Below the pieces are notes generated by a model. The model saw only the letters and a list, made by a program, of their open reading frames with translations, was not told the DNA's origin and searched no databases. A stretch of DNA of 64,000 nucleotides from Halostagnicola larsenii XH-48 (GTDB lineage Archaea > Halobacteriota > Halobacteria > Halobacteriales > Natrialbaceae): contig NZ_CP007055.1 in assembly GCF_000517625.1 (NCBI RefSeq), forward strand, positions 1,674,001 to 1,738,000, in the 5' to 3' direction. This document shows, in pieces, positions 1-64,000 of this stretch. The position numbers and the translations under genes were made by a program. Each line of letters begins with the position of its first letter. Positions within the stretch are counted from its first letter, which is position 1.

Positions 1-1910
1 CAGTCGATCACGGGGATACCCGCGCGCTGTAAGTCGAACCGCCTGATCCGTCTGCCGACGCGGGCCAGTTGCTGGGCGGTGGTTCGATCCGTCGTCGGAT
101 CCGGCGAGACGACGGTTACCGGATAGCCGTACGCTTCCAGTTTTCGGGCGATCTCGAGGCTCGCCTGATCGCACAGCGGCGAGAAAAAGAGGATCTGCGT
201 TTCAGCGGAAAACCGCCGTCGGAGCGTTCGAAGCTGGCCGTACCAGTGTGTTCCGCGACTTGGCGGCACGGAAGCGAACTGCGAATGCGTCGCGAGCAAC
301 TGCTCGAATTCGACGCGGTGGTGACGTCCCGCCGCGGGAGCGAGCCAGCAGGGCTCTTGGGTCGAGGAATACCCCTCTTCTGACGACTCCCCTGGACCGA
401 GCGCCGCGAGTCCCACGGTGTCCCCGTTCTCGAGGAGCGTCGCCGCGGTTCGTCCCGCCGCGCTAACGGATCGATCGACGGCGTGTCGCTCGTCGGGCGA
501 CGGTGCGAGGTATGACACCTTTCGGGTATCGAGCAGGAGGACGACTCGGGCAGCACGCTCTTCGTGGAACTCGAGGGTTGCGAGCTCTCCCGTTCGGGCG
601 TGGCGCTTCCAGTCGATTCGGTTGAGCGGGTCGTTGCGTCGGTACTCCCGAACGGAGTGAAAGGCGGTTCCGGTGCCGCCGTCGGTCGTCTGGAGACGAC
701 CGGAAAACGACGCCGCAGTCGCCCGAAGCGGGATCGAAGCGGCGATCGGACGCAGGACGGGATTGGAGACGATCGACGTTTCCTGACCGACGTACACCTC
801 CCATTCGGCCGATCGAGACGGGTCGCGCGCGAGGACGAGCGCGGGATCGAACTCGTGGGTGCCGCGACGGGCGGTGACGGTGTACTCGAGGGTCACCGAT
901 TCACCCGGTCGCAACGCGGTGCCCATTCGGGCCGAGCCGTCGACGACAGCCAGTCCCGGCGGCACGCCGTCGATAACTCTGAGATCGGGGAGCAGTCGGT
1001 CGCTCTCGTTGGTCACGGTCAGACTGACATCGATTTCGTCGCCGGGCTCGGGCGAGTCCGTCGACACCGTTCGCTCGAGGTCGACCTTGGGGACGGGCGG
1101 ATCGAACGCTCGAGCGAAGCCCGCATATCCGACGCCGACGACGCCCGCGAGGACGACTGCAGGGGATTCGGCCAGAGCACCGATCCCGACCGCAAAGAGG
1201 GCGACTGCACCGACACCCGTCCAGTACTCGGTCGATCGCTCGCGGGCGTGTTCGGTCCCGTGGACCCGCTTGGTCGTCGTCCGCGGATCGTAGTCGTCCT
1301 TCTCGGACACGTCTGCCTCGTACTTCGGAAGCGTCTCCGGAACGGAGTAGGCCGAACGGTCTCCGTATCCGATATTCGCGATGCTCGCTCCAGCCCGTCG
1401 AATGCCCTCCCGGAACACCGTCTCGCGATCGAGGGTTGCCGCGAGTCGTTTGCGAAGCGACCTCGAGGGCGGGTCAACCGACTTTGAGAGAAACGCCGCC
1501 GCCCGCCGGTCGTCGGTCCACTCGCCGGTCTCGAGTCGAGCCGTCGCCTCCTCGACGGAGCGGCCTTCGAAGCGGGTGAGCACTGCAACGACCGCGGCTC
1601 GGAGTCCGTCGACGAACCGACGACTCTGAGTGGTGTACTCATCCGTTGCGTCTCGGAACTGACTGATTGCGTCTCGGAGTGACGATCCCGGCGCGGGGAC
1701 GCGATAGGTTCGTTCCGGTTCCGGCGTTTTCGTCTGTTCTCGGACACCGCGACGCCGGGAGAGCGCCGAGACGGCTCCGAGCAGCAGTCCACAGGCGACA
1801 GCGACCAGACCGCTGCGTCCCATATTGAACCCACCCAGTCCGGACAGGACGGCTATCGCGCCGAGGAACGTTATCACACCGAGTGTGAGCCACCCCCTAC
1901 GGACGCTCAT
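1..1910 (-). CDS. DUF58 domain protein, 3' end cut by window edge
   Basis: The frame is open from ATG at 1910 to the left edge, about 636 codons, with no stop seen. The N-terminus has hydrophobic segments (GWLTLGVITFLGAI and a second one about 20 residues later), and another hydrophobic pair lies in the middle. Around residues 415-450 is the DUF58 signature, with FHSVREYRRNDPLNRIDW followed by KRHARTGELATLEF. DUF58 proteins usually sit beside MoxR AAA+ ATPases and DUF4129 proteins and have a von Willebrand-like fold. Its start overlaps the stop of the DUF4129 gene upstream (ATGA), so the two are translationally coupled. The missing C-terminus and any MoxR partner lie outside the window. Family call is firm; cellular role is unknown. 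Confidence 0.85.
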   Translation of the reverse strand, partial: MSVRRGWLTLGVITFLGAIAVLSGLGGFNMGRSGLVAVACGLLLGAVSALSRRRGVREQTKTPEPERTYRVPAPGSSLRDAISQFRDATDEYTTQSRRFVDGLRAAVVAVLTRFEGRSVEEATARLETGEWTDDRRAAAFLSKSVDPPSRSLRKRLAATLDRETVFREGIRRAGASIANIGYGDRSAYSVPETLPKYEADVSEKDDYDPRTTTKRVHGTEHARERSTEYWTGVGAVALFAVGIGALAESPAVVLAGVVGVGYAGFARAFDPPVPKVDLERTVSTDSPEPGDEIDVSLTVTNESDRLLPDLRVIDGVPPGLAVVDGSARMGTALRPGESVTLEYTVTARRGTHEFDPALVLARDPSRSAEWEVYVGQETSIVSNPVLRPIAASIPLRATAASFSGRLQTTDGGTGTAFHSVREYRRNDPLNRIDWKRHARTGELATLEFHEERAARVVLLLDTRKVSYLAPSPDERHAVDRSVSAAGRTAATLLENGDTVGLAALGPGESSEEGYSSTQEPCWLAPAAGRHHRVEFEQLLATHSQFASVPPSRGTHWYGQLRTLRRRFSAETQILFFSPLCDQASLEIARKLEAYGYPVTVVSPDPTTDRTTAQQLARVGRRIRRFDLQRAGIPVID

Positions 1911-2848
1911 CGGCCATCACCGTCGGTCGGTCCGCTCATCGACTCCTTTTCGTCGCTAGCGTACTCGGTCTCGATCTGGCGGAGTACGTCCACGGCCCGA
2001 TCTTCCATTTCGGCCGTCGTCTCCTTGCCGCCGTAGCGGACCTCCTCGAACAGGCGGGTCAGGTCTTCGACGTGATGGCGGGCGAGTCCGGCGGCGATCG
2101 CCGCCTCGGCGAACTCGCCGGGCGTGCTCGTCTCCGGCCGGTCGACCTCGAGGAGCCCGGTCATCTCCTCCCAGGCGCGATAGACCTCGTTGTCGACAGC
2201 GTCGTCGTCGGCCGCTTCGATTCGCGTCGCAGCGCGACCGGCCGCTTCGCCGACGGCGTGGCGTTCGGTCTCGTCCTCGAGTCCGTGCTCGTCCGCGGCG
2301 AGTCCGCTGTCGTCGGAGCGCCGGTTCGTGAGGACGAGTGCCCCGGCGAATATCGCGGTGATGACGCCGAGTACGCCCAGCAGCGGGACGATCGAAATCG
2401 GCGTCCGCTCACCCTCGCCCTGCCCTGGAGTTCCGCCGTCTTGTGCTGGCCCCCCGCCTCCGCTTTGATTCATGGCCTCGCCGCTCCATTCGGAACCAAA
2501 TTCGGCGAGTATCCAGGCTAACGCGACGAGAACGATGCAGACAACGATCGCGGCAGCAGCCAGACGAAGGAGCTCTCGTCGGTGGAAGAGCAAGTACCAG
2601 GCCAGTGCGATGGCGATGACGATGAGGAGTGCGTAGACGAGGTACTGGAAAAATTGCGGGATCTCCCCACCGGCTCCGAGTTCGACTCCTGTTTGCCCGT
2701 TAGATCCCGAGGTACTCTCCTCGCCGCCGCCCGATCCACCCGTACCGCCCGTCTCGAGCGGCGACTGGATCGTCGCCGCAGTCAATCCGATCGCGACGAT
2801 AGCGACCAGCGCGGCACCGAGTCGGAGGGCGAGGTCGTTTCGGGACAC
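1907..2848 (-). CDS. DUF4129 domain membrane protein, GTG start
   Basis: 313 residues. An N-terminal hydrophobic helix (residues 8-26) is followed by a Gly/Ser-rich linker, two helices near residues 65-115, a second Gly-rich linker, and a fourth helix near residues 150-175. The cytosolic C-terminal domain (VYRAWEEMTGLLEVDRPETS and the following GEFAEAAIAAGLARHHVEDL) is the DUF4129 module. Start is GTG at 2848. Upstream on the minus strand, a TATA-like CTTATTG near 2876-2882 would give a very short leader. The downstream DUF58 gene overlaps it by 4 bases. The pair matches the common haloarchaeal MoxR-DUF58-DUF4129 arrangement; no substrate can be assigned. Confidence 0.82.
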   Translation of the reverse strand: MSRNDLALRLGAALVAIVAIGLTAATIQSPLETGGTGGSGGGEESTSGSNGQTGVELGAGGEIPQFFQYLVYALLIVIAIALAWYLLFHRRELLRLAAAAIVVCIVLVALAWILAEFGSEWSGEAMNQSGGGGPAQDGGTPGQGEGERTPISIVPLLGVLGVITAIFAGALVLTNRRSDDSGLAADEHGLEDETERHAVGEAAGRAATRIEAADDDAVDNEVYRAWEEMTGLLEVDRPETSTPGEFAEAAIAAGLARHHVEDLTRLFEEVRYGGKETTAEMEDRAVDVLRQIETEYASDEKESMSGPTDGDGR

Positions 2849-2891
2849 CTGTTGGTTCGCTTTTTGCGTGGATCACAATAAGTTCAATTGG

Positions 2892-2905
2892 TTCACACCA
2901 GTGAA
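2892..2905. promoter_or_regulatory. Small inverted repeat upstream of the DUF4129 promoter
   Basis: TTCAC and GTGAA are separated by ACCA. They lie about 15 bases upstream (minus-strand sense) of the candidate TATA box of the DUF4129/DUF58 operon. This spacing suits an activator site, but a 5-base arm can occur by chance. Confidence 0.25.
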
Positions 2906-3068
2906 TCGCGACGGCCGGTCGGCCAACGACGTAGCGCCGACTCGAGGAGCCACCTCCTTCGCGCAGTTTCTTTCGTTGCCCTTAAGTACCCGACGAGGGT
3001 ACCACTCAATGCGATACGTGTAGGGGACGAGTCCCCGAGTCCAGACGGGCGATGATAACAGACACGGT

Positions 3069-3151
3069 GTCGTGGTAGCCAAGCGGCCCAAGGCGCATGG
3101 TTGCTAACCATGTGGCGTCAAGCCTCCGGGGTTCAAATCCCCGCCACGACG
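3069..3151 (+). tRNA. tRNA-Ser (GCT)
   Basis: 83 nt class II tRNA. Acceptor strands GTCGTGG (3069-3075) and CCACGAC (3144-3150) pair, with discriminator G at 3151. Anticodon stem CATGG/CCATG closes the loop TTGCTAA, giving anticodon GCT. A long variable arm and the T arm GGGGTTCAAATCCCC are present. No CCA is encoded. A TATA-like CTTAAG near 2991 could serve it, and it may be co-transcribed with the S13 operon that starts 70 bases later. Confidence 0.97.
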
Positions 3152-3221
3152 TCGGATTCACAGTACTGGCGCGCTTGCGTCAGCATGCAGTGCGCGCACG
3201 AAAGACAGAGATACACGACAT

Positions 3222-3746
3222 ATGAGCGAGGAAGAACCACAAGAACAAGAAGAGGATGAAGATCTTCAATACTTCGTCCGCATCGGTCAGGCCGACCTCG
3301 ACGGGACGAAATCCGTCGAACGGTCGCTGTCCGAACTGAACGGTGTCGGTCGACGGACCGCCCGTATCATCGCGGACGAAGCCGAAGTCGACCGGACCGC
3401 AACCTTCGGTCGACTGGATGAAGACGTCATCGATGAGGTCGTCGAACTCGTCGAAAACTACGCCGAAGAAGTGCCCGAGTGGCTTACGAATCGCCAGCGG
3501 GACTTCTACACCGGCGAAACCACCCACGAGATCGGTAACGACCTCCAGTTGACTCGACAGCAAGATATCAACCGGATGAAGATGATCGACTCCTACAAAG
3601 GCGCCCGCCACAAGCGCGGCCAGAAGGTTCGCGGACAGCGAACCAAGTCCACGGGTCGGACCGAAGGGACGATCGGAGTCAACGTCGAAGAGATCCGCGA
3701 AGAGCAGGCGGAGGAAGCCGCCGCCGCCGAGGAGGATGACGAATAA
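3222..3746 (+). CDS. rps13: 30S ribosomal protein S13 (uS13)
   Basis: 174 residues, small-subunit head protein. It opens with an acidic stretch (SEEEPQEQEEDEDL) typical of halophiles. LQYFVRIGQADLDGTKSVE and a helix-hairpin-helix LNGVGRRTARII (about residues 39-50) follow. The C-terminal SYKGARHKRGQKVRGQRTKS is the conserved basic, rRNA-contacting tail region, followed by an unusually acidic end. It is the first gene of a dense operon; its TAA stop overlaps the ATG of S4 by one base. Confidence 0.97.
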   Translation: MSEEEPQEQEEDEDLQYFVRIGQADLDGTKSVERSLSELNGVGRRTARIIADEAEVDRTATFGRLDEDVIDEVVELVENYAEEVPEWLTNRQRDFYTGETTHEIGNDLQLTRQQDINRMKMIDSYKGARHKRGQKVRGQRTKSTGRTEGTIGVNVEEIREEQAEEAAAAEEDDE

Positions 3747-4267
3747 TGCCACTCGGAACGGACACCAAAAACTACGAGACCCCGAATCACCCCTACCAGG
3801 GCGAACGCATCGCCAGCGAGCACTCACTGCTCGATCGCTACGGCTTGGCGAACAAAGAAGAGCTCTGGCGTGCACAGTCCCAGCTTCGCTCCTACCGGCG
3901 CGAGGCTCGTGACCTGCTCGCACAGCCAGCGGACGAAGAAGCCGTCGCGCGCCGAACCGAGGAGTTCCTCGGCCGGCTCACCCGCGTCGGCTATCTCGAC
4001 GAAGCGGACGAACTCGGCGACGTGCTCTCGCTCGAGATCGAGGACGTCCTCGAGCGTCGTCTCCAGACGCTCGTCTACCGAAACGGACTGGCGAACACGC
4101 CACAGCAGGCGCGTCAGTTCATCGGGCACGGCCACGTGGTCGTCGGCGATAGCCGACATACGGTGCCGTCCTACGTCGTCGATATCGACGAGGAAGACGA
4201 CATCGAGTTCGACGAGAACAGTCCACTCGCGGACGAACTCCACCCGGAACGAGCGGAGGAACAATAA
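3746..4267 (+). CDS. rps4: 30S ribosomal protein S4 (uS4)
   Basis: 173 residues, primary 16S rRNA binder. The N-terminus has NYETPNHPYQGERI, then the archaeal LLDRYGLANKEELWRAQSQL segment. The S4 RNA-binding domain lies at about residues 105-145 (LVYRNGLANTPQQARQFIGH), and the tail is acidic. ATG overlaps the S13 stop and its TAA abuts the S11 ATG, so S13-S4-S11 are read as one translationally coupled unit, the conserved archaeal order. Confidence 0.97.
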   Translation: MPLGTDTKNYETPNHPYQGERIASEHSLLDRYGLANKEELWRAQSQLRSYRREARDLLAQPADEEAVARRTEEFLGRLTRVGYLDEADELGDVLSLEIEDVLERRLQTLVYRNGLANTPQQARQFIGHGHVVVGDSRHTVPSYVVDIDEEDDIEFDENSPLADELHPERAEEQ

Positions 4268-4654
4268 ATGGCAGACGACGACAAATGGGGCGTTGCCCAC
4301 GTACACGCATCGTTCAATAACACCATCATGACCGTGACCGACCTCACGGGCGCGGAGACGATCGCGAAGTCCTCCGGCGGGACCGCGGTCAAACAAAACC
4401 GCGACGAAGCGTCGCCGTACGCCGCCATGCAGATGGCCGAAGCGGTGGCCGAAGAGGTCAAAGCTGCCGGCATCACGGGCCTGCACGTCCGCGTTCGCGG
4501 CCCCGGTGGCAACTTGCAGAAGTCACCCGGACCCGGCGCACAGGCAACGATTCGCGCGCTCGCCCGTTCCGGTATCGAGATCGGTCGCATCGAGGACGTC
4601 ACGCCGATCCCGCACGACGGATCGCGTGCCCCGAAAGGCAAAGGCGGATACTAG
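4268..4654 (+). CDS. rps11: 30S ribosomal protein S11 (uS11)
   Basis: 128 residues. [20 protein letters not shown] and the C-terminal [17 protein letters not shown] and RAPKGKGGY are diagnostic of S11, which lines the mRNA exit region of the 30S platform. It starts immediately after the S4 stop, and RpoD begins 5 bases after its own TAG. Confidence 0.97.
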
Positions 4655-4658
4655 ACCC

Positions 4659-5408
4659 ATGACAGAAGAGTACGACGTCGAGTTCGTCGAAACCGGGGAT
4701 CGAAAGGCCCGATTCCTCGTTCGCGGGGTCACCCCCGCGTTCGCAAACGGCCTCCGTCGAGCGATGGTCGCCGACGTGCCGACGATGGCCATCGACGAAG
4801 TGCGATTCATCGAAAATTCGTCGGTGATGTTCGACGAACAGCTCGCGCTTCGACTCGGGCTCGTCCCGCTTTCGACCCCCCCAGAAGGCGAGTTCGTCGA
4901 CGGCGATACCGTCACGCTCTCGATCGACGTCGAAGGGCCAGGAACGGCATACTCGGGCGATCTCGTCTCGAGTGATAGCCTCGTCCAGCCGGCCGAGGAC
5001 AACGTGCCGATCATCGACCTCAAAGACGACCAGCGTCTCGAGGCCGAGGCCGACGCCGTCATCGAGCGCGGGAAAAATCACGCCAAACATCAGGGCGGCG
5101 TGGCCGTCGGTTACCGACACCTCCAGCGCGTGTCGGTCGACGGTGACCTTCCCGAGTTCGAGGACGAACGGTCCCAGATCGTTCGCGGCGTCATCGAGGA
5201 CGACGGCGAGTTGATCCCGACCAGCGAGTTCGACGACGATCTGTCCAACCGGTATCCCGGCAAGGAAGTGAGCGTCGAAGACGTGCCGAACGCCTTCGTC
5301 TTCCACGTCGAGACCGACGGATCGTTCACCGTCGCCGAACTCGTCACGCGAGCCGTCGACACGCTCGAGGCTCGCGCGACGGAACTCGAAGAAGCAGTAC
5401 AGCTATAA
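4659..5408 (+). CDS. rpoD: DNA-directed RNA polymerase subunit D (Rpo3)
   Basis: 249 residues, the archaeal counterpart of bacterial alpha and eukaryotic Rpb3; it nucleates polymerase assembly with subunits L, N and P. The alpha-like dimerisation domain contains [18 protein letters not shown] (about residues 27-44) and the C-terminus carries [21 protein letters not shown] see no cysteine anywhere in the protein, so the ferredoxin-like insert carries no Fe-S cluster, unlike the Sulfolobus subunit. The start at 4659 (MTEEYDVEF) follows the S11 stop by 4 bases; longer upstream in-frame starts run inside S11 and are unlikely. Confidence 0.96.
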
Positions 5409-5542
5409 TTAACGGATGACACTACCCCTACACCCTCACACCCAGACGACGGCCGCCGCTGCCGCACGCTACGAGAGCGGCGCGCCGACAGTCACGCGAA
5501 CCGAAAGGGGTTTGAAGGGGCGAGGGGTAGACGGAAGTGCGG

Positions 5543-5627
5543 GCAGGGATAGCCAAGTCAGGCCAACGGCGCAGCGTTCAGGGCGCTGTCTCGTAGGAGT
5601 CCGCAGGTTCAAATCCTGCTCCCTGCA
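5543..5627 (+). tRNA. tRNA-Leu (CAG)
   Basis: 85 nt class II tRNA. Acceptor GCAGGGA (5543-5549) pairs with TCCCTGC (5620-5626), discriminator A at 5627. Anticodon stem CAGCG/CGCTG encloses TTCAGGG, giving anticodon CAG. A long variable arm and the T arm GCAGGTTCAAATCCTGC are seen. It lies between rpoD and L18e inside the ribosomal-protein operon. Confidence 0.96.
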
Positions 5628-5686
5628 TCACTTCTTCGCGGCTCTCGCGTCGAGAGCCGCCCCTTTGCAGCATTTGGAGGACACCA

Positions 5687-6040
5687 ATGAGTAGTAAAAC
5701 CAATCCGAGGCTCAACGATCTTATCGCCGAGCTGAAGTCCGCCTCGCGGAGTGCGGACGCAGACGTCTGGCGTGATATTGCGGATCGTCTCGAGAAACCC
5801 CGTCGGAGTCACGCGGAAGTGAACCTGGGGCGTATCGAGCGGTACGCACGAGAAGAAGAGACTGTCGTCGTTCCCGGCAAGGTGCTGGGTTCGGGCGCAC
5901 TCCAGAAAAACGTCACCGTCGCCGCCGTCGACTTCTCGTCGTCGGCAGAGACCAAAATCGATCAGGTCGGCGAACCAGTACCGCTCGAGCAAGTGCTCGA
6001 AGAAAACCCAGAAGGAAGCAACGTCCGGGTGATTGCATGA
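5687..6040 (+). CDS. rpl18e: 50S ribosomal protein L18e (eL18)
   Basis: 117 residues, archaeal/eukaryotic L18e related to bacterial L15. The N-terminal [17 protein letters not shown] and the central [20 protein letters not shown] are characteristic. A purine-rich GGAGGACACCA precedes ATG at 5687 and fits a ribosome binding site (GGAGG 9-13 bases upstream). The stop overlaps the ATG of L13 (ATGA). Confidence 0.95.
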
Positions 6041-6486
6041 GCTACGCAGAGTTCGATGCCGACGTCGTCGTCGACGCTCGAGACTGTATCCTCGGTCGCG
6101 TGGCCAGCCAGGTCGCACAGCGCGCACTGGACGGCGAAACGGTCGCCGTGGTCAACGCCGAAGATGCGGTCATCACCGGCGACAGAGACGACGTTATCGG
6201 GACCTACCGGACGCGAACGCAGCTCAGTTCAGATCAGGGGCCGGCGTACCCGCGACGTCCGGACATGATCTTCAAGCGATCCATCCGTGGGATGTTGCCA
6301 CACAAGAAACCGCGCGGCCGCGAGGCGTTCGAAGGCGTCCGCGTCTACGTCGGCAACCCCTACGAGAACGACGACGACCGCGAGGCAGAGATCCTCGAGG
6401 ACACGTCGCTCGATCGCCTCTCGAACATCCGCTTCGTTCACCTTCACGAAGTCGCAGAACAGTTAGGTGCTAACGTCACATGGTAA
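6037..6486 (+). CDS. rpl13: 50S ribosomal protein L13 (uL13)
   Basis: 149 residues. [20 protein letters not shown] at the N-terminus, then the basic core segments [20 protein letters not shown] and [11 protein letters not shown], identify L13. It overlaps L18e by four bases at the front and S9 by seven at the end, the usual archaeal L18e-L13-S9-RpoN-RpoK order. Confidence 0.97.
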
Positions 6487-6878
6487 CGAACACAAGTGGT
6501 AAAAAGAAGACTGCCGTCGCTCGTGCAACCGTACAGGACGGCGAAGGTCGCGTCAGAATCAACTCCCAGCCGGTCGAGCTGGTCGAGCCGGAAATGTCCC
6601 AGCTCAAAATGCTCGAGCCGTTCCGCATCGCCGGTGACGACCTCCGAGACGGAGTCGATATCGACGTTCGCGTCGAGGGTGGCGGTATCAGCGGACAGGC
6701 AGACGCCGTCCGAACCGCCATCGCTCGAGGGATCGTCCAGCACGCAAACGATGCCGAACTTCGCGACGCCTACATGGAGTTCGATCGCTCGTTGCTCGTC
6801 AACGACGTTCGCCAGTCCGAACCCAAAAAGTGGGGCGGTCCCGGCGCTCGGGCGCGCTACCAGAAATCGTACCGCTAA
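6480..6878 (+). CDS. rps9: 30S ribosomal protein S9 (uS9)
   Basis: 132 residues. [20 protein letters not shown] at the start and the C-terminal [17 protein letters not shown] are diagnostic; the basic tail reaches toward the P-site tRNA anticodon in known ribosomes. The ATG lies inside the L13 C-terminus. Confidence 0.97.
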
Positions 6879-6890
6879 GGTGATTCAGAT

Positions 6891-7085
6891 ATGATGGTAC
6901 CGGTCCGGTGTTTCACGTGTGGTAACGTCGTCGCCGAACACTGGGAAGAATTCGACGAACGAGCGAACGAGGGAGACGAGGATCCGGAGGCAGTGCTGGA
7001 CGAACTCGGCGTCGAGCGTTACTGCTGTCGGCGAATGCTCGTCTCACACCGTGATCTCGTCGACGTCGTCTCACCATACCAGTAA
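6891..7085 (+). CDS. rpoN: RNA polymerase subunit N (Rpo10)
   Basis: 64 residues, Rpb10 homologue. The zinc-binding CFTCGN (residues 7-12) and the [10 protein letters not shown] block (from about residue 44) are intact. Two adjacent ATGs (6891 and 6894) could serve as start; the second gives the usual [11 protein letters not shown]-terminus. The TAA stop overlaps the ATG of rpoK. Confidence 0.96.
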
Positions 7086-7264
7086 TGCAACAGCAACACT
7101 ACAACCGATACGAGAAAGCACGAATCCTCGGCGCTCGAGCGCTGCAGGTGTCCTACGGTGCGCCCGTTCTGATCGACACCAACCAGACCGAGCCGATTCT
7201 CGTCGCCGCCGAAGAGTACGACGCCGATGCACTGCCGTTTACGGTTAAACGAGGGAAGAAATGA
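7085..7264 (+). CDS. rpoK: RNA polymerase subunit K (Rpo6)
   Basis: 59 residues, small Rpb6/omega homologue that clamps the largest polymerase subunit. The sequence reads [20 protein letters not shown], then [17 protein letters not shown], and ends in [10 protein letters not shown]. The [13 protein letters not shown] motif and the basic end are the family signature. The start codon overlaps the rpoN stop by one base and the TGA overlaps the enolase ATG (ATGA), so its frame is fixed on both sides. It is below many ORF-length cut-offs and easily missed. Confidence 0.95.
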
Positions 7265-8466
7265 CGCTGATCACCGACGTTCGACTCCGACGGATCCTCG
7301 ATTCTCGAGGGAATCCCACTGTCGAGGCCGACGTGCTGACCGAAAGCGGCGGGTTCGGTCGCGCCGCAGCCCCATCGGGGGCGAGCACGGGCGAATACGA
7401 GGCGATCGAACGTCCCGCGAGCGAGGCGATCGCGGCGGCGCGCGAACACGCTGTTCCGCGACTCGTCGGTGAGGCGTACGCGGGCAACCAGCGCGAAGTC
7501 GACGGCGCACTTCGCGCGGCCGACGGAACGGACGACTTCTCGAAGATCGGTGCCAACAGCGCCGTCGCCATCTCGATGGCCGCGGCGAAAGCCGGTGCCG
7601 ACGTGCTGGGCGCGCCGCTGTTCCAGCACCTGGGGGGAACGTTCCGCGGACAGAACTTCCCGATTCCGCTCGGAAACGTCGTCGGTGGCGGCGAACACGC
7701 CGCCGATGCGACCGACATTCAGGAGTTCCTCTCCGCACCTGTCGGCGCGCCGAGCGTCGACGATGCCGTCTTTGCGAACGCGGCCGTTCACGCGAAGGTG
7801 TCGGACCTTCTGGCAGAACGCGGCGTCGCCTGCGGGAAAGGTGACGAAGGGGCGTGGGCACCGTCGATCGACGACGACGAAGCGTTCGAACTCGTCGACG
7901 AAGCCGTGTCGGCCGTCTCCGATGAGGTCGGCTTCGAAATCGGCTTCGGGCTCGACGTCGCCGCCGCGGAGATGTACGACGACGAAAACGACGTCTACGA
8001 GTACAGCGACACGACCTGTACCACCGACGAGCAGATCGAATACATCGCGACGCTCGTCGACGAATACGATCTCGTCTACGTCGAGGACCCGCTCGACGAA
8101 AACGACTACGGCGCGTTCGCGGAACTGACCGACAGGGTTGGGGACCAGACGCTCATCTGCGGTGACGATCTGTTCGTCACCAACACCGAGCGACTCGCCA
8201 CCGGAATCGATCGCGGCGCGGCAAACAGCATCCTGATCAAGCCGAACCAGATCGGGACGCTCACCGACGCCTTCGATGCGATCGAACTCGCGACCGAACA
8301 CGGCTACGATTCAGTCGTCTCCCACCGATCGGGCGAGACCGAAGACGCGACGATCGCACACCTCGCCGTCGCAACCGATGCCCCGTTCATCAAGACGGGC
8401 GCCGTCGGCGGCGAGCGAACCGCAAAGCTCAACGAGCTCATCAGAATCGCAGACGACGCGACATGA
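7261..8466 (+). CDS. eno: Enolase (phosphopyruvate hydratase)
   Basis: 401 residues; interconverts 2-phosphoglycerate and phosphoenolpyruvate in the cytosol. N-terminal [15 protein letters not shown], substrate loop [11 protein letters not shown], metal-binding [12 protein letters not shown], catalytic-lysine segment [12 protein letters not shown] (about residue 325) and [17 protein letters not shown] are all present. It overlaps rpoK in front and S2 behind. Placing enolase between RpoK and S2 is a conserved archaeal arrangement. Confidence 0.97.
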
Positions 8467-9257
8467 CTGAAAACGACGCACAACAGGAAGGGCTCGACGC
8501 CGCCGAGGAGGAGATCGACGAGGAGCCAGCCGAAGGGGCTGGCCCCGCCGCCGATCCCGCCGACGACGTCGAGCCAGTAGACGAACAGCCCGCCGACGCC
8601 GACGAACCGGCCGAGGCCGAACCAGACGAGGACGACGCAGGTCCGACCCTCGACGACGACGTGATGTCCGACGAGGAAGCGGATCTGCTCATCCCCGTCG
8701 AGGACTACCTCGGTGCCGGTGTTCACATCGGTACCCAGCAAAAGACCGCGGACATGGAGCGGTTCATCCACCGCGTCCGAACCGACGGTCTGTACGTCCT
8801 CGACGTCTCGAAGACCGACGGTCGCATCCGAACGGCCGCGGAGTTCCTCTCGAACTACGAGGCCGAACAGGTGCTTGTCACCTCGAGTCGCCAGTACGGT
8901 CGGTTCCCGGCGGAGAAGTTCGCCGAGGCCGTCGGCGCTCGAGCGCGAACGGGTCGGTTCATCCCGGGGACGCTCACCAATCCGAAGTACGACGGCTACA
9001 TCGAACCCGATGTCGTCGTGGTCACGGACCCGATCGGTGACGCCCAGGCCGTCAAGGAGGCCATCACCGTCGGGATTCCCGTCATCGCAATGTGTGACTC
9101 GAACAACCAGACCAGTAACGTCGACCTCGTCGTTCCGACGAACAACAAGGGTCGAAAGGCTCTGTCGGTCGTCTACTGGCTGCTCGCGAACGAAGTCCTC
9201 GACAAGCGCGGTGCCGAACCGTCGTACTCGCTCGAGGACTTCGAAAGTATGGTCTGA
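8463..9257 (+). CDS. rps2: 30S ribosomal protein S2 (uS2) with acidic N-terminal extension
   Basis: 264 residues. The first ~70 are an Asp/Glu/Ala/Pro-rich extension; the S2 fold begins near [39 protein letters not shown] and [16 protein letters not shown] are the S2 core. ATG overlaps the enolase stop (ATGA). It ends the operon; T-rich AATTTTCTCGTTTCTG follows about 12 bases after the stop and could terminate transcription. Confidence 0.96.
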
Positions 9258-9368
9258 TTCGACGCGAATTTTCTCGTTTCTGCCGATCGTGGTCTCCGAG
9301 ACGATTCGAGAGCGGTGCGTGTGCCAATACGTGGTCGCGTGCTCGAGAAAACCGATCGCTGCTCCCAA

Positions 9369-10292
9369 CTAGTTCGAGGCGGTTTCGACCAGTTCCTGCA
9401 GCCGATCGGCCGCATCAGTCGCCGTGGCACCGAAGACGAAGGTGATCGGTTCGATGCCGAACGCGCCTTCGTGATAGAGGATCTGTGGGACAGCGCCTCG
9501 GTCGCGAAACGTCGTCTCGAGGCGGTCGGCCCGATCCTCGTAACTGGCGTCGAACGCGAGTGGGTCGTACCCAAGCGATCTGGCGGCCTCGAGCAGTCGG
9601 TCGTCGGTCGCGACGTTGATCGCCCCGCGCGTGTCCGGGCCGGCCGCCTTCGCTGCCAGCAGCGCCGTCGCGACGTGGCTCGAGGCGCCGAACTCGGGAT
9701 TGGCCGGCACTTCGACGCGCCCGCTCATCGAATAGATCCGACCGGGAATCGCGGCAACGTCGGTTTCGTCGCCGGCATCCGGTAGGGCCATTCCGACGTT
9801 GGTGCCGACGTTCGGGACGTACTCGGCCATCCCCGGAATGGTCGCGAGCGTACGCGCGGCCGACCGAACGTCCGCGAGGACCTCGCGTTCTACCCGAACG
9901 TCCGTATCGAGTCCACGAACGCAGAGGTCACAGCCGAGTCCCTGCAGTTCGGGCATCTCCGTTTCGTGGAGTTCGCAGATTGGGCCCCGATCCTCGAGGC
10001 GGTGGATCAACGCGAGGAGTTCAGCGAGCGCGTCGTAGCCGTCCATCGAGCCGGTATGAATACCCTCCGCTAACCGGTCGACCGTCGCGATCGTGTCCGG
10101 ATCGTTTCGAAAGCGCCCATCGCCGCCCGCCTCACCGGCGACGTATTTGCTGATCGCGGCCTGCGTAACGCTTAGTTCGGCTGCGATTTCGTTCTGGGTC
10201 ATCCCGCGTTCAGAGAGTCGTCTCGCGAGCACCGCCCTGACCGTCGGAAGAAATCGATCGACGACGAGTTCGCTCGGCAGGACCAGCGACAT
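9369..10292 (-). CDS. thiR: ThiN-domain transcriptional regulator (ThiR-like)
   Basis: 307 residues. An N-terminal helix-turn-helix (LSERGMTQNEIAAELSVTQA, AISKYVAGEAGG; about residues 24-60) precedes a CxxC-containing segment (GLGCDLCVRG). The C-terminal ThiN domain (about residues 130-305) has YVPNVGTNVGMALPDA and ITFVFGATATDAA. ThiN on its own is thiamine-phosphate synthase; HTH-ThiN fusions act as thiamine-responsive regulators in archaea (ThiR). I infer that it senses thiamine phosphate and controls thiamine genes, none of which are in the window. It is divergent from a tiny membrane protein gene 66 bases away. Confidence 0.8.
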   Translation of the reverse strand: MSLVLPSELVVDRFLPTVRAVLARRLSERGMTQNEIAAELSVTQAAISKYVAGEAGGDGRFRNDPDTIATVDRLAEGIHTGSMDGYDALAELLALIHRLEDRGPICELHETEMPELQGLGCDLCVRGLDTDVRVEREVLADVRSAARTLATIPGMAEYVPNVGTNVGMALPDAGDETDVAAIPGRIYSMSGRVEVPANPEFGASSHVATALLAAKAAGPDTRGAINVATDDRLLEAARSLGYDPLAFDASYEDRADRLETTFRDRGAVPQILYHEGAFGIEPITFVFGATATDAADRLQELVETASN

Positions 10293-10358
10293 TTGCTCGA
10301 GGGTTGTAGTGACAGGGCCATAAGTCCGACTACACTGCTCGAGACGACCGAGCGATCA

Positions 10359-10538
10359 ATGACGAGAAAGCAACGAAAGACATACCTGTCGAGACTCGAC
10401 AGTGAACGTATGAGACAGTATCTCTTCTCGTTCGAAGAAGGACAAATCCCGCCTGCGGTGATGCTAGCCACCGGCCTTCTGTTCGCGATTTTCGCGGTCG
10501 GGATCGTCTACCAGGTGCTCACTGCGCTTGTTCTCTGA
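10359..10538 (+). CDS. Small single-helix membrane protein
   Basis: 59 residues from ATG at 10359. A basic/charged N-terminal half (MTRKQRKTYLSRLDSERMRQ, then YLFSFEEGQIPP) precedes one hydrophobic helix (AVMLATGLLFAIFAVGIVYQ). An upstream in-frame ATG at 10293 lies in the promoter region of the divergent regulator and adds a non-acidic leader, so the shorter start is preferred. Family not recognised; the layout suggests a cytoplasmic N-terminus with a C-terminal anchor. Confidence 0.65.
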   Translation: MTRKQRKTYLSRLDSERMRQYLFSFEEGQIPPAVMLATGLLFAIFAVGIVYQVLTALVL

Positions 10539-10606
10539 AGCGAACGCAACAGTATCGGTCTGCGTGACTGTGTCGATCACTTACATAGAATCTCGGGAAG
10601 ACAGGT

Positions 10607-10612
10607 ATTAAG
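10607..10612 (+). promoter_or_regulatory. TATA box for mevalonate kinase
   Basis: TATTAA within GGTATTAAGCC lies 25-30 bases before the ATG at 10637, the spacing expected for a leaderless haloarchaeal transcript. Confidence 0.55.
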
Positions 10613-10636
10613 CCGGGAGACGCGAATCTGTCGATA

Positions 10637-11623
10637 ATGGCACTCTCGAGCGCTCCCGGGAAGGTGTATCTCTTTGGGGAGCACGCAGTCGTCTACGGCG
10701 AGCCCGCGGTTCCGTGTGCGATCGAGCAACGAGCGCGAGTCGGCGTCGAACGGCGTGACGACGAGAAGATCCGAGTCGAAGCGGAGGACCTCAGCCTCGA
10801 CGGGTTTACCGTCGAGTACGGTGGACGGACCGAAGACGAGCCCGATATCGACGTTTCCGAGTCGCTGCTCGCAGCCGCGACGGGCTACGTCGACGAGGCA
10901 ATTTCGCAGGTCCGGTCCGTGACCGGAGAGGAGGACGTCGGCTTCGACGTCACCATCGAGAGCGACATCCCGCTGGGGGCGGGGCTCGGTTCGTCCGCTG
11001 CCGTCGCCGTCGCCGCGATCGACGCGGGAACGCGCGAACTTGGAACCACGCTCGAGGCCGAAGAGATCGCAGACCGAGCGTTTCGAACCGAATACGAGGT
11101 ACAGGACGGGCAGGCCTCAAGGGCGGACACGTTCTGTTCGGCGACCGGCGGCGCGGTTCGCGTCGAGGGCGACGACTGTCGGACGATCGACGCGCCCGAT
11201 CTACCGATCGTGATCGGATTCGACGGCGGCGCGGGCGATACCGGAAAGCTCGTCTCCGCTGTCCGTGATCTCCGCGCGGAGTACGAATTTGCATCCAACA
11301 CCGTCGATTCGATCGGAAACATCGTCCGGAACGGTGAGCAGGCACTCGAGAACGGTGACGTGGAGGAACTCGGTCGGTTGATGAACTTCAACCACGGCTT
11401 GCTCTCGGCGCTTGGGGTCTCGTCCCGATCGCTCGACGCGATGGTCTGGGCGGCACGCGATGCCGATGCCTACGGCGCGAAACTGACGGGTTCGGGCGGT
11501 GGCGGCTGTATCGTTGCACTCGATCCCACCGAAGCGACAGAAACGGCGCTGAAGTTCACGCCCGGCTGTGAAGACGCGTTCCGAGCGGAACTCGCGGACG
11601 AGGGAGTGTGTCGACTCGAATGA
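10637..11623 (+). CDS. mvk: Mevalonate kinase
   Basis: 328 residues, GHMP kinase; phosphorylates mevalonate for isoprenoid (ether-lipid) synthesis. SAPGKVYLFGEHAVVYGEPA begins at about residue 4, the ATP loop IPLGAGLGSSAAVAVAA lies near residues 112-128, and GAKLTGSGGGGCIVAL is the third GHMP motif near the C-terminus. Its TGA overlaps the ATG of isopentenyl phosphate kinase. A close TATA box suggests a leaderless mRNA. Confidence 0.95.
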   Translation: MALSSAPGKVYLFGEHAVVYGEPAVPCAIEQRARVGVERRDDEKIRVEAEDLSLDGFTVEYGGRTEDEPDIDVSESLLAAATGYVDEAISQVRSVTGEEDVGFDVTIESDIPLGAGLGSSAAVAVAAIDAGTRELGTTLEAEEIADRAFRTEYEVQDGQASRADTFCSATGGAVRVEGDDCRTIDAPDLPIVIGFDGGAGDTGKLVSAVRDLRAEYEFASNTVDSIGNIVRNGEQALENGDVEELGRLMNFNHGLLSALGVSSRSLDAMVWAARDADAYGAKLTGSGGGGCIVALDPTEATETALKFTPGCEDAFRAELADEGVCRLE

Positions 11624-12372
11624 GCGCGACGATTCTGAAACTCGGCGGAAGCGTTGTCACCGACAAGGAACGACCGGAAACGCTCGACGGACCGGCGCTC
11701 GAGAGATCGGCGGCCGCGGTCGCGTCGGCGCTCGCCGAGGGGGCCCTCGAAGACGGGCTGGTCATCGTCCACGGCGGCGGTAGCTTCGGGCATCACCACG
11801 CGAGCGAACACGGCGTCACGACGACCGAGGGGACCGACGAAATCGGAGCGGTAACGGATATTCACGGTGCGATGGAGACCTTAAACCGGTTCGTACTCTC
11901 TCGACTCCACGAACAGGACGTGCCCGCAGTTCCCGTCCATCCGTTCTCGACGGCCTACCGAGACGAGGCGGGAACGCTTCACCTACCCACTGGACAGATT
12001 GACGCGATGCTCGAAGCAGGATTCGTTCCCGTACTCTACGGAGACATCGTCGCGACGGCTGAGTCGGGTGCAACGATTATCAGCGGCGACGAACTGGTCA
12101 CCCACCTGGCTCGAGCGCTCGGCGCAGACCGCGTCGGACTCTGTTCGACCGTTCCCGGCGTACTCGACGAGGATGGTGCGGTCGTCGACCGAATCACGTC
12201 GTTCGAAGACGTGGATGCGATTCTCGGTGAAAGCGAGGCGACGGACGTGACGGGCGGCATGGCGGGGAAGGTCCGAACGCTGCTCGAGCTCGAGGCCCCG
12301 GCGTCGATCTTCGGCCTGGAGTCGATCGACTCGTTTCTGGCTGGCGACGCAGTGGGGACGTCAATCGAGTAA
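11620..12372 (+). CDS. ipk: Isopentenyl phosphate kinase
   Basis: 250 residues from the coupled ATG at 11620 (an in-frame start four codons upstream lies inside mvk). The amino-acid-kinase fold shows LKLGGSVVTDKE (residues 5-16), HGGGSFGHHHASEHGV with the family's catalytic histidine, YGDIVATAESGATIISGDEL, and the C-terminal TDVTGGMAGKVRTLLEL. IPK phosphorylates isopentenyl phosphate to isopentenyl diphosphate in the archaeal mevalonate route. Adjacency to mvk and, further downstream, prenyl diphosphate synthase supports this. Confidence 0.95.
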   Translation: MSATILKLGGSVVTDKERPETLDGPALERSAAAVASALAEGALEDGLVIVHGGGSFGHHHASEHGVTTTEGTDEIGAVTDIHGAMETLNRFVLSRLHEQDVPAVPVHPFSTAYRDEAGTLHLPTGQIDAMLEAGFVPVLYGDIVATAESGATIISGDELVTHLARALGADRVGLCSTVPGVLDEDGAVVDRITSFEDVDAILGESEATDVTGGMAGKVRTLLELEAPASIFGLESIDSFLAGDAVGTSIE

Positions 12373-12461
12373 GCTGGAGTCGAATTTGACCCGTCGATAG
12401 GCGGGAGAGCGTGACAGTCGTTGCTGGGGCCACTGACAACGAATTATCCCAACCCACTGCG

Positions 12462-12468
12462 TTTTTAA
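12462..12468 (+). promoter_or_regulatory. TATA-like box upstream of the RNase J leader
   Basis: TTTTTAA preceded by CCCACTGCG. A start about 25-30 bases downstream falls near 12490-12495, which gives a leader of about 175 nt before the RNase J ATG. Confidence 0.45.
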
Positions 12469-12491
12469 CACCCCGGCGTGTACAATGGAAT

Positions 12492-12669
12492 ACCGAAACC
12501 CGCGGGCAAGTGCGTTCGCGACTCACAGCGGTACTGTGGGTTCGAACGGAGGAACGGCCTCCGCGAGCGCATAGCGGGATGGCCGACGTGCTGTAAGACG
12601 CCGGGGCCGAGAAACAGGAGTCCGCGGACCGTTTCGTTGAGAGTCCACGCGGCTTTCAGTGCTACAATC
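12492..12669 (+). ncRNA. Structured leader or candidate small RNA upstream of RNase J
   Basis: About 178 nt between a TATA-like box and the RNase J ATG. It is open in the RNase J frame from 12478, but the predicted peptide is basic and Cys/Pro/Arg-rich, unlike haloarchaeal protein. I see three hairpins: ACTCACAG/CTGTGGGT (12521-12528 with 12534-12541, one G-U), CGGAGG/CCTCCG (12547-12552 with 12558-12563), and CCGCG-GAC/GTC-CA-CGCGG (12622-12653). The loop of the third contains TTGAGAG, reminiscent of a kink-turn. ACA occurs at 12614-12616 and 12664-12666, the latter three bases before the ATG, which is H/ACA-like. The guide target was not found, so the class is open. Confidence 0.45.
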
Positions 12670-14019
12670 ATGGAAATCGAAATTGCAACTATTGGCGGTT
12701 ACGAAGAAGTCGGACGGCAGATGACTGCCGTTCGCGCAGGGAACGACGTCGTCATCTTCGATATGGGTCTGAACCTCTCGAAGGTTCTCATCCACGACAA
12801 CGTCGAGACCGAACGGATGCACAGCCTCGACCTGATCGACATGGGCGCGATTCCCGACGATCGGATCATGTCCGAACTCGAGGGTGACGTACAGGCCATC
12901 GTCCCGACACACGGCCACCTCGACCACATCGGTGCCATCTCGAAACTGGCTCACCGATACAACGCACCGGTCGTCGCGACGCCGTTTACGATCGAACTCG
13001 TCAAACAACAGATCGAAGGCGAACAGAAGTTCGGCGTCGAAAACGACCTCGTCAAGATGAGCGCCGGCGAGACGATGACCATCGGCGACGAGGGCGTCGA
13101 ACTCGAGTTCGTCAACGTGACCCACTCGATCATCGACGCGATCAACCCGGTCCTCCACACGCCCGAAGGCGCTATCGTCTACGGTCTCGACAAGCGGATG
13201 GACCACACGCCGGTCGTCGGCGACCCGATCGACATGAAGCGGTTCCGAGAGATCGGCCGCGAAGGCGAAGGCGTCCTCTGTTACATCGAGGACTGTACTA
13301 ACGCGAACAAGAAGGGGCGAACGCCCTCCGAGAACGTCGCGCGTGAACACCTCCGAGACGTCCTCTACAGCATGGAGGACTACGACGGCGGGATCGTGGC
13401 CACGACGTTCTCGAGTCACATTTCGCGCGTGACGAGTCTCGTCGAGTTCGCCAAGGACATCGGCCGCCAGCCGGTCTTGCTGGGCCGATCGATGGAGAAG
13501 TACTCGGGAACCGCAGAACGGCTCGACTTCGTCGACTTCCCGGACGATCTGGGCATGTTCGGCCACCGCAAGTCGGTCGACCGGACGTTCAAACGGATCA
13601 TGAACGAAGGCAAGGAGAACTACCTGCCCGTTGTCACCGGCCATCAGGGCGAACCGCGCGCGATGCTCACCCGTATGGCTCGGGGCGAAACGCCGTACGA
13701 ACTGGACGACGGCGACAAGGTCGTCTTCTCCGCTCGCGTCATCCCAGAACCGACGAACGAGGGACAGCGGTATCAGGCCGAGCGATTGCTCGGTATGCAA
13801 GGCGCGCGAATCTACGACGAAATCCACGTGTCCGGCCACCTCAATCAGGAGGGCCACTACACGATGCTCGACGCGCTCGAACCACAGAACATCATTCCGG
13901 CCCACCAGGATCTCAAGGGTCTGTCGGGCTACGTCAATCTCTGTCAGGGAGAGGGCTACAAACTTGGTAGGGATCTCCACGTCTCGAGCAACGGAAACAT
14001 CATCCAGCTAGTCGATTGA
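12670..14019 (+). CDS. rnj: Ribonuclease J (MBL/beta-CASP 5'-3' exoribonuclease)
   Basis: 449 residues from ATG at 12670 ([18 protein letters not shown]). Metallo-beta-lactamase motif THGHLDHIG lies near residues 79-87, and the beta-CASP domain includes [12 protein letters not shown] and [13 protein letters not shown]. The C-terminal [20 protein letters not shown] carries the last metal-binding histidines. Archaeal RNase J degrades RNA 5' to 3' with preference for monophosphate ends. The upstream in-frame extension from 12478 is rejected because it runs through the structured leader. idsA begins one base after the stop. Confidence 0.95.
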
Positions 14020-14020
14020 T

Positions 14021-15070
14021 ATGACCACTTCAGAGGCGAGAGAACAAGCCGTGCTCGAGGGTGTTCGCAAGCGACGCGAACAGGTCAACGAGGCTATTCC
14101 CGACGAGTTACCGATTCAGCGACCCGAACGGCTCTACGAAGCGTCCAGGTACTTACTCGATGCCGGCGGAAAACGGCTCCGTCCTGCAGTGTTGCTAACG
14201 ACTGCAGAAGCACTCGCGGATGTCGAGCCGCTTTCGACCTCGTATCGAGAGTTCCCGTCGCTGGCGGACGGGAGTGTCGATATGATGGCCGCCGCCGTGA
14301 GCGTCGAAGTGATTCAGTCGTTCACGCTGATTCACGACGATATCATGGACGACGACGACCTTCGACGGGGCGTTCCGGCGGTCCACAAGGAATACGACCT
14401 CGAGACGGCAATCCTCGCCGGCGATACGCTCTACTCGAAGGCGTTCGAGATCATGCTCGAGGCGGGTGCCGACCCGGACCGAATCGTCGAAGCGCTCGAC
14501 ATCCTCGCGACGACCTGTACGAAGATTTGCGAGGGCCAATCGCTCGATGTCACCTTCGAACAGCGCAAAGACGTCACGCCCGAAGAGTACCTCGAGATGG
14601 TCGAACAGAAGACCGCGGTACTGTACGCGGCGTCGGCGTGCCTTCCGGCCGTCCTGATGGGGGCTGACGAGGAAACTGTCGACGCACTCTATGGGTACGG
14701 ACTCGACATCGGCCGCGCCTTCCAGATTCAAGACGACGTCCTCGATCTCACGGTGCCGAGTGAGAAACTCGGCAAGCAGCGGGGCAGCGACCTCGTTGAG
14801 AACAAACAGACGCTCATCACCGTCCACGCCCGTAAGCGGGGCGTGAACGTCGAGGAACTGCTCGATACGGTCACGGTCGAAACCGTCACCGAAGCCGAAA
14901 TCGACGACGCGGTCGCCGAACTCGAGGCGGTCGGGTCGATCTCGTACGCGAACGAGACGGCTCGAGATCTCGTCGCACAGGGGAAAGATCGCCTGGAAGT
15001 GGTGCCGGACAACGAGGCGCGCGAACAGCTGTGTGAACTCGCTGATTACCTGATCGAACGCGGCTACTGA
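14021..15070 (+). CDS. idsA: Geranylgeranyl/farnesyl diphosphate synthase
   Basis: 349 residues, trans-prenyltransferase that builds the C15-C25 chains of archaeal lipids. First Asp-rich motif DDIMDDDDLRRG starts near residue 106; the second, QDDVLD, is near residue 236. LLDAGGKRLRPAVLL and TAILAGDTLYSKAFE are also typical (the window reads ETAILAGD). It lies one base after RNase J, and with mvk and ipk upstream forms an isoprenoid cluster. Chain length cannot be read reliably from the sequence. Confidence 0.93.
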   Translation: MTTSEAREQAVLEGVRKRREQVNEAIPDELPIQRPERLYEASRYLLDAGGKRLRPAVLLTTAEALADVEPLSTSYREFPSLADGSVDMMAAAVSVEVIQSFTLIHDDIMDDDDLRRGVPAVHKEYDLETAILAGDTLYSKAFEIMLEAGADPDRIVEALDILATTCTKICEGQSLDVTFEQRKDVTPEEYLEMVEQKTAVLYAASACLPAVLMGADEETVDALYGYGLDIGRAFQIQDDVLDLTVPSEKLGKQRGSDLVENKQTLITVHARKRGVNVEELLDTVTVETVTEAEIDDAVAELEAVGSISYANETARDLVAQGKDRLEVVPDNEAREQLCELADYLIERGY

Positions 15071-15190
15071 CCGGGCTCGGACTATTTCGATTTGGCTGTC
15101 CTCACCGATCGGCCAGTGACGCCCGTGGCTCGCTCTACGAACGAGCCGACACCGCGACAGTTTTGGGCCGCCCGCGAATAGTCACGCCTC

Positions 15191-16909
15191 ATGGACGAGG
15201 ATCTACGCGAACGCGTCGAGCGCGAAGCCGAGAAACACGCGCTATTGAACGCGGTGAAACACGAGAGCGATGCGAACGTCGGTGCGGTCATGGGACCGTT
15301 GATGGGCGAAAACCCGACGTTCCGGGAGCACGCCGATGCGATTCCCGGCGTCGTTGGCGGCGTCGTCAACGAGGTCAATGGACTCGGACACGACGATCGA
15401 CGCACGCGTCTCGAGACCCTCGCACCCGAACAGCTGGCCGAGATCGAGGCCGAAGACGAGGGCGAGGACCATCCCCTCGGCGACCTACCGAACTTCGAGG
15501 AGTACGACGAGATCCGAATGCGGTGTGCACCGAATCCGAACGGTCCGTGGCACATGGGTCACGCGCGCATGCCGGCCGTTATCGGGACGTACAAGGAGCG
15601 ATACGACGGCTGGTTCTGTGTCCGGTTCGACGACACCGACCCCGAGACGAAGCGGCCGGACCTCGACGCCTACGACGCGATCCTCGAGGATACCGAGTAC
15701 CTCGGGTTCGAACCCGACGCGACGTTCAAGGCGAGCGACCGTCTCGAGATCTACTACGATCACGCGCGGAAACTGATCGAGATGGGCGGAGCCTACACCT
15801 GTTCGTGCTCCGGCGAGGAATTTAGCGATCTCAAGAACGACGGCGAGGCGTGCCCGCATCGGGAGAAAGACCCCGAGACGATTCTCGACGAGTTCGAAGA
15901 CATGATCGCGGGTATCTACGACAGCGGCGAGATGGTCCTCCGGGTCAAAACCGACATCGAACACAAGAACCCGGCGCTTCGGGACTGGGTCGCGTTCCGG
16001 ATGATCGATACACCACATCCCCGCGAAGAGGCCGCGGAGTTCCGTTGCTGGCCGATGCTCGACTTCCAATCCGGAATCGACGACCACATCATCGACATCA
16101 CCCACATCATCCGCGGAATCGACCTGCAGGATTCGGCCAAACGTCAGCGCTTCGTCTACGAGTACTTCGGCTGGGAGTATCCCGAAGTCATCCACTGGGG
16201 CCACGTCAACGTCGACGAGTACGACTGCAAGATGAGCACGTCGACGATCAAAGCGCTGATCGCCGAGGGCGAACTCGACGGCTGGGACGATCCCCGCGCC
16301 CCGACGCTGCGGAGCCTCCGCCGGCGCGGGATCCGCGGCGAGGCGATCACCGAGGCGATGGTCCAGTTGGGAACGTCGACGAGCGACGTGGACCTCGCGA
16401 TGAGTTCGGTGTACGCCGCGAATCGGGACCGAATCGACGAGGAGACGGATCGGCGCTTTCTCGTCCGCGACGGAAACCAGATCCCCCTCGGCGGCAGCCC
16501 CCCCGACGAGGCGACTCCGCCGTTGCATCCGAACCACGAGGACCGCGGCGTTCGCGAGATTCCGGTCGGCGATTCCGTGCTCCTCGAGCCCGACGATCTC
16601 CCGGATCCGGAAGAGCGAATCTGGCTGAAAGGACTGGGGTGTTTCCAGTACACTCGAGGGACCCTCCAGTACACGGGTGAAGAGATCGACGTGGTTCGGG
16701 AGGGTGACGTCGACGTGATCCACTGGGTACCCGCCGCCGAGAGCGTCCCGGTCCGAATGCGGACCATCGACAGCGACGTGACCGGTCGCGCGGAGCCGGC
16801 AGTCGCGGATCTCGAGTCTGACGAGATGGTCCAGTTCGAGCGCATCGGGTTCGCGCGGATCGACCGACACGAGGAAGACGAGACCGTGACCTATTACGCC
16901 CACCCGTAG
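15191..16909 (+). CDS. gltX: Glutamyl-tRNA synthetase (archaeal type)
   Basis: 572 residues, class I synthetase. The HIGH motif appears as PNPNGPWHMGHARMP (near residue 115-130) and the KMSKS motif as KMSTSTIKAL (near residue 347). An N-terminal archaeal/eukaryotic-type helical domain and a beta-barrel anticodon domain (PLHPNHEDRGVREIPVGDSV onward) flank the catalytic core. Archaea use a non-discriminating GluRS with GatDE amidation, so it probably also charges tRNA-Gln. It converges with the small zinc-protein gene at 16954. Confidence 0.95.
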   Translation: MDEDLRERVEREAEKHALLNAVKHESDANVGAVMGPLMGENPTFREHADAIPGVVGGVVNEVNGLGHDDRRTRLETLAPEQLAEIEAEDEGEDHPLGDLPNFEEYDEIRMRCAPNPNGPWHMGHARMPAVIGTYKERYDGWFCVRFDDTDPETKRPDLDAYDAILEDTEYLGFEPDATFKASDRLEIYYDHARKLIEMGGAYTCSCSGEEFSDLKNDGEACPHREKDPETILDEFEDMIAGIYDSGEMVLRVKTDIEHKNPALRDWVAFRMIDTPHPREEAAEFRCWPMLDFQSGIDDHIIDITHIIRGIDLQDSAKRQRFVYEYFGWEYPEVIHWGHVNVDEYDCKMSTSTIKALIAEGELDGWDDPRAPTLRSLRRRGIRGEAITEAMVQLGTSTSDVDLAMSSVYAANRDRIDEETDRRFLVRDGNQIPLGGSPPDEATPPLHPNHEDRGVREIPVGDSVLLEPDDLPDPEERIWLKGLGCFQYTRGTLQYTGEEIDVVREGDVDVIHWVPAAESVPVRMRTIDSDVTGRAEPAVADLESDEMVQFERIGFARIDRHEEDETVTYYAHP

Positions 16910-16953
16910 TCGCGATTCAAATTCGTTCTCGGGGGCGTCAGAGCGTCCGTTTT

Positions 16954-17124
16954 TCAGTCCTCCTCGAGCAAGTCGTCCGCGCTATCCGGCAACGGGTCCG
17001 GGACGATACCGTCTTTTCGAGCGAGCACGCGAGCGTGTGGTGCACAGACCGCTCGATTTTCCTCCCAGGGGATGTGGAGCAAGACCGCGGCAATCTGATC
17101 GCACTCGTTCTCGGAGCAGATCAT
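16954..17124 (-). CDS. Small putative zinc-binding protein
   Basis: 56 residues from ATG at 17124. MICSENECDQIAAVLLHIPW is followed by VCAPHARVLARKDGI and an acidic tail. Cys3, Cys8, Cys27 and His30 could form one zinc site (C-x4-C ... C-x2-H). A longer in-frame extension exists upstream but it overlaps the DUF456 gene antisense and is Arg-rich, so it is rejected. Function unknown; many haloarchaeal genomes carry small zinc-finger proteins of this size. Confidence 0.6.
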   Translation of the reverse strand: MICSENECDQIAAVLLHIPWEENRAVCAPHARVLARKDGIVPDPLPDSADDLLEED

Positions 17125-17240
17125 ACGGGAGAGATTGACTGTCACACATTTAGTCTTTCCCTGAACCGGCTCGAGAGGGTGCGTTCGCACATGCTGGGTT
17201 CGCAGACGCTGGAAACGACTCGTGGCTAACCAAGGCGGCG

Positions 17241-17726
17241 TCAAAAGAGCGCAACTGCGATAACGAAGCCGAACAGAATAGACGCCGTGAGCAACACCTG
17301 TATCGCCGTCGACGCGAGAATGCCAGCCGTCGCGTAGGCCGCAGACCGAACGCTTCGGTCGAGCGTGCCGCCCTGAACGATCTCGAGAACGAAGACGGTT
17401 CCGAACAGTCCGACCAGCAGTCCGAGCGGTCCGGTGACGATCATCAACAGAATTCCGACGACCGCGCTCGCCGCGGTCGTTTTCCAGGACGCCCCGCCCG
17501 CTCGAGCGGCGATCGCCCCGCCGAGAAACTCCGCGAGTATCGCAAGTACTCCCAAAAACGTGAGGACGACGAGTGCGAGCGGCCCCGGTTCCGTGAACCC
17601 GGACCCCCACCAGTAGAGAAAGAGTCCGACGAGCGAGAGCGATCCACCGGGGACCAACGGGACGACCGTCCCGATGACGCCGCCGATCAGCAACGCGATT
17701 GCGAGCAGCGAGAGCGCATCCACCAT
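17241..17726 (-). CDS. DUF456 family membrane protein
   Basis: 161 residues, four or five hydrophobic helices joined by short Gly-rich turns (GVIGTVVPLVPGGSLSLVGL; AILAEFLGGAIAARAGGAS; GILLMIVTGPLGLLVGLFGT). The glycine-zipper pattern PLVPGG and GPLGLLVG is characteristic of DUF456. No function is established. It shares the strand with tmcA, 60 bases downstream of it. Confidence 0.8.
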   Translation of the reverse strand: MVDALSLLAIALLIGGVIGTVVPLVPGGSLSLVGLFLYWWGSGFTEPGPLALVVLTFLGVLAILAEFLGGAIAARAGGASWKTTAASAVVGILLMIVTGPLGLLVGLFGTVFVLEIVQGGTLDRSVRSAAYATAGILASTAIQVLLTASILFGFVIAVALF

Positions 17727-17786
17727 ACTCGGTTCGAGTCGGGAACCCCCAAAGCAGTACCGCCTCGAACGGACGATCGCACTCGG

Positions 17787-20111
17787 CTACCTGAACCGCT
17801 CTCGAACCTCGAGTGCCGGGTCGGCTCCGTACTCCTCGACGAGCGGAACCAGGGCGTCCCCGAGGGCGCGTCGACACTGGCTCGCCGAGCGGTACTCGAG
17901 TCGGTCGGCGACCGTTTCCCACGCCAGTCCCTGCAGGGCTCGAGCAACGAGGAGTCGCTCGTCGCTCGCGGAGAGGCCGGCAGGCTCCGAACCCTCGAGG
18001 AGTGCGTGGACAACGAGTTCTCGGAACGGACCGGGATCAACGTCGAATCGTCCCGGGCCGTACGCGGCTCCCGCGACCATCCGCCACTCGTGGTCGGATA
18101 AGTCGAACTCCGGCGCCGCGTCGACGGTTCGGAGAACGCCGCGGAGGACGTCGGGATCGACGGCTGCGAGCGAGTCCACGCAGAGAGCCGGGAACCGCCG
18201 AGAGAACCAGTCGGCGTGTCGGTCGGCGAGTTCGCGTCCGCGCTCGCTCGTCGGCGAGAGCATGAGAACCGAGTGTTCGCCGCTCGTCTCGTTTCTCGTC
18301 GTCGAGACGTGAACCGAGTTGAACCCGTTTTCCGCCCAGAACTCGAGCAGTCCCGGCGTCGCGCCGAAGGCGGTACCGAGCCAGTCGACTTCGGACTCGA
18401 ACTCGTCGCGAACGCGGTCTATGAGTTTCGATCCGAGTCCGCGCGAGCGGGCGGCGTGGTGGGTCGCGATCCGAACGACGCGGATCCCGGCTGGGACGGC
18501 AGCATCCTCGTCGCGAATCTGGCTGGTGAGGATATCGGGCAGCATATTCCCGCGAATCCGACCTCCCTCGTACATTTCTGCTCGGGTTTCCCTCGAGAGG
18601 TTCCCCTCTCTGGCGAGCATAGCAATGTTGACGACGTGGCCCTCGTGGACCAGCGCACGGGCCTCGAGGTTCGGCGCGTCGAGCAGACGTGCCAGGTCGT
18701 TTGGCTCCGTACGGTAGTGCGCCAGAACGAGCAGTCCGAACGCCTCCCGGAGCAGGGATTCGTCGGCCAGCAAGTCAGTCGGCTCGAGCCGGCGGTACTC
18801 GACGCTCTCCGGGGATGCGTCGCGTACGAGTTGTGCGACGGGTGGGCGAGCGTCGAGACCGAGCGCGCGAAACGACCAGACCTCGATGGGATCCCCGGCG
18901 GCGTACCGGATCGGATCGCTCAACGAGCGGTCGGTCACCTCGTGAGTACTCGCCTCGAGTCGATCCCGAAAGCGAACGGAAAAGCCCCGTCCAGCACCTT
19001 CGTAGCCGTGAATCGTGGTGGCGAAGGCGACGCGATCGGCCTCGAGAAATCCCTCGAGCATCGCCACCGGCAGCCCAGCGGCCTCGTCGACGATGACGAC
19101 CGCCGGATCGAAATCGGTTGCGAAGCTCGAATCATCGACGGTGCCCGAGATTGCCTCCAGGGCGGCGCTCGGATCGAGGAACTGTACTCGCCCGCCGGCG
19201 GTCGTTCGAACTGCGTCGCCGTCTCGTTTCGGAGTGTTCGACGCTTCGGATTCGCTTCGGTCGCCCTCGAGTGACTCGACCAGTTCCTCCGTACGGGCGA
19301 ACAGTTCATCCGCGTTCCGACCGTCCGGCGCGGTAACGAGCACGTCTGTTCCCTCGAGCGCGAAACACCCGGCTGCGATGCCCGCCGCGCTGGATTTGCC
19401 GCGCCCGCGATTGGCCTCGAGAACGACGGCCCGATCGGTCTCGAACAGCGACTCGAGGTCGGCAACCGCATCGGCCTGATCGTCGGTGAGACAGGCCTCG
19501 TAAGCGGCGTTCGGAAAGCGCGGGGGCGACGGCCGCGTACTGTCGTTCCCGGTTGACGTAGCCGGATTCGATTCTGCGGATCGGATCGGCGCAGGCTCGG
19601 TAAGACCATCGGCTTCGACCGTTTCGGTGTCGGAATCGAAAATCGCGATTCCGCGATGGGCTCGAAGCGTCTCGATCAACCGCTCGACGAACCGGCCGGT
19701 CACGTCCTCGAGCGAGTAAGGTGGAACCGCCAGCGAATCGGCGAAGCGGCCCCGCTGGCTCGGCCACTGCTCGAGCGACGGTGTGAGCAGTACGAACAGC
19801 CCGCCCCCGTCGACGGCTCCGACGACCTTGCCGAGCGCGTTCGGCTGGAGGTCGTCGTGGGCATCGAGAACGATCAGTTCGCGGGTCGTCCCGAGGAGTT
19901 CGTCCGCGCCCGTCTGCTCGAGCTGTTCGCAGCGAAGACGCGCTTCGGGACCGACGAGGGTCGTCTCGGTGATCCCGACCGCCAGCGTCTCGAGGACTGA
20001 CTCGAGCAGTTCGTAGCCTCGCTCGCGATCACCGGCGAGGACGAGCATTCGACGCTCGTTCGTTGCGATAGCCTCGCGGCGAAGGGCCTCCGCGAGGGGG
20101 ACGATATCCAT
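17787..20111 (-). CDS. tmcA: tRNA(Met)/RNA cytidine acetyltransferase TmcA
   Basis: 774 residues from ATG at 20111 ([15 protein letters not shown]). An N-terminal DUF1726-like domain leads to a helicase-like ATPase whose Walker A reads [12 protein letters not shown] (near residue 237) and Walker [17 protein letters not shown] acetyltransferase domain follows ([20 protein letters not shown], near residue 550), then the C-terminal helical tail. TmcA makes N4-acetylcytidine; in archaea it can modify many RNAs. An in-frame start 35 codons upstream overlaps the L7Ae promoter region and has a basic leader, so it was not chosen. Confidence 0.93.
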
Positions 20112-20217
20112 GTCTCTCGAGTGGTCGTCGCGGGGGTAAAAGGTCCCGACCGCGGGCCGGCGTTTCCTAGGGCGAATGCTTGCGAGTCGCTGCCACAGTC
20201 CCGTTCGTTTGAACACG

Positions 20218-20225
20218 CTTTTAAG
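20218..20225 (+). promoter_or_regulatory. TATA box of the L7Ae operon
   Basis: CTTTTAAG, preceded by GAACACG. It predicts a start near 20250 and hence a leader of about 160 nt before the L7Ae ATG, long for a haloarchaeal mRNA. Confidence 0.55.
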
Positions 20226-20249
20226 GGGGGCTACGCTACTCCAGTGTAC

Positions 20250-20408
20250 ACCCTACGCGGGGTTGATGATGCTCCTAGCCCCACAGGACTTTTGCCGGAT
20301 CGACCGGCCCGGGTAGTGGGGAATCGGACTACACCGATACTCCGACAGCGACCCAGCGCCCGGATGGCAGGGGAGCGAGAGCCCGCGCGTAGGAGAGGTG
20401 AACAACCA
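20250..20408 (+). promoter_or_regulatory. Structured 5' leader of L7Ae mRNA, candidate autoregulatory element
   Basis: GGGG (20259-20262) and CCCC (20279-20282) enclose a loop containing TGATGA (20264-20269), a box C/kink-turn-like word bound by L7Ae in guide RNAs. CCCCAC (20279-20284) can alternatively pair with GTGGGG (20316-20321). A further hairpin ATCGG/CCGAT lies at 20323-20338. Mutually exclusive pairings plus a possible L7Ae site suggest feedback control, as reported for L7Ae in other archaea; here it is inference. Confidence 0.4.
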
Positions 20409-20771
20409 ATGGCAGTTTACGTAACTACAGAAATCCCAGCCGACCTCGCCGACGACGCCCTCGAGGCGCTCGAGGTCGCACGAGACACAGGACGTGTAAA
20501 GAAAGGAACGAACGAAACCACCAAAGCGATCGAACGCGGCAACGCCGACCTCGTCTTCGTCGCGGAGGACGTCACTCCCGAGGAAATCGTGATGCACCTC
20601 CCGGAACTCGCGGACGAAAAGGGCATTCCCGTCGTCTTCGTCGAAACCCAAGACGACGTCGGACACGCCGCCGGCCTCGAGGTCGGCTCGGCCGCCGCGG
20701 CAATCGTCGACGCCGGCGAGGCCGGAGACGACGTCGAGGACATCGCTGGGAAGATCGAGGATCTCGACTGA
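20409..20771 (+). CDS. rpl7ae: 50S ribosomal protein L7Ae (eL8)
   Basis: 120 residues from ATG at 20409. [20 protein letters not shown] and [20 protein letters not shown] are the canonical kink-turn-binding core. Besides the ribosome, archaeal L7Ae is part of C/D and H/ACA RNPs and RNase P. The frame stays open upstream but the extension lies in the GC-rich leader and is not protein-like. S28e follows after 11 bases. Confidence 0.97.
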
Positions 20772-20782
20772 GGTGACTCAAG

Positions 20783-21007
20783 ATGAGTGCTGAAGAGGGA
20801 GAAAGCGGCTCGACGCCCGCCGAAGTTATCGAAGTCGTCGGCAAGACCGGAATGCATGGCGAGGCCATGCAGGTCAAGTGCCGAATCCAGGAGGGCGAGA
20901 ATCAAGGTCGCATCATCACCCGAAACTGCCTCGGGCCGGTCCGCGAAGGAGACGTACTCCAGCTCCGCGAGACCGCCCGCGAGGCCGACTCGATTGGAGG
21001 ACAGTAA
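20783..21007 (+). CDS. rps28e: 30S ribosomal protein S28e (eS28)
   Basis: 74 residues. [38 protein letters not shown] and the C-terminal [12 protein letters not shown] are diagnostic. L7Ae-S28e-L24e-NDK is the conserved archaeal order. Confidence 0.96.
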
Positions 21008-21009
21008 CA

Positions 21010-21423
21010 ATGGTCGAGAAACGAACCTGCGATTACACCGGCGAAGAGATCGAACCCGGAACGGGGATCATGTACGTTCGCAACGACGGCAGCGTACTCC
21101 ACTTCGTCGACTCGAAAGCGGAGAAAAACTACAAGCTCGGTCGCGAACCGCGCGATCTCGAGTGGACCGAAGAAGGCCGCAACGAGAAGGGCCCCGTCCA
21201 GTCGGAAACGCCGACCGAAGCCGACGCGGAATCCGACGAGACCGCTGAAGACGAGTCCGAGTCGACGGACGACGAAGCGGCCTTCGATGACGAGTTCGAG
21301 GAAGCTGAAGTCGTTGACGAGGACGATTCCGAGCCGGAAGGCGCTGATACAGACTCTGAAGAAGAGTCCACCGAAGCCGACGCGGACGCTTCCGAAGAAG
21401 ACGAAAACGAGGACGACCAATGA
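21010..21423 (+). CDS. rpl24e: 50S ribosomal protein L24e (eL24) with degenerate zinc site and acidic tail
   Basis: 137 residues, about twice the usual 60-70. The first ~65 residues are L24e: [49 protein letters not shown]. The family normally binds zinc with four cysteines (CxxC ... CxxxC); here only the first remains and the others read Thr, Ala and Asn. The remaining ~70 residues are Glu/Asp/Ser/Ala/Thr low complexity. The start at 21010 follows S28e by two bases; the stop overlaps the NDK ATG (ATGA). Confidence 0.93.
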
Positions 21424-21884
21424 GCGATCACGAGCGTACCTTCGTAATGATCAAACCGGACGCGTTCGCTCGCGGCCTCGTCGGGAACGTTATCTCTCGA
21501 CTCGAGGACCGCGGTCTCAAACTCGTCGGGATCAAGGTCATCAACATGCCCGAAGAGCGCGCCGAAGAACACTACGCCGAGCACACGGACAAGCCGTTTT
21601 TCGATGATCTCATCGAGTTCATCACGGCTGGTCCGGTCGTCCCCATGGTTTGGGAAGGACAGGACGCGACGCGTCAGGTCCGTCAGATGATCGGCGAGAC
21701 GGATCCGCTCGAGGCCGATTCGGGGACTATTCGCGGCGACTTCGCGCTCGACCTCGGTCGAAACGTCGTTCACGCGGCCGACCACGAGGACGAGGGCGCG
21801 AACGAACGCGAAATCGCGATCCACTTCGACGAAGACGAACTGATCGACTACGATCAACACGACGCGGGCTGGCTGTACGAATAA
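21420..21884 (+). CDS. ndk: Nucleoside diphosphate kinase
   Basis: 154 residues. [20 protein letters not shown] opens the ferredoxin-like fold, and [20 protein letters not shown] holds the phospho-acceptor histidine. NDK transfers gamma-phosphate between NTPs and NDPs. It is translationally coupled to L24e and ends the operon. Confidence 0.96.
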
Positions 21885-22181
21885 GTCGGCGACGCCGGTG
21901 TGGACCGGTACCAATTCTCACCGACGTGTTTTCGAACGTCATCCAAATAGTAACGATGAGTGACAACTCAATTCTGGTCCAGTGACTGTCAGGTATGTCA
22001 TCTTCAGCAGCCAGAACTAACTAAAGCTCCTCTATAGAGCACATATCCGAATTTTACGAATAAATGCGAGTCATCAAATATCGTATGTATAATATTACCG
22101 AAGGGCGTAACATCTAATGTGTCTGCTGCAATAAGGGCTAGTGGTGGTTTCGAATGGTAACGTACGGTAGGTGGTTAGTGG
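21885..22181. other. AT-rich spacer, no gene seen
   Basis: 297 bases between ndk and the next winged-helix gene. From about 22010 to 22140 it is much more AT-rich than its surroundings and contains ATATTACC (22089-22103 region). I see no convincing reading frame. Confidence 0.5.
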
Positions 22182-22547
22182 ATGGGTAAAACAGAGCGTG
22201 AACCGACGGCCGTGAAAGCGATGTCGACACCATCGCTGGATGTGGTCTTCAACTTGCTATCAGTTCGTCGCCGACGGTATGCGCTGTATTATCTCGCAGA
22301 CCAGGACGATGGTATCGCAACGTTCGATAAACTCGTCGACAGCATTCTCACGCGAGAAGCAGAGACGGAGCATCGAGACGAGCACCGAACGCAGATCCAG
22401 ACGTCCCTACAACACGTCCATCTGCCCCGACTCGAGGACGCCGGGATTTTAGAGTACGATGCCCGGAGCGATACGATTCGCTACTGGGAACAGCCAACGC
22501 TCGAGGAGTGGCTCGAGCATGCCCGGCACAAGGAATTTATCGACTAG
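22182..22547 (+). CDS. DUF7344 winged-helix protein
   Basis: 121 residues. SLDVVFNLLSVRRRRYALYY (from about residue 18), then VHLPRLEDAGILEYDARSDT IRYW is the haloarchaeal DUF7344 pattern, a winged helix that usually accompanies regulatory or membrane functions. No membrane helix is present here. A second possible start is the ATG 13 codons in. Two further members lie at 43512 and 44132. DNA targets unknown. Confidence 0.75.
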   Translation: MGKTEREPTAVKAMSTPSLDVVFNLLSVRRRRYALYYLADQDDGIATFDKLVDSILTREAETEHRDEHRTQIQTSLQHVHLPRLEDAGILEYDARSDTIRYWEQPTLEEWLEHARHKEFID

Positions 22548-22669
22548 CGGGGCTCGATTCGAATCGGAAATCGACATCCACGAACCTATCGTACGGCAAG
22601 CGGGTTGGGACATCCCCGGAAAGCTTTAACAGAGCGCCCGTTGTGAACGTGACTGGGAGTGAGCGCCTG

Positions 22670-22707
22670 TGATACCGATATCGAGCCGTTCGTGCGGCTT
22701 GGTATCA
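22670..22707. promoter_or_regulatory. Large interrupted palindrome upstream of sod
   Basis: TGATACC (22670-22676) pairs with GGTATCA (22701-22707) and inside it AGCCG (22684-22688) pairs with CGGCT (22695-22699). It ends 9 bases before the TATA-like TTAAAACTTAA (22717-22727). Position just upstream of the TATA box favours an operator for an activator or an upstream repressor. It is not followed by a T-run, so a terminator is less likely. Confidence 0.5.
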
Positions 22708-22716
22708 TTTCACTCC

Positions 22717-22727
22717 TTAAAACTTAA
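22717..22727 (+). promoter_or_regulatory. TATA box of sod
   Basis: TTAAAACTTAA about 40-50 bases before the ATG at 22767, predicting a leader of roughly 20 nt. Confidence 0.5.
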
Positions 22728-22766
22728 CAGGTGAGCGACCGACGGATAAGTTAGAGGTGTGCAACT

Positions 22767-23369
22767 ATGACTGATAACGAACTTCCACCACTTCCATACG
22801 ATTACGATGCGCTAGAACCGTCAATCTCCGAGCAGGTTGTAACCTGGCATCACGACACCCACCATCAGGGATACGTCAACGGCCTCAACAGCGCTGAAGA
22901 GACCCTTGCCGAAAACCGCGAGAGCGGTGACTTCGGTTCGACGCCCGGTGCGCTCAGCAACGTCACGCACAACGGCTGTGGACACTACCTCCACACGCTA
23001 TTCTGGGAGAACATGTCACCCAACGGTGGCGGCGAGCCATCCGGTGATCTCGCCGACCGAATTGAAGAAGATTTCGGCTCCTACGAGGCCTGGAAAGGTG
23101 AGTTCGAAGCGGCTGCCGGCGCGGCTGGCGGGTGGGCGCTGTTGGTCTACGACCCCGTCGCGAAGCAACTTCGTAACATAGCCGTAGACAAACACGACCA
23201 GGGCGCACTCTGGGGATCGCACCCGATCCTCGCACTCGACGTCTGGGAGCACTCCTACTATTACGATTACGGACCGGACCGCGGAAGCTTCATCGACAGC
23301 TTCTTCGACGTCGTCAACTGGGACAAAGCGGCCGAGGAGTACCAGACCTGCCTCGACCACTTCGAATAA
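22767..23369 (+). CDS. sod: Superoxide dismutase (Fe/Mn family)
   Basis: 200 residues. PPLPYDYDALEPSISEQVV and TWHHDTHHQGYVNGLN carry the first ligand histidine; GCGHYLHTLFWENMSP the second; LALDVWEHSYYYDYG supplies the Asp and the third His. It dismutates superoxide in the cytosol; the haloarchaeal enzymes are generally Mn-dependent, which the sequence alone does not prove. Monocistronic, with its own palindrome-bearing promoter. Confidence 0.96.
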   Translation: MTDNELPPLPYDYDALEPSISEQVVTWHHDTHHQGYVNGLNSAEETLAENRESGDFGSTPGALSNVTHNGCGHYLHTLFWENMSPNGGGEPSGDLADRIEEDFGSYEAWKGEFEAAAGAAGGWALLVYDPVAKQLRNIAVDKHDQGALWGSHPILALDVWEHSYYYDYGPDRGSFIDSFFDVVNWDKAAEEYQTCLDHFE

Positions 23370-23511
23370 CGTAGCGGACAGCACGTTCCATTTTTCGAGC
23401 TGTCACAGTTCGTCTCGAATGCCGATTCCAGAGAGTGGCCACACCACAAGCGGTGCTGACCGGTCCACACAAACCACACCGTTTACCCGCGACACCGACC
23501 TATACCGAGCC

Positions 23512-23778
23512 ATGCCAGTTCCAAAATCGGAGTTCGAGAGCCTCCCACCCTGTGACTTTTACACGCCAGCAGAGCTTCTCGAGACGGACCAGATGTACAC
23601 GATTTACGAAATCGCCCGTCTCCTGCAGGGACTCGAAACGGATGCTGATATCGACCGGGAGACGGAAGACATCCTGATCGACTGGGCGATTCCATGGGTG
23701 ATGACAAACGCTGACGACCTCGTGGTCGCGGAACCACGCGACGAGGACGAACCCGGCTACTACGGACGCAAGGACTGA
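23512..23778 (+). CDS. Small conserved haloarchaeal protein (DUF5827-like)
   Basis: 88 residues from ATG at 23512 (MPVPKSEFESLPPCDFYTPA). The sequence continues ELLETDQMYTIYEIARLLQG and ends in an acidic GYYGRKD tail. An in-frame GTG/ATG upstream at 23419 adds a Thr/Asp-rich leader that is not protein-like. It matches my recollection of the haloarchaeal DUF5827 family; no function is known. Confidence 0.7.
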   Translation: MPVPKSEFESLPPCDFYTPAELLETDQMYTIYEIARLLQGLETDADIDRETEDILIDWAIPWVMTNADDLVVAEPRDEDEPGYYGRKD

Positions 23779-23912
23779 TCCCGCCGGATTAACGGGGCCG
23801 GATTCACTGGGTTCGATATGATCCGATCGAAACGGGAGCGACAGCTCGTCGTTTCCCCGAAACACCCGTATCGAAGACAAACGCCGAGCGTGTTCGAAGG
23901 GACTCGAGCGAG

Positions 23913-24737
23913 ATGATCGTTCTCGTTACCGGCGGAGACCGCGTCGACGCCGGCAAGACCACGTTCTCGACGGGCCTCCTCGAGCGAACCGGTGCTATCG
24001 GGTACAAACCCCGGGCTGCGAACGACTACTGGTTCGACCACGACGACTGTCTCGAGGCGCTCGCCCGAGGGCGGCTCTACGGAAAAGACGCGGCGAAGCT
24101 GGCCGACATGGAACGAGCTGATAGGGGCCCTGAAGCGCTCAACCCGGTACACAGACTCTGGCAGCCCGCCACGACCGGCTCGGCGGGGATCCTCGGCCGT
24201 CCTGACCGAGAGTTTATCGTCGACCGAGTCGTTCGACCCGATAGCGAGGATCCGCTGTACGTTCGCAATGGGACTGTTGACGTTCCTGATGTCGTCGAGG
24301 AGTCACTCCCACTCGAAGAATCGCTAACCGTCGAGTCCCTCGAGGAATTAAACGAACTGATGCAACGGGAGTACCTTCCGGCGTTTCGATCGTTGACGAG
24401 CGAAATCGCGTCCGCCGAGCTAGCCGTCGTCGAATCGTACGGAAACGTCGCACGACCGCTCGAGTCACTCGACGAGGAGTTGGTCTCGGCGGTCGCCGTC
24501 GTCGAGCCCGGGTCTGCGCGGATCTACCGCGGCTCTCGGTTTTCTCGCGCCTGTGCGGTTGCGGGTTCGAGTCCGGGTGGCGGGACGCTCGAAACGCGGG
24601 TTCCCGACGTCACCGGTTCGATCGAACCCGTTGCTCGGGTCTCATTACCACCGCTCGCTGCCGAGCAGCGCAACGACCCGGAGGCGATCGCCGATGCGTA
24701 CGAATCAGCGTATTCAGCGCTTCTTGAGACGATTTGA
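23913..24737 (+). CDS. P-loop ATPase, dethiobiotin-synthetase-like fold
   Basis: 274 residues. The N-terminal MIVLVTGGDRVDAGKTTFST carries an extended P-loop of the DTBS/CobB type (G-x7-GKT). A central segment has ALNPVHRLWQPATTG and later LAVVESYGNVARPL. The role in the cell is unknown; DTBS-like folds catalyse ATP-dependent carboxylation or amidation. It converges with the MBL gene, 15 bases apart. Confidence 0.65.
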   Translation: MIVLVTGGDRVDAGKTTFSTGLLERTGAIGYKPRAANDYWFDHDDCLEALARGRLYGKDAAKLADMERADRGPEALNPVHRLWQPATTGSAGILGRPDREFIVDRVVRPDSEDPLYVRNGTVDVPDVVEESLPLEESLTVESLEELNELMQREYLPAFRSLTSEIASAELAVVESYGNVARPLESLDEELVSAVAVVEPGSARIYRGSRFSRACAVAGSSPGGGTLETRVPDVTGSIEPVARVSLPPLAAEQRNDPEAIADAYESAYSALLETI

Positions 24738-24752
24738 GGGCTCTACTGCCTT

Positions 24753-25337
24753 TCACTCGGCGTCGTTGAGTGCTGTCTGGGCCGAGAGATCGACGGAGCC
24801 GTAGGGGTTAGTGGTGACGCTCTGGCCGTGTCCCGCATGCATAACCTGCAGGTCCTTCTCGATCATATCGAGGACGTCGTGGATGCTCAAGACGAGTTCC
24901 TGGTGATCTCCCTCTGGGAGGTCGGTCCGCCCGTAGCTTCCGTGCTCGAAAATCAGATCTCCAGCGAAGAGAACGCCGGGCTCGCGGGCGTAAAAACAGA
25001 GGTGGTCGTCTTTGTGCCCGGGAGTGTGCATCGCGACGTACTCGTGGTCGCCAAGTACGACCGTCTCTTCGTCTTCGATTTCGTGGTCGACGCCGTCGAC
25101 CGACGTATCGAATCCCCACGCATCGACGTCGAAGGCGTCTTTGACCGCCTCGAGATTCGCGACGTGATCTTTGTGCGTGTGCGTGAGGACGACGGCGTCT
25201 AGATCGTCGACTCGAGACTCGATCGCGGAGACGACGTCGAAATTCGCGCCCGCATCGATCAGGACCGTTCGATCGCCCGTCACCAGAAATACGTTGCTCG
25301 TGAACGCGTGTACGTCTTCGGCGAGGTTTTCGACCAT
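24753..25337 (-). CDS. MBL-fold metallohydrolase
   Basis: 194 residues, a compact metallo-beta-lactamase domain. THTHKDHVANLEAVKD (about residues 52-67) is the HxHxDH-like motif with Lys before Asp, MHTPGHKDDHLCFY gives the next histidine, FAGDLIFEHGSYGRTDLPEG the bridging Asp, and MHAGHGQSV the last His. The glyoxalase-II/persulfide-dioxygenase branch is similar in layout. Substrate unknown. Confidence 0.8.
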   Translation of the reverse strand: MVENLAEDVHAFTSNVFLVTGDRTVLIDAGANFDVVSAIESRVDDLDAVVLTHTHKDHVANLEAVKDAFDVDAWGFDTSVDGVDHEIEDEETVVLGDHEYVAMHTPGHKDDHLCFYAREPGVLFAGDLIFEHGSYGRTDLPEGDHQELVLSIHDVLDMIEKDLQVMHAGHGQSVTTNPYGSVDLSAQTALNDAE

Positions 25338-25605
25338 ACCGAGTGTACGGGTCCGTTCATTTTGTGCGTATCGACATCGCCCAATCGCTCGCCTGGCTGA
25401 ACACGCTCCGCGTTTCCGCCTTCTTTCACAGGGTTCTGGCGTCTCCGGGCTGCTTTCTGTGGCGACTGTTGGACGATCCAGATCTTTCTGAACGCGTTCT
25501 CGTCGGCGATATTGAGAAATCCGGTCAAATACCGTTCAACTGTCGTGAGTGTACGTAGGTCGCTATTCACAAGGACTTTTAGCACTGACGCGTAGTAGTA
25601 GACGA

Positions 25606-26814
25606 ATGACGCGGTCGTCTTTAGTAGGACTTCTCGTCCTCTTCGTTGTCCTCGGAACTCTCAGCGGGTCGACTCTCGCGAGCAATTCAGCGGGTGTAAC
25701 GACTGTCAGTGACACTGAATCATCCGTTGACGAACACCCGTTCGAACCCAGTGTGGAGCCAACCGAAACGGATCAGGAATTCGATGAGGTCGCCTTCGAA
25801 GTAACGATTCACGAGAACGGAAGCGCCACCTGGACGTTCCAGTACGAGCGGGCACTCGATAATGAAAGCGGAGAGGAAGGCGACGAGGCCAAGGCGTTCT
25901 CCAATTGGGCGGACGACTTCGAATCGGAGGACAGTGAGCTCTATAGCGGCTTTCAGAATCAGGCGGAGAATCTGACCGAATCGGGTGCCGAAAACTCGGG
26001 ACGAGACGCAACGGCAACTGACTTCGAGCGGGAAGCATACGTGGACCAGGAAGGGATCGGCAACACGGGTAACGACACCGGCGTCGTGGAAATGTCGTTC
26101 GTCTGGAACGGATTTGCGGAAGTCGAGAATGACGGGACGGTACGAGCCGGCGATGTCTTCGACGAGTGGGTACTGCTCGAGGATCAACGGTTTACTGTCG
26201 GCGTCGACGACTCGCTCGCGTTCCAGTCAATACACGAGGACGGCGAGTACAACGGCGACTCCCTAGAGGACGCCCACAGGGTCACCTGGTCCGGCGAAAT
26301 GGAGTTCATCCCTGGCGAACCGCGAATCGTTCTCGAGAATACCGAACGGTCAAGCATGACAGGGCTGTCGGGTGCGTTCGATATGTTCAGTGGGGACGGG
26401 ACCAGCCCGCTTTTAGTGATCGCGCTACTCATCGCCGCACTGGTCGGTGCAGGAGCTCTCGTCCGATACTACAGTACCGACGAACCATCGGTCGAACTAT
26501 CTCCCGAGGACGACGGATCTTCAGCGGAAGCCACAGGGGATACAGCAACCACTGGGGCGGCCTCACAAGGTTTGCAGGAGGCGGAACTACTTACTGACGA
26601 GGATCGGGTCGTAACGCTAATCGAAGAGAACGGAGGCCGAATGAAACAGGTTGACATCGTCGATGAGACCGGCTGGTCGAAATCGAAGGTGAGCATGCTG
26701 CTTTCAGAGATGGAAGACGATGGCACCATCAGCAAACTCCGCGTTGGTCGGGAGAACATCATTAGCCTCGAGGGCCACGAACCGGAGGCGACGAAGTCTC
26801 CGTTCGACGAATAA
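25606..26814 (+). CDS. Membrane-anchored sensor-regulator with C-terminal winged helix (DUF7343)
   Basis: 402 residues from ATG at 25606. Signal peptide (LVGLLVLFVVLGTLSGSTLA), an acidic extracellular domain of about 240 residues starting FEVTIHENGSATWTFQYERA (DUF7345-like), one transmembrane helix near residue 270 (PLLVIALLIAALVGAGALV), an acidic linker, and a winged helix near residues 335-390 (GGRMKQVDIVDETGWSKSKV, LRVGRENIISLEG). The layout is a one-component signal transducer. The C-terminal domain is shared with the 34779 gene. A TATA-like ACTTTTAG sits about 30 bases upstream. Confidence 0.78.
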   Translation: MTRSSLVGLLVLFVVLGTLSGSTLASNSAGVTTVSDTESSVDEHPFEPSVEPTETDQEFDEVAFEVTIHENGSATWTFQYERALDNESGEEGDEAKAFSNWADDFESEDSELYSGFQNQAENLTESGAENSGRDATATDFEREAYVDQEGIGNTGNDTGVVEMSFVWNGFAEVENDGTVRAGDVFDEWVLLEDQRFTVGVDDSLAFQSIHEDGEYNGDSLEDAHRVTWSGEMEFIPGEPRIVLENTERSSMTGLSGAFDMFSGDGTSPLLVIALLIAALVGAGALVRYYSTDEPSVELSPEDDGSSAEATGDTATTGAASQGLQEAELLTDEDRVVTLIEENGGRMKQVDIVDETGWSKSKVSMLLSEMEDDGTISKLRVGRENIISLEGHEPEATKSPFDE

Positions 26815-26897
26815 GCCCGGGCGCGTATGTCACTGGACGCCACTGCAGAGTCGAAACGGAATGCTTAAACAACGGTCGGCAGTAGGAATAAGCGCAC

Positions 26898-26972
26898 GCT
26901 CCGATGGTGTAGTCCGGCCAATCATATTGCCCTCTCACGGCAATGACCAGGGTTCGAATCCCTGTCGGAGCA
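26898..26972 (+). tRNA. tRNA-Glu (CTC)
   Basis: 75 nt. Acceptor GCTCCGA (26898-26904) pairs with TCGGAGC (26965-26971), discriminator A. Anticodon stem TTGCC/GGCAA around CTCTCAC gives anticodon CTC. D arm GGTGTAGTCCGGCC and T arm CAGGGTTCGAATCCCTG are intact. The genes that follow look accessory, so it is a candidate insertion point. Confidence 0.96.
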
Positions 26973-27373
26973 CTTCTACGGCAAACAACTCGAGGAGCGC
27001 CGCCTGGTTGTGTGAATCGCCGTGCGAGCCGTGAAATCGACCCTCTGATTCGAATCGGATTCATCCCTATCCCCGAAAAGCTCCGCTTTTCGGTTGTGGT
27101 TTGAGAGGGCTCTGCCGTCTCGTCATTGCGAGAGACGTACATCTCTCGAATGATAGCGAGAGCGCTCTCGCCATGCCCCAAAGAGCGGGGGCTTTCTCCT
27201 TGAATTTCAGTAAGACCGACAGTAAGCGGAAAACCACCAGAGAGTACTCTCTCAAACCTGTCTGAACGTACATCCGGTCCATTGAGATTACAGTCATGTC
27301 TAAAACGAGCAGGAAGAGAGTGAGATGTGATAGGGACGACAATATTATATGACTGTCAGATAACAGCTGTACT
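26973..27373. repeat. Cluster of inverted repeats downstream of tRNA-Glu
   Basis: About 400 bases with no credible gene. Four palindromic elements: CCGAAAAGC/GCTTTTCGG (27073-27081 with 27085-27093, loop TCC); TCATT-g-CGAGAGA/TCTCTCG-AATGA (27123-27135 with 27142-27153, one bulged base); the perfect 16-mer GCGAGAGCGCTCTCGC (27156-27171); and AGAGAGTACTCTCT (27239-27252). Such density suggests an element end, a relic of an IS200/IS605-like insertion, or terminators. No transposase remains. TATA-like AATATTATATG near 27342-27352 probably drives the next gene. Confidence 0.6.
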
Positions 27374-28180
27374 ATGTACTGGGCCTCGAAAGAAAGTGGT
27401 TCATTGACGCTGATCCACCAGGGTGACGGGCCAGATCTGAGCTGTACGAGTCCGTTTTGGGCGGTAATTGAGACGCTCCCCAAACACTGTGCGATTCCTG
27501 CTCCAATCGTCAAACTCGGGGTGTTATCTCGGCATATAGAACCAGCCGCTGACCATTTCGAGGTTGATTTGGGAGGAGTCGATATTGAATCGACTGCAAC
27601 CGCTGTGGTGCCGCCACAAACGCTGGCGCGAGTTCGGTGGATGCTCTCTAACCACACGGACCATCTGAGCGCCTCTGAGAAAAAGGCCGTCGGTGAGCTA
27701 TGTACCGTCGCAAAATTGAATCAGCCGCCAGAAATGGGGGAGTCCAAGACCGAGAGAATACGATCTGAACTACGAGCCGACATCGAGGAATCGGCATTTC
27801 TCGAGGAGCGATCGAGAAACGTCAAATGCGAACATTGTGGGGCCGAATACGAGTCGGTAGCTGCCTTGAATGGGCATCTTGCAAATTGTGACGAACGTGA
27901 AACTGCAAGAGAGGCGAAAAAGTCCGCTACCGAAGAGGCGTATCACTGTGAATACTGTGATGAATCTTTCAGCAAGAAATTAAGTCTACGAGTTCATAAG
28001 AAACGAAACTGCGACGAAAAGCAGCCCACTGAGCAGACCGCTGGAAGCACATCCGGTCAACGTCCTGCGTTTGGCAAGGAAATCAGAAAAGATAGCGGAT
28101 CTGAGCGTATCTCCGGCCGAAATCCGTTTGCCGATCCAGACAAGCTAAAAGATACTGGAGTCCATCAGGGGGGAAACTAG
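27374..28180 (+). CDS. Protein with two C2HC zinc fingers, lower GC than neighbours
   Basis: 268 residues. The N-terminal ~120 residues (MYWASKESGSLTLIHQGDGP onward) match no family I know. Two fingers follow: CEHCGAEYESVAALNGHLAN-C (from about residue 152; C-x2-C-x12-H-x3-C) and CEYCDESFSKKLSLRVHKKR-NC (from about residue 192; C-x2-C-x12-H-x4-C). The tail is Lys/Ser/Gly-rich. It is less acidic and less GC-rich than the core genes and lies behind tRNA-Glu and the palindrome cluster, which suggests transfer. Nucleic-acid binding is plausible but not shown. Confidence 0.6.
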   Translation: MYWASKESGSLTLIHQGDGPDLSCTSPFWAVIETLPKHCAIPAPIVKLGVLSRHIEPAADHFEVDLGGVDIESTATAVVPPQTLARVRWMLSNHTDHLSASEKKAVGELCTVAKLNQPPEMGESKTERIRSELRADIEESAFLEERSRNVKCEHCGAEYESVAALNGHLANCDERETAREAKKSATEEAYHCEYCDESFSKKLSLRVHKKRNCDEKQPTEQTAGSTSGQRPAFGKEIRKDSGSERISGRNPFADPDKLKDTGVHQGGN

Positions 28181-28292
28181 TCGGATCGCGGCTTGACATC
28201 TCCGTACTAACTCGAGCCAGCGTGACGTGAGAGCGTTGGAACGGGCTAACGTCGTCCGTGTTGTCGTACCGGAATTTCCTCACCGACTGGAA

Positions 28293-30104
28293 TCAGTTTC
28301 GGATCGGTGTCGTTCGCTCGTACTCGGCGTGGTGGGACTCAGCCGGTTCGATCGTCTCCTCGACGGTATGGCCTTTCAGCGATTGTGACGTCTTTTTTTC
28401 GAGTACGAAGTCCTCGAGGACGAGCAGGTCAAGTCCCATCCCGTAGAAGTCTTTGACCGCCTCGATTGGCGTGTTGACTATCGGTTCACCGTTATCATTG
28501 AACGACGTGTTCAGGAGGACCGGCACGCCGGTTATGTCCCCGAACGCTTCGATCAGGGAGTAGTACCGGCCGTGTTGATCCTCTCGAACCGTCTGCGGGC
28601 GGGTCGAACCGTCAGCGGGATGGACGACCGCCTGCAGTTCGTCTTCTTTCTCGGGTTTGATATCGAACGCCTCGATCATGAACGGAGACGGCTGACCGTC
28701 GACCAGATACTCCTCGGCAGCCTCCTCGAGCATCGACGGGGCGAACGGCCGCCATTCTTCGCGGTGTTTGACGAACCGGTTGACCTGATCGCGTGACTCG
28801 GTCGTTCGCGGGTCCGCGAGGATACTTCGCGCACCGAGTGCGCGCGGGCCCATCTCCGTACGCCCCTGGAACCAGCCGACTAGCGCACCGTCGGCGAGTC
28901 GTTCGGCAACGTACTGCTCGAGATCCTCGGGTTCGGAGTAACCGATTTTCGTCGTCTGGAGCTGTGCTTCGATCTCACTCGAATCGTAGGCCGAACCCAG
29001 GTACACCTCCGAGAACCGATCGACGTTTCCGGGCGACTGCCCGACCAGGCCTGCACCCAGTGGGAGTCCCGCATCGTTTGCGACTGGTTGGACGAACATG
29101 TCGTCGACACACGCCGCCTCTCGGATTTGCTTGTTGAGCTTGCAGTTGAGGACGACGCCGCCGGCGAGCGCGACGTTGTTCGAGTCGACGGTCTTCGTGT
29201 GGGTCTCGACGATATCGAGAACGGTCTCCTCGAGCAGTTTTTGTGCGGTGTACGCGAGGTCTTTTTCCCACTGATCGAACTCGTCGGTGTCGTCTTTACG
29301 TGGGCGATCGAACACGTCCTCGAGCAGGTTCACTCCGTGACCGGTCCCCCACCGCTTGGTAAGATCGGTGACGTCGTATGACTCGCCGACATCGATCAAG
29401 GTCCGCAGCGTGTGTTCGATTTGCGGGTTCTCCTCTCCGTAGGGAGCGAGGCCCATGATCTTCCCTTCGCCGTTGAACATTCGGTACCCGAGATATTCGG
29501 TGACGATTGCGAAGAACAACCCGAGGCTGTTCGGATGATTGTAGGTCTTGACCCGCTCTAACCCGCTCTCGTCGCCCCGCCAGACGACGGTCGAGTCGTA
29601 CTCGCCTTTCGCGTCGATCGTGAGGACGAGCGATTCGTCGAAGCCGGAGGGGTGAAACGCACTCGCCGCGTGACATCGGTGGTGCGAAAGACACTCGATC
29701 GGCGGCACCGGCGTCCCGATATCCTCGAGCTGAGACTCGATCTTTCGTGTTGGGAACAACTGGCTCTGAAACTCCGTGACGAGCACGTCTTCGAGGGCGG
29801 AGAGTTTTCTCGTTATTCCGGGGGCGCGGACGGCGTCGGTAACGTAATGTGAGCGGATTTTCGAGCGGAGGCTAGGGTCGTACGGGAGGTAGATCTCGTC
29901 GAGATCGCTGAGTTCGAGCGAGCGATAGTCGAGGCAGGCGTTGATCGCGTTCGTCGGGAAGGTTTGGGGGGCGTGTTTCTGACGGGTGAGTCGTTCTTCT
30001 TCGACGCCAAATACGGGCGTTCCGTCCTCGAAGAGAACGGCACTCGGATCGTGTTGCCCGTACAGACCAATTGCGGGTTTGAACGCAAGCGTGTAGCCGC
30101 TCAT
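28293..30104 (-). CDS. NodU/TobZ-family carbamoyltransferase
   Basis: 603 residues from ATG at 30104 (MSGYTLAFKPAIGLYGQHDP); an earlier in-frame start adds a basic leader over the promoter. The N-terminal Kae1-like ASKHA domain has VFGVEEERLTRQKHAP and the metal-binding LSHHRCHAASAFHPSGF. GGVVLNCKLNKQIRE completes it. The YrdC-like domain includes GWFQGRTEMGPRALGARSIL, and LLNTSFNDNGEPIVNTP is near the C-terminus. These enzymes carbamoylate hydroxyls of sugars or antibiotics from carbamoyl phosphate and ATP. Near a glycan locus, sugar carbamoylation is the best guess. TATA-like GTTTAACAG lies at 30142-30150. Confidence 0.88.
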   Translation of the reverse strand: MSGYTLAFKPAIGLYGQHDPSAVLFEDGTPVFGVEEERLTRQKHAPQTFPTNAINACLDYRSLELSDLDEIYLPYDPSLRSKIRSHYVTDAVRAPGITRKLSALEDVLVTEFQSQLFPTRKIESQLEDIGTPVPPIECLSHHRCHAASAFHPSGFDESLVLTIDAKGEYDSTVVWRGDESGLERVKTYNHPNSLGLFFAIVTEYLGYRMFNGEGKIMGLAPYGEENPQIEHTLRTLIDVGESYDVTDLTKRWGTGHGVNLLEDVFDRPRKDDTDEFDQWEKDLAYTAQKLLEETVLDIVETHTKTVDSNNVALAGGVVLNCKLNKQIREAACVDDMFVQPVANDAGLPLGAGLVGQSPGNVDRFSEVYLGSAYDSSEIEAQLQTTKIGYSEPEDLEQYVAERLADGALVGWFQGRTEMGPRALGARSILADPRTTESRDQVNRFVKHREEWRPFAPSMLEEAAEEYLVDGQPSPFMIEAFDIKPEKEDELQAVVHPADGSTRPQTVREDQHGRYYSLIEAFGDITGVPVLLNTSFNDNGEPIVNTPIEAVKDFYGMGLDLLVLEDFVLEKKTSQSLKGHTVEETIEPAESHHAEYERTTPIRN

Positions 30105-30633
30105 ATTCGAACGGAATCTACCTAGCACCGATAATATGGACCTGTTAAACGTCCAGCGTGGCCCCAGCGGGATCGAGATCATCGGTTCTTCTCGATCGAC
30201 CCCACAGAGGAGCTCCGATACGGCTGGTTTGGGGATGACCTAACGGCCCCCGTCGGACCGTCGCTACAAGATGCGAGACGATCGGTATGAGGGCCATGGA
30301 GAGGCGTATCGGGGGGTGTTTCCACCGGCCATTCTCGATGGAGAGGGAGATATCGTTTTAGATCTGAAATAGTCTTACCAACCCTATAGTGAACCACCCA
30401 GAGGAGAAACCGTACTCGTAATGCAGAAATCTGTGTCGTCACCGATCGAACCATCCGTTCGACCGGAAAGTCCTCCTGACCTCTCGAGCCGGTGCCCAGA
30501 ACCTGGGCTCTGGTGGGGAAGTGTGGGACTGACGCCTGAACAGTCGCTACGTCGTCTCTTACTCGAGACAGCTTGGACAGCGTTGATCGCCCCGACGGAA
30601 AACGGTGCGAGCCGATAGCCGATACTGATTACT
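30105..30633. other. Spacer between divergent genes
   Basis: 529 bases. It holds the carbamoyltransferase promoter (about 30142-30150), an AT-rich patch (30350-30380, GTTTTAGATCTGAAATAG), and a 65-codon frame (30421-30618) preceded by AGAGGAG whose product has no haloarchaeal character. No gene is called. Confidence 0.5.
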
Positions 30634-31641
30634 ATGCCCCCGAGTGCTCAACAACAGAATTCGCGGACTCGCTCGCTACAAACCAGTATCCAGATCCTCT
30701 TGACTGTCGTCGGTGTCATCCTGTTAGTAACGGGAGTCGTATTCGCGGCGAGTGGCGTCTCGGTCAACGATGCGCTCGAAACTGTCAGCGATCGGTTTAG
30801 CGACTCACCGTCGACTGATGACGGTTCAGCCGGTACCGACGGCGACGATGGTAGCGGTGTAGTCGAAGAACAGACGGATGAAGATGACAGTGACGATAGC
30901 AGTAGCGAGGGCGGTGGCGATGACGGCGGCGAAGACGACAGCGGTAGCGACGGCGATGGAAGCGCTGAGGACGGGAGCGGAGACGGCGATTCCGGATCCG
31001 ACGGAGGTGACGATGATGGATCGGACGGAAGTGACGGTGATGGATCCAACGACGGGAATGAACCCGACGAGTCACAGACGCTCACCACTACCGTCGAAGA
31101 CGATACCGGTGATGTACTCGAGAACGCGACAGTGGCGGTCGACGCTGGCTCCGGCGGGGGCGCGGAAGCGACGACCGACGACGACGGCGAGGTCGCGTTC
31201 TCCATCGAAGACGGAGAGTACACGATAACCGCCTCCGCGGACGGCTACGAGGACGCCGAAACAGAGATCGAGATCGACGGTAGCGACGAAGACGTTACGC
31301 TCGAACTCGAGGCGACCGACGATACGAACGACAACAGTTCGAACGACGGTGCCGACGATTCGAACGACGGGGGCCCACACACGCTGACGACCGTGGTCGA
31401 GGACGAGTCCGGAGACTCGCTCGATAACGCCTCGGTCGAGGTCGAAGACGCCGACGGTGACTTCTTTGACTCCTTCAATAGTGACCAACAGGACGTAAAC
31501 GACGACGGTGAGGCAGAGTTCGAGCGCGAGAACGGCACGTACGCGATCACGGCCACGGCGGACGGCTACGAGGACACCGAAACAGAGGTCGAGATCGACG
31601 GCGGTGACGAAGAAGTCACGCTCGAGCTCGAGCAGGAGTGA
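30634..31641 (+). CDS. Membrane-anchored acidic protein with duplicated beta-sandwich repeat
   Basis: 335 residues. An N-terminal membrane helix (IQILLTVVGVILLVTGVVFA, about residues 20-40) leads to a Ser/Asp/Gly linker of ~110 residues. Two homologous ~75-residue repeats follow. Each starts TLTT.VED.(T/S)GD.L(E/D)NA and ends DGYED(A/T)ETE(I/V)EIDG ... VTLELE, separated by an Asn/Asp linker. The repeats resemble carboxypeptidase-regulatory/PEGA-type domains. The anchor plus highly charged linker suggest a cell-surface display protein. Function unknown. Confidence 0.65.
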   Translation: MPPSAQQQNSRTRSLQTSIQILLTVVGVILLVTGVVFAASGVSVNDALETVSDRFSDSPSTDDGSAGTDGDDGSGVVEEQTDEDDSDDSSSEGGGDDGGEDDSGSDGDGSAEDGSGDGDSGSDGGDDDGSDGSDGDGSNDGNEPDESQTLTTTVEDDTGDVLENATVAVDAGSGGGAEATTDDDGEVAFSIEDGEYTITASADGYEDAETEIEIDGSDEDVTLELEATDDTNDNSSNDGADDSNDGGPHTLTTVVEDESGDSLDNASVEVEDADGDFFDSFNSDQQDVNDDGEAEFERENGTYAITATADGYEDTETEVEIDGGDEEVTLELEQE

Positions 31642-32275
31642 ATCGAATCAGGGAGTAGATTTCCGGTGGCGGCCCGCGTCTTATGTTTTCTCCGTGCGGC
31701 CCAATACGAACTGGCTCTGCCTGCAGTTGCTCGAAGCTGCATCGCTGATCGACTGTGAACGGTACGGATCTGACGAACGAGGTGACACTCCATCGTGACG
31801 ACACCGGGACGGATACACCATATCCGCTCGCAGCGACGAGAGGTCAGTCAGGAGTCACGCGACACATTTCGGCAACCACGATCGGTACGCGACTGACACA
31901 CGATGATTCGACGATACCTGACTCGCTCTCGAGATTTCGGTGTCGGGAATTGATCGCACGCCGTGTCTCGAGAGTTCGCCGACGGAGAGACATTCGGATG
32001 AGAATCTGTGGCGACAGGGTCAATCGCCAGACACCCGTATCACAATCCGTCGTGGACTCGCACGCGCTCTATCTGGGCTTTGTCGTCATCACATCGGTTC
32101 CCGAGAGTATCGGAGCCGATCACGAACAACGACGTTCAAGTAAACGGTTACGACGAACGAGTACCAGACGGGGAGCTCCCTGGACTCGCGACTCGAGCCA
32201 TCGACTCTATGGGACGCTCGGACAGGTCGAGAACAAACAGCTTCGAAGTCGATCGTTAGTAGGAACGAGAACGCA
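31642..32275. other. Gene-poor spacer
   Basis: 634 bases between convergent genes. Frames here are Arg/Ser/Thr-rich and lack the acidic bias of real genes. I see no RNA or repeat that I can name. Confidence 0.5.
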
Positions 32276-34084
32276 TTACTCGACCGTGACGCTTTTCGCC
32301 AGATTCCGCGGCTTGTCGATCGGTCGCTCGAGTAACTTCGCGGCGTGATAGGAGACGAGTTGCAACTGGACGTTCGCGAGCAGGCCGGCCCAGACGGGAT
32401 GGGTGTCCGGAACCGAGAGGTGCGTATCGGCCTCGTCGGCGAGCGCATGCTCGTCGGGACCGACTGCAATAATCGGCGCACCCCGCGAACGCGCTTCGAT
32501 CGCGTTCGTTTTCGTCTTCTCGTCGCCGCCTCCCGTGTAGACGGCGAATATCGGCGTCTCGTCGGTGACGAGCGCGAGCGGGCCGTGTTTGAGTTGTCCC
32601 GACGCGAACCCTTCGGCGTGTTCGTAGGTGATCTCCTTGAACTTCAGCGCCCCCTCGAGCGCGACCGAGTGGCTGAGTCCGTGCCCGATGAAGAAGTACG
32701 ACTTGCTGTCCAACCATTCTCTGGCGACGGCTTCGGCCCGACTCGATTCGAGTACCGCTTCGACGTGTTCTGGGAGGTCCTGCAACGACTCGAGCAGCGC
32801 CGATTTGTCGGCTGTCGGTTCTCCGTTGGGGATGTCGCTTGCGATGTGCTGGGTGAGCAGTGCGAGCGTGACCGCCTGCGAGGAGTACGTTTTCGTCGCT
32901 GCGACGCCGACTTCCGGGCCGGCTCGAATGTAGACCGCGTCGTCGGCGGTTCGAGCGGCGGTCGAGCCGACGACGTTGGTCACCGCCAGCGAGCGAGCGC
33001 CCCGGCTGGTCGCTTCTCGCACGGCCTCGAGGGTGTCGGCGGTTTCGCCGCTCTGGGTGACGGCGACGACGAGCGTGTTCTCGTCGACCGGTCCGGTCGT
33101 CGATTCGTACTCGCTTGCCCGGAGCACTTCGGTCCGGATTCCGGCCGACCGAAGCAACTGGCCGCCGTACATCGCGGCGTGGTAGGACGTTCCGCAGGCG
33201 ACGAACTGGACGGCATCGACATCGCTGAACGTCCCCGGGCTCAGGTCCTCGAAAGAGACTTCGCCGTCGCCGGCCCTGCCTTCGATCGTGTTCGACAGCG
33301 AGGTGGGCTGGTTGTAAATCTCCTTTAGCATGTAGTGGTCGAACTCGCCTTTGCCTGCATCCTCGGGGTCCCAGTCGACGGTGTCGGTCGCGCGATCGAC
33401 CGGCTTTCCCTCGAGGTCCGTGATCCGGTATGAGTCTGGCTCGAGCACGACGAGGTCGCCTTCCTCCAGGTAGATTACCTCGTCCGTGAAATCGAGGAAG
33501 GCGGGAACGTCGCTCGCGAGGAACCACTCGTCGTCGTCGAGACCGAGCACGAGCGGCGATCCCTTTCGAGCGGCGTAGACCGCTTCCTCTCCGTCGACGA
33601 TCGCGGCGATCGCGTAACTTCCCTCGAGTGTCGAGACGGTCTTCTGAACGGCGGTTTCGGTATCTCCGGTCTCCTGTCGATACTCGTCGATCAGGTGCGG
33701 GATCACTTCCGTATCGGTGTCGCTTTCGAACTCGTGGCCCTTCGATCGGAGGTCGGCTTTGAGTTCGTCGTAGTTCTCGATAACGCCGTTGTGAACCACC
33801 GCGACATCACCGACGGTATCGGTGTGAGGGTGTGCGTTTTCGTCGGTCGGCGGCCCGTGGGTGCTCCAGCGGGTGTGACCGATGCCCATGTTTCCGTTCG
33901 GACGCGCTTCGAGCTGGGACTTGAGTTCGGACACCTCTCCCGAGCACTTGTGTACTTTGACGCCCGACCCGTTCTGGACGGCGATACCAGCGGAGTCGTA
34001 CCCGCGGTACTCGAGGTTCTCGAGGCCGGATAGCAACGTTTCGGCGGCATCTCCGTGGCCGATCCGTGCGATAATCCCACACAT
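32276..34084 (-). CDS. glmS: Glutamine-fructose-6-phosphate aminotransferase (isomerizing)
   Basis: 602 residues from ATG at 34084, so that Cys2 (MCGIIARIGHGDAAE) becomes the N-terminal nucleophile after Met removal. An in-frame start three codons earlier would bury it and is rejected. The glutaminase domain has GHTRWSTHGPPTDENAHPHT; two SIS domains follow (VACGTSYHAAMYGGQLLRSA; THSVAL-type FFIGHGLSHSVALEGALKFK), and the C-terminus ends KPRNLAKSVTVE. It makes glucosamine-6-phosphate, the first committed step to UDP-GlcNAc. GlmM and GlmU-like genes lie at the far end of the glycan locus. Confidence 0.96.
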   Translation of the reverse strand: MCGIIARIGHGDAAETLLSGLENLEYRGYDSAGIAVQNGSGVKVHKCSGEVSELKSQLEARPNGNMGIGHTRWSTHGPPTDENAHPHTDTVGDVAVVHNGVIENYDELKADLRSKGHEFESDTDTEVIPHLIDEYRQETGDTETAVQKTVSTLEGSYAIAAIVDGEEAVYAARKGSPLVLGLDDDEWFLASDVPAFLDFTDEVIYLEEGDLVVLEPDSYRITDLEGKPVDRATDTVDWDPEDAGKGEFDHYMLKEIYNQPTSLSNTIEGRAGDGEVSFEDLSPGTFSDVDAVQFVACGTSYHAAMYGGQLLRSAGIRTEVLRASEYESTTGPVDENTLVVAVTQSGETADTLEAVREATSRGARSLAVTNVVGSTAARTADDAVYIRAGPEVGVAATKTYSSQAVTLALLTQHIASDIPNGEPTADKSALLESLQDLPEHVEAVLESSRAEAVAREWLDSKSYFFIGHGLSHSVALEGALKFKEITYEHAEGFASGQLKHGPLALVTDETPIFAVYTGGGDEKTKTNAIEARSRGAPIIAVGPDEHALADEADTHLSVPDTHPVWAGLLANVQLQLVSYHAAKLLERPIDKPRNLAKSVTVE

Positions 34085-34778
34085 TAACGACACACCTCTG
34101 TTGTCGACGGCGCGGCGAACGTCCGTGGGTTCGACCCTGGTGTCGCATCTGTCACTGAACGGCTGTCGAACTTGCGCCGAGTGGTGACGGAGACGCTGAC
34201 AGCTCGGTTCGAGATAGCGGCCTCAGATATGGTGGTGTTTCGTATCATCGTTATCTCATACCCGTATATGGCGTCCGCAGCGGGACGGATCAGGTATCTA
34301 CTAGTACCTTGGTCTATCGGGGCATTACTATACCGCGGATAAGCTACCACCTATTGTGTGTATAACCGCTCATTTGCTCACTATTTTCCCACACAACGAA
34401 ATTATCTCTACAATCTATGCAATGTAACGGAAAGAGTGTGTTATTTTCTTGCTCCGGATCGTCAGACAACCGCTCTTCGTTCGGAAAATAGTTGCACTAC
34501 GTCGATATGGGCCCATCATGGTCTCTTCTTGCCGTTATCAACCAGCTAAGTTGACTCTCTGACTGACCGAAGTGACTGGTCAACACACAGGTACTGATAC
34601 TGTCGCGCAAGAACTCGCGTGCGTGAACCGACAGCCAACGGATAGCGGTGAAAACCCGGGTAGATAGGATACTACGGTTCGTATCGCGATCACGGCGTGG
34701 CGAAATCGGTGCTCGATACCGACTCGTCAAACGATAAACCGAGTATGTGACGAGGGATCGAACGTTCTTTCTCGAGGG
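34085..34778. other. Gene-poor, partly AT-rich spacer
   Basis: 694 bases between glmS (start side) and the end of the next minus-strand gene. 34330-34470 is AT-rich with TATA-like words. A 77-codon minus frame (34497-34730) is Arg/Ser-rich and not convincing. The glmS promoter must lie just above 34084. Confidence 0.5.
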
Positions 34779-35432
34779 TTATGCGACCGGGTTACCGACA
34801 TTATCCGAATCCGATTGATTGGAGTCGTCGATGCCGTCTTTCGCAAGCGTGATGACGTTCTCTCGGCCGAGAGACGTCTTTTCGATCGTCCCGTTATCGT
34901 GCATTTTCGAAAGCGTCCGACTGACTTTCGACTTCGACCAACCGGTCTCTTCTGCGATCTGGTGCTGGCGGATCCGACCGTGGTTCTCGACGAGCAACCG
35001 AACGACCTGTCCTTCGTCGCTCAAAAGTTCAGGCGGTGTTTCGGCCGAAACCACGCTTTCGTAGGTGGGCGGTTGCTCAGTCGGCTCGGGGTCGTCTTCC
35101 GGGCCCGGTTCGCGCTGATCGTCGGTCGAAAGTGCCTGCGTCGGGACCGACATCTCCCGATCGGACATCGCTTCCGTGACGCGGATTCCGACGAGAGCCG
35201 AGATCATCAAAAACAGGACCACGATTAGGACTGCTTCCCAACCTGACACTGCTCGAACCATCTGCATAAGGAGCGGATAGCCGCCGGCTGGACCGATTAT
35301 TTCTGTGACATGGACTGACAATACGTCCGGAACGGCGAGATGAGACGCCGAATCCAGAGCGGTATTGACAGCGTCATTGCTAGTCATCACGGCGCGAAGA
35401 ACGCTGATATCTGGCTGTGAGCTGAGCACCAT
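34779..35432 (-). CDS. Membrane protein with C-terminal winged helix (DUF7343)
   Basis: 217 residues. An N-terminal extracytoplasmic segment of about 65 residues, one membrane helix (WEAVLIVVLFLMISALVGI, about residues 69-87), an acidic Pro-rich linker, and a winged helix (GRIRQHQIAEETGWSKSKVS, then RTLSKMHDNGTIEKTSLGRE) at about residues 150-200. The DNA-binding domain closely resembles that of the 25606 protein, but the extracellular part is much shorter. It is placed divergently from the nucleotide-sugar dehydrogenase and may regulate the glycan genes. Confidence 0.72.
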   Translation of the reverse strand: MVLSSQPDISVLRAVMTSNDAVNTALDSASHLAVPDVLSVHVTEIIGPAGGYPLLMQMVRAVSGWEAVLIVVLFLMISALVGIRVTEAMSDREMSVPTQALSTDDQREPGPEDDPEPTEQPPTYESVVSAETPPELLSDEGQVVRLLVENHGRIRQHQIAEETGWSKSKVSRTLSKMHDNGTIEKTSLGRENVITLAKDGIDDSNQSDSDNVGNPVA

Positions 35433-35784
35433 AGTTTCGCCATTTGGTGATCGGTGCGTGGCCGAACGGAGTCGTCCGGCGTCACGCTGATCGTATTATG
35501 TACTGGACCTATAGCACCTTCATTATGGGTTTATACAGCTTCGTTTAACAGCCTGCTAACTCTCGAGACGATGAAAATCGCTGTTTGGACGGTATTTGGG
35601 CTATCGAAGCCTATTTCGGCACATTCAGAGACAGGTGACCGTGCGACAACTGTTTATCTGCGGTATAGTAAACCGATCAAACCTGCTTGTCGAGTCTGAA
35701 GCCGGTTCCACGAACACGGAACCACCGTCAGCGTGGTTCCGTCGCACGTCCGCGTGCGATCGAACCTGCAACGAGACAGTACCC
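35433..35784. other. Divergent promoter region
   Basis: 352 bases between the winged-helix gene and the nucleotide-sugar dehydrogenase. TATA-like CGTTTAACAG (about 35545-35556) and GGTATAGTAAACC (about 35662-35674) could serve the dehydrogenase operon. No gene is seen. Confidence 0.45.
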
Positions 35785-37185
35785 ATGACTCCACCAATTA
35801 GCGACACTGAGGATCGAACTGGCGAGCAAGAAACCGGTCAGCAACCAGTCAACGCCGGGCGAAAGAGCGTTTCGCTCGAGCACGCCCAGGAACCGTCCGT
35901 CGACAAACCGACGATCTGCGTGGTCGGTCTGGGGTACGTCGGTCTTCCGTTAGCGGTCGGGTTTGCGGAGTCCGATTACCGTGTGATCGGCTTCGACGTC
36001 GATGACTCGACCGTCGAAACGCTGCAGTCGGGCACGGACACGACTGGCGATCTGAGCGACGAGGCGATCCAGAACGACGAACTCACGTATACGACCGATG
36101 CGGCGGCGGTGAGTCGGGCGGAGTACGTCATCATCGCTGTCCCGACGCCGGTTCGAGACGACGATCGGCCGGATCTCAGTTACGTCGAAAGCGCGGCGAC
36201 GACAGTCGGGTCGAAAATCGACGCCGGAACGACGGTCATCCTCGAGTCGACCGTTTACCCCGGCTCGACTCGAGAGGTCCTCATTCCGGCGATCGAACGA
36301 GAATCGGGGCTGACCGCGGGCGAGGACTTTTGGGTCGGCTACTCCCCCGAACGGGCGACTCCCGGCGACGCAGAGCACGGACTCGAGGACGTCGTCAAGG
36401 TGGTCAGCGGACAAAACGAGGAGGTTCTCGAGGACGTCGCGACGCTGTACGAGTCGATCGTCGATGCCGGGGTCCACCGCGCGCCGTCGATCGAGGTCGC
36501 CGAAGCATCGAAAGTCGTCGAAAACTCACAGCGGGATCTCAACATCGCCTTCGTCAACGAACTCTCCATCGCGTTCGAGCACATGGACGTCGACACGCAG
36601 GCGGTACTCGACGCCGCGAGCACGAAGTGGAACTTCCACGGCTATCGGCCGGGACTGGTCGGCGGCCACTGCATTCCGGTCGATCCGTACTTCTTCACGT
36701 ACCGGTCGGCCCAGGAAGGGTTCGATCCCGAACTGATGCAAACGAGCCGAAAGGTCAACGAATCGGTTCCAGCCCACGTCGCCGATCTCACGATCAGGGC
36801 GCTCAACGACTGTCAAAAAGCACTCAGTACGAGTCGAGTGCTCGTCCTCGGACTGGCATACAAGCCGGGCGTCGGAGACATTCGGAGCTCGAAAGTCTTC
36901 GATGTCATCGAGACGCTCGACGAGTACGACATCGATATCGAGGGCTACGATCCGTTCGCGGACAACGACGCCGTCAGAGATGCCTTCGGTATCGACGTCC
37001 AAGAGACGCTGTCGTTCGATGGCTTCGACGCAATCTTACTCGCGACCCCACACGCCGAGTTCGAACACATCGACCTCACCGCCGTCGCCAGCGATGTCGC
37101 CGAGAATCCAGCCCTGATCGACGTGACGGGCGCGCTCGAGGAAGGGGACGCGACGGACGCGGGGTTCGAATATCGGAAGTTATGA
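35785..37185 (+). CDS. Nucleotide-sugar dehydrogenase (UDP-ManNAc/UDP-glucose dehydrogenase family)
   Basis: 466 residues from ATG at 35785 (MTPPISDTEDRT). After an acidic leader, ICVVGLGYVGLPLAVGFAES begins the NAD-binding Rossmann fold near residue 46. VIIAVPTPVRDDDRPDLSYV and ESTVYPGSTREVLIP follow. The catalytic Cys lies in GLVGGHCIPVDPYFFTYR (near residue 295), and VLVLGLAYKPGVGDIRSSKV starts the UDP-binding domain. GHCIPVDPYF favours the WecC/TviB-type (HexNAc) branch over UDP-glucose, a judgement rather than proof. It makes the uronic-acid sugar nucleotide for the locus. DUF354 and GT genes follow on the same strand. Confidence 0.88.
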   Translation: MTPPISDTEDRTGEQETGQQPVNAGRKSVSLEHAQEPSVDKPTICVVGLGYVGLPLAVGFAESDYRVIGFDVDDSTVETLQSGTDTTGDLSDEAIQNDELTYTTDAAAVSRAEYVIIAVPTPVRDDDRPDLSYVESAATTVGSKIDAGTTVILESTVYPGSTREVLIPAIERESGLTAGEDFWVGYSPERATPGDAEHGLEDVVKVVSGQNEEVLEDVATLYESIVDAGVHRAPSIEVAEASKVVENSQRDLNIAFVNELSIAFEHMDVDTQAVLDAASTKWNFHGYRPGLVGGHCIPVDPYFFTYRSAQEGFDPELMQTSRKVNESVPAHVADLTIRALNDCQKALSTSRVLVLGLAYKPGVGDIRSSKVFDVIETLDEYDIDIEGYDPFADNDAVRDAFGIDVQETLSFDGFDAILLATPHAEFEHIDLTAVASDVAENPALIDVTGALEEGDATDAGFEYRKL

Positions 37186-37351
37186 TCGATTCGGGCCAGA
37201 CCGACACCACCGAAGGGATAGACGTATGGGGGGAGACGCGGACTCGAGCGACCGTTTCGACGCGATCGAAGACATCGAGCCGCGTCCCGATCGCTCGAGA
37301 GAGGTCCGCACCCGCCGGTAACCGACGTGCCACCAACGAGGGAGCTCACGA
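37186..37351. other. Short spacer before the glycosyltransferase operon
   Basis: 166 bases. No gene or strong promoter is seen, so the dehydrogenase and DUF354 gene may be co-transcribed. Confidence 0.35.
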
Positions 37352-38428
37352 GTGAAGATCATCGTCACGATTCAGCATCCGGGTCACGTCCACTTCTTTC
37401 GCAACGCCATCGCGGAGTTGGACGCGCGGGGCCACACCGTCTTCGTCTTCGCTCGAGAGAGCGAAGTCGCGGCCGACCTGCTCGAAGCCTACGGGATTGA
37501 GTACGAACTCCTGGCCGGCGAGTCCAACTCTATCGGCTCGCTGGCGGCCGTCCAGGCGACCTACGAGGCTCGATTGCTCCGTCGCGCACAGCGGATCGAA
37601 CCGGACGTCATCACGGCGATCGGTGGCGTCGCGGCGGCTCACGTGGCGACGGTGTTGCGCACGAAGAGTCTCGTGTACTACGACACGGAGCACGCGGCGC
37701 TCATCCAAAAGCTCGGGTATCCGTTCGCCGACGTCATCTGTACGCCCGAGTGCTACGAGCAAGATATCGGTGACAAGCAGGTCACCTACCCCGGCTATCA
37801 CGAACTCGCATACCTCCACCCCGATCGGTTCGAACCCGATCAGGGTGTCCTCGAAACCGTCGGCCTGGATGCAGATGATACGTTCGCCATCGTTCGCCTG
37901 AGCAGTTGGGACGCCTCACACGACGTCGGTCAGGGCGGGTTCGACGACCCTCGAGAGGTCGTTTCCCGACTCGAGGACGCCGGTGCTGACGTGTTGCTCA
38001 CGGCGGAGGGCGATCCGCCGGCCGATCTCGAGCCTTACGAGTTCACCGCGCCGCCCGAACGGATGCACGACCTCCTCGCGTTCGCCGACGTGGTCGTCGG
38101 CGAAGGAGCGACGACGGCGGCGGAGGCCGCGGTACTCGGGACGCCGTCTGTCTACGTCAACTCCCAGTCGCTCGGCTACACCACCGAACTCGAGGAGGAG
38201 TACGGGCTCCTGTTCGCGTTCAACGACGAGGATCGGCACACCCGATCCCTCGAGAAGGCCGTCTCGATCGTCGAATCGTCGGCGGACGACGTCGACACGT
38301 GGGAACGCAGGCGAGCGCGACTGCTCGAAGAGCGCATCGACGTGACGGACCTGATCGTTCAACAAATCGAATCGATAGCGCCCGCGGCCGATACGGATCG
38401 GTCCGCACGCGCAACGAACCCTGGATAG
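37352..38428 (+). CDS. DUF354 GT-B-fold protein
   Basis: 358 residues starting at GTG 37352 (MKIIVTIQHPGHVHFFRNAI). A GT-B like layout: two Rossmann halves with ITAIGGVAAAHVATVLRTKS in the first and VVVGEGATTAAEAAVLGTPS in the second. DUF354 proteins resemble UDP-GlcNAc 2-epimerases and glycosyltransferases such as MurG. Right after the uronate-forming dehydrogenase it could be a transferase or fill the epimerase role. GT4 starts 4 bases after its stop. Confidence 0.8.
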   Translation: MKIIVTIQHPGHVHFFRNAIAELDARGHTVFVFARESEVAADLLEAYGIEYELLAGESNSIGSLAAVQATYEARLLRRAQRIEPDVITAIGGVAAAHVATVLRTKSLVYYDTEHAALIQKLGYPFADVICTPECYEQDIGDKQVTYPGYHELAYLHPDRFEPDQGVLETVGLDADDTFAIVRLSSWDASHDVGQGGFDDPREVVSRLEDAGADVLLTAEGDPPADLEPYEFTAPPERMHDLLAFADVVVGEGATTAAEAAVLGTPSVYVNSQSLGYTTELEEEYGLLFAFNDEDRHTRSLEKAVSIVESSADDVDTWERRRARLLEERIDVTDLIVQQIESIAPAADTDRSARATNPG

Positions 38429-38432
38429 GATC

Positions 38433-39395
38433 ATGAAGGTACTACAGTTGGTTACATCTCCCCGGCCGTTTTTCGAACAGCAGGTATCGGTCCTCGAGGA
38501 TCGCGACATCGAGTGTACGGTTCTCGGCGTCCCAGGTGAGTACGAGGGGGACGCGGGCCGCACGCCGCTTGACTACGTGCGATACTACCCGAAGATCCTC
38601 TCGCGAATTCGGGCGACCGACTTCGATCTGGTCCACGCGAACTACGGTCTCACCGCTCCGTTCGCGCTCGCCCAGCCGACCCGCCCGGTCGTCCTCACCC
38701 TGTGGGGAACCGACCTGATGAGCGAACAGGACTGGCTTCGATCGCTCAGCCGATTCGGTGCCCGCCGATCGAACGCCGTGATCGTTCCGAGCCAGGCGTT
38801 AGCACAGCGGCTCGAGACTTCCCACGAACTGATCCCGTTCGGCGTGGATACTGACCTGTTTAGACCGATATCACAGATCCGCGCGCGCCAGCGCGTCGGC
38901 TGGAGAGCCGATCGACCGATCGCGCTGTTTCCGTACGACGAGGATCGATCGGTCAAGGACGTTTCGCGCGCTCGAGCGCTCGTCGACCGAACGGACACGG
39001 ACCTCGAGTTGCGGACGGTACACGGCGTCGACCACGACGAGATACCCTATTACATGAACGCAAGCGACGTCCTCCTCGTCACGTCGAAACGCGAAAGCGG
39101 ACCCATGGTCGTCAAAGAAGCCGCCGCGTGTAACCTGCCGGTCGTCTCGACGGACGTCGGATTCGTCTCCGAAACTGTCGGCGACGTGTCACACTGCGTC
39201 GTCAGCGATCGCGATGACGACCTGATCGCCGGGCTCGAGACCATCGCCGAGGAGCGCCCTCGATCTGACGGTCGGGAGACGATCGACGGACTCAGCCTCG
39301 AGTCGATGGGCGACGCGCTCGCGTCCCTGTACGGACGGGTCCTCGCGGCCAATGGATCGGTGCGGGCCACGAGGGGTGTTGCGCGTGAAGTATAG
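38433..39395 (+). CDS. Glycosyltransferase family 4 (GT-B)
   Basis: 320 residues, shorter than the usual ~370. MKVLQLVTSPRPFFEQQVSV opens the N-domain, DLVHANYGLTAPFALAQ is the family's donor-side loop, LIPFGVDTDLFRPI is typical of GT4, and KRESGPMVVKEAAACNLPVV supplies the E-x7-E catalytic motif. It probably transfers a sugar at the inner membrane face. Its 3' end overlaps the next gene by 11 bases. Confidence 0.9.
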   Translation: MKVLQLVTSPRPFFEQQVSVLEDRDIECTVLGVPGEYEGDAGRTPLDYVRYYPKILSRIRATDFDLVHANYGLTAPFALAQPTRPVVLTLWGTDLMSEQDWLRSLSRFGARRSNAVIVPSQALAQRLETSHELIPFGVDTDLFRPISQIRARQRVGWRADRPIALFPYDEDRSVKDVSRARALVDRTDTDLELRTVHGVDHDEIPYYMNASDVLLVTSKRESGPMVVKEAAACNLPVVSTDVGFVSETVGDVSHCVVSDRDDDLIAGLETIAEERPRSDGRETIDGLSLESMGDALASLYGRVLAANGSVRATRGVAREV

Positions 39396-41370
39396 TTCGC
39401 TCTCGGAGCTTCGGCCGCTTCGGCTCGATACGATCGCTGCGGTCGTCGGCCTCCTGATCGCACTGGCGTTGTTGCCGCTGCAGCTGTTCGTCTCCCAGAT
39501 CTATCTGAAGACGGTCCCCATCGTCCTCGGACTCGCCTGCGGGCTGTATCTCGTCTCGTTGTACCAACGGACCGAGGCGGACGCGCTGCCGGCGCTCCCC
39601 TCGAGCGTCGCACTGTCAATGCCGGCGCTCGTACTCGTCGGGCTCTCGTCGATGGTCGTACTGACTGTCCTGCAAGGAGAACGCACCATCTACTTCTTCG
39701 GACTCTCGGCGCTGATTGGGACGCTCGTTCTCGTTCAGATCGTCTTTACGTCTGAGCGGGATTTCAACCGGGGCGTCGTTCTCCTGCAGATCGTGCTGTT
39801 CGCGCTGGTCTTTCGATTCGCCGCGCTGTACGCGACACCGGGATACATCGGCATCGACATCTGGACGCACATGGAGTTCGTCGAACAGATCCGCGACGCG
39901 GAGATGCTCGGGGCGATTTCCCACGATAAACACTACGGCTCACCGTTCTACCACCTGCTGGTCGTCGCGAGTTCGTTCATCTACGACGTTCCGCTTCGAA
40001 GCGCGCTGTATCTCTCGGTGGGCGTCGTCATGCCGTTCGCGATCCTTCTCGTCTACGCGACGGCCAACCTGCTGGTCTCGGCCCGCTGGGCGACGCTGTC
40101 GGCCGCGCTCTTTGCGTTCGCCAACTACGTGTCGATGTGGGGAATGCATCTCATCCCGACCAGCCTCGGACTCGTCTTCTTCCTCGGACTGTTGTACGCC
40201 CTGATCAGGGTAATGCGCGTCGAATATACGGGGCGGGATTTCTCGCTTCTGATCCTCTTTAGCATCGCGATTATTCTGACCCATCAGGTGTCGACGTTCA
40301 TCATGCTGGTCTTGTTGTTGGCCGCGTTCGTCGCACAGATCATCTTCGTCTTCGGCCCCTTCGGGTTGACTCGCCTCGACACGAGCGTGTTCCGCGCGAA
40401 AAAGCCGGTCAACCTGTTCGGACTCGTCGTCTTCAACTTCGGGCTGACGATCTTCATTTGGTCGCTTACCCCGTACGGCGAGAACTCGTTCCTCGCGACG
40501 GTGTTGTTGTTCTTCACCGAAACGCTCGAGGAAAGCGCCGGCTTTCTCAATATTGCGAGCGGGTCCTCAGGCGGCGATGCCGAGAGCAGTACCCAGGCCG
40601 CGACGACGTTGCTCGAGCAGGCGGTGCCGTATCTCGACAATCTCGGTTTCCTGGTCTTGTTGTGTTTGACGTTCGCCGGGTGTCTGTACGTCGTCCACAG
40701 ACGTCGAGCCGAGCAGTCCGTCTTCACCCTGTTGCTCGCCGCGGCGATCATGCTCGTGTTCATCCTCGTCCTTCCGATGTTCGGAATCCGCAACTTCATT
40801 CCGACGCGGTGGTTCGCGTTCCTGTACGCGCCGATGGCGATCCTCGGTGCGATCGGGCTTCGGTCGCTCAACCGAAACCTCTCGGCCGGGATCGTCGTCA
40901 GCATCTTGCTGGTGTTCACGCTCATTTATCCCGGTGCGATGATCGTTGCCGTCGAGAGCAACGCAGAAAACCCGATCTTTTCGGACCAGCACGAGCGCCT
41001 CGCGTACGACGAATCGGAGCTTGCAGCGGTCGAATCGATCGGCGATCTAACCGGATCTCCGGACGGTGACGAAATCCGCCCGAATCAGCAACTGTACACG
41101 GATCACCCCTATATGACGGTGTTTAGCCGAACCGGGGCGTATCCGTCTACCGGACCCGTAACGTTACCTGAAAACGGAAGCGTACAGCACGACTACACCG
41201 TCTATCGGACGGAACAATCGACCGACGCGACGTTCTTCGTAGACGAGAACGGTCAGGAACGGATGGCATCGCCCTCGGAGGACCGAGTCTGCAGACCCGA
41301 GCAAGCGGTCGTGTACACGAACGGCGACGTTTCGTTGTGTACGCCATCACCCGCGACCAACGCCGCTTGA
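39385..41370 (+). CDS. Large polytopic membrane protein, GT39/GT83-like candidate
   Basis: 661 residues from GTG 39385 (VKYSSLSELRPLRLDT), overlapping the GT4 gene. About 12-14 hydrophobic helices, then a ~110-residue extracellular C-terminus with DHPYMTVFSRTGAYPSTGP. A conserved-looking loop after the third or fourth helix (ATPGYIGIDIWTHMEFVEQI) has acidic residues where dolichyl-phosphate-dependent transferases keep a catalytic Asp. The resemblance to lipid-linked-sugar glycosyltransferases or polymerases is topological; a flippase or polymerase is also possible. Confidence 0.6.
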   Translation: MKYSSLSELRPLRLDTIAAVVGLLIALALLPLQLFVSQIYLKTVPIVLGLACGLYLVSLYQRTEADALPALPSSVALSMPALVLVGLSSMVVLTVLQGERTIYFFGLSALIGTLVLVQIVFTSERDFNRGVVLLQIVLFALVFRFAALYATPGYIGIDIWTHMEFVEQIRDAEMLGAISHDKHYGSPFYHLLVVASSFIYDVPLRSALYLSVGVVMPFAILLVYATANLLVSARWATLSAALFAFANYVSMWGMHLIPTSLGLVFFLGLLYALIRVMRVEYTGRDFSLLILFSIAIILTHQVSTFIMLVLLLAAFVAQIIFVFGPFGLTRLDTSVFRAKKPVNLFGLVVFNFGLTIFIWSLTPYGENSFLATVLLFFTETLEESAGFLNIASGSSGGDAESSTQAATTLLEQAVPYLDNLGFLVLLCLTFAGCLYVVHRRRAEQSVFTLLLAAAIMLVFILVLPMFGIRNFIPTRWFAFLYAPMAILGAIGLRSLNRNLSAGIVVSILLVFTLIYPGAMIVAVESNAENPIFSDQHERLAYDESELAAVESIGDLTGSPDGDEIRPNQQLYTDHPYMTVFSRTGAYPSTGPVTLPENGSVQHDYTVYRTEQSTDATFFVDENGQERMASPSEDRVCRPEQAVVYTNGDVSLCTPSPATNAA

Positions 41371-42118
41371 TCGGTCGCTGCCGGCGATAGACGCCGATTT
41401 CACACTCAGATTTTTGGCCGTTCGGACACCGTTTTCGCGATACTCGAGGAACGAATCGTTCCGTGACCTCGAGCGGAAACGCCGCATTCTCGTCGTTTAC
41501 GGGGCGGCGCTTCTCTCCACCTCACAACAGGCCCCATTATGCCGTTGTCCTGTCGACACTCGCGGGGATTCACGTGCCGGCAAGGCGTTCACGGAGCGAC
41601 TGAACAGATCTATCGCACCAAACGACCAATCGTCCGCTATCGCTTGTGTCGCCGGCACACGACGCTTCTCGAGCTGGCAGACAGCGCGATTCTTCGATTA
41701 TGAGAAAGGGGCCCTCACCCGCTTTGGGACGACGTTTCCGTCGACCAGCCCCTTATCGATTGGCCTCATCGATCAGCCTCTCGTCGATCGAAGCAGCCGG
41801 TCCTCACACGGTGTGGTTCGCTCGAGAACGACGGTCGTCTCACCCAATGGAAAACTCCGCAGGTGTTTCGGTTGGCCTCAGAAGACGCTCAACAGTCGCA
41901 GAAGTCCCGATGAAGCAGGGTCCGACAGCGGGTCACGTCGTCGGTAACTCTTCTCCGTGATGATCGACCCCAACGTGCGGTGTCCGAGACCGAATCGACA
42001 GAGCGCCGCTCTGACCGGTGCACTCGTCGCGAAGCCATCTCGATGGCTGGGAACTCGAGCCTCGAATCAAACCCGCTCAGAAATCCGTGCGTTCGGAAAA
42101 GAGTCGGTACGTGGTCGA
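41371..42118. other. Gene-free spacer between convergent genes
   Basis: 748 bases, the longest gap in the window. Long frames are Arg/Ser/Thr-rich and basic, unlike real genes here. No RNA motif recognised. Size suggests a deleted or decayed gene, but I found no fragment that reads as protein. Confidence 0.5.
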
Positions 42119-43123
42119 CTACTGAACCTCGATCGGAAGACGAACGCGTTCGTACGCGTTTTCAGCCGTCGGGTCCGACGGCGGGTCACCGGTGTACAAC
42201 AAGAGGGTAAGTCGATGGTTTTCACCGTCCGTCGGTGGCGTTATCTCGAGTGATTCGTTGTGCGTCTGGCCGTCGGAAACGCTTATCGATTTGTTGGTGA
42301 GTCGCTCCCGTTCCGTGACCGTTGTCGAATCCTCGCCGTACTCGACCTGTTCGAAGAGGACGACGACGGTGTAGGTCTGGTCGCTTTGCTCCTGGTTCGT
42401 AATCGAAATCGGAACGTCCTGGGACTCTCCCGCGGTGAACGTCGGTTCGTACATCGTTTCCGTATCGCCGTCGACCTCGTCGGTTTCGACGGAAAACTCC
42501 GTAAAGCCGTCAGGTTGGGCCGGATTTGCCACGGCGAATCCGGCACTGGCGATGAGCAAACAGAGGCCGACCACGAGCGCGACGTTGTAGGGTCGCGTGT
42601 TCGTCCGTCCCGTATTCGTCCTGTTATACGGCGACGATTCCGATCCAGTTAGCATCGGTAACACGAGTATCCGCGAGGGAGCGAATCGATCCTCGGGTGA
42701 GACTCGGTACCGAGAGACGATCGCGATGAGCGCGAGACAGATCGTCGCTAATGAAACCCCGAAGAGTACCGGTTCGGAGGTCACACCCCATGGGGTTACG
42801 GACGTAATGAGGGTGATTCCGGGGATGAGCGCAACGCTGAACGCGATCGACAGAATGAAGCGCTCTATCGGCTCTATTCCACCGCTCAACAGTACCGATC
42901 TACCGAGGCCGGTTCGTTCGTCGTCGAACGATTGTTGATCGTCGCCAACCGTATCCGGAAAAATTGCCGCAACGAGTGCGTATCCGGGAAAGAGGAGTAC
43001 GAGCGGTAGCGCCAACAAGATCCGCGCATACCCCGAAACACCGCCAAACAGTCCGAGCGTGATGGCCCCCGTACCCGCAATAACGAGTGCAAGGTCGATG
43101 AACCACCAGTTGGTGTCACTCAT
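42119..43123 (-). CDS. DUF1616 family membrane protein
   Basis: 334 residues. Four N-terminal membrane helices in two pairs, with SGYARILLALPLVLLFPGYA in the first pair and SIAFSVALIPGITLITSVTP after the EPIERF motif. A fifth helix near residue 185 is followed by an extracellular beta-rich domain (VPISITNQEQSDQTYTVVVL). DUF1616 proteins occur in archaeal glycan and surface-layer clusters; in haloarchaea some are linked to S-layer glycosylation (AglM/AglJ region neighbours). Function unknown. Confidence 0.8.
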   Translation of the reverse strand: MSDTNWWFIDLALVIAGTGAITLGLFGGVSGYARILLALPLVLLFPGYALVAAIFPDTVGDDQQSFDDERTGLGRSVLLSGGIEPIERFILSIAFSVALIPGITLITSVTPWGVTSEPVLFGVSLATICLALIAIVSRYRVSPEDRFAPSRILVLPMLTGSESSPYNRTNTGRTNTRPYNVALVVGLCLLIASAGFAVANPAQPDGFTEFSVETDEVDGDTETMYEPTFTAGESQDVPISITNQEQSDQTYTVVVLFEQVEYGEDSTTVTERERLTNKSISVSDGQTHNESLEITPPTDGENHRLTLLLYTGDPPSDPTAENAYERVRLPIEVQ

Positions 43124-43511
43124 ACCCTCTCGTTCGGGGGGCTCACGGTTTATTATCGCCCATGTAAGCCGGGTAAATCGGGGGTCATTCGAGGGGTGAT
43201 ATCACCCTATCTATAACGAATCGATCAGGAATATCTCTGATAAGGATTTCGTCGGTTCTGGACTGTTTCAGAATCGGGAATGGCTGCAAATTCAGGAGTA
43301 ATATCGGTTATCATCATGTACAGATATGACGATATTACCTTCGGCATCACGTTCTAAATTATTGCTTATTCACGTATTAGGGACACAGATACGGAGGAAT
43401 AAAATAACCAAAAATCAATCTCCAACAGATGAACTGGGTGAAAATAAAATTACGAAAGATGTACGGTTGCAATCCTTTATTATCACCTTCTGATTAGTGA
43501 GAATCACCACG
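43124..43511. other. AT-rich divergent promoter region
   Basis: 388 bases, AT-rich especially 43300-43490. Contains ATATTACC-TTCGG (about 43335-43347), resembling ATATTACC-GAAGG upstream of the 22182 gene. TATA-like words are numerous. No gene seen. Confidence 0.45.
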
Positions 43512-44102
43512 ATGAAGTCGACATATATCAGCTCGGAAGAACAGGGGGAACGGGACGAGAATAACGAAGGTGAACTCGAGTCCGAGGACGACACCTTCCC
43601 GAAAGACGAAATATTCCACCTGCTGCAAAACGAGCGTAGGCGGCTGGTTCTCGAGTATCTTCGTCATACTGAAGGGCCAGTGCGCATGCGAGACGTTGCA
43701 GAGCAGGTCGCAGCGTGGGAGCACGAAACCACCGTCGAAGAGCTCACATCGACCCAGCGCCAGCGCGTGTACATTCCGCTGTACCAGTCCCACCTTTCGA
43801 AACTTGATAAGGCGGGAATAATCGACTATCAACAAAACCGTGGCATCGTTGAGCGGAAACCACTGGCAGATAAGGTCGACCGCTATCTCCAGGTAGATCC
43901 GGTTACTGACTCGGAAAGTGACGACGACGTCGAGGCGACGAACTGGGACGATTCGTACATCGGAGCGACGGTCCTCTGTTACGTGATACTCCTGGGTGCA
44001 GTGTTCGAAATGCCGATCGTCTCGTTCTTTTCGGGGATCGGTCTCAGTGCGCTCATACTGTTGATGTTCACCGTGTTGACCGTTCGTCGATTCTTCAAGT
44101 AA
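43512..44102 (+). CDS. DUF7344 winged-helix protein with two C-terminal membrane helices
   Basis: 196 residues from ATG 43512 (GTG 43497 is the alternative). Acidic leader, then EIFHLLQNERRRLVLEYLRH, VAEQVAAWEHETTVEELTST and LYQSHLSKLDKAGIIDYQQN, the full DUF7344 domain at about residues 30-115. The C-terminus has two membrane helices (YIGATVLCYVILLGAVFEMP; GIGLSALILLMFTVLTV). Typical of haloarchaeal membrane-tethered regulators. A convergent related gene lies 29 bases away. Confidence 0.8.
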   Translation: MKSTYISSEEQGERDENNEGELESEDDTFPKDEIFHLLQNERRRLVLEYLRHTEGPVRMRDVAEQVAAWEHETTVEELTSTQRQRVYIPLYQSHLSKLDKAGIIDYQQNRGIVERKPLADKVDRYLQVDPVTDSESDDDVEATNWDDSYIGATVLCYVILLGAVFEMPIVSFFSGIGLSALILLMFTVLTVRRFFK

Positions 44103-44131
44103 TAACCCATACTCGCGTCGTCGAGGCCCGT

Positions 44132-44536
44132 CTAGATAATCACGAAGAGTACAACCAAAATCACGATCGAAACGGCGCCGACGAGCGCTCGAGTAACCAA
44201 TTGGTGGTCGTCCGGCTCGGGCTCGAGGACGGTCACCGTTCCGTTCACTTGATCGAACTCGACAAATCCCGCATCGTCGAGAGCAGGAAGTCGTTCTTCG
44301 TACAGTTGCTCGTGGACGTCTCCCCAGGTTTCGATGGGTGGGTCCGCAGGTTGAATCAGGTAGTCGACGACTTCGTCTACGGTGGCTGGCGTCCCCATTT
44401 GTTCGAGTACTGAATACAAACCGGGATCTGACGCGGGGATAAATTCCGACGCGGGGATAAATTCCGACGCGGCCGGCCCTGCGCGTCGATCCCCGTGTTC
44501 GGAATACATCAGCTCCTTATCACTCGTCAGACGCAT
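44132..44536 (-). CDS. DUF7344-like membrane-anchored winged-helix protein
   Basis: 134 residues. DPGLYSVLEQMGTPATVDEV, a shortened winged helix with LYEERLPALDDAGFVEFDQV, and one C-terminal helix (ALVGAVSIVILVVLFVII). The N-terminus contains EFIPAS twice, encoded by the 18-base tandem repeat. It is convergent with the related 43512 gene; the pair may regulate the glycan cluster. Confidence 0.7.
   Translation of the reverse strand: MRLTSDKELMYSEHGDRRAGPAASEFIPASEFIPASDPGLYSVLEQMGTPATVDEVVDYLIQPADPPIETWGDVHEQLYEERLPALDDAGFVEFDQVNGTVTVLEPEPDDHQLVTRALVGAVSIVILVVLFVII
44430..44472. repeat. 18-bp tandem repeat inside the 44132 gene
   Basis: The unit GACGCGGGGATAAATTCC occurs at 44430-44447 and 44448-44465, then GACGCGG (44466-44472) begins a third. 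The unit is a multiple of three, so the frame is kept and a six-residue repeat is inserted in the N-terminal leader. Confidence 0.9.
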
Positions 44537-44718
44537 GTTTCACGCTAATTCTTCACAGTGCATAAATATTCCCACGCTTCACCGATCGAATCTCGAGAAA
44601 CGGTCCAACAGTTAACTATTGCAGCTCCATCGAGAATGAGACTCGGTTGTATCGGGGGCCGTTCCGATCGTGAGTGGTGTGTAGGAACTCGCAAAGATCG
44701 TTGATTCAACGAAATTTC

Positions 44719-46413
44719 CTATGCAAGAGACGATTCCGGGGGCCCTAACCACGACGACAGCGGACCCTCACTATCCGACCAGCTACCGAGCCACCGTTGG
44801 ACGTCGTTGATTCGGAGTTTGTGCCGCGCCGGGAGCGGATGTGCACGCTCGAGTTGGGGGAGCAGTTGTTGATCGACGCAGTACTGATCGAAGAGGGTTT
44901 CGCGGTCCGGCCAGGGCGGGTCGAACGAGGGTAGAAACGGTGTTTTCCGTCGGATAAACCCCTCCGCTTCGTTGAGAAGCGCTGAATCGTACGGTCGGTC
45001 TGGCGGGCGGTGTCGCAGCACGTCTTCGTCGATGCGCTCGCACGCGCGGAGGAACGTTTCCGTCGTCCGGTGTTCCGGTGGTGTCTGGAGGTGCCACTCG
45101 ACCAGCTCGGCGTCCGTCGCGATGAACGCGGTGAAAAAGTTATCCGAGAGGTGGTTGTGAAACGGTATCGACGGCTGGTTTGCGATCCCACAGCCGGTGA
45201 GTTCGTGCTGGGGTTGGTCGGCTCTATCGGCGATCGAGTCCACCGCCTCGGCGACCGCATCCTCGACGTACGTCTCGACGTCGTGATCGAACGGCAGTCG
45301 ATCGGCGAGGTCGAGACTCGCCTCGGGAACGTACCCGAATCGATCGAGCAACACCTCGACTGGATCCGGGTTCGCCTCGAGTCGGTTGAAACAGATCCGT
45401 TTACCGAAGACGTCGATCCCGGCCTGTTCGGTGAAGTGACCTCGAAAGAACGTGTCACAGAGGAGGCCGTGATAGATCGTATCCGCGGCCATTTCGTCAG
45501 TGTATCCGGCGTGGTGGATGTGCAGCGACTCTTTGATGCCTTGTGAGTAGCGAACCTTCGATTCGTCGGCGTGCAGGTACCGCTCGTCGGGCGGAAACGC
45601 CGTGTGATCGACGCCGTACTGATTCGCGAGGCGCTTTGCGCCGTCTACTTCCTGCCCGTCCGGATACCCCACGGTGTAACTCCGTTCGATTTCCGGGATT
45701 TGCGAGAGAATGATACGCGAGTCGTACCCCGCCGAGAGCAAGAGCGCGCTCTCGCCCGGCAGTATCGACCGACGCTCGAGCGCCCGCTCGAGCCGATCCG
45801 CGAGCTCGGAAACGTAGTCGAACTCGCGCGGTCGGTAAACGAACCGATCGAGTTGCTCAACGGAATCTGCGGTGAGTCGGCTATCGATCGGGAGCCGGGA
45901 AAGGTCCTCCACCCACGTTTTCTCTCCGAGCGTCACGCCGAGATGAAGAAAGTCGAGAACCCCGTTCCGGTCGAGCGAGGGCGTCTCGAGCGTTCGGCCG
46001 ACTTCGCCGGCATCGGTCCCGAAGACGCGGACACCGGGGTCATCGGTATAGAAACAGGATCGAGAGCGGACCATATCGGTGACGACGAACGCTCGGTCGG
46101 CGCTTTCGATGTCGAGGACGGCGAGGTACGATCCATTGAGTTTCTCGAGTGCGTCGGTTCCGGCGCTCGGATAGTGCTCGAGTAACCAGCGAGCAGCGTT
46201 CGTTTCGTCGCCAGGAACGTATACCTCACCCCAGACGAGACAAATTCCGTTTGCGGCGGTATGCGTAGCACTCCATCCCGGTGTGCCGAGTCCGGAATCC
46301 CTGATACCGGCGGTTATCGTCGCTCCCTCGAGCACTTCGTCGAACTCGTCGTTCGACCGGAACCGATTGAACGTCTCGATACTTCCAAATACGCCGAAGA
46401 GCTCCTTGTTCAT
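44719..46413 (-). CDS. Asparagine-synthase-like ligase without the glutaminase cysteine
   Basis: 564 residues. The N-terminal half has the Ntn glutaminase layout (LEKLNGSYLAVLDIESADRA) but starts MNKELFGVFGSIETFNRF, so the nucleophilic Cys2 is absent. The synthetase half has the PP-loop as ALLLSAGYDSRIILSQI (near residue 225). Without Cys2 it would need free ammonia or another role. Similar proteins in bacterial O-antigen clusters amidate uronic acids, and haloarchaeal glycan clusters often contain asnB-like genes. Here amidation of a uronic acid is an inference from the dehydrogenase in the same locus. Confidence 0.8.
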   Translation of the reverse strand: MNKELFGVFGSIETFNRFRSNDEFDEVLEGATITAGIRDSGLGTPGWSATHTAANGICLVWGEVYVPGDETNAARWLLEHYPSAGTDALEKLNGSYLAVLDIESADRAFVVTDMVRSRSCFYTDDPGVRVFGTDAGEVGRTLETPSLDRNGVLDFLHLGVTLGEKTWVEDLSRLPIDSRLTADSVEQLDRFVYRPREFDYVSELADRLERALERRSILPGESALLLSAGYDSRIILSQIPEIERSYTVGYPDGQEVDGAKRLANQYGVDHTAFPPDERYLHADESKVRYSQGIKESLHIHHAGYTDEMAADTIYHGLLCDTFFRGHFTEQAGIDVFGKRICFNRLEANPDPVEVLLDRFGYVPEASLDLADRLPFDHDVETYVEDAVAEAVDSIADRADQPQHELTGCGIANQPSIPFHNHLSDNFFTAFIATDAELVEWHLQTPPEHRTTETFLRACERIDEDVLRHRPPDRPYDSALLNEAEGFIRRKTPFLPSFDPPWPDRETLFDQYCVDQQLLPQLERAHPLPARHKLRINDVQRWLGSWSDSEGPLSSWLGPPESSLA

Positions 46414-46750
46414 CGTCTATAACCACCTCGGTGAACGAGTGGGCGGTCTTCGACCGAACCCGTGGCTGTGGAACCCCCGCCTGACGAGTACCAGTGAGCG
46501 TGCACCTCGTTGTTCTCCCTTCGAGGGACCGTCCAATAATTATGACTCAATTAAGCGCTCAGGCGCCAGAGACACCCTTCTTAGCGATCCTCGGATTCGT
46601 ATTGACCTTCGTATCGACTGAGACCCCTCGAGCGACCGGCACGCTTTCGCTCAAGCGCATCTACCGGTTGGATAATACTGTCGCTCGTGGCGATACGTTC
46701 TGTCCAGCACCCCAGAACGATACTTAGAGGGGCGTAGCTGCCGTTTATCT
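46414..46750. other. Spacer upstream of the asparagine-synthase-like gene
   Basis: 337 bases. It should hold the promoter of the 44719 gene (reading leftward); AATAATTAT near 46532-46540 is the most AT-rich word. No intact gene seen. Confidence 0.4.
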
Positions 46751-47032
46751 CTAGCGTGTCCACCGCGGTGGGTTCCGCGATGCGTCGATCAAATCGACAG
46801 CATCAATGAGAGAACGCGACATATAGAACAAATCCTCCGCAAACCGGTTTGTTTCTACGATATCAGGGCATCCCATTACTCGAAACGGAATACAACAGTC
46901 AAAACGGTACAGCGATCGCGGAACCGTTTCGACGAGTTCGATGTCATCGACTAGCCACGCGTCCCCAAGAAAAACCGCACAGCGTGCGATTCGACTGAGT
47001 ACTCGAGGAAAGCGGGAAAAACGATCATCCGA
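46751..47032 (-). pseudogene. 3' fragment of a decayed gene downstream of GT2
   Basis: A 93-codon stretch open from just after a TAA (47033-47035) to TAG (46751-46753), with no start codon in its first half. It reads like protein: AVFLGDAWLVDDIELVETVP, RSLYRFDCCIPFRVMGCPDI, VETNRFAEDLFYMSRSLIDA, ending NPPRWTR. The pattern has hydrophobic/acidic alternation typical of real haloarchaeal genes and no internal stop. It lies 38 bases beyond the GT2 stop on the same strand. The parent family was not recognised. Confidence 0.5.
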
Positions 47033-47069
47033 TTACTGGAGGGATCGATAGGAGAAAGACCGCAATCGG

Positions 47070-48056
47070 TTACGTGAGGAGTCGACGAGAGAGAATCGTT
47101 CCGCCGATGACCGCCACGAGCAAGAGAGAAACAAGCGCGGTAGCGATCGGCAGCGGACGGCGTCGAACGCCGGATCCAGCGGCCCAGCAAAGCCCCGGAT
47201 AGTTGCGCGGTGACGCCGCGGCCGTTCGGAGGTGCCACAGCCCACGGAGTGGCTTTCCGTCAGCAAAGTAGCGTTTCGCGATAATGAGGTCGTGGCTCGA
47301 GCGGATCTCGAACCCCTCGTCCTCGAAGCACTCGACGGTCTCTTCGTGCATCGAGAGGTACTGATCGCTGGCAGCGGCGACGACCGAAGCTGGTGGATGG
47401 CCGGTCTCATCGCGCACGACCAGCGGCTCGTCGACGTAGGCGAGTTTCCCTTGTTTGAGGACTCGAACGCAGAACTCCGGGTCCTGAAACCGATCGAGTT
47501 CCTCGGAGAAACCGCCGATTTCCTCGGCAACGTCTGTGCGAACGAGCAGGGTCGATCCCGCGCCCGGCTGGACGTTGTCGGCGAGGATCTCGCCGATCAG
47601 TTCGTCGTCCCCTTCCGTCGTCGGCGTCTCGTCGCGGGTAGCGAGTGCGCTCGCGACGGTGCTTCGAAGTCGTCCGTCCGCCCCGGACAACTCGAACGTC
47701 GAGTCGCAGTAGACGCCCACCCACTCGCTCGAGCGGTCCTCGAGTTCCGCGAGCTGTCGCTCGAGTTTCCCTTGCAGCCACGTATCGTCCGAGTCGAGAA
47801 ACGCGACGTAGTCGCCCTGCGCGTGATCGATACCGGTATTTCGAGCGACGTTAGCCCCCTGGTTGGTCGCGTGAACGACCGGGCGGACCCGAGGATCGTC
47901 GTACTCGGCGAGCACCGAACTCGTTTCGTCGGTCGACCCGTCGTCGACGACGACGACCTCCAGGTCCTCGACGGTCTGTTCGAGTGCGCTATCGATCGCT
48001 CGAGGGAGTGTTTCGGCTCGGTTGTACGTCGGAATAATGACGCTGACGCGAGTCAT
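47070..48056 (-). CDS. Glycosyltransferase family 2
   Basis: 328 residues. RVSVIIPTYNRAETLPRAID starts the GT-A fold, VVVVDDGSTDETSSVL the nucleotide-binding part, and DYVAFLDSDDTWLQGKLERQ contains the DxD metal motif. A C-terminal hydrophobic helix (IATALVSLLLVAVIGGTIL) anchors it. It is on the minus strand, in the same orientation as the beta-helix gene upstream (80 bases), so they may be co-transcribed. Acceptor unknown. Confidence 0.92.
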   Translation of the reverse strand: MTRVSVIIPTYNRAETLPRAIDSALEQTVEDLEVVVVDDGSTDETSSVLAEYDDPRVRPVVHATNQGANVARNTGIDHAQGDYVAFLDSDDTWLQGKLERQLAELEDRSSEWVGVYCDSTFELSGADGRLRSTVASALATRDETPTTEGDDELIGEILADNVQPGAGSTLLVRTDVAEEIGGFSEELDRFQDPEFCVRVLKQGKLAYVDEPLVVRDETGHPPASVVAAASDQYLSMHEETVECFEDEGFEIRSSHDLIIAKRYFADGKPLRGLWHLRTAAASPRNYPGLCWAAGSGVRRRPLPIATALVSLLLVAVIGGTILSRRLLT

Positions 48057-48136
48057 TCTGGTGGCGATTCCGCGCCGGGACGGATTATTATGGCACCGCT
48101 AAGCGTCTCGAGTGCCGATCCGTCTCGAACGAGGCG

Positions 48137-49630
48137 TTACCGATCGTCCCGAACGCCGTCCGGGAACGTGTTGTTCTCGAGAGAGACCGACCCCGAGTTA
48201 CCGTAGATATGGACGGACTCGTCGTAGGCCGATTCGGCCGTCGTCCCTTCGATCGTGACGTCGCTCGCACCGGTGACGGCGATCGACGTGTTCGACGTCT
48301 CGAAGTCGCTGTCGGTGACACTGTAGCCATCGCCGCTGAGGTAAAGACCCCCTCGCTCCTCGCTTCCGGTTTGCTCGACCGATAGCTCGTCGAAGTCGAC
48401 GTCGTCGCGCTCGCAAAGGATTGCGTGACGAATTGGTACCCCGTTCGCGTCGCCGGTGACCGATACGTTCTGGAAGCTGACCGCTCCGTCATCGTCGCCG
48501 AGGATCCGGAACGCGTAGGCGCTGCCGTCGATTTCGACATCGACATCGGCGAACGTCGCCGTTCCTGCGCCCCCATCGAGACGGATGCCCGAACTAGCAC
48601 CCTCTCCAATGTACAGATCGGTGTTTTCGATCGTCACGTCGTCGACGTCGCTCATCACTCGAATCGCCTCGCCGTTTGGATCCTGGGCTTCGATAGAGAC
48701 GTTGTCGATGTTGAACGTATCGCCCTGATCGATTCGGATCGCGTGCTGACCCGGTGCCTGATCGGGGTTATCGTCGACGACGATGGTTGCGTTTCTGATC
48801 GCTCCCTGTGACCCGCTGAGGCGGATCGAAGCGGTGCCGCTGTTTTCGAAATATCCGCCGTCGATGCCGATCTGACCGTTTTCGCTGAACCCGTAAAGGC
48901 CGTTGCCTGGGAATCCGCCAAGTTCACAGTCTTCGAAAATCAGCGACCCTTGATGGTAGTCGTTGACGTGAATTCCCGTTGGTCCTTTCCACATGTTCCC
49001 TTCGTTTGGCGTGAAGTCGACGTGGACGCCGCCATCGGGTGCTTTGAAGCAGTCGACGCGTCCTTCCCCGTCGGGGTCGGTAATGTTGAACAGTCCCGGA
49101 CCCCACGTCCCGGCGTCGTGAATGCCGTTGACTACGACGTCTCGGACTAACAGGCCGTCCTCGATTTCGGCGTTTATGACGCGGATACCGGTCTCGTCGG
49201 CAGTTTGGTCGATTTCGAATCCTTCGAACCGAAGGTCTCGACCGGGAGCAGCCCGGGTACCCAGTCGGAACAATCGATACTGAGGACCGTCGAACTGGTG
49301 ATAATTCGCCGGAACGATGGTCGCTCCGTCGCCGACGAATCCGACGTTGTCGAAGTCGGTGAGTCGAAGCTGTTCGTCCATCGCGTACCGCCCTTCGGGG
49401 AACTGAATCAGCGTGTCGTCGCCGACCTGTTCGCGTAGTACGGGCGTTATCGACGTTTCGCCGGTCGGATCTGCACCGGCATCGACGATGTCGATTACTG
49501 TCTCGTACTGCCCTTCGATGTGTTGGGCCGATGCGACACCGCCGAGGGTGAGCGCCGATCCAACGCCGACAAGACAACCTTTGAGATACGATCTTCGATC
49601 TATCGAACCAAATGGTGAGTTTCCTCTCAT
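48137..49630 (-). CDS. Tat-exported right-handed beta-helix protein (paralogue A)
   Basis: 497 residues. DRRSYLKGCLVGVGSALTLG is a Tat signal (about residues 11-30). The mature part starts with the pectate-lyase-like VDAGADPTGETSITPVLREQ, then RLFRLGTRAAPGRDLRFEGF, DAGTWGPGLFNITDPDGEG and many short beta-helix rungs of VTIEN/FENSG type. The fold is shared by polysaccharide lyases, hydrolases and C5-epimerases; catalytic residues cannot be assigned. TATA-like CATATATG (49662-49669) precedes it. It is a clear paralogue of the 55813 protein and divergent from a deacetylase-type lipoprotein. Confidence 0.85.
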   Translation of the reverse strand: MRGNSPFGSIDRRSYLKGCLVGVGSALTLGGVASAQHIEGQYETVIDIVDAGADPTGETSITPVLREQVGDDTLIQFPEGRYAMDEQLRLTDFDNVGFVGDGATIVPANYHQFDGPQYRLFRLGTRAAPGRDLRFEGFEIDQTADETGIRVINAEIEDGLLVRDVVVNGIHDAGTWGPGLFNITDPDGEGRVDCFKAPDGGVHVDFTPNEGNMWKGPTGIHVNDYHQGSLIFEDCELGGFPGNGLYGFSENGQIGIDGGYFENSGTASIRLSGSQGAIRNATIVVDDNPDQAPGQHAIRIDQGDTFNIDNVSIEAQDPNGEAIRVMSDVDDVTIENTDLYIGEGASSGIRLDGGAGTATFADVDVEIDGSAYAFRILGDDDGAVSFQNVSVTGDANGVPIRHAILCERDDVDFDELSVEQTGSEERGGLYLSGDGYSVTDSDFETSNTSIAVTGASDVTIEGTTAESAYDESVHIYGNSGSVSLENNTFPDGVRDDR

Positions 49631-49889
49631 CGCATGAGAGCGTTACCAGAGGGGGGATTTACATATATGAGGCGTAATCTGTTATGAAAATATTGGCCGT
49701 CTGAATGGACAGAGAACAACTGTTTCACCGAAAACAAACAATCGTTCCATCCAATATCTCGGCTACCGAATTATAGCGCTTATATTCGGGATAATCGCGT
49801 CTACGTCCCGCTCTGGCCGAAAAATGGCCGGAGCGCTGAAACGCTTAACACCCGGATAAGAAAGGCCAGTTGACCCGTTGTCCGTATCG
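49631..49889. promoter_or_regulatory. Divergent promoter between beta-helix A and deacetylase-like lipoprotein
   Basis: 259 bases. CATATATG (49662-49669) faces the beta-helix gene about 35 bases from its ATG. CGCTTAACAC near 49840-49849 faces the lipoprotein gene. Confidence 0.4.
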
Positions 49890-51158
49890 ATGACGAAGCG
49901 CAACCGACGAACGTTCATAACGACGGCTACTGTCGCTGCGACGGCAGGGCTTGCAGGGTGTGTGGCAGAGGTGCGTGAGTCGCTTCCGTTCCAATCGGAC
50001 GACTCCGATACCGGTGGGGACGACGACGAGAACGAGAAAGACGACGGCAGTGACGGCGATCAGTTGCCCGGCGAATCGATCGCGGAGTTCGAGGATCTCG
50101 AGCAGTGGGAACCGATGCTCGAGGAAAACAAACTCGAGGCGTACACGGACGATCCGTACGCGGGGTCCCAGTCGGCACTGCTCACCACCGACGAATCGTC
50201 TGACTATGCGGGAATACAACAGACGATCTCGGGCGGCATCGACCTCAGCGATCGTAACCTCTCGCTTGCAATCAAGTTTACCGGTCGCGATCAGCTTCAC
50301 CTCACGGTGAATTTGTTGGCCCCGGGCTCGAACAGTGTACACTCGTTCACTCGATCGCTCATCGGACCGGCCGATCGATGGGTTCGTGTGGACCTCGGAA
50401 CCACCAGCGTCGATCCACAGACCGATCTCAGTTCGGTCTACGAAATACAGATTGCCGCTCGCCCGCGCGGTGGTGAAAACGGCGCCATCGAATGCCAGCT
50501 CGACGATCTCCGGTCCGTCTCGAGGCCGGACACCGGCAAGGTGATGTTGCTGTTCGACGGAACGCTCGAGAGCCACCGCTCCGAGGCGTTCGAGCCCATG
50601 CAATCGCACGATTTCGTCGGCGTCGAATCGGTCATCCCCGAAACCGTCAACGACTCCGGCCGGCTTTCGTACGCGTCGTTACAGGAGCTGTACGAGGGCG
50701 GATGGGAGATGATCGCGCGCCCGAGTACGGGCTCGTCTCGGCTCCCCGACTACTCGAGCGAAGAACAACAGCAGATGATCGAACAGACCAGATCGTTCCT
50801 CGAAAGTCGTGGGTTCGACGACGGTGCCAAGCACTTCGTGACGCCGGGGAACATCCTCGGTCCGAACACGATGGACATCCTCCGAGAGCAACACGAACAG
50901 GCGTTCAGGTACGGCGGAAGTCCGAACGCGTTGCCCCTGACGGATCCGCACAACGTCGGCGTCTTCCCCGGCACGGAAGGCGATGTCACGCGAGAGTACG
51001 TCGATTATGCCGCCAAATACGGCCAGCTTGCAGTGCTTCGCTTCGAAGAAATCGGCGGGGACGGGATGGCCGTCGAGGAGTTCGAATCCCTCCTCACGTA
51101 CATCGCAGAACAGGACGTCGACGTCGTGACGGCAAGCGACCTACTCGAGGCACAATGA
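49890..51158 (+). CDS. Tat lipoprotein: CBM-like domain plus degenerate polysaccharide deacetylase
   Basis: 422 residues from ATG 49890. Tat-lipoprotein signal with RR at residues 6-7 and lipobox LAGC, Cys24. An acidic linker, then a beta-sandwich of ~150 residues (IAEFEDLEQWEPMLEENKLE, RWVRVDLGTTSVDPQTDLSS). The last ~200 residues have the NodB-like barrel. In active enzymes the first motif is (T/Y)(F/Y)DDG and the second HxxxH; here they read MLLFDGTLESH and MIARPSTGSS, so one Asp and both histidines are gone. Probably a non-catalytic glycan-binding protein. Divergent from beta-helix A. Confidence 0.78.
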   Translation: MTKRNRRTFITTATVAATAGLAGCVAEVRESLPFQSDDSDTGGDDDENEKDDGSDGDQLPGESIAEFEDLEQWEPMLEENKLEAYTDDPYAGSQSALLTTDESSDYAGIQQTISGGIDLSDRNLSLAIKFTGRDQLHLTVNLLAPGSNSVHSFTRSLIGPADRWVRVDLGTTSVDPQTDLSSVYEIQIAARPRGGENGAIECQLDDLRSVSRPDTGKVMLLFDGTLESHRSEAFEPMQSHDFVGVESVIPETVNDSGRLSYASLQELYEGGWEMIARPSTGSSRLPDYSSEEQQQMIEQTRSFLESRGFDDGAKHFVTPGNILGPNTMDILREQHEQAFRYGGSPNALPLTDPHNVGVFPGTEGDVTREYVDYAAKYGQLAVLRFEEIGGDGMAVEEFESLLTYIAEQDVDVVTASDLLEAQ

Positions 51159-51322
51159 GCCGGTCCACCACTGCACCGCTCGACGGTTGCCGTATCGATC
51201 GGATCGAAACCGATGACGGCGATAGCGAGCGCGTGGATTTCAGTGGTATGGCTGCGGATTCGAGCGAGGCGACCGGTTCCACCTCGAGGATCGACGCCCC
51301 GGGCGCAATCGGTGGACGCTGA
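51155..51322 (+). CDS. Small coupled ORF between lipoprotein and GT2
   Basis: 55 codons. ATG (51155) overlaps the lipoprotein stop (ATGA) and TGA overlaps the GT2 ATG (TGATG), so it exactly fills the gap. The product (MSRSTTAPLDGCRIDRIETD onward) is acidic with no membrane segment and no known motif. Tight coupling on both sides supports translation, but it could be a fortuitous frame. Confidence 0.35.
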   Translation: MSRSTTAPLDGCRIDRIETDDGDSERVDFSGMAADSSEATGSTSRIDAPGAIGGR

Positions 51323-52422
51323 TGTATCGCGAAGCGACAGTCGGGGTCGTGATCCCCGCGTACAACGAGGAAGGGTTCGTCGGCGACGTGATCCGCGAGA
51401 TGCCCGACTACGTCGATCGGATCTACGTTATCGACGACCAATCGACCGACGGAACCTGGGACGAAATCCTCGATGCTGCCCGGGCGGATCACGAGGAGAG
51501 AACAGGGTCTCCCCCACCGATAGCGGACGCGCACGATCGTCAGCGCGACGACGGCGAACCAAGTGATCAGCCGCGGGCCGACGGCGGGCCAGAGGCGCTG
51601 ATGAACCGCGCGGTCGTTCACGATTCCATCGGGCGGGTCCTTCCGATCCAGCATCGAGAAAACATGGGCGCTGGCGGGGCGATCAAGACCGGCTACCTCG
51701 CCGCGCTCGAGGAGGGCGTCACCGCGACGGCAACGGTCGATGCGGACGGCCAGATGGATCTTTCCCAACTGCCGCGGTTGCTCGATCCGATCGTAGAGGG
51801 AGCCGCGGATTACGCGAAAGGGAACCGGTTGCTCGACCGAGAATATCGGTCGGCGATGCCGCGGTTTCGATTCGTCGGGAATTCGATGCTGACGTTCCTG
51901 ACGAAGGTCGCCTCGGGCTACTGGAAAACGATGGATCCGCAAAACGGCTACACCGTGATCTCCAACGACGCCCTCGAGGCGGTCGACGTGGAGAACCTCT
52001 ACGAGTATTACGGCTATTGTAACGATCTGCTGGTCAAACTCAACGTCAACGAGATGCGAGTCGCGGACGTCGGGATGCCGGCGGTCTACGGCGACGAGGA
52101 ATCGAGCATCGAGTACTCGACGTACATTCCGAACGTGTCGATGATGTTGCTCCGGGACTTCCTGTGGCGCTTGCGGACGAAGCACCTGGTCACGGATTTC
52201 CACCCGCTGGCGTTGTTTTACCTCTTCGGTGCAGGCGTCGCAGGCGTCGGAATCGTCGCCGCGCTCTGGACGCTCGTGAACGCGATCGTTCGGAGCGGTT
52301 CGGTGCTCGTGAGCACAACTGCGAGTTTCCTCGTCTTCGCGCTCGGCGTCACGCTGTTGTTGTTCGCGATGGTGTTCGACATGGCCGAAAGCGAGCACTT
52401 AGAGCGCCAGTACCGACAGTAA
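51322..52422 (+). CDS. GT2 dolichyl-phosphate-sugar synthase-like
   Basis: 366 residues. ATVGVVIPAYNEEGFVGDVI starts the GT-A domain, VIDDQSTDGTWDEILDAARA follows, and ATVDADGQMDLSQLPRLL has the DxD/QMD motif of DPM-like enzymes. Two C-terminal membrane helices (FYLFGAGVAGVGIVAALWTL; FLVFALGVTLLLFAMVF). An unusual acidic/Pro-rich insertion at about residues 57-95 interrupts the fold. It probably charges dolichol phosphate with a sugar for the membrane transferase. Confidence 0.88.
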   Translation: MYREATVGVVIPAYNEEGFVGDVIREMPDYVDRIYVIDDQSTDGTWDEILDAARADHEERTGSPPPIADAHDRQRDDGEPSDQPRADGGPEALMNRAVVHDSIGRVLPIQHRENMGAGGAIKTGYLAALEEGVTATATVDADGQMDLSQLPRLLDPIVEGAADYAKGNRLLDREYRSAMPRFRFVGNSMLTFLTKVASGYWKTMDPQNGYTVISNDALEAVDVENLYEYYGYCNDLLVKLNVNEMRVADVGMPAVYGDEESSIEYSTYIPNVSMMLLRDFLWRLRTKHLVTDFHPLALFYLFGAGVAGVGIVAALWTLVNAIVRSGSVLVSTTASFLVFALGVTLLLFAMVFDMAESEHLERQYRQ

Positions 52423-52546
52423 CCGCTATCCCCGAAGCGTGTTCGGCCGTCTTACTTCCTCCTTTTCCAAACTCGTGTCTCGAGAGGCGACCCTCGCCTG
52501 CGGTGCAGTCATTGATCCGATTCAAAGCGCCCGGCCGGGAATCGAG

Positions 52547-54184
52547 TTAAAACCGCAGGCTTTCGATACCGGACCCGAAGAGGCCGACGAACAATCCGGT
52601 GACGAGCAGCGAGAGTCCGACCAGAAGCAGCAGGCTCTGGAACCAGTCGGACGCCAACGGTCCGACGTGCAGCCGTTCGAATCGCTGTCGAGCCGCGTCG
52701 GCCGCAGTTCCGACAGGATCCGGTAACGTGGCGAGGACTTCGAACGGCTCTTCGGTTTCCATCGCCCCGACGAGGATACTGAAGCCGAGGAAGATACAGA
52801 GACCGACTGGAGGGACGATCACGAGCGCGAGCCACTGGTTCGTAATCGCCGCTGACAGACCAATAATCGGGACCGTCGCGAGTGCGACGGTTACTGCCGC
52901 CCGCCCGAGTCGTGCATCCACGAGCGGATCGAAGCCGACGGCTCGAGCGCTCACAGCGTGAAAGACGGCCATCGACCCGTAACTGATACTCGTCGCGACG
53001 GCTGCACCGTATACCCCGTAGCGCGGAATCAAAAGGAGCGCCAATGCGACGTTGAGCAGTACGGCACCAGCCGTCGCCCCCACGGGGTATCGGAGTTGGT
53101 CACTGCTCTTCGATCCCGCGAGAATCGGTCGCGCAAGTGCGAATCCGAACGCACCTGGGAGCAACACCAGGAGGGGTCCGACTGCGGAAGTCGCCGCGGA
53201 GCCAAAGACGAGTGGGACAACGATGTCCGCCAACGCTGTCAGTCCGACCGCGATAACTGCGGTTAGCAAGAACGTATAGCGAGTCGTCTCCCCGATCAGC
53301 TGGGATAGCTTTCGGCGTCTGTTCTGGGACCACATCCCCGAGGTCGAACGGGCAAACACCACCTGTAACGCCAGCGGAACGAGCAACAGACTCTCCGCGA
53401 GTGTCAGCGCGATCCGATAGGTGCCGACGGCGGCGCTGTCCGTGAACCAATAGAGCAACACGATATCGATGTGATACAGGACTAGCAACAAGAACGCAAG
53501 CACGAGCGCCAGCGAATCGTCCGGAACCACCGTCTTCGCCGGATATCCAGAACCTGGCCGAGCGAACAACTCGGAGAGAGATAGTTGATCGTCGACGACG
53601 AGCAGTCCGACGACGGAGACGAGGATACTTGCGAGGAGATGGCCGGCAAGCGCCCCAAAAACGCCGAAGCCGAGCGCGGCCAGCGGGAGTGCGATCACCG
53701 CGAAACTGACCGCATCGAGTATCGAGAGTCGGTTAGCAGAGCGCTCGAGTCCGAGATCGGTGAGCGTCTGGATAGTGACGTCGCGAACCTGTATTGCGAC
53801 CACGAGCAGCGCGAGGACGAAGACGTATCCTGTCACCTCGTCGCCGAACGCCGCGCCGATGACACCGAAGTAAGCCGCAAGCGCGAGCAACACGGCACCC
53901 GCTATCGCGAGGGCGAGTGCGACCAGGAAGTGAAAGCCGATCCCCTGCGCGCTCGAGTTCGTCGGCTGTCGATCGGTTTCTGCGGCCGTCCGAACGCCGT
54001 CGGTAACGCCCGCGTTGACGAAGAACATGTAGAGCGCGAACACCGATAGCAAAAGCGAGTACTCGCCGAACGCCGAGGCGCCGAGGAACCTGAACAAAAG
54101 CGGCGTCGACACGGCGCTTAGAAGCAACACGACGACGGTCGCGCTACTGATCGAATCCGCGTCGCTCGCAGGATTCCCGTTCAC
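52547..54184 (-). CDS. Polysaccharide flippase (Wzx/MATE-like)
   Basis: 545 residues starting at GTG 54184. About 14 hydrophobic helices. SAVSTPLLFRFLGASAFGEY is the typical first-helix region of Wzx/RfbX flippases, and LVFGSAATSAVGPLLVLLPG and YGVYGAAVATSISYGSMAVF are the corresponding repeats. An additional ~100-residue C-terminal extension ends in a membrane helix. It would move lipid-linked oligosaccharide to the outer face. Convergent with the GT2 gene. Confidence 0.88.
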   Translation of the reverse strand: MNGNPASDADSISSATVVVLLLSAVSTPLLFRFLGASAFGEYSLLLSVFALYMFFVNAGVTDGVRTAAETDRQPTNSSAQGIGFHFLVALALAIAGAVLLALAAYFGVIGAAFGDEVTGYVFVLALLVVAIQVRDVTIQTLTDLGLERSANRLSILDAVSFAVIALPLAALGFGVFGALAGHLLASILVSVVGLLVVDDQLSLSELFARPGSGYPAKTVVPDDSLALVLAFLLLVLYHIDIVLLYWFTDSAAVGTYRIALTLAESLLLVPLALQVVFARSTSGMWSQNRRRKLSQLIGETTRYTFLLTAVIAVGLTALADIVVPLVFGSAATSAVGPLLVLLPGAFGFALARPILAGSKSSDQLRYPVGATAGAVLLNVALALLLIPRYGVYGAAVATSISYGSMAVFHAVSARAVGFDPLVDARLGRAAVTVALATVPIIGLSAAITNQWLALVIVPPVGLCIFLGFSILVGAMETEEPFEVLATLPDPVGTAADAARQRFERLHVGPLASDWFQSLLLLVGLSLLVTGLFVGLFGSGIESLRF

Positions 54185-54608
54185 GGCTCTACCCCTCGAA
54201 GAGTGATTCGATCGGTCGCCCCCACAACCGATACTCGATCAGATTCCGGAACAGACACAGTATCGGCTGGGGGTAAGTAGGGTCCGCCCCTTATTATACC
54301 CGGCATAAACGCCGTAACTGAGCGCATTGATAGCCTCGTTATGGCAGCGTTTGACAGGGATCGTGTCGGCCTGTCACCAACAGCGTTCGTGACTCCGGCG
54401 ATCACGAGCGGAGTGCAACATCCACATCGCAACGCCTCGAGAGCCTCGATCCGGGGAGTCCAGATGAGTCCGTGTCATCTGAAGTCTCGAGTGGCTCACC
54501 CGCCGCGACGATCTCGCGGCCGCGGGGATATCCGGCGTCTCGAGCGTCGAACCGGCGCTTAACTGACATATAAGTAGGTAGGGCGGGTTCGAAGGTTCGG
54601 GCGAGAAT
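54185..54608. other. Divergent promoter spacer
   Basis: 424 bases between the flippase and the next lipoprotein. ACATATAAG (54566-54574) lies about 35 bases before the ATG at 54609 and is its likely TATA box. No gene seen. Confidence 0.5.
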
Positions 54609-55667
54609 ATGGATTCTGAATCGAAACGTCGCCGCTTTCTCGGCGGACTCGCGGCCGGTGCCGTCTCGCTGACGGCCGGCTGTACCGATGCGTTAGATAC
54701 GGTTCGCCCGGGCGGAAACGAAAGCGACGACGGGTCGCCAGACGGCAAGAACGGGTCGGACGAGGGGAGCGAAAGCGCTCCGGATATCGACAGCGGTGCG
54801 GTGGTTTTCGTCTACGACGACGGCCCGATGGACGACTACGAGACGGCGTTTCCCGTTCATCAGGAGTTTGATGCGCCCGCAAGTGTGGGAATCGTCACGG
54901 AGTGGATAGGGCGAGAGGACTTCAACGGTGGCGACTGGATGGGCGAATCCGAACTCACGGAACTCGCCGATGCCGGCTGGGAGATCATGGCCCACACGAC
55001 CGGTCATACCGCGTTGGGGGAGTTCGAGCTCGTCGAGGATGTCGATCCGTCCGACACCCGAATATATCCCGAAAAGCGAAATCACGGCTTTCATCAGATC
55101 TACGACCTCGAAATCACCGATGGAGACGAAAGCGTCCGCCGAACCATCACCGGATCGTCCGAAGATGCGACGGGGCCATACATCGAGTTCGAGGAAGCAG
55201 TCGGGCAATCGTTCGCGGCCGGCGAAACCGTCGAACGCTACCCGGAAGATCTGATGAACCAGTTCCTCGGCGACTGCAAGGAGGACCTCGAGTCGATGGA
55301 CTTCGCGGTTGATACCCTCCTCGCTCCGTACGATATCGTCGACGAGTGGACCCTCGAGTTCGCGACGGAATACTACGATGGTATCGCGAACGTGAATCCG
55401 GGATCGATGCTCAATCCGAAAAACGAGTTCGATCCGTTCGATACGAATCGGAGCTACTTCGTCGAGTACACCAGCAGCGAGAACACAGAAGCACAGCTCG
55501 CGAACGTCGAGAAACAGGAAGCGATCGGCATCATCGGCGCGCACACGTTCAAAGAGGAAGTAACCGAATCGAACATCAGAGACACCCTCGAGTGGGTCGA
55601 AGACAGCGATCTCGAGGCCGTTACCTTCCGCGACGCGATCAGAGCGAACGCGGACGGTTCCGATTAG
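54609..55667 (+). CDS. Tat lipoprotein: polysaccharide deacetylase with intact metal motif
   Basis: 352 residues. RRRFLGG (residues 7-13) with lipobox TAGC, Cys25, is a Tat-lipoprotein signal; an acidic linker follows. The NodB-type domain has VFVYDDGPMDDY (Asp70, Asp71) and MAHTTGHTALGEF (His129, His133). It also has a ~70-residue beta-rich insertion (SVRRTITGSSEDATGPYIEF) before the last barrel strands. It likely de-N-acetylates an extracellular glycan. Convergent with beta-helix B. Confidence 0.83.
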   Translation: MDSESKRRRFLGGLAAGAVSLTAGCTDALDTVRPGGNESDDGSPDGKNGSDEGSESAPDIDSGAVVFVYDDGPMDDYETAFPVHQEFDAPASVGIVTEWIGREDFNGGDWMGESELTELADAGWEIMAHTTGHTALGEFELVEDVDPSDTRIYPEKRNHGFHQIYDLEITDGDESVRRTITGSSEDATGPYIEFEEAVGQSFAAGETVERYPEDLMNQFLGDCKEDLESMDFAVDTLLAPYDIVDEWTLEFATEYYDGIANVNPGSMLNPKNEFDPFDTNRSYFVEYTSSENTEAQLANVEKQEAIGIIGAHTFKEEVTESNIRDTLEWVEDSDLEAVTFRDAIRANADGSD

Positions 55668-55812
55668 CTGTCGATGTCGGTGGGCACTCAGTATAGTTCA
55701 TAGTTGATACGTTGTACTCCACGATGGGTGTTCGCGACAGCTACCGGCCGATATCCTGCTATTCGACATCCATCACAGTAACGACTGAATCTCTACTCCG
55801 CCGATGGTCGGC
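55668..55812. other. Short spacer between convergent genes
   Basis: 145 bases; no gene seen. Ends of the deacetylase and beta-helix B face each other. Confidence 0.4.
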
Positions 55813-57456
55813 CTACCACGTCTCGTTGTGCCAACTGCTGACCGACGAGGCTCCGAGGTCGTCGATTCCGTTGACGATCTGGTTGTACTGGATCGTCGGC
55901 TCCGACGCACTCGAGTAGAGGCGGGCTCCCTCGAGGCTATCGTCGTCGGAGACCATGACGGAGTTTCGAATGTGGTTGTTGTGACCCTGATCGATGTAGG
56001 GGTACTGACTCGCGTAGAACTCGCCCCGGTAGATCTCCGTATCGTTTCCGGTTATCATGATTCCGTTCCGGTTGACGTCCCCGCGACCGTGTTGATCGAC
56101 GACGAACGTACTGAACCGGCAGTTGTTTCGGCCACACCAGATACCGTCACGGAACCCACCCTCAGTTCCGGCGCGGCCCGATATGTTGACTCGTTCGACG
56201 AGAACCCGGTCGTCGCTATCCGAATCGCGTATCCAGATCGGGTAGCCGCCCGATGTCTCGTGGACGATATCGATGTTATCGATGTACGTGTAGCCGGCAT
56301 TTTCGGAGACGACGATCCCGTGGTTTACCTTATCGCCGCGCATTTCGATCGACGAGTTCTCGAAGTGCATATCGTCGCAGGTGTTCATCACCGATACGGC
56401 GTGACTGGTCGGTTGTGGCGCCGTTATCGAGATATCGACGTTATCAATGTGAACGCTCTCGCTGTTCTCGATACGAATGCCTCGCTGGCCCAAGCCGTAC
56501 TCCGGCTCCTCGTCGACTTCGATCGTCACGTTCTTGATTTCGCTGTCGGTGCCACCGAGCCGGAGGCTCGCGGTACCGTTGTTTCGATACGTCCCCCCGT
56601 CGACGACGATTCTCCCGCTCTCGCCGGATGCGTACAGTCCGGTGCTCGGGAAGCCATCGAGTTCGCAGTCTTTGAACTCGAGGTATCCCTGATTCATGTT
56701 CGCCTCGATCCCGATCGGACCTTTCCAGGTGTTCGCCGCGTTCGGCGTGTAGTCGCCGTAGAGACCGCCATCGGGAGCACGGAACCGTTCGACGATTCCT
56801 TCGCCGTCCGGGTCCGAAATCCCGAACAGGGCCGGACCCCACGTCCCGCTGTCGTGTTGGCCGTGGATTGTAATATCGCGCACTTCGAAACTGTCGGTGA
56901 CGTTCGTACCGATCACTCGAATACCCGTATCAGGTGCGGTCTGGTCGATATCGAAACCCTCGAACCGGAGGCGTTTTCCGGGGTTGAGGTACGTTCCAAG
57001 TCGGAAAAGACGGAACTGCGGTCCATCAAAATCGTAGAAGTTCGCCGGGACGATCGTCGCGTCGTGACCGAAAAACCCGATATTGTCGTAGTTCGTACAT
57101 CGGAACTGCTCGTCCATGTAGTACTCCCCCTCCGGAAACTCGAACGCGGTGTTGTCCGCTCGAATGCGCTCGAGGACTGGCGTGATCGACTCCGATCCGG
57201 TCGGATCCGCTCCGGCATCGACGACGTTTACGACGTTCTCGTATCCCCCGTGGAATGCGCTCGCGGATCCACTTGCCGCTGTTAGTGCTCCGAGAGAAGC
57301 GATGCCTGCCACCGCAGTACCGCGAAGGAACGAACGCCTGGATCGGCTCGATTGAGTTTCCTGTGCAATTGACTCCGTACCGTCAGTATGTGAAGTTGAG
57401 GTTTGGGTCGATGATTTTTCGTGGTTCGAATTCTGGTAACCGCTTCGTTTCGGCAT
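55813..57456 (-). CDS. Tat-exported right-handed beta-helix protein (paralogue B)
   Basis: 547 residues. A long Ser/Thr-rich N-terminus precedes SRRSFLRGTAVAGIASLGAL, a Tat signal at about residues 39-58. The mature part matches paralogue A: VDAGADPTGSESITPVLERI, RLFRLGTYLNPGKRLRFEGF, HDSGTWGPALFGISDPDGEG, DGGLYGDYTPNAANTWKGP. Later rungs (IDNVDI, HFENSSIEMRG) continue the helix. Beta-helix rungs, a secreted location, and neighbouring deacetylase suggest processing of an acidic surface polysaccharide (epimerase or lyase). The true start could be an internal ATG closer to the signal. Confidence 0.85.
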   Translation of the reverse strand: MPKRSGYQNSNHEKSSTQTSTSHTDGTESIAQETQSSRSRRSFLRGTAVAGIASLGALTAASGSASAFHGGYENVVNVVDAGADPTGSESITPVLERIRADNTAFEFPEGEYYMDEQFRCTNYDNIGFFGHDATIVPANFYDFDGPQFRLFRLGTYLNPGKRLRFEGFDIDQTAPDTGIRVIGTNVTDSFEVRDITIHGQHDSGTWGPALFGISDPDGEGIVERFRAPDGGLYGDYTPNAANTWKGPIGIEANMNQGYLEFKDCELDGFPSTGLYASGESGRIVVDGGTYRNNGTASLRLGGTDSEIKNVTIEVDEEPEYGLGQRGIRIENSESVHIDNVDISITAPQPTSHAVSVMNTCDDMHFENSSIEMRGDKVNHGIVVSENAGYTYIDNIDIVHETSGGYPIWIRDSDSDDRVLVERVNISGRAGTEGGFRDGIWCGRNNCRFSTFVVDQHGRGDVNRNGIMITGNDTEIYRGEFYASQYPYIDQGHNNHIRNSVMVSDDDSLEGARLYSSASEPTIQYNQIVNGIDDLGASSVSSWHNETW

Positions 57457-57886
57457 TGATGTTCACTTTAACAAGAGTAATAGTGGACCCCAGTATCTGT
57501 GGATTCGGATATCCAGCGTTTAAGTACTTCATTCTCGTTCGTTGAAGTGATGGGGCTGACAGTCGTGCTGTATGAAACAGTTTGTCAAACCGAAATCCGA
57601 TAATTAATCCGGTGTTTACTTCGTGTAACTGCCTCTCACGTTGATTGATACCGTGGCCAGCTACTGGAACCGATTGTCTCAGCGCTCTCGCTATCGCGAC
57701 GGTAGCTTTTTTCCGTACCAAAGGGTCTAAGTATCGAATCGGATTCGCCGATAGCTATGGAATACGGGTGAGTGGTACGTTTTCCGCAGGCGAGTCAGGG
57801 CAGACGCGCCCGTCCACTGATCGGGTGGTCTAAATGTGAAACCGACAAACCTCCCGAGGTTGCAGTCGCAGGATTATATGGGACTG
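57457..57886. other. Spacer, no gene seen
   Basis: 430 bases. It must contain the promoter of beta-helix B (reading leftward from about 57,500, with TTAACAAG near 57471-57478). Basic frames here are not convincing. Confidence 0.45.
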
Positions 57887-58549
57887 TTAATCGTACTGAC
57901 GCGGTGTCTTCTCGCCTTCGAGGATTACGCTGAGCAACTGAGCGACTGCACGCCGTAGGCGCTGTGAAACGGCAGAATTAGAGATTCCAAGTTGCTCGGC
58001 GAGGTGATCCTGCGACACGGTGCGTGGAATATTGTAATAGCCCGCGAAGTAGGCCATCGAAAGGATTTCACGCTGTTCTTCGGTGAGGAGGTATGATTCT
58101 TCGGCGGACGCTGTCGATTCGTGCAACTGCGTTATCCAGAACGAGATATCGTTCTCTCGGCAGTAATTTTGAAAATCCGCCAGCGTGTCCCGGTCAGGGA
58201 GGTGGATTCGAACGATCCAGCCAGGATCGCCGCTGACGATCGAAAAGACGTAAATACCGCACTTGATACACTGATCGGGAACGATTTCACGTTCCGTATT
58301 GGCTGTCACGCGGTAGATCGCTTGGTTCTCGAACGTCGCAACGCGGTCGGCAGACGAGACGGTTTCGTCTGCTGCCATCGTTTCTTTGATCGCCGCGTAG
58401 TCCTCGGCGAACAAGGAGACGAAGTATACCTCCTCTCCATCGACGACGGTAGCATACTTGTACGTAATCGTGACCTCGGGATGCCGTTTTATCGTTGGCA
58501 CTAACAGAAGGTCATCGTGGACGACATGAACTTCTGAAATAAATCCCAT
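57887..58549 (-). CDS. Bacterio-opsin-activator (Bat)-type HTH regulator
   Basis: 220 residues. An N-terminal sensor-like domain (MGFISEVHVVHDDLLLVPTI, then VTANTEREIVPDQCIKCGIY) precedes a C-terminal HTH_10 domain (LLTEEQREILSMAYFAGYYN, IPRTVSQDHLAEQLGISNSA, VSQRLRRAVAQL). Bat-type regulators control various haloarchaeal genes; ligands are unknown. It lies between the beta-helix gene and the AlkP-family gene, on the same strand as both. Confidence 0.88.
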   Translation of the reverse strand: MGFISEVHVVHDDLLLVPTIKRHPEVTITYKYATVVDGEEVYFVSLFAEDYAAIKETMAADETVSSADRVATFENQAIYRVTANTEREIVPDQCIKCGIYVFSIVSGDPGWIVRIHLPDRDTLADFQNYCRENDISFWITQLHESTASAEESYLLTEEQREILSMAYFAGYYNIPRTVSQDHLAEQLGISNSAVSQRLRRAVAQLLSVILEGEKTPRQYD

Positions 58550-58646
58550 TCAGATCCCTGCCCGGTTCGGTCTCTCCATTGGTCGGACATATCTATAGAC
58601 GGTATAACACAGTTTCAGTTCGCGAAAATGGCGAGCTTTTCGGGTG

Positions 58647-60326
58647 TTAGTCCATATACCCGAGGTCCGCGAGTCGCTCCGTTACGTCCTCGTTCGCTTC
58701 AGGTTGTTCCCGGGATTCGCTTTCCGAGTACGCGGGATAGGTGACTGGATCGACCGAATCGACGACCGGCACAACCTCGCCGTCCATTCGATCGCTGTAG
58801 GGGACGCCCATCGCCGCTAAAACCGTCGGCGCGACATCATAGAGATGCGCCCGATCGATGGTCGCCTCCTCGTCGATCCCCGCACCGGCCGCAGCAAAGA
58901 TACCGTCGATCTTGTGATTCCAGGGCTCGACCGGGCCGAAGTAGCCATCGCCTCCCAGTTGTTCGGTCAACGCGTGCTCGAAGTCCGCCGGTATTGTGAC
59001 GATGTCGACCGTCTCTTCGACGCACTCGCCGTGGAAGTACTCCTCTCGAGGCTCGACTGTCTCGAACACCGGTTCTCCCTCGGGCGTCTCGACTGCCTCG
59101 AGATCTCGGATGAGTTCATCCCGAACCGCTTCGTACTCCTCGGGCGGAACGACGCCGTCCGGTTCGCGACCCTCGAGATTGATCCGGACGCCGAGCTCGG
59201 TGCGAGCCCGGAGGTAGGCTTTCGACTCGGCGAAATCAACCTGCTCGTTCGCCGTCCGAGAGACGCCGCCGGGCGCGTATTTGATCGCGATATCCGCGAG
59301 TCCGACCCGTTCTAACGCTTCTCTGATGCGGTTGGCGGTAACGCCGAACTGGGCGGCGATTGATGCTGCGCGGGCGGTTGCACCGGGTTCCCACGTTTCG
59401 ACTTCTTCGCCTTCACGGAGTCTCCGTCGCATCGGCGTCCAGGAGGGCATTCCTTTCCCACCTATCATCGTCTCGATGTAGCCCTGATCCCGGAGGTACT
59501 CGTTGACTCGGAATTCATGGCCCTCGTACGGACCCATGCCATGATCACTCACGAGGAAGATACGATCCGGATCACAGGCCTCGAGCGTTTTTGCGATCTG
59601 CTTGTCGGTCTCTTCATAGACAGCGTCGACTTTCTCCTGTTCGCCTTCGAACTCGTGAAAGACCGTATCCGTCTTCTGGAACTGGAGGAAGCCAAATTCG
59701 GGTTCGAACTCGTCGACGAGGTATCGAAACGCCGCCCCTCGCATTTCGACGAGATTCAGGTACTCGCCGATCTTTTCGCGTTCCGAAACCGTCTCATCGT
59801 CGCGGGTGTAGCTCGGATATACTCGATAGTCGCCGATCGCTTCGCGGACATCATCGAGCAATCCCGCTGGGTGACACGGCGGATTTTCCGGACCCAAAAA
59901 CCCTGGAATTACCGCGCCGTTGAACTCGTCCGGTGGGTGGGTAACCGGCGCGTTGACGATAACGCTCGAGTGGCCGTGTCGATCCAGCAAATCCCAGATC
60001 GAATGTTCGCGAACGTCTTCGTTGCTCGAGACGTGGTAGTCGTAGCCGTCGTAGCCGACGAACCCGACGACCCCGTGCTGACCGGGGTTGACGCCGGTGT
60101 AGATCGACGGCCACGCGCTCGGCGTCCACGGCGGGATCTGGGACTCGAGCGGCGCCCGAACGCCGTCGGTACAGAGTCGGTCGATAGTCGGAATGAGCCC
60201 CGCCTCCGAAAGTCGATCGAAGACGGGGATACAGCCGGCGTCGATACCAATGAGTAGCGTGTCCAGGCCGTTCGACTCGGTTATCGCGGTCGATGCAGCA
60301 TCGTCTTGGTGTCTCTCTCCGGTCAT
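58647..60326 (-). CDS. Alkaline-phosphatase-superfamily phosphohydrolase (type I phosphodiesterase)
   Basis: 559 residues from ATG 60326 (MTGERHQDD). An earlier in-frame start exists (60389). LLIGIDAGCIPVFDRLSEAG carries the first metal Asp, PPWTPSAWPSIYTGVNPGQH the nucleophile Thr/Ser, FLVSDHGMGPYEGHEF the next metal ligands, and DRAHLYDVAPTVLAAMGVPY the last. Members hydrolyse nucleotide sugars, phosphodiesters or add/remove phosphate groups on glycans. In a glycan locus it may act on phosphorylated sugar or lipid. Substrate not assignable. Confidence 0.85.
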   Translation of the reverse strand: MTGERHQDDAASTAITESNGLDTLLIGIDAGCIPVFDRLSEAGLIPTIDRLCTDGVRAPLESQIPPWTPSAWPSIYTGVNPGQHGVVGFVGYDGYDYHVSSNEDVREHSIWDLLDRHGHSSVIVNAPVTHPPDEFNGAVIPGFLGPENPPCHPAGLLDDVREAIGDYRVYPSYTRDDETVSEREKIGEYLNLVEMRGAAFRYLVDEFEPEFGFLQFQKTDTVFHEFEGEQEKVDAVYEETDKQIAKTLEACDPDRIFLVSDHGMGPYEGHEFRVNEYLRDQGYIETMIGGKGMPSWTPMRRRLREGEEVETWEPGATARAASIAAQFGVTANRIREALERVGLADIAIKYAPGGVSRTANEQVDFAESKAYLRARTELGVRINLEGREPDGVVPPEEYEAVRDELIRDLEAVETPEGEPVFETVEPREEYFHGECVEETVDIVTIPADFEHALTEQLGGDGYFGPVEPWNHKIDGIFAAAGAGIDEEATIDRAHLYDVAPTVLAAMGVPYSDRMDGEVVPVVDSVDPVTYPAYSESESREQPEANEDVTERLADLGYMD

Positions 60327-60626
60327 ATTTCCTTCATGTTTTGCCCACAGTGGCTTCGCCCCGTTGCCGTTACGAGATACGGGACTCAATTCGAAGTACC
60401 GTCTCAGTTCGGGACTGGGGGTCGAATTACTTCATTATCTCTCCGTTAAACGCGCTACTGGGCGTCGTGCCGGCCTACTGACAACGGATCGGCGTCGGTC
60501 GCTGGACGGCCACGGAAGCGATCCGCGTCAGGGATCGAAGTCAACGGAATCGTCGAAGACTCGACAACACAAACTCGACAATACGAGTCACTGACACGAA
60601 CGCGTTCGACAACCAACCCACGGTGC
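60327..60626. other. Spacer between the AlkP-family gene and glmM
   Basis: 300 bases. The word CTCGACAA recurs around 60562-60578 but no longer repeat is seen. It should carry the promoter of the 58647 gene (reading leftward). Confidence 0.4.
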
Positions 60627-61979
60627 TCAGCAGGCGGTTTCCTCGAGTCGTCCGCGCGAGGCGATTGATTCCTCGACGAGTTCGACCGCCTCGTCGAACA
60701 GCTGTCGTGCTCGAGCGTCAGTTCGGGCCTCGGCAGTCACCCGAACGAGCGGTTCCGTCCCGCTAGCTCGGATGAGAATCCAGCCGTCGCCGCTGTCGAT
60801 GTAGACGCCGTCGAGCGTGTCGACGTCGTCGTACCGGTCGAGTACGCGTTCGCGAACGCGGTCCATCGCGGCGTTCTTCTGTGCGACTTCGATCGAGGTT
60901 CGCTGGATGGGATACGTTTCGATTTCGTCGACGAGACCGGACAACGTTCCGCGATTGGTGACGAACTCCACGAGTTTGCAGGCCGCGAGCGGCCCGTCCG
61001 GGCACAGGACCTCGTCCGGCCAGATCCAGGCACCGCTCGGTTCGCCGCCGAAAACCACGTCGTCTCGAGTCGTTCGGTCGGCGACGAACACGTCACCGAC
61101 TCGCGTTCTGGTTACCGACGCGCCGACGGGCTCGAGCGCGTCGTCGACGGCCAAACTCGTGTCGACGGGGGCGGCGACGAGCGCATCGTCGGCTGGCTCG
61201 GCGGCCTGCCGAGCGAAGAGGGCCAACAGGACGTCTTTGGGGACGAACGAGCCCGTCTCGTCGACGGCGACCATTCGATCCGCGTCGCCGTCGTGGGCGA
61301 TTCCGATCCGTGCATCTGACGCCTCGACGAGCGCTGAGAGCGTCGAGAGGGTCTCCCGTGTCGGTTCGCTCGGGCGACCGGGAAAGCACCCGTCTTGCTG
61401 GCCGTTGAGCGTCTCGACGGTACAGCCCGCCGTCGTGAGCACTCGGGCGGTGATCGCGCCAGTTCCGTTGCCGACGTCGACGACGACGCTCGGCGGGTCC
61501 TCGATCGAAACGCTCTCGAGGAGCGCCGAGGCGTGACGATCGAGGACATCCTCGACGCGTTCGCTCGAGCCGTATCCGTCCCATCCGTGGATGTCGTAGT
61601 TCTCCTTCTTCACTCGGTCCGAAACCGCCGCGCACTGGTCGGGGTCGAACGCGGAGCCGTCGGCCGACCAGAGTTTGATGCCGTTGTCCGTCTTCGGGTT
61701 GTGCGAGGCCGTGACGACGACGCCGGCGTCCGCCTCGAGCCAGCCGACCGCTCTCGCGATCGTCGGCGTCGGAGCAACGCCGACCTCGAGGACGTCCGTC
61801 CCGCACTCTCGAAGCCCCGCAGTGATCGCCTCGAGGAGCACGTCTCCGCTCTCTCGAACGTCCCGCCCGACGACGACGCGGTCGTACCCTTCCGAGGCGA
61901 CGGCGCGGCCGACGGCCAGCGCGAGATCGGCTGTGACATCGTCTCCAACGACTCCTCGAAGCCCGCTCGTTCCGAACAT
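60627..61979 (-). CDS. glmM: Phosphoglucosamine mutase / phosphohexomutase
   Basis: 450 residues. MFGTSGLRGVVGDDVTADLA is the N-terminal phosphate-binding start, VVVTASHNPKTDNGIKLW the catalytic phosphoserine loop (near residue 92), GIAHDGDADRMVAVDETGSF the metal loop (near residue 230), GGEPSGAWIWPDEVLCPDG the sugar-binding loop, and ILIRASGTEPLVRVTAEA the phosphate loop. It converts glucosamine-6-P to glucosamine-1-P (or mannose phosphates). With glmS and the next gene it completes the UDP-GlcNAc route. Confidence 0.93.
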   Translation of the reverse strand: MFGTSGLRGVVGDDVTADLALAVGRAVASEGYDRVVVGRDVRESGDVLLEAITAGLRECGTDVLEVGVAPTPTIARAVGWLEADAGVVVTASHNPKTDNGIKLWSADGSAFDPDQCAAVSDRVKKENYDIHGWDGYGSSERVEDVLDRHASALLESVSIEDPPSVVVDVGNGTGAITARVLTTAGCTVETLNGQQDGCFPGRPSEPTRETLSTLSALVEASDARIGIAHDGDADRMVAVDETGSFVPKDVLLALFARQAAEPADDALVAAPVDTSLAVDDALEPVGASVTRTRVGDVFVADRTTRDDVVFGGEPSGAWIWPDEVLCPDGPLAACKLVEFVTNRGTLSGLVDEIETYPIQRTSIEVAQKNAAMDRVRERVLDRYDDVDTLDGVYIDSGDGWILIRASGTEPLVRVTAEARTDARARQLFDEAVELVEESIASRGRLEETAC

Positions 61980-62169
61980 GGCGTGGTCGTTCGTCTATCG
62001 GCGGTTTACTATGGAGTTGCTAAGCAGAGACGTGAACCTGCGAATACGGCCATCTCAACGGCCCCACGTTGTTCTCAAGAGTGCGTCTCGTGTTCTTTAT
62101 GCCGACTACACGTGCTCTGGGACGGTCGACGGCCAATTACCGTCGTACTCTGAGACGGTCGACTGCTCG
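61980..62169. other. Spacer before the GlmU-like gene
   Basis: 190 bases between minus-strand genes. The glmM promoter lies here (reading leftward from about 62020). No gene seen. Confidence 0.4.
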
Positions 62170-63351
62170 CTATCGATCGAGCGTTACGGTTTCGCCGGGG
62201 GTCGTGGTTGCCCCCTCCGAGAGCGAGACCCCGGCGTTCAGGCTCGTGTTGATCCCCGTTTTGACTCTATCGCCGAGGACGACGCCAAACTTTCGACGAC
62301 CGGTGGAGACCTGATCGCCCGAAACGGTCATCGTCACCGGGCGGTCGTCGTGGCGGAGATTCGCGACCGTCGTTCCGGCACCGAGGTTTGTGTCGCGGCC
62401 GATGACGCTATCGCCAACGTACGAGAGATGGTTGACGCTGGCTCCCGCCATCAGTACGCTGTTTTTGATCTCGACGGCGTGGCCGACGGACGCTCCTTCG
62501 TCGATCAGCGTCGCCCCGCGAACGTACGCGTTCGGACCGACGGTCGCGCCGGCCCGAATCAGCGCGGGACCCTCGATGACGACTCCGGATCGAACGGTCG
62601 CACCCTCTTCGACGACGACCGGCCCGGAAATCTCGGCATCCGGGCTTACCGTGCCGTTCAACGCCGTCTCTAACTGTCCTAGCTTCCACTCGTTTGCCGC
62701 TAACAGCTCCCAGGGGCGACCGACGTCGAGCCAGTCGTCCAGTTCGACGTGACTGACCGCCACGTCGTCGATCACTTGAGCGAGGATGTCGGTAATTTCG
62801 AACTCGCCGCGCTCGCTCTTGGGAACGTCAAGACACTCGAGGGCCGATTCGGGAAAGACGTACGCGCCGGCGTTCGCAACGTTCCCCGGCGGATCGGCCG
62901 GTTTTTCGACGATTCCCGTCACGGTGTCGTCGACGACGTCGAGAATGCCGTAATTCGACGGGTTCTCGACGCGCGTCGAGCCGACGCTCGGGGCCGCCTC
63001 GAACAGCGCAGACAGCGCATCCCGTCGGTAGATAATGTCGCCGTTCAGGACCGCGAACGGACCGTCGATGTGCGTACTCGCAGCGCGGAGCGCGTCCGCC
63101 GTCCCCTCCTGTGAATCCTGTGTCGCGTACCGGATCGGGACGCCCTCGAACGTCTCGCCGAACGCCTCGCGGACCGTTTCCCCCTCGTATCCCACCACGA
63201 GAATCAGTTCGTCGGTTCCCGCCTCCACCGCCGCCCGCATGTTGTGCGCTACCAGCGAACTATCGGCGACCGGTAGCATCGGCTTCGGTAGCGATTCGGA
63301 AAGCGGTCGCATTCGTGTTCCCTGTCCCGCAGCAAGAACGATCGTTTGCAT
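62170..63351 (-). CDS. glmU: GlmU-like sugar-1-phosphate nucleotidyltransferase/acetyltransferase
   Basis: 393 residues. MQTIVLAAGQGTRMRPLSES is the pyrophosphorylase start, LNGDIIYRRDALSALF the metal/sugar site, GIVEKPADPPGNVANAG another substrate loop. From about residue 235 the left-handed beta-helix begins (SGVVIEGPALIRAGATVGPN, YVGDSVIGRDTNLGAGTTVA). It joins glucosamine-1-P acetylation and UTP transfer in archaea, yielding UDP-GlcNAc. It precedes glmM, 190 bases upstream on the minus strand. Confidence 0.9.
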   Translation of the reverse strand: MQTIVLAAGQGTRMRPLSESLPKPMLPVADSSLVAHNMRAAVEAGTDELILVVGYEGETVREAFGETFEGVPIRYATQDSQEGTADALRAASTHIDGPFAVLNGDIIYRRDALSALFEAAPSVGSTRVENPSNYGILDVVDDTVTGIVEKPADPPGNVANAGAYVFPESALECLDVPKSERGEFEITDILAQVIDDVAVSHVELDDWLDVGRPWELLAANEWKLGQLETALNGTVSPDAEISGPVVVEEGATVRSGVVIEGPALIRAGATVGPNAYVRGATLIDEGASVGHAVEIKNSVLMAGASVNHLSYVGDSVIGRDTNLGAGTTVANLRHDDRPVTMTVSGDQVSTGRRKFGVVLGDRVKTGINTSLNAGVSLSEGATTTPGETVTLDR

Positions 63352-63788
63352 TGAATCTCGATGAACGCGGCAGCATTTTGCTTATACGGACGATAATGAG
63401 CCTGTAGTAACTAATTCCGCCTCGAACGAACGTCCACAATTCCACCCCGACCGAACGCCTACTGTGACGATCTACAAGCACGAATCGTGGCTATCGTCCG
63501 CCCCGCGAGCGCGCCGAAGTCCCGATCGTTACGGACGTTTTGAATGAACTCCAAGAGTGTTTGTTCACTATTTAGTAATACAATCCACAATATATCCAAC
63601 CCGATCTGCACACAAAATAGGATTACAAACGCACTCAAATAGTTGTATAACCTATTTACTCGTCTCTGAGCGAGTTTTATCGAAAATACCCAGAATTTCG
63701 ACGATCAACGAACACTCCTACAAACAATAATCGTAGTAAAGATTTCAATTCCATCGGCTTTTTCAAGGGGGACGATCACAACCATGTT
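63352..63788. other. AT-rich divergent promoter region before ppc
   Basis: 437 bases between the GlmU-like gene and ppc; 63540-63750 is strongly AT-rich. GAGTGTTTGTT (63555-63565) and AACGAACACTC (63707-63717) form an imperfect long-range inverted repeat (10 of 11). GGCTTTTTCAAG near 63757 is the likely ppc TATA region. Confidence 0.45.
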
Positions 63789-64000
63789 ATGGACCTGCAC
63801 AACAGGGACGTACGCCAGGACGTTCGCGAACTGGGTGCACTGCTCGGTGACGTCCTCGAGGAACAGACCTCTCGACGGGCGTTCAACACGGTCGAATCGT
63901 GCCGGCAGACCGCGATCGACTACCGTTCCGGCGATCTGGATAGTCGGGATCCGCTGGTCGACGAACTCGAAGGGTTATCGCCCCACCAACAGCGAATCGT
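63789..64000 (+). CDS. ppc: Phosphoenolpyruvate carboxylase, 5' end only
   Basis: The first 70 codons, cut by the window end. MDLHNRDVRQDVRELGALLG, DVLEEQTSRRAFNTVESCRQ and LVDELEGLSPHQQRI match the N-terminus of haloarchaeal PEP carboxylase. It makes oxaloacetate from PEP and bicarbonate, an anaplerotic step; the active site is outside the window. An out-of-frame ATG five bases upstream is ignored. Confidence 0.85.
   Translation, partial: MDLHNRDVRQDVRELGALLGDVLEEQTSRRAFNTVESCRQTAIDYRSGDLDSRDPLVDELEGLSPHQQRI

Follow-up and report, generated by a model that had tools for sequence, protein, structure and literature searches.

On balance, the window (the whole 64,000-nucleotide stretch of Halostagnicola larsenii XH-48 DNA that was analysed) probably contains the envelope-maturation part of a gene cluster for an acidic exopolysaccharide (EPS) with N-acetylhexosamine uronates. 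One lipoprotein (nodB) would deacetylate the polymer, two beta-helix proteins (bhA and bhB) would trim or epimerize it, and a second lipoprotein (nodA) would bind and anchor it. The strongest step of this reading is that nodA, judged from its motifs, does not appear to be an ordinary metal-dependent deacetylase; the weakest is the chemistry of the beta-helix proteins.

Two genes for Tat-exported right-handed parallel beta-helix proteins, bhA (48137-49630, minus strand; 497 amino acids) and its paralogue bhB (55813-57456, minus strand; 547 amino acids), were found at the positions and on the strands given in the initial annotation, and both proteins scored above the cut-off of Pfam family Beta_helix (PF13229). 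As also described there, bhA is divergent from nodA (49890-51158, plus strand), encoding a Tat lipoprotein with a galactose-binding-like domain and a NodB fold without metal ligands, and bhB is convergent with nodB (54609-55667, plus strand), encoding a Tat lipoprotein predicted to be a CE4/PgaB-like N-deacetylase with an insert of about 70 amino acids. Between the pairs, again as claimed, lie a polyprenyl-phosphate-sugar-synthase-like GT2 of the AglJ/DPM type (GT2b, 51322-52422, plus strand), which scored far below the equivalog cut-off, and a polysaccharide flippase of the MurJ/Polysacc_synt type (52547-54184, minus strand). Beyond bhB, all on the minus strand, follow an HTH_10 (Bat-type) regulator (57887-58549), a type I phosphodiesterase/alkaline-phosphatase-like cluster member (58647-60389), an archaeal phosphoglucosamine mutase (GlmM, 60627-61979; above the NCBIfam cut-off), and an archaeal sugar-1-phosphate nucleotidylyltransferase/acetyltransferase (GlmU, 62170-63351; above cut-off). 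On the bhA side are a glycosyltransferase (GT2a, 47070-48056, minus strand), an asparagine-synthase-like amidotransferase of the cluster (44719-46413, minus strand), a TviB-like nucleotide-sugar dehydrogenase for uronate supply (35596-37185, plus strand), and a GlmS-like GATase and SIS protein for hexosamine supply (32276-34093, minus strand). For a 672-amino-acid ORF at position 39352, family and PDB searches gave no match.

This glycan cluster, with GlmS, GlmM, GlmU, a nucleotide-sugar dehydrogenase, glycosyltransferases, and a flippase, supported the earlier proposal of a role in modification of a surface or extracellular polysaccharide. A substrate polymer containing N-acetylhexosamine uronates would fit both N-deacetylation and an Arg-lined cleft. 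Acidic EPS is known from haloarchaea (PMC5467301, PMC9943897). The acidic-EPS genes of Haloarcula hispanica (AepG/HAH_1206, HAH_1661-1667) likewise include a DPM-like GT2 (a GlcA-DolP synthase) and flippase-type genes, a likeness at the level of gene type, whereas a beta-helix protein and a deacetylase are not discussed in the papers describing them (PMC9943897, PMC5467301).

Conservation of the neighbourhood was surveyed in 65 loci that matched the beta-helix family strongly, mostly as fetched stretches of 20 kb. Of these loci, 51 had two or more further glycan genes of the cluster within about 20 kb. A flippase occurred in 42 of the 65, GT2a and the HTH_10 regulator in 40 each, the asparagine-synthase-like gene in 29, and DUF1616 in 27. 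In most related loci the regulator adjoins the beta-helix gene and GT2b adjoins nodA; most cluster partners vary from family to family. Halostagnicola loci (Natrialbaceae) held the closest relatives of the window's genes in every tree. The beta-helix family itself was matched at E 1e-20 in 107 of 195 genomes of the order. The co-occurrence of beta-helix and deacetylase-type genes suggested as a check in the initial annotation is real but partial: a NodB-type lipoprotein of some kind was encoded in 36 of the 65 loci and, among 61 Natrialbaceae genomes, a beta-helix protein accompanied nodA in 25 of 26 genomes (Fisher p 3e-9) and nodB in 14 of 15 (p 6e-4), both p-values ignoring shared ancestry.

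This co-occurrence, together with the presence of two beta-helix paralogues (43% identity over 495 amino acids, E 5e-129) that each have a NodB-type lipoprotein beside them, is what would be expected if two duplicated modules of deacetylase and beta-helix protein acted in parallel on a surface polysaccharide, as had first been proposed. The phylogenetic evidence makes that explanation very improbable. The lipoproteins nodA and nodB, of which the former is catalytically degenerate, belong to different subfamilies with different architectures and align poorly (28% identity over 113 amino acids, E 3e-4). A tree of 97 beta-helix proteins placed bhA and bhB in two separate, supported clades, each spanning several haloarchaeal families (f1, f7, and f4 for bhA; f7, f4, and f5, outside Natrialbaceae, for bhB). 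Since each clade includes members from other families, the bhA/bhB split is older than Natrialbaceae, and long predates it. The genes of the two pairs were thus not mutually closest paralogues, as a recent two-gene module would require, and local duplication of such a module was rejected. Several relatives carry bhB without nodB (for example loci L057, L065, and L067-L072) or have bhA far outside the cluster (L060, L063, and L064), which indicated that bhA, bhB, nodA, and nodB were inherited independently; among relatives, gain, loss, and relocation of bhA, nodA, and nodB were independent of each other.

The initial annotation placed a deacetylase-type lipoprotein beside each beta-helix protein. 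Both neighbours indeed have N-termini of the Tat-type lipobox kind (NRRTF...LAGC and KRRRF...TAGC), but only the nodB product is a canonical Polysacc_deac_1 protein; that of nodA showed neither a Pfam match in the profile search nor the CE4 ligands. The NodB domain of nodB scored 34.2 bits against PF01522 (cut-off 23.1), and its CE4 motifs FVYDDGP (catalytic DD), HTTGH (metal-binding, H(S/T)xxxH type), and GAHTF (late His) are intact. These motifs were kept in all 13 relatives that retain the DD and first-His positions. From its conserved Asp-Asp/His-His site, nodB looks like a working CE4/PgaB-like N-deacetylase.

Homology of nodA to the NodB fold was evident from its nearest solved homologue, PDB 8qpg (E 2.3e-14; residues 61-419 of 422, covering both domains), the Haloferax tailed virus 1 (HFTV1) turret head protein gp31, and from a sister clade with an intact site. 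The Asp-His-His metal ligands of CE4 enzymes are absent from nodA: where active relatives have TFDDGLESH, AHPNT, and LFH, nodA and its Natrialbaceae orthologues have LFDGTLESH, ARPRTG, and HFE. With the family sample enlarged by 80 more fetched members, the nodA orthologues formed a monophyletic clade of 32 sequences, all from Natrialbaceae (SH-aLRT 100), in which DDG is changed to DGT, the metal His to Arg in 32 of 32, and the late His to Glu in most. The sister clade, from EPS clusters of another family (f17), has kept the site (FDDG/HPN/FH), and the metal-His position was the only one conserved within the active sister clade and within the nodA clade yet different between them. Deacetylation by both lipoproteins, as previously assumed, is contradicted by these data. 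Recurrence of the same changes across the 32 orthologues led us to reject a sequencing error in the motifs. A decaying pseudogene was likewise rejected, as the ORF is intact in all 32 and the NodB domain of nodA is under purifying selection, with a dN/dS of 0.11-0.15 (about 0.13) within the genus, compared with 0.15-0.20 for the intact nodB at similar distances (rough estimates, with dS near 0.7-1.2). The AlphaFold model of nodA was poor (pLDDT 45). We read nodA as a pseudo-deacetylase maintained by selection, whose likeliest role is lectin-like, binding glycan while anchored to the cell.

Retention of the first Asp and the surrounding FDxTLESH, nearly invariant in the nodA clade, and fixation there of a new R273/E382 pair (alignment numbering) could also reflect a switch in chemistry, with nodA using its NodB fold, without metal, as an esterase or hydrolase of another kind instead of binding glycan. 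This is improbable for a protein without any metal ligand, and in two further lineages the site has disappeared through other substitutions, a pattern more in keeping with loss than with a newly gained reaction. A quick tree from which the motif columns had been left out required three changes of intact-site status, in the nodA clade, in a C-terminally extended clade (FYGG/SYP), and in a third clade (QFxGG). The tree itself is silent on loss versus gain; the changes were read as losses since CE4 proteins in general have the intact motif, and on that assumption the catalytic site would have been lost at least three times in nodA's family. The genome from which the window derives encodes members of all three changed lineages and one intact member. 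Among 127 family members examined, 64 lacked both tested ligands and 18 lacked one. Genes annotated as 'polysaccharide deacetylase' in haloarchaeal EPS loci therefore often do not appear to encode deacetylases, and their annotation is corrected accordingly.

A precedent for non-enzymatic lipoproteins with a CE4 fold is provided by the Bacillus lipoproteins BA0330 and BA0331, which, like nodA, combine an N-terminal beta-sandwich with a CE4 domain, have no deacetylase activity, stabilise the envelope, and have a role in salt adaptation (PMC4505593). BA0330 differs from nodA in its retained Zn ligands, its Fn3-like N-terminal domain, and its binding of peptidoglycan. Haloarchaea are not known to have peptidoglycan. 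The proteins described here are a delimited group with which one can test how archaea retain acidic slime without it.

All 83 core homologues of the beta-helix proteins have the twin Arg. The AlphaFold model of bhB (pLDDT 84, pTM 0.82) points to a pectate-lyase-type right-handed parallel beta-helix, and its Foldseek matches were exclusively beta-helices, related at superfamily level: PfbA adhesin, RbmB lyase, GH87, AlgE4 epimerase, and tailspikes. Structure prediction, proposed earlier for comparison with epimerases and lyases, retrieved both RbmB (E 1.3e-6) and AlgE4 (E 1.8e-5) and did not separate the classes (TM-scores 0.3-0.5); because TM-scores were low and the best match was an adhesin, the fold does not discriminate between lyase, epimerase, hydrolase, and binder. 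A PDB sequence search with bhB gave nothing significant, and no beta-helix homologues were found in phages and IMG/VR. Invariant or nearly invariant polar residues in the family alignment are D171, R180, H201, D202, Y275, N292, R299, Q324, R328, R443, and R463. According to the alignment and DSSP, R180, Y275, R299, and R328 share a common position in xG(I/L)x rungs, and they are therefore probably stacked on one face of the helix. A groove lined with Arg and Tyr in this way would accommodate an acidic chain and agree with the chemistry of a lyase or an epimerase. The DPHD-type motif of AlgE/AlgG C5-epimerases was absent from bhA, bhB, and the family consensus.

The PfbA chains at the top of the Foldseek list, the frequency of binders among beta-helices, and the pseudo-enzyme nature of nodA would all agree with an EPS scaffold, in which the beta-helix proteins are non-catalytic, PfbA-like adhesins or matrix proteins and nodA is another matrix binder. 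We consider this rather unlikely, since the strictly conserved ladder of R180, Y275, R299, and R328 with H201-D202 resembles a catalytic cleft and an intact deacetylase (activity predicted) adjoins. RbmB is an alpha-1,4 polysaccharide lyase acting on Vibrio polysaccharide, which contains a modified N-acetylated guluronate (PMC11637428). Like bhA and bhB, RbmB (PDB 9ozl/9ozd) is a secreted beta-helix encoded with its EPS; its likeness to bhB (12% identity, TM about 0.4-0.5) is one of fold. The A-module of the mannuronan C5-epimerase AlgE4 (2pyg), which uses Tyr/His/Arg chemistry on an acidic chain, shares the beta-helix fold with bhB at 9% identity and a lower TM-score, and bhA and bhB differ from it by the missing DPHD motif. 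Lysis or C5-epimerization of the polymer by the beta-helix proteins is plausible. In the maturation route that we favour, the polymer would first be exported by the flippase, after which nodB would remove N-acetyl groups from part of it. The polyanionic chain could then be held in the Arg/Tyr-lined groove of bhA and bhB and either cut by beta-elimination, as by RbmB, or epimerized. Membrane-anchored nodA, no longer deacetylating, would bind the polymer and hold it at the cell surface.

The homologue gp31 of this salt-lake virus (8qpg, 8qpq; MG550112) has the same order of galactose-binding-like domain and NodB fold as nodA, which also matched the HFTV1 record MG550112 in the phage collection. 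It differs in being a virion protein without lipobox and in having kept the DD, the H-x-x-x-H-like motif, the terminal His, and a bound Zn. Cryo-EM of the HFTV1 turret head protein revealed a galactose-binding-like domain, proposed as a carbohydrate-binding module at the N-terminus, and a Zn-binding deacetylase-like domain; glycan binding and modification were proposed, the protein was compared with bacterial deacetylases, and no homologue was reported in other haloarchaeal viruses (PMC12494034). A pattern-based search of IMG/VR for other viral nodA/gp31 homologues returned only HFTV1 itself. The gp31 branch was long (2.4) and its position in the tree uncertain. Tentatively, haloarchaea may have converted a surface CE4 lipoprotein of galactose-binding domain plus NodB fold to metal-free glycan binders repeatedly (at least three times), one of which became fixed as a slime anchor in EPS loci, while a virus captured a still-active relative as a slime-working capsid turret. 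The HFTV1 turret protein, the only structurally known one from a haloarchaeal virus, is now tied to a host surface family, and this link makes a virus-host origin of a receptor-facing protein testable.

Many Natrialbaceae clusters encoded a second nodA-type lipoprotein, in which the WDDG, HGTH, and NFH motifs were intact and whose gene adjoined an asparagine-synthase-like gene (L057:2021-3349, L065:17034-18692, and L069:974-2302, among others). In the window, no second nodA-type lipoprotein was found at the corresponding place beside the asparagine-synthase-like gene (44719-46413). The N-terminus of the protein encoded by the latter gene, MNKELFGVF, was without the usual glutaminase Cys2. This protein could catalyze uronate amidation, using a donor of another kind.

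Three additional members of the galactose-binding plus NodB lipoprotein family were detected in the genome containing the window (G000, contig C1). The site was intact in L006 (C1:2248365) and degenerate in L007 (C1:121161) and L005 (C1:171159), the last of which also carried a C-terminal extension. Orthologues of the CE4-type lipoprotein nodB (window 54609-55667) contained an insert of approximately 70 amino acids between metal motif 2 and the remainder of the CE4 domain (about residues 140-210 of the window's nodB).

A 672-amino-acid ORF (window 39352-41370), conserved across exopolysaccharide (EPS) clusters of several haloarchaeal families, yielded no matches in Pfam, NCBIfam, or PDB. The DUF1616 protein (window 42119-43123), found in 27 of the 65 loci with a strong beta-helix match, is a candidate component of the EPS machinery.

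The beta-helix gene at L017:9944-11158 was broken in a draft contig, with two tblastn pieces and one N in the sequence; this break probably reflects an assembly error. Stand-alone copies of the beta-helix gene bhA outside the cluster often adjoined a gene for an HTH_10 regulator (L060, L064, L015, and L021).
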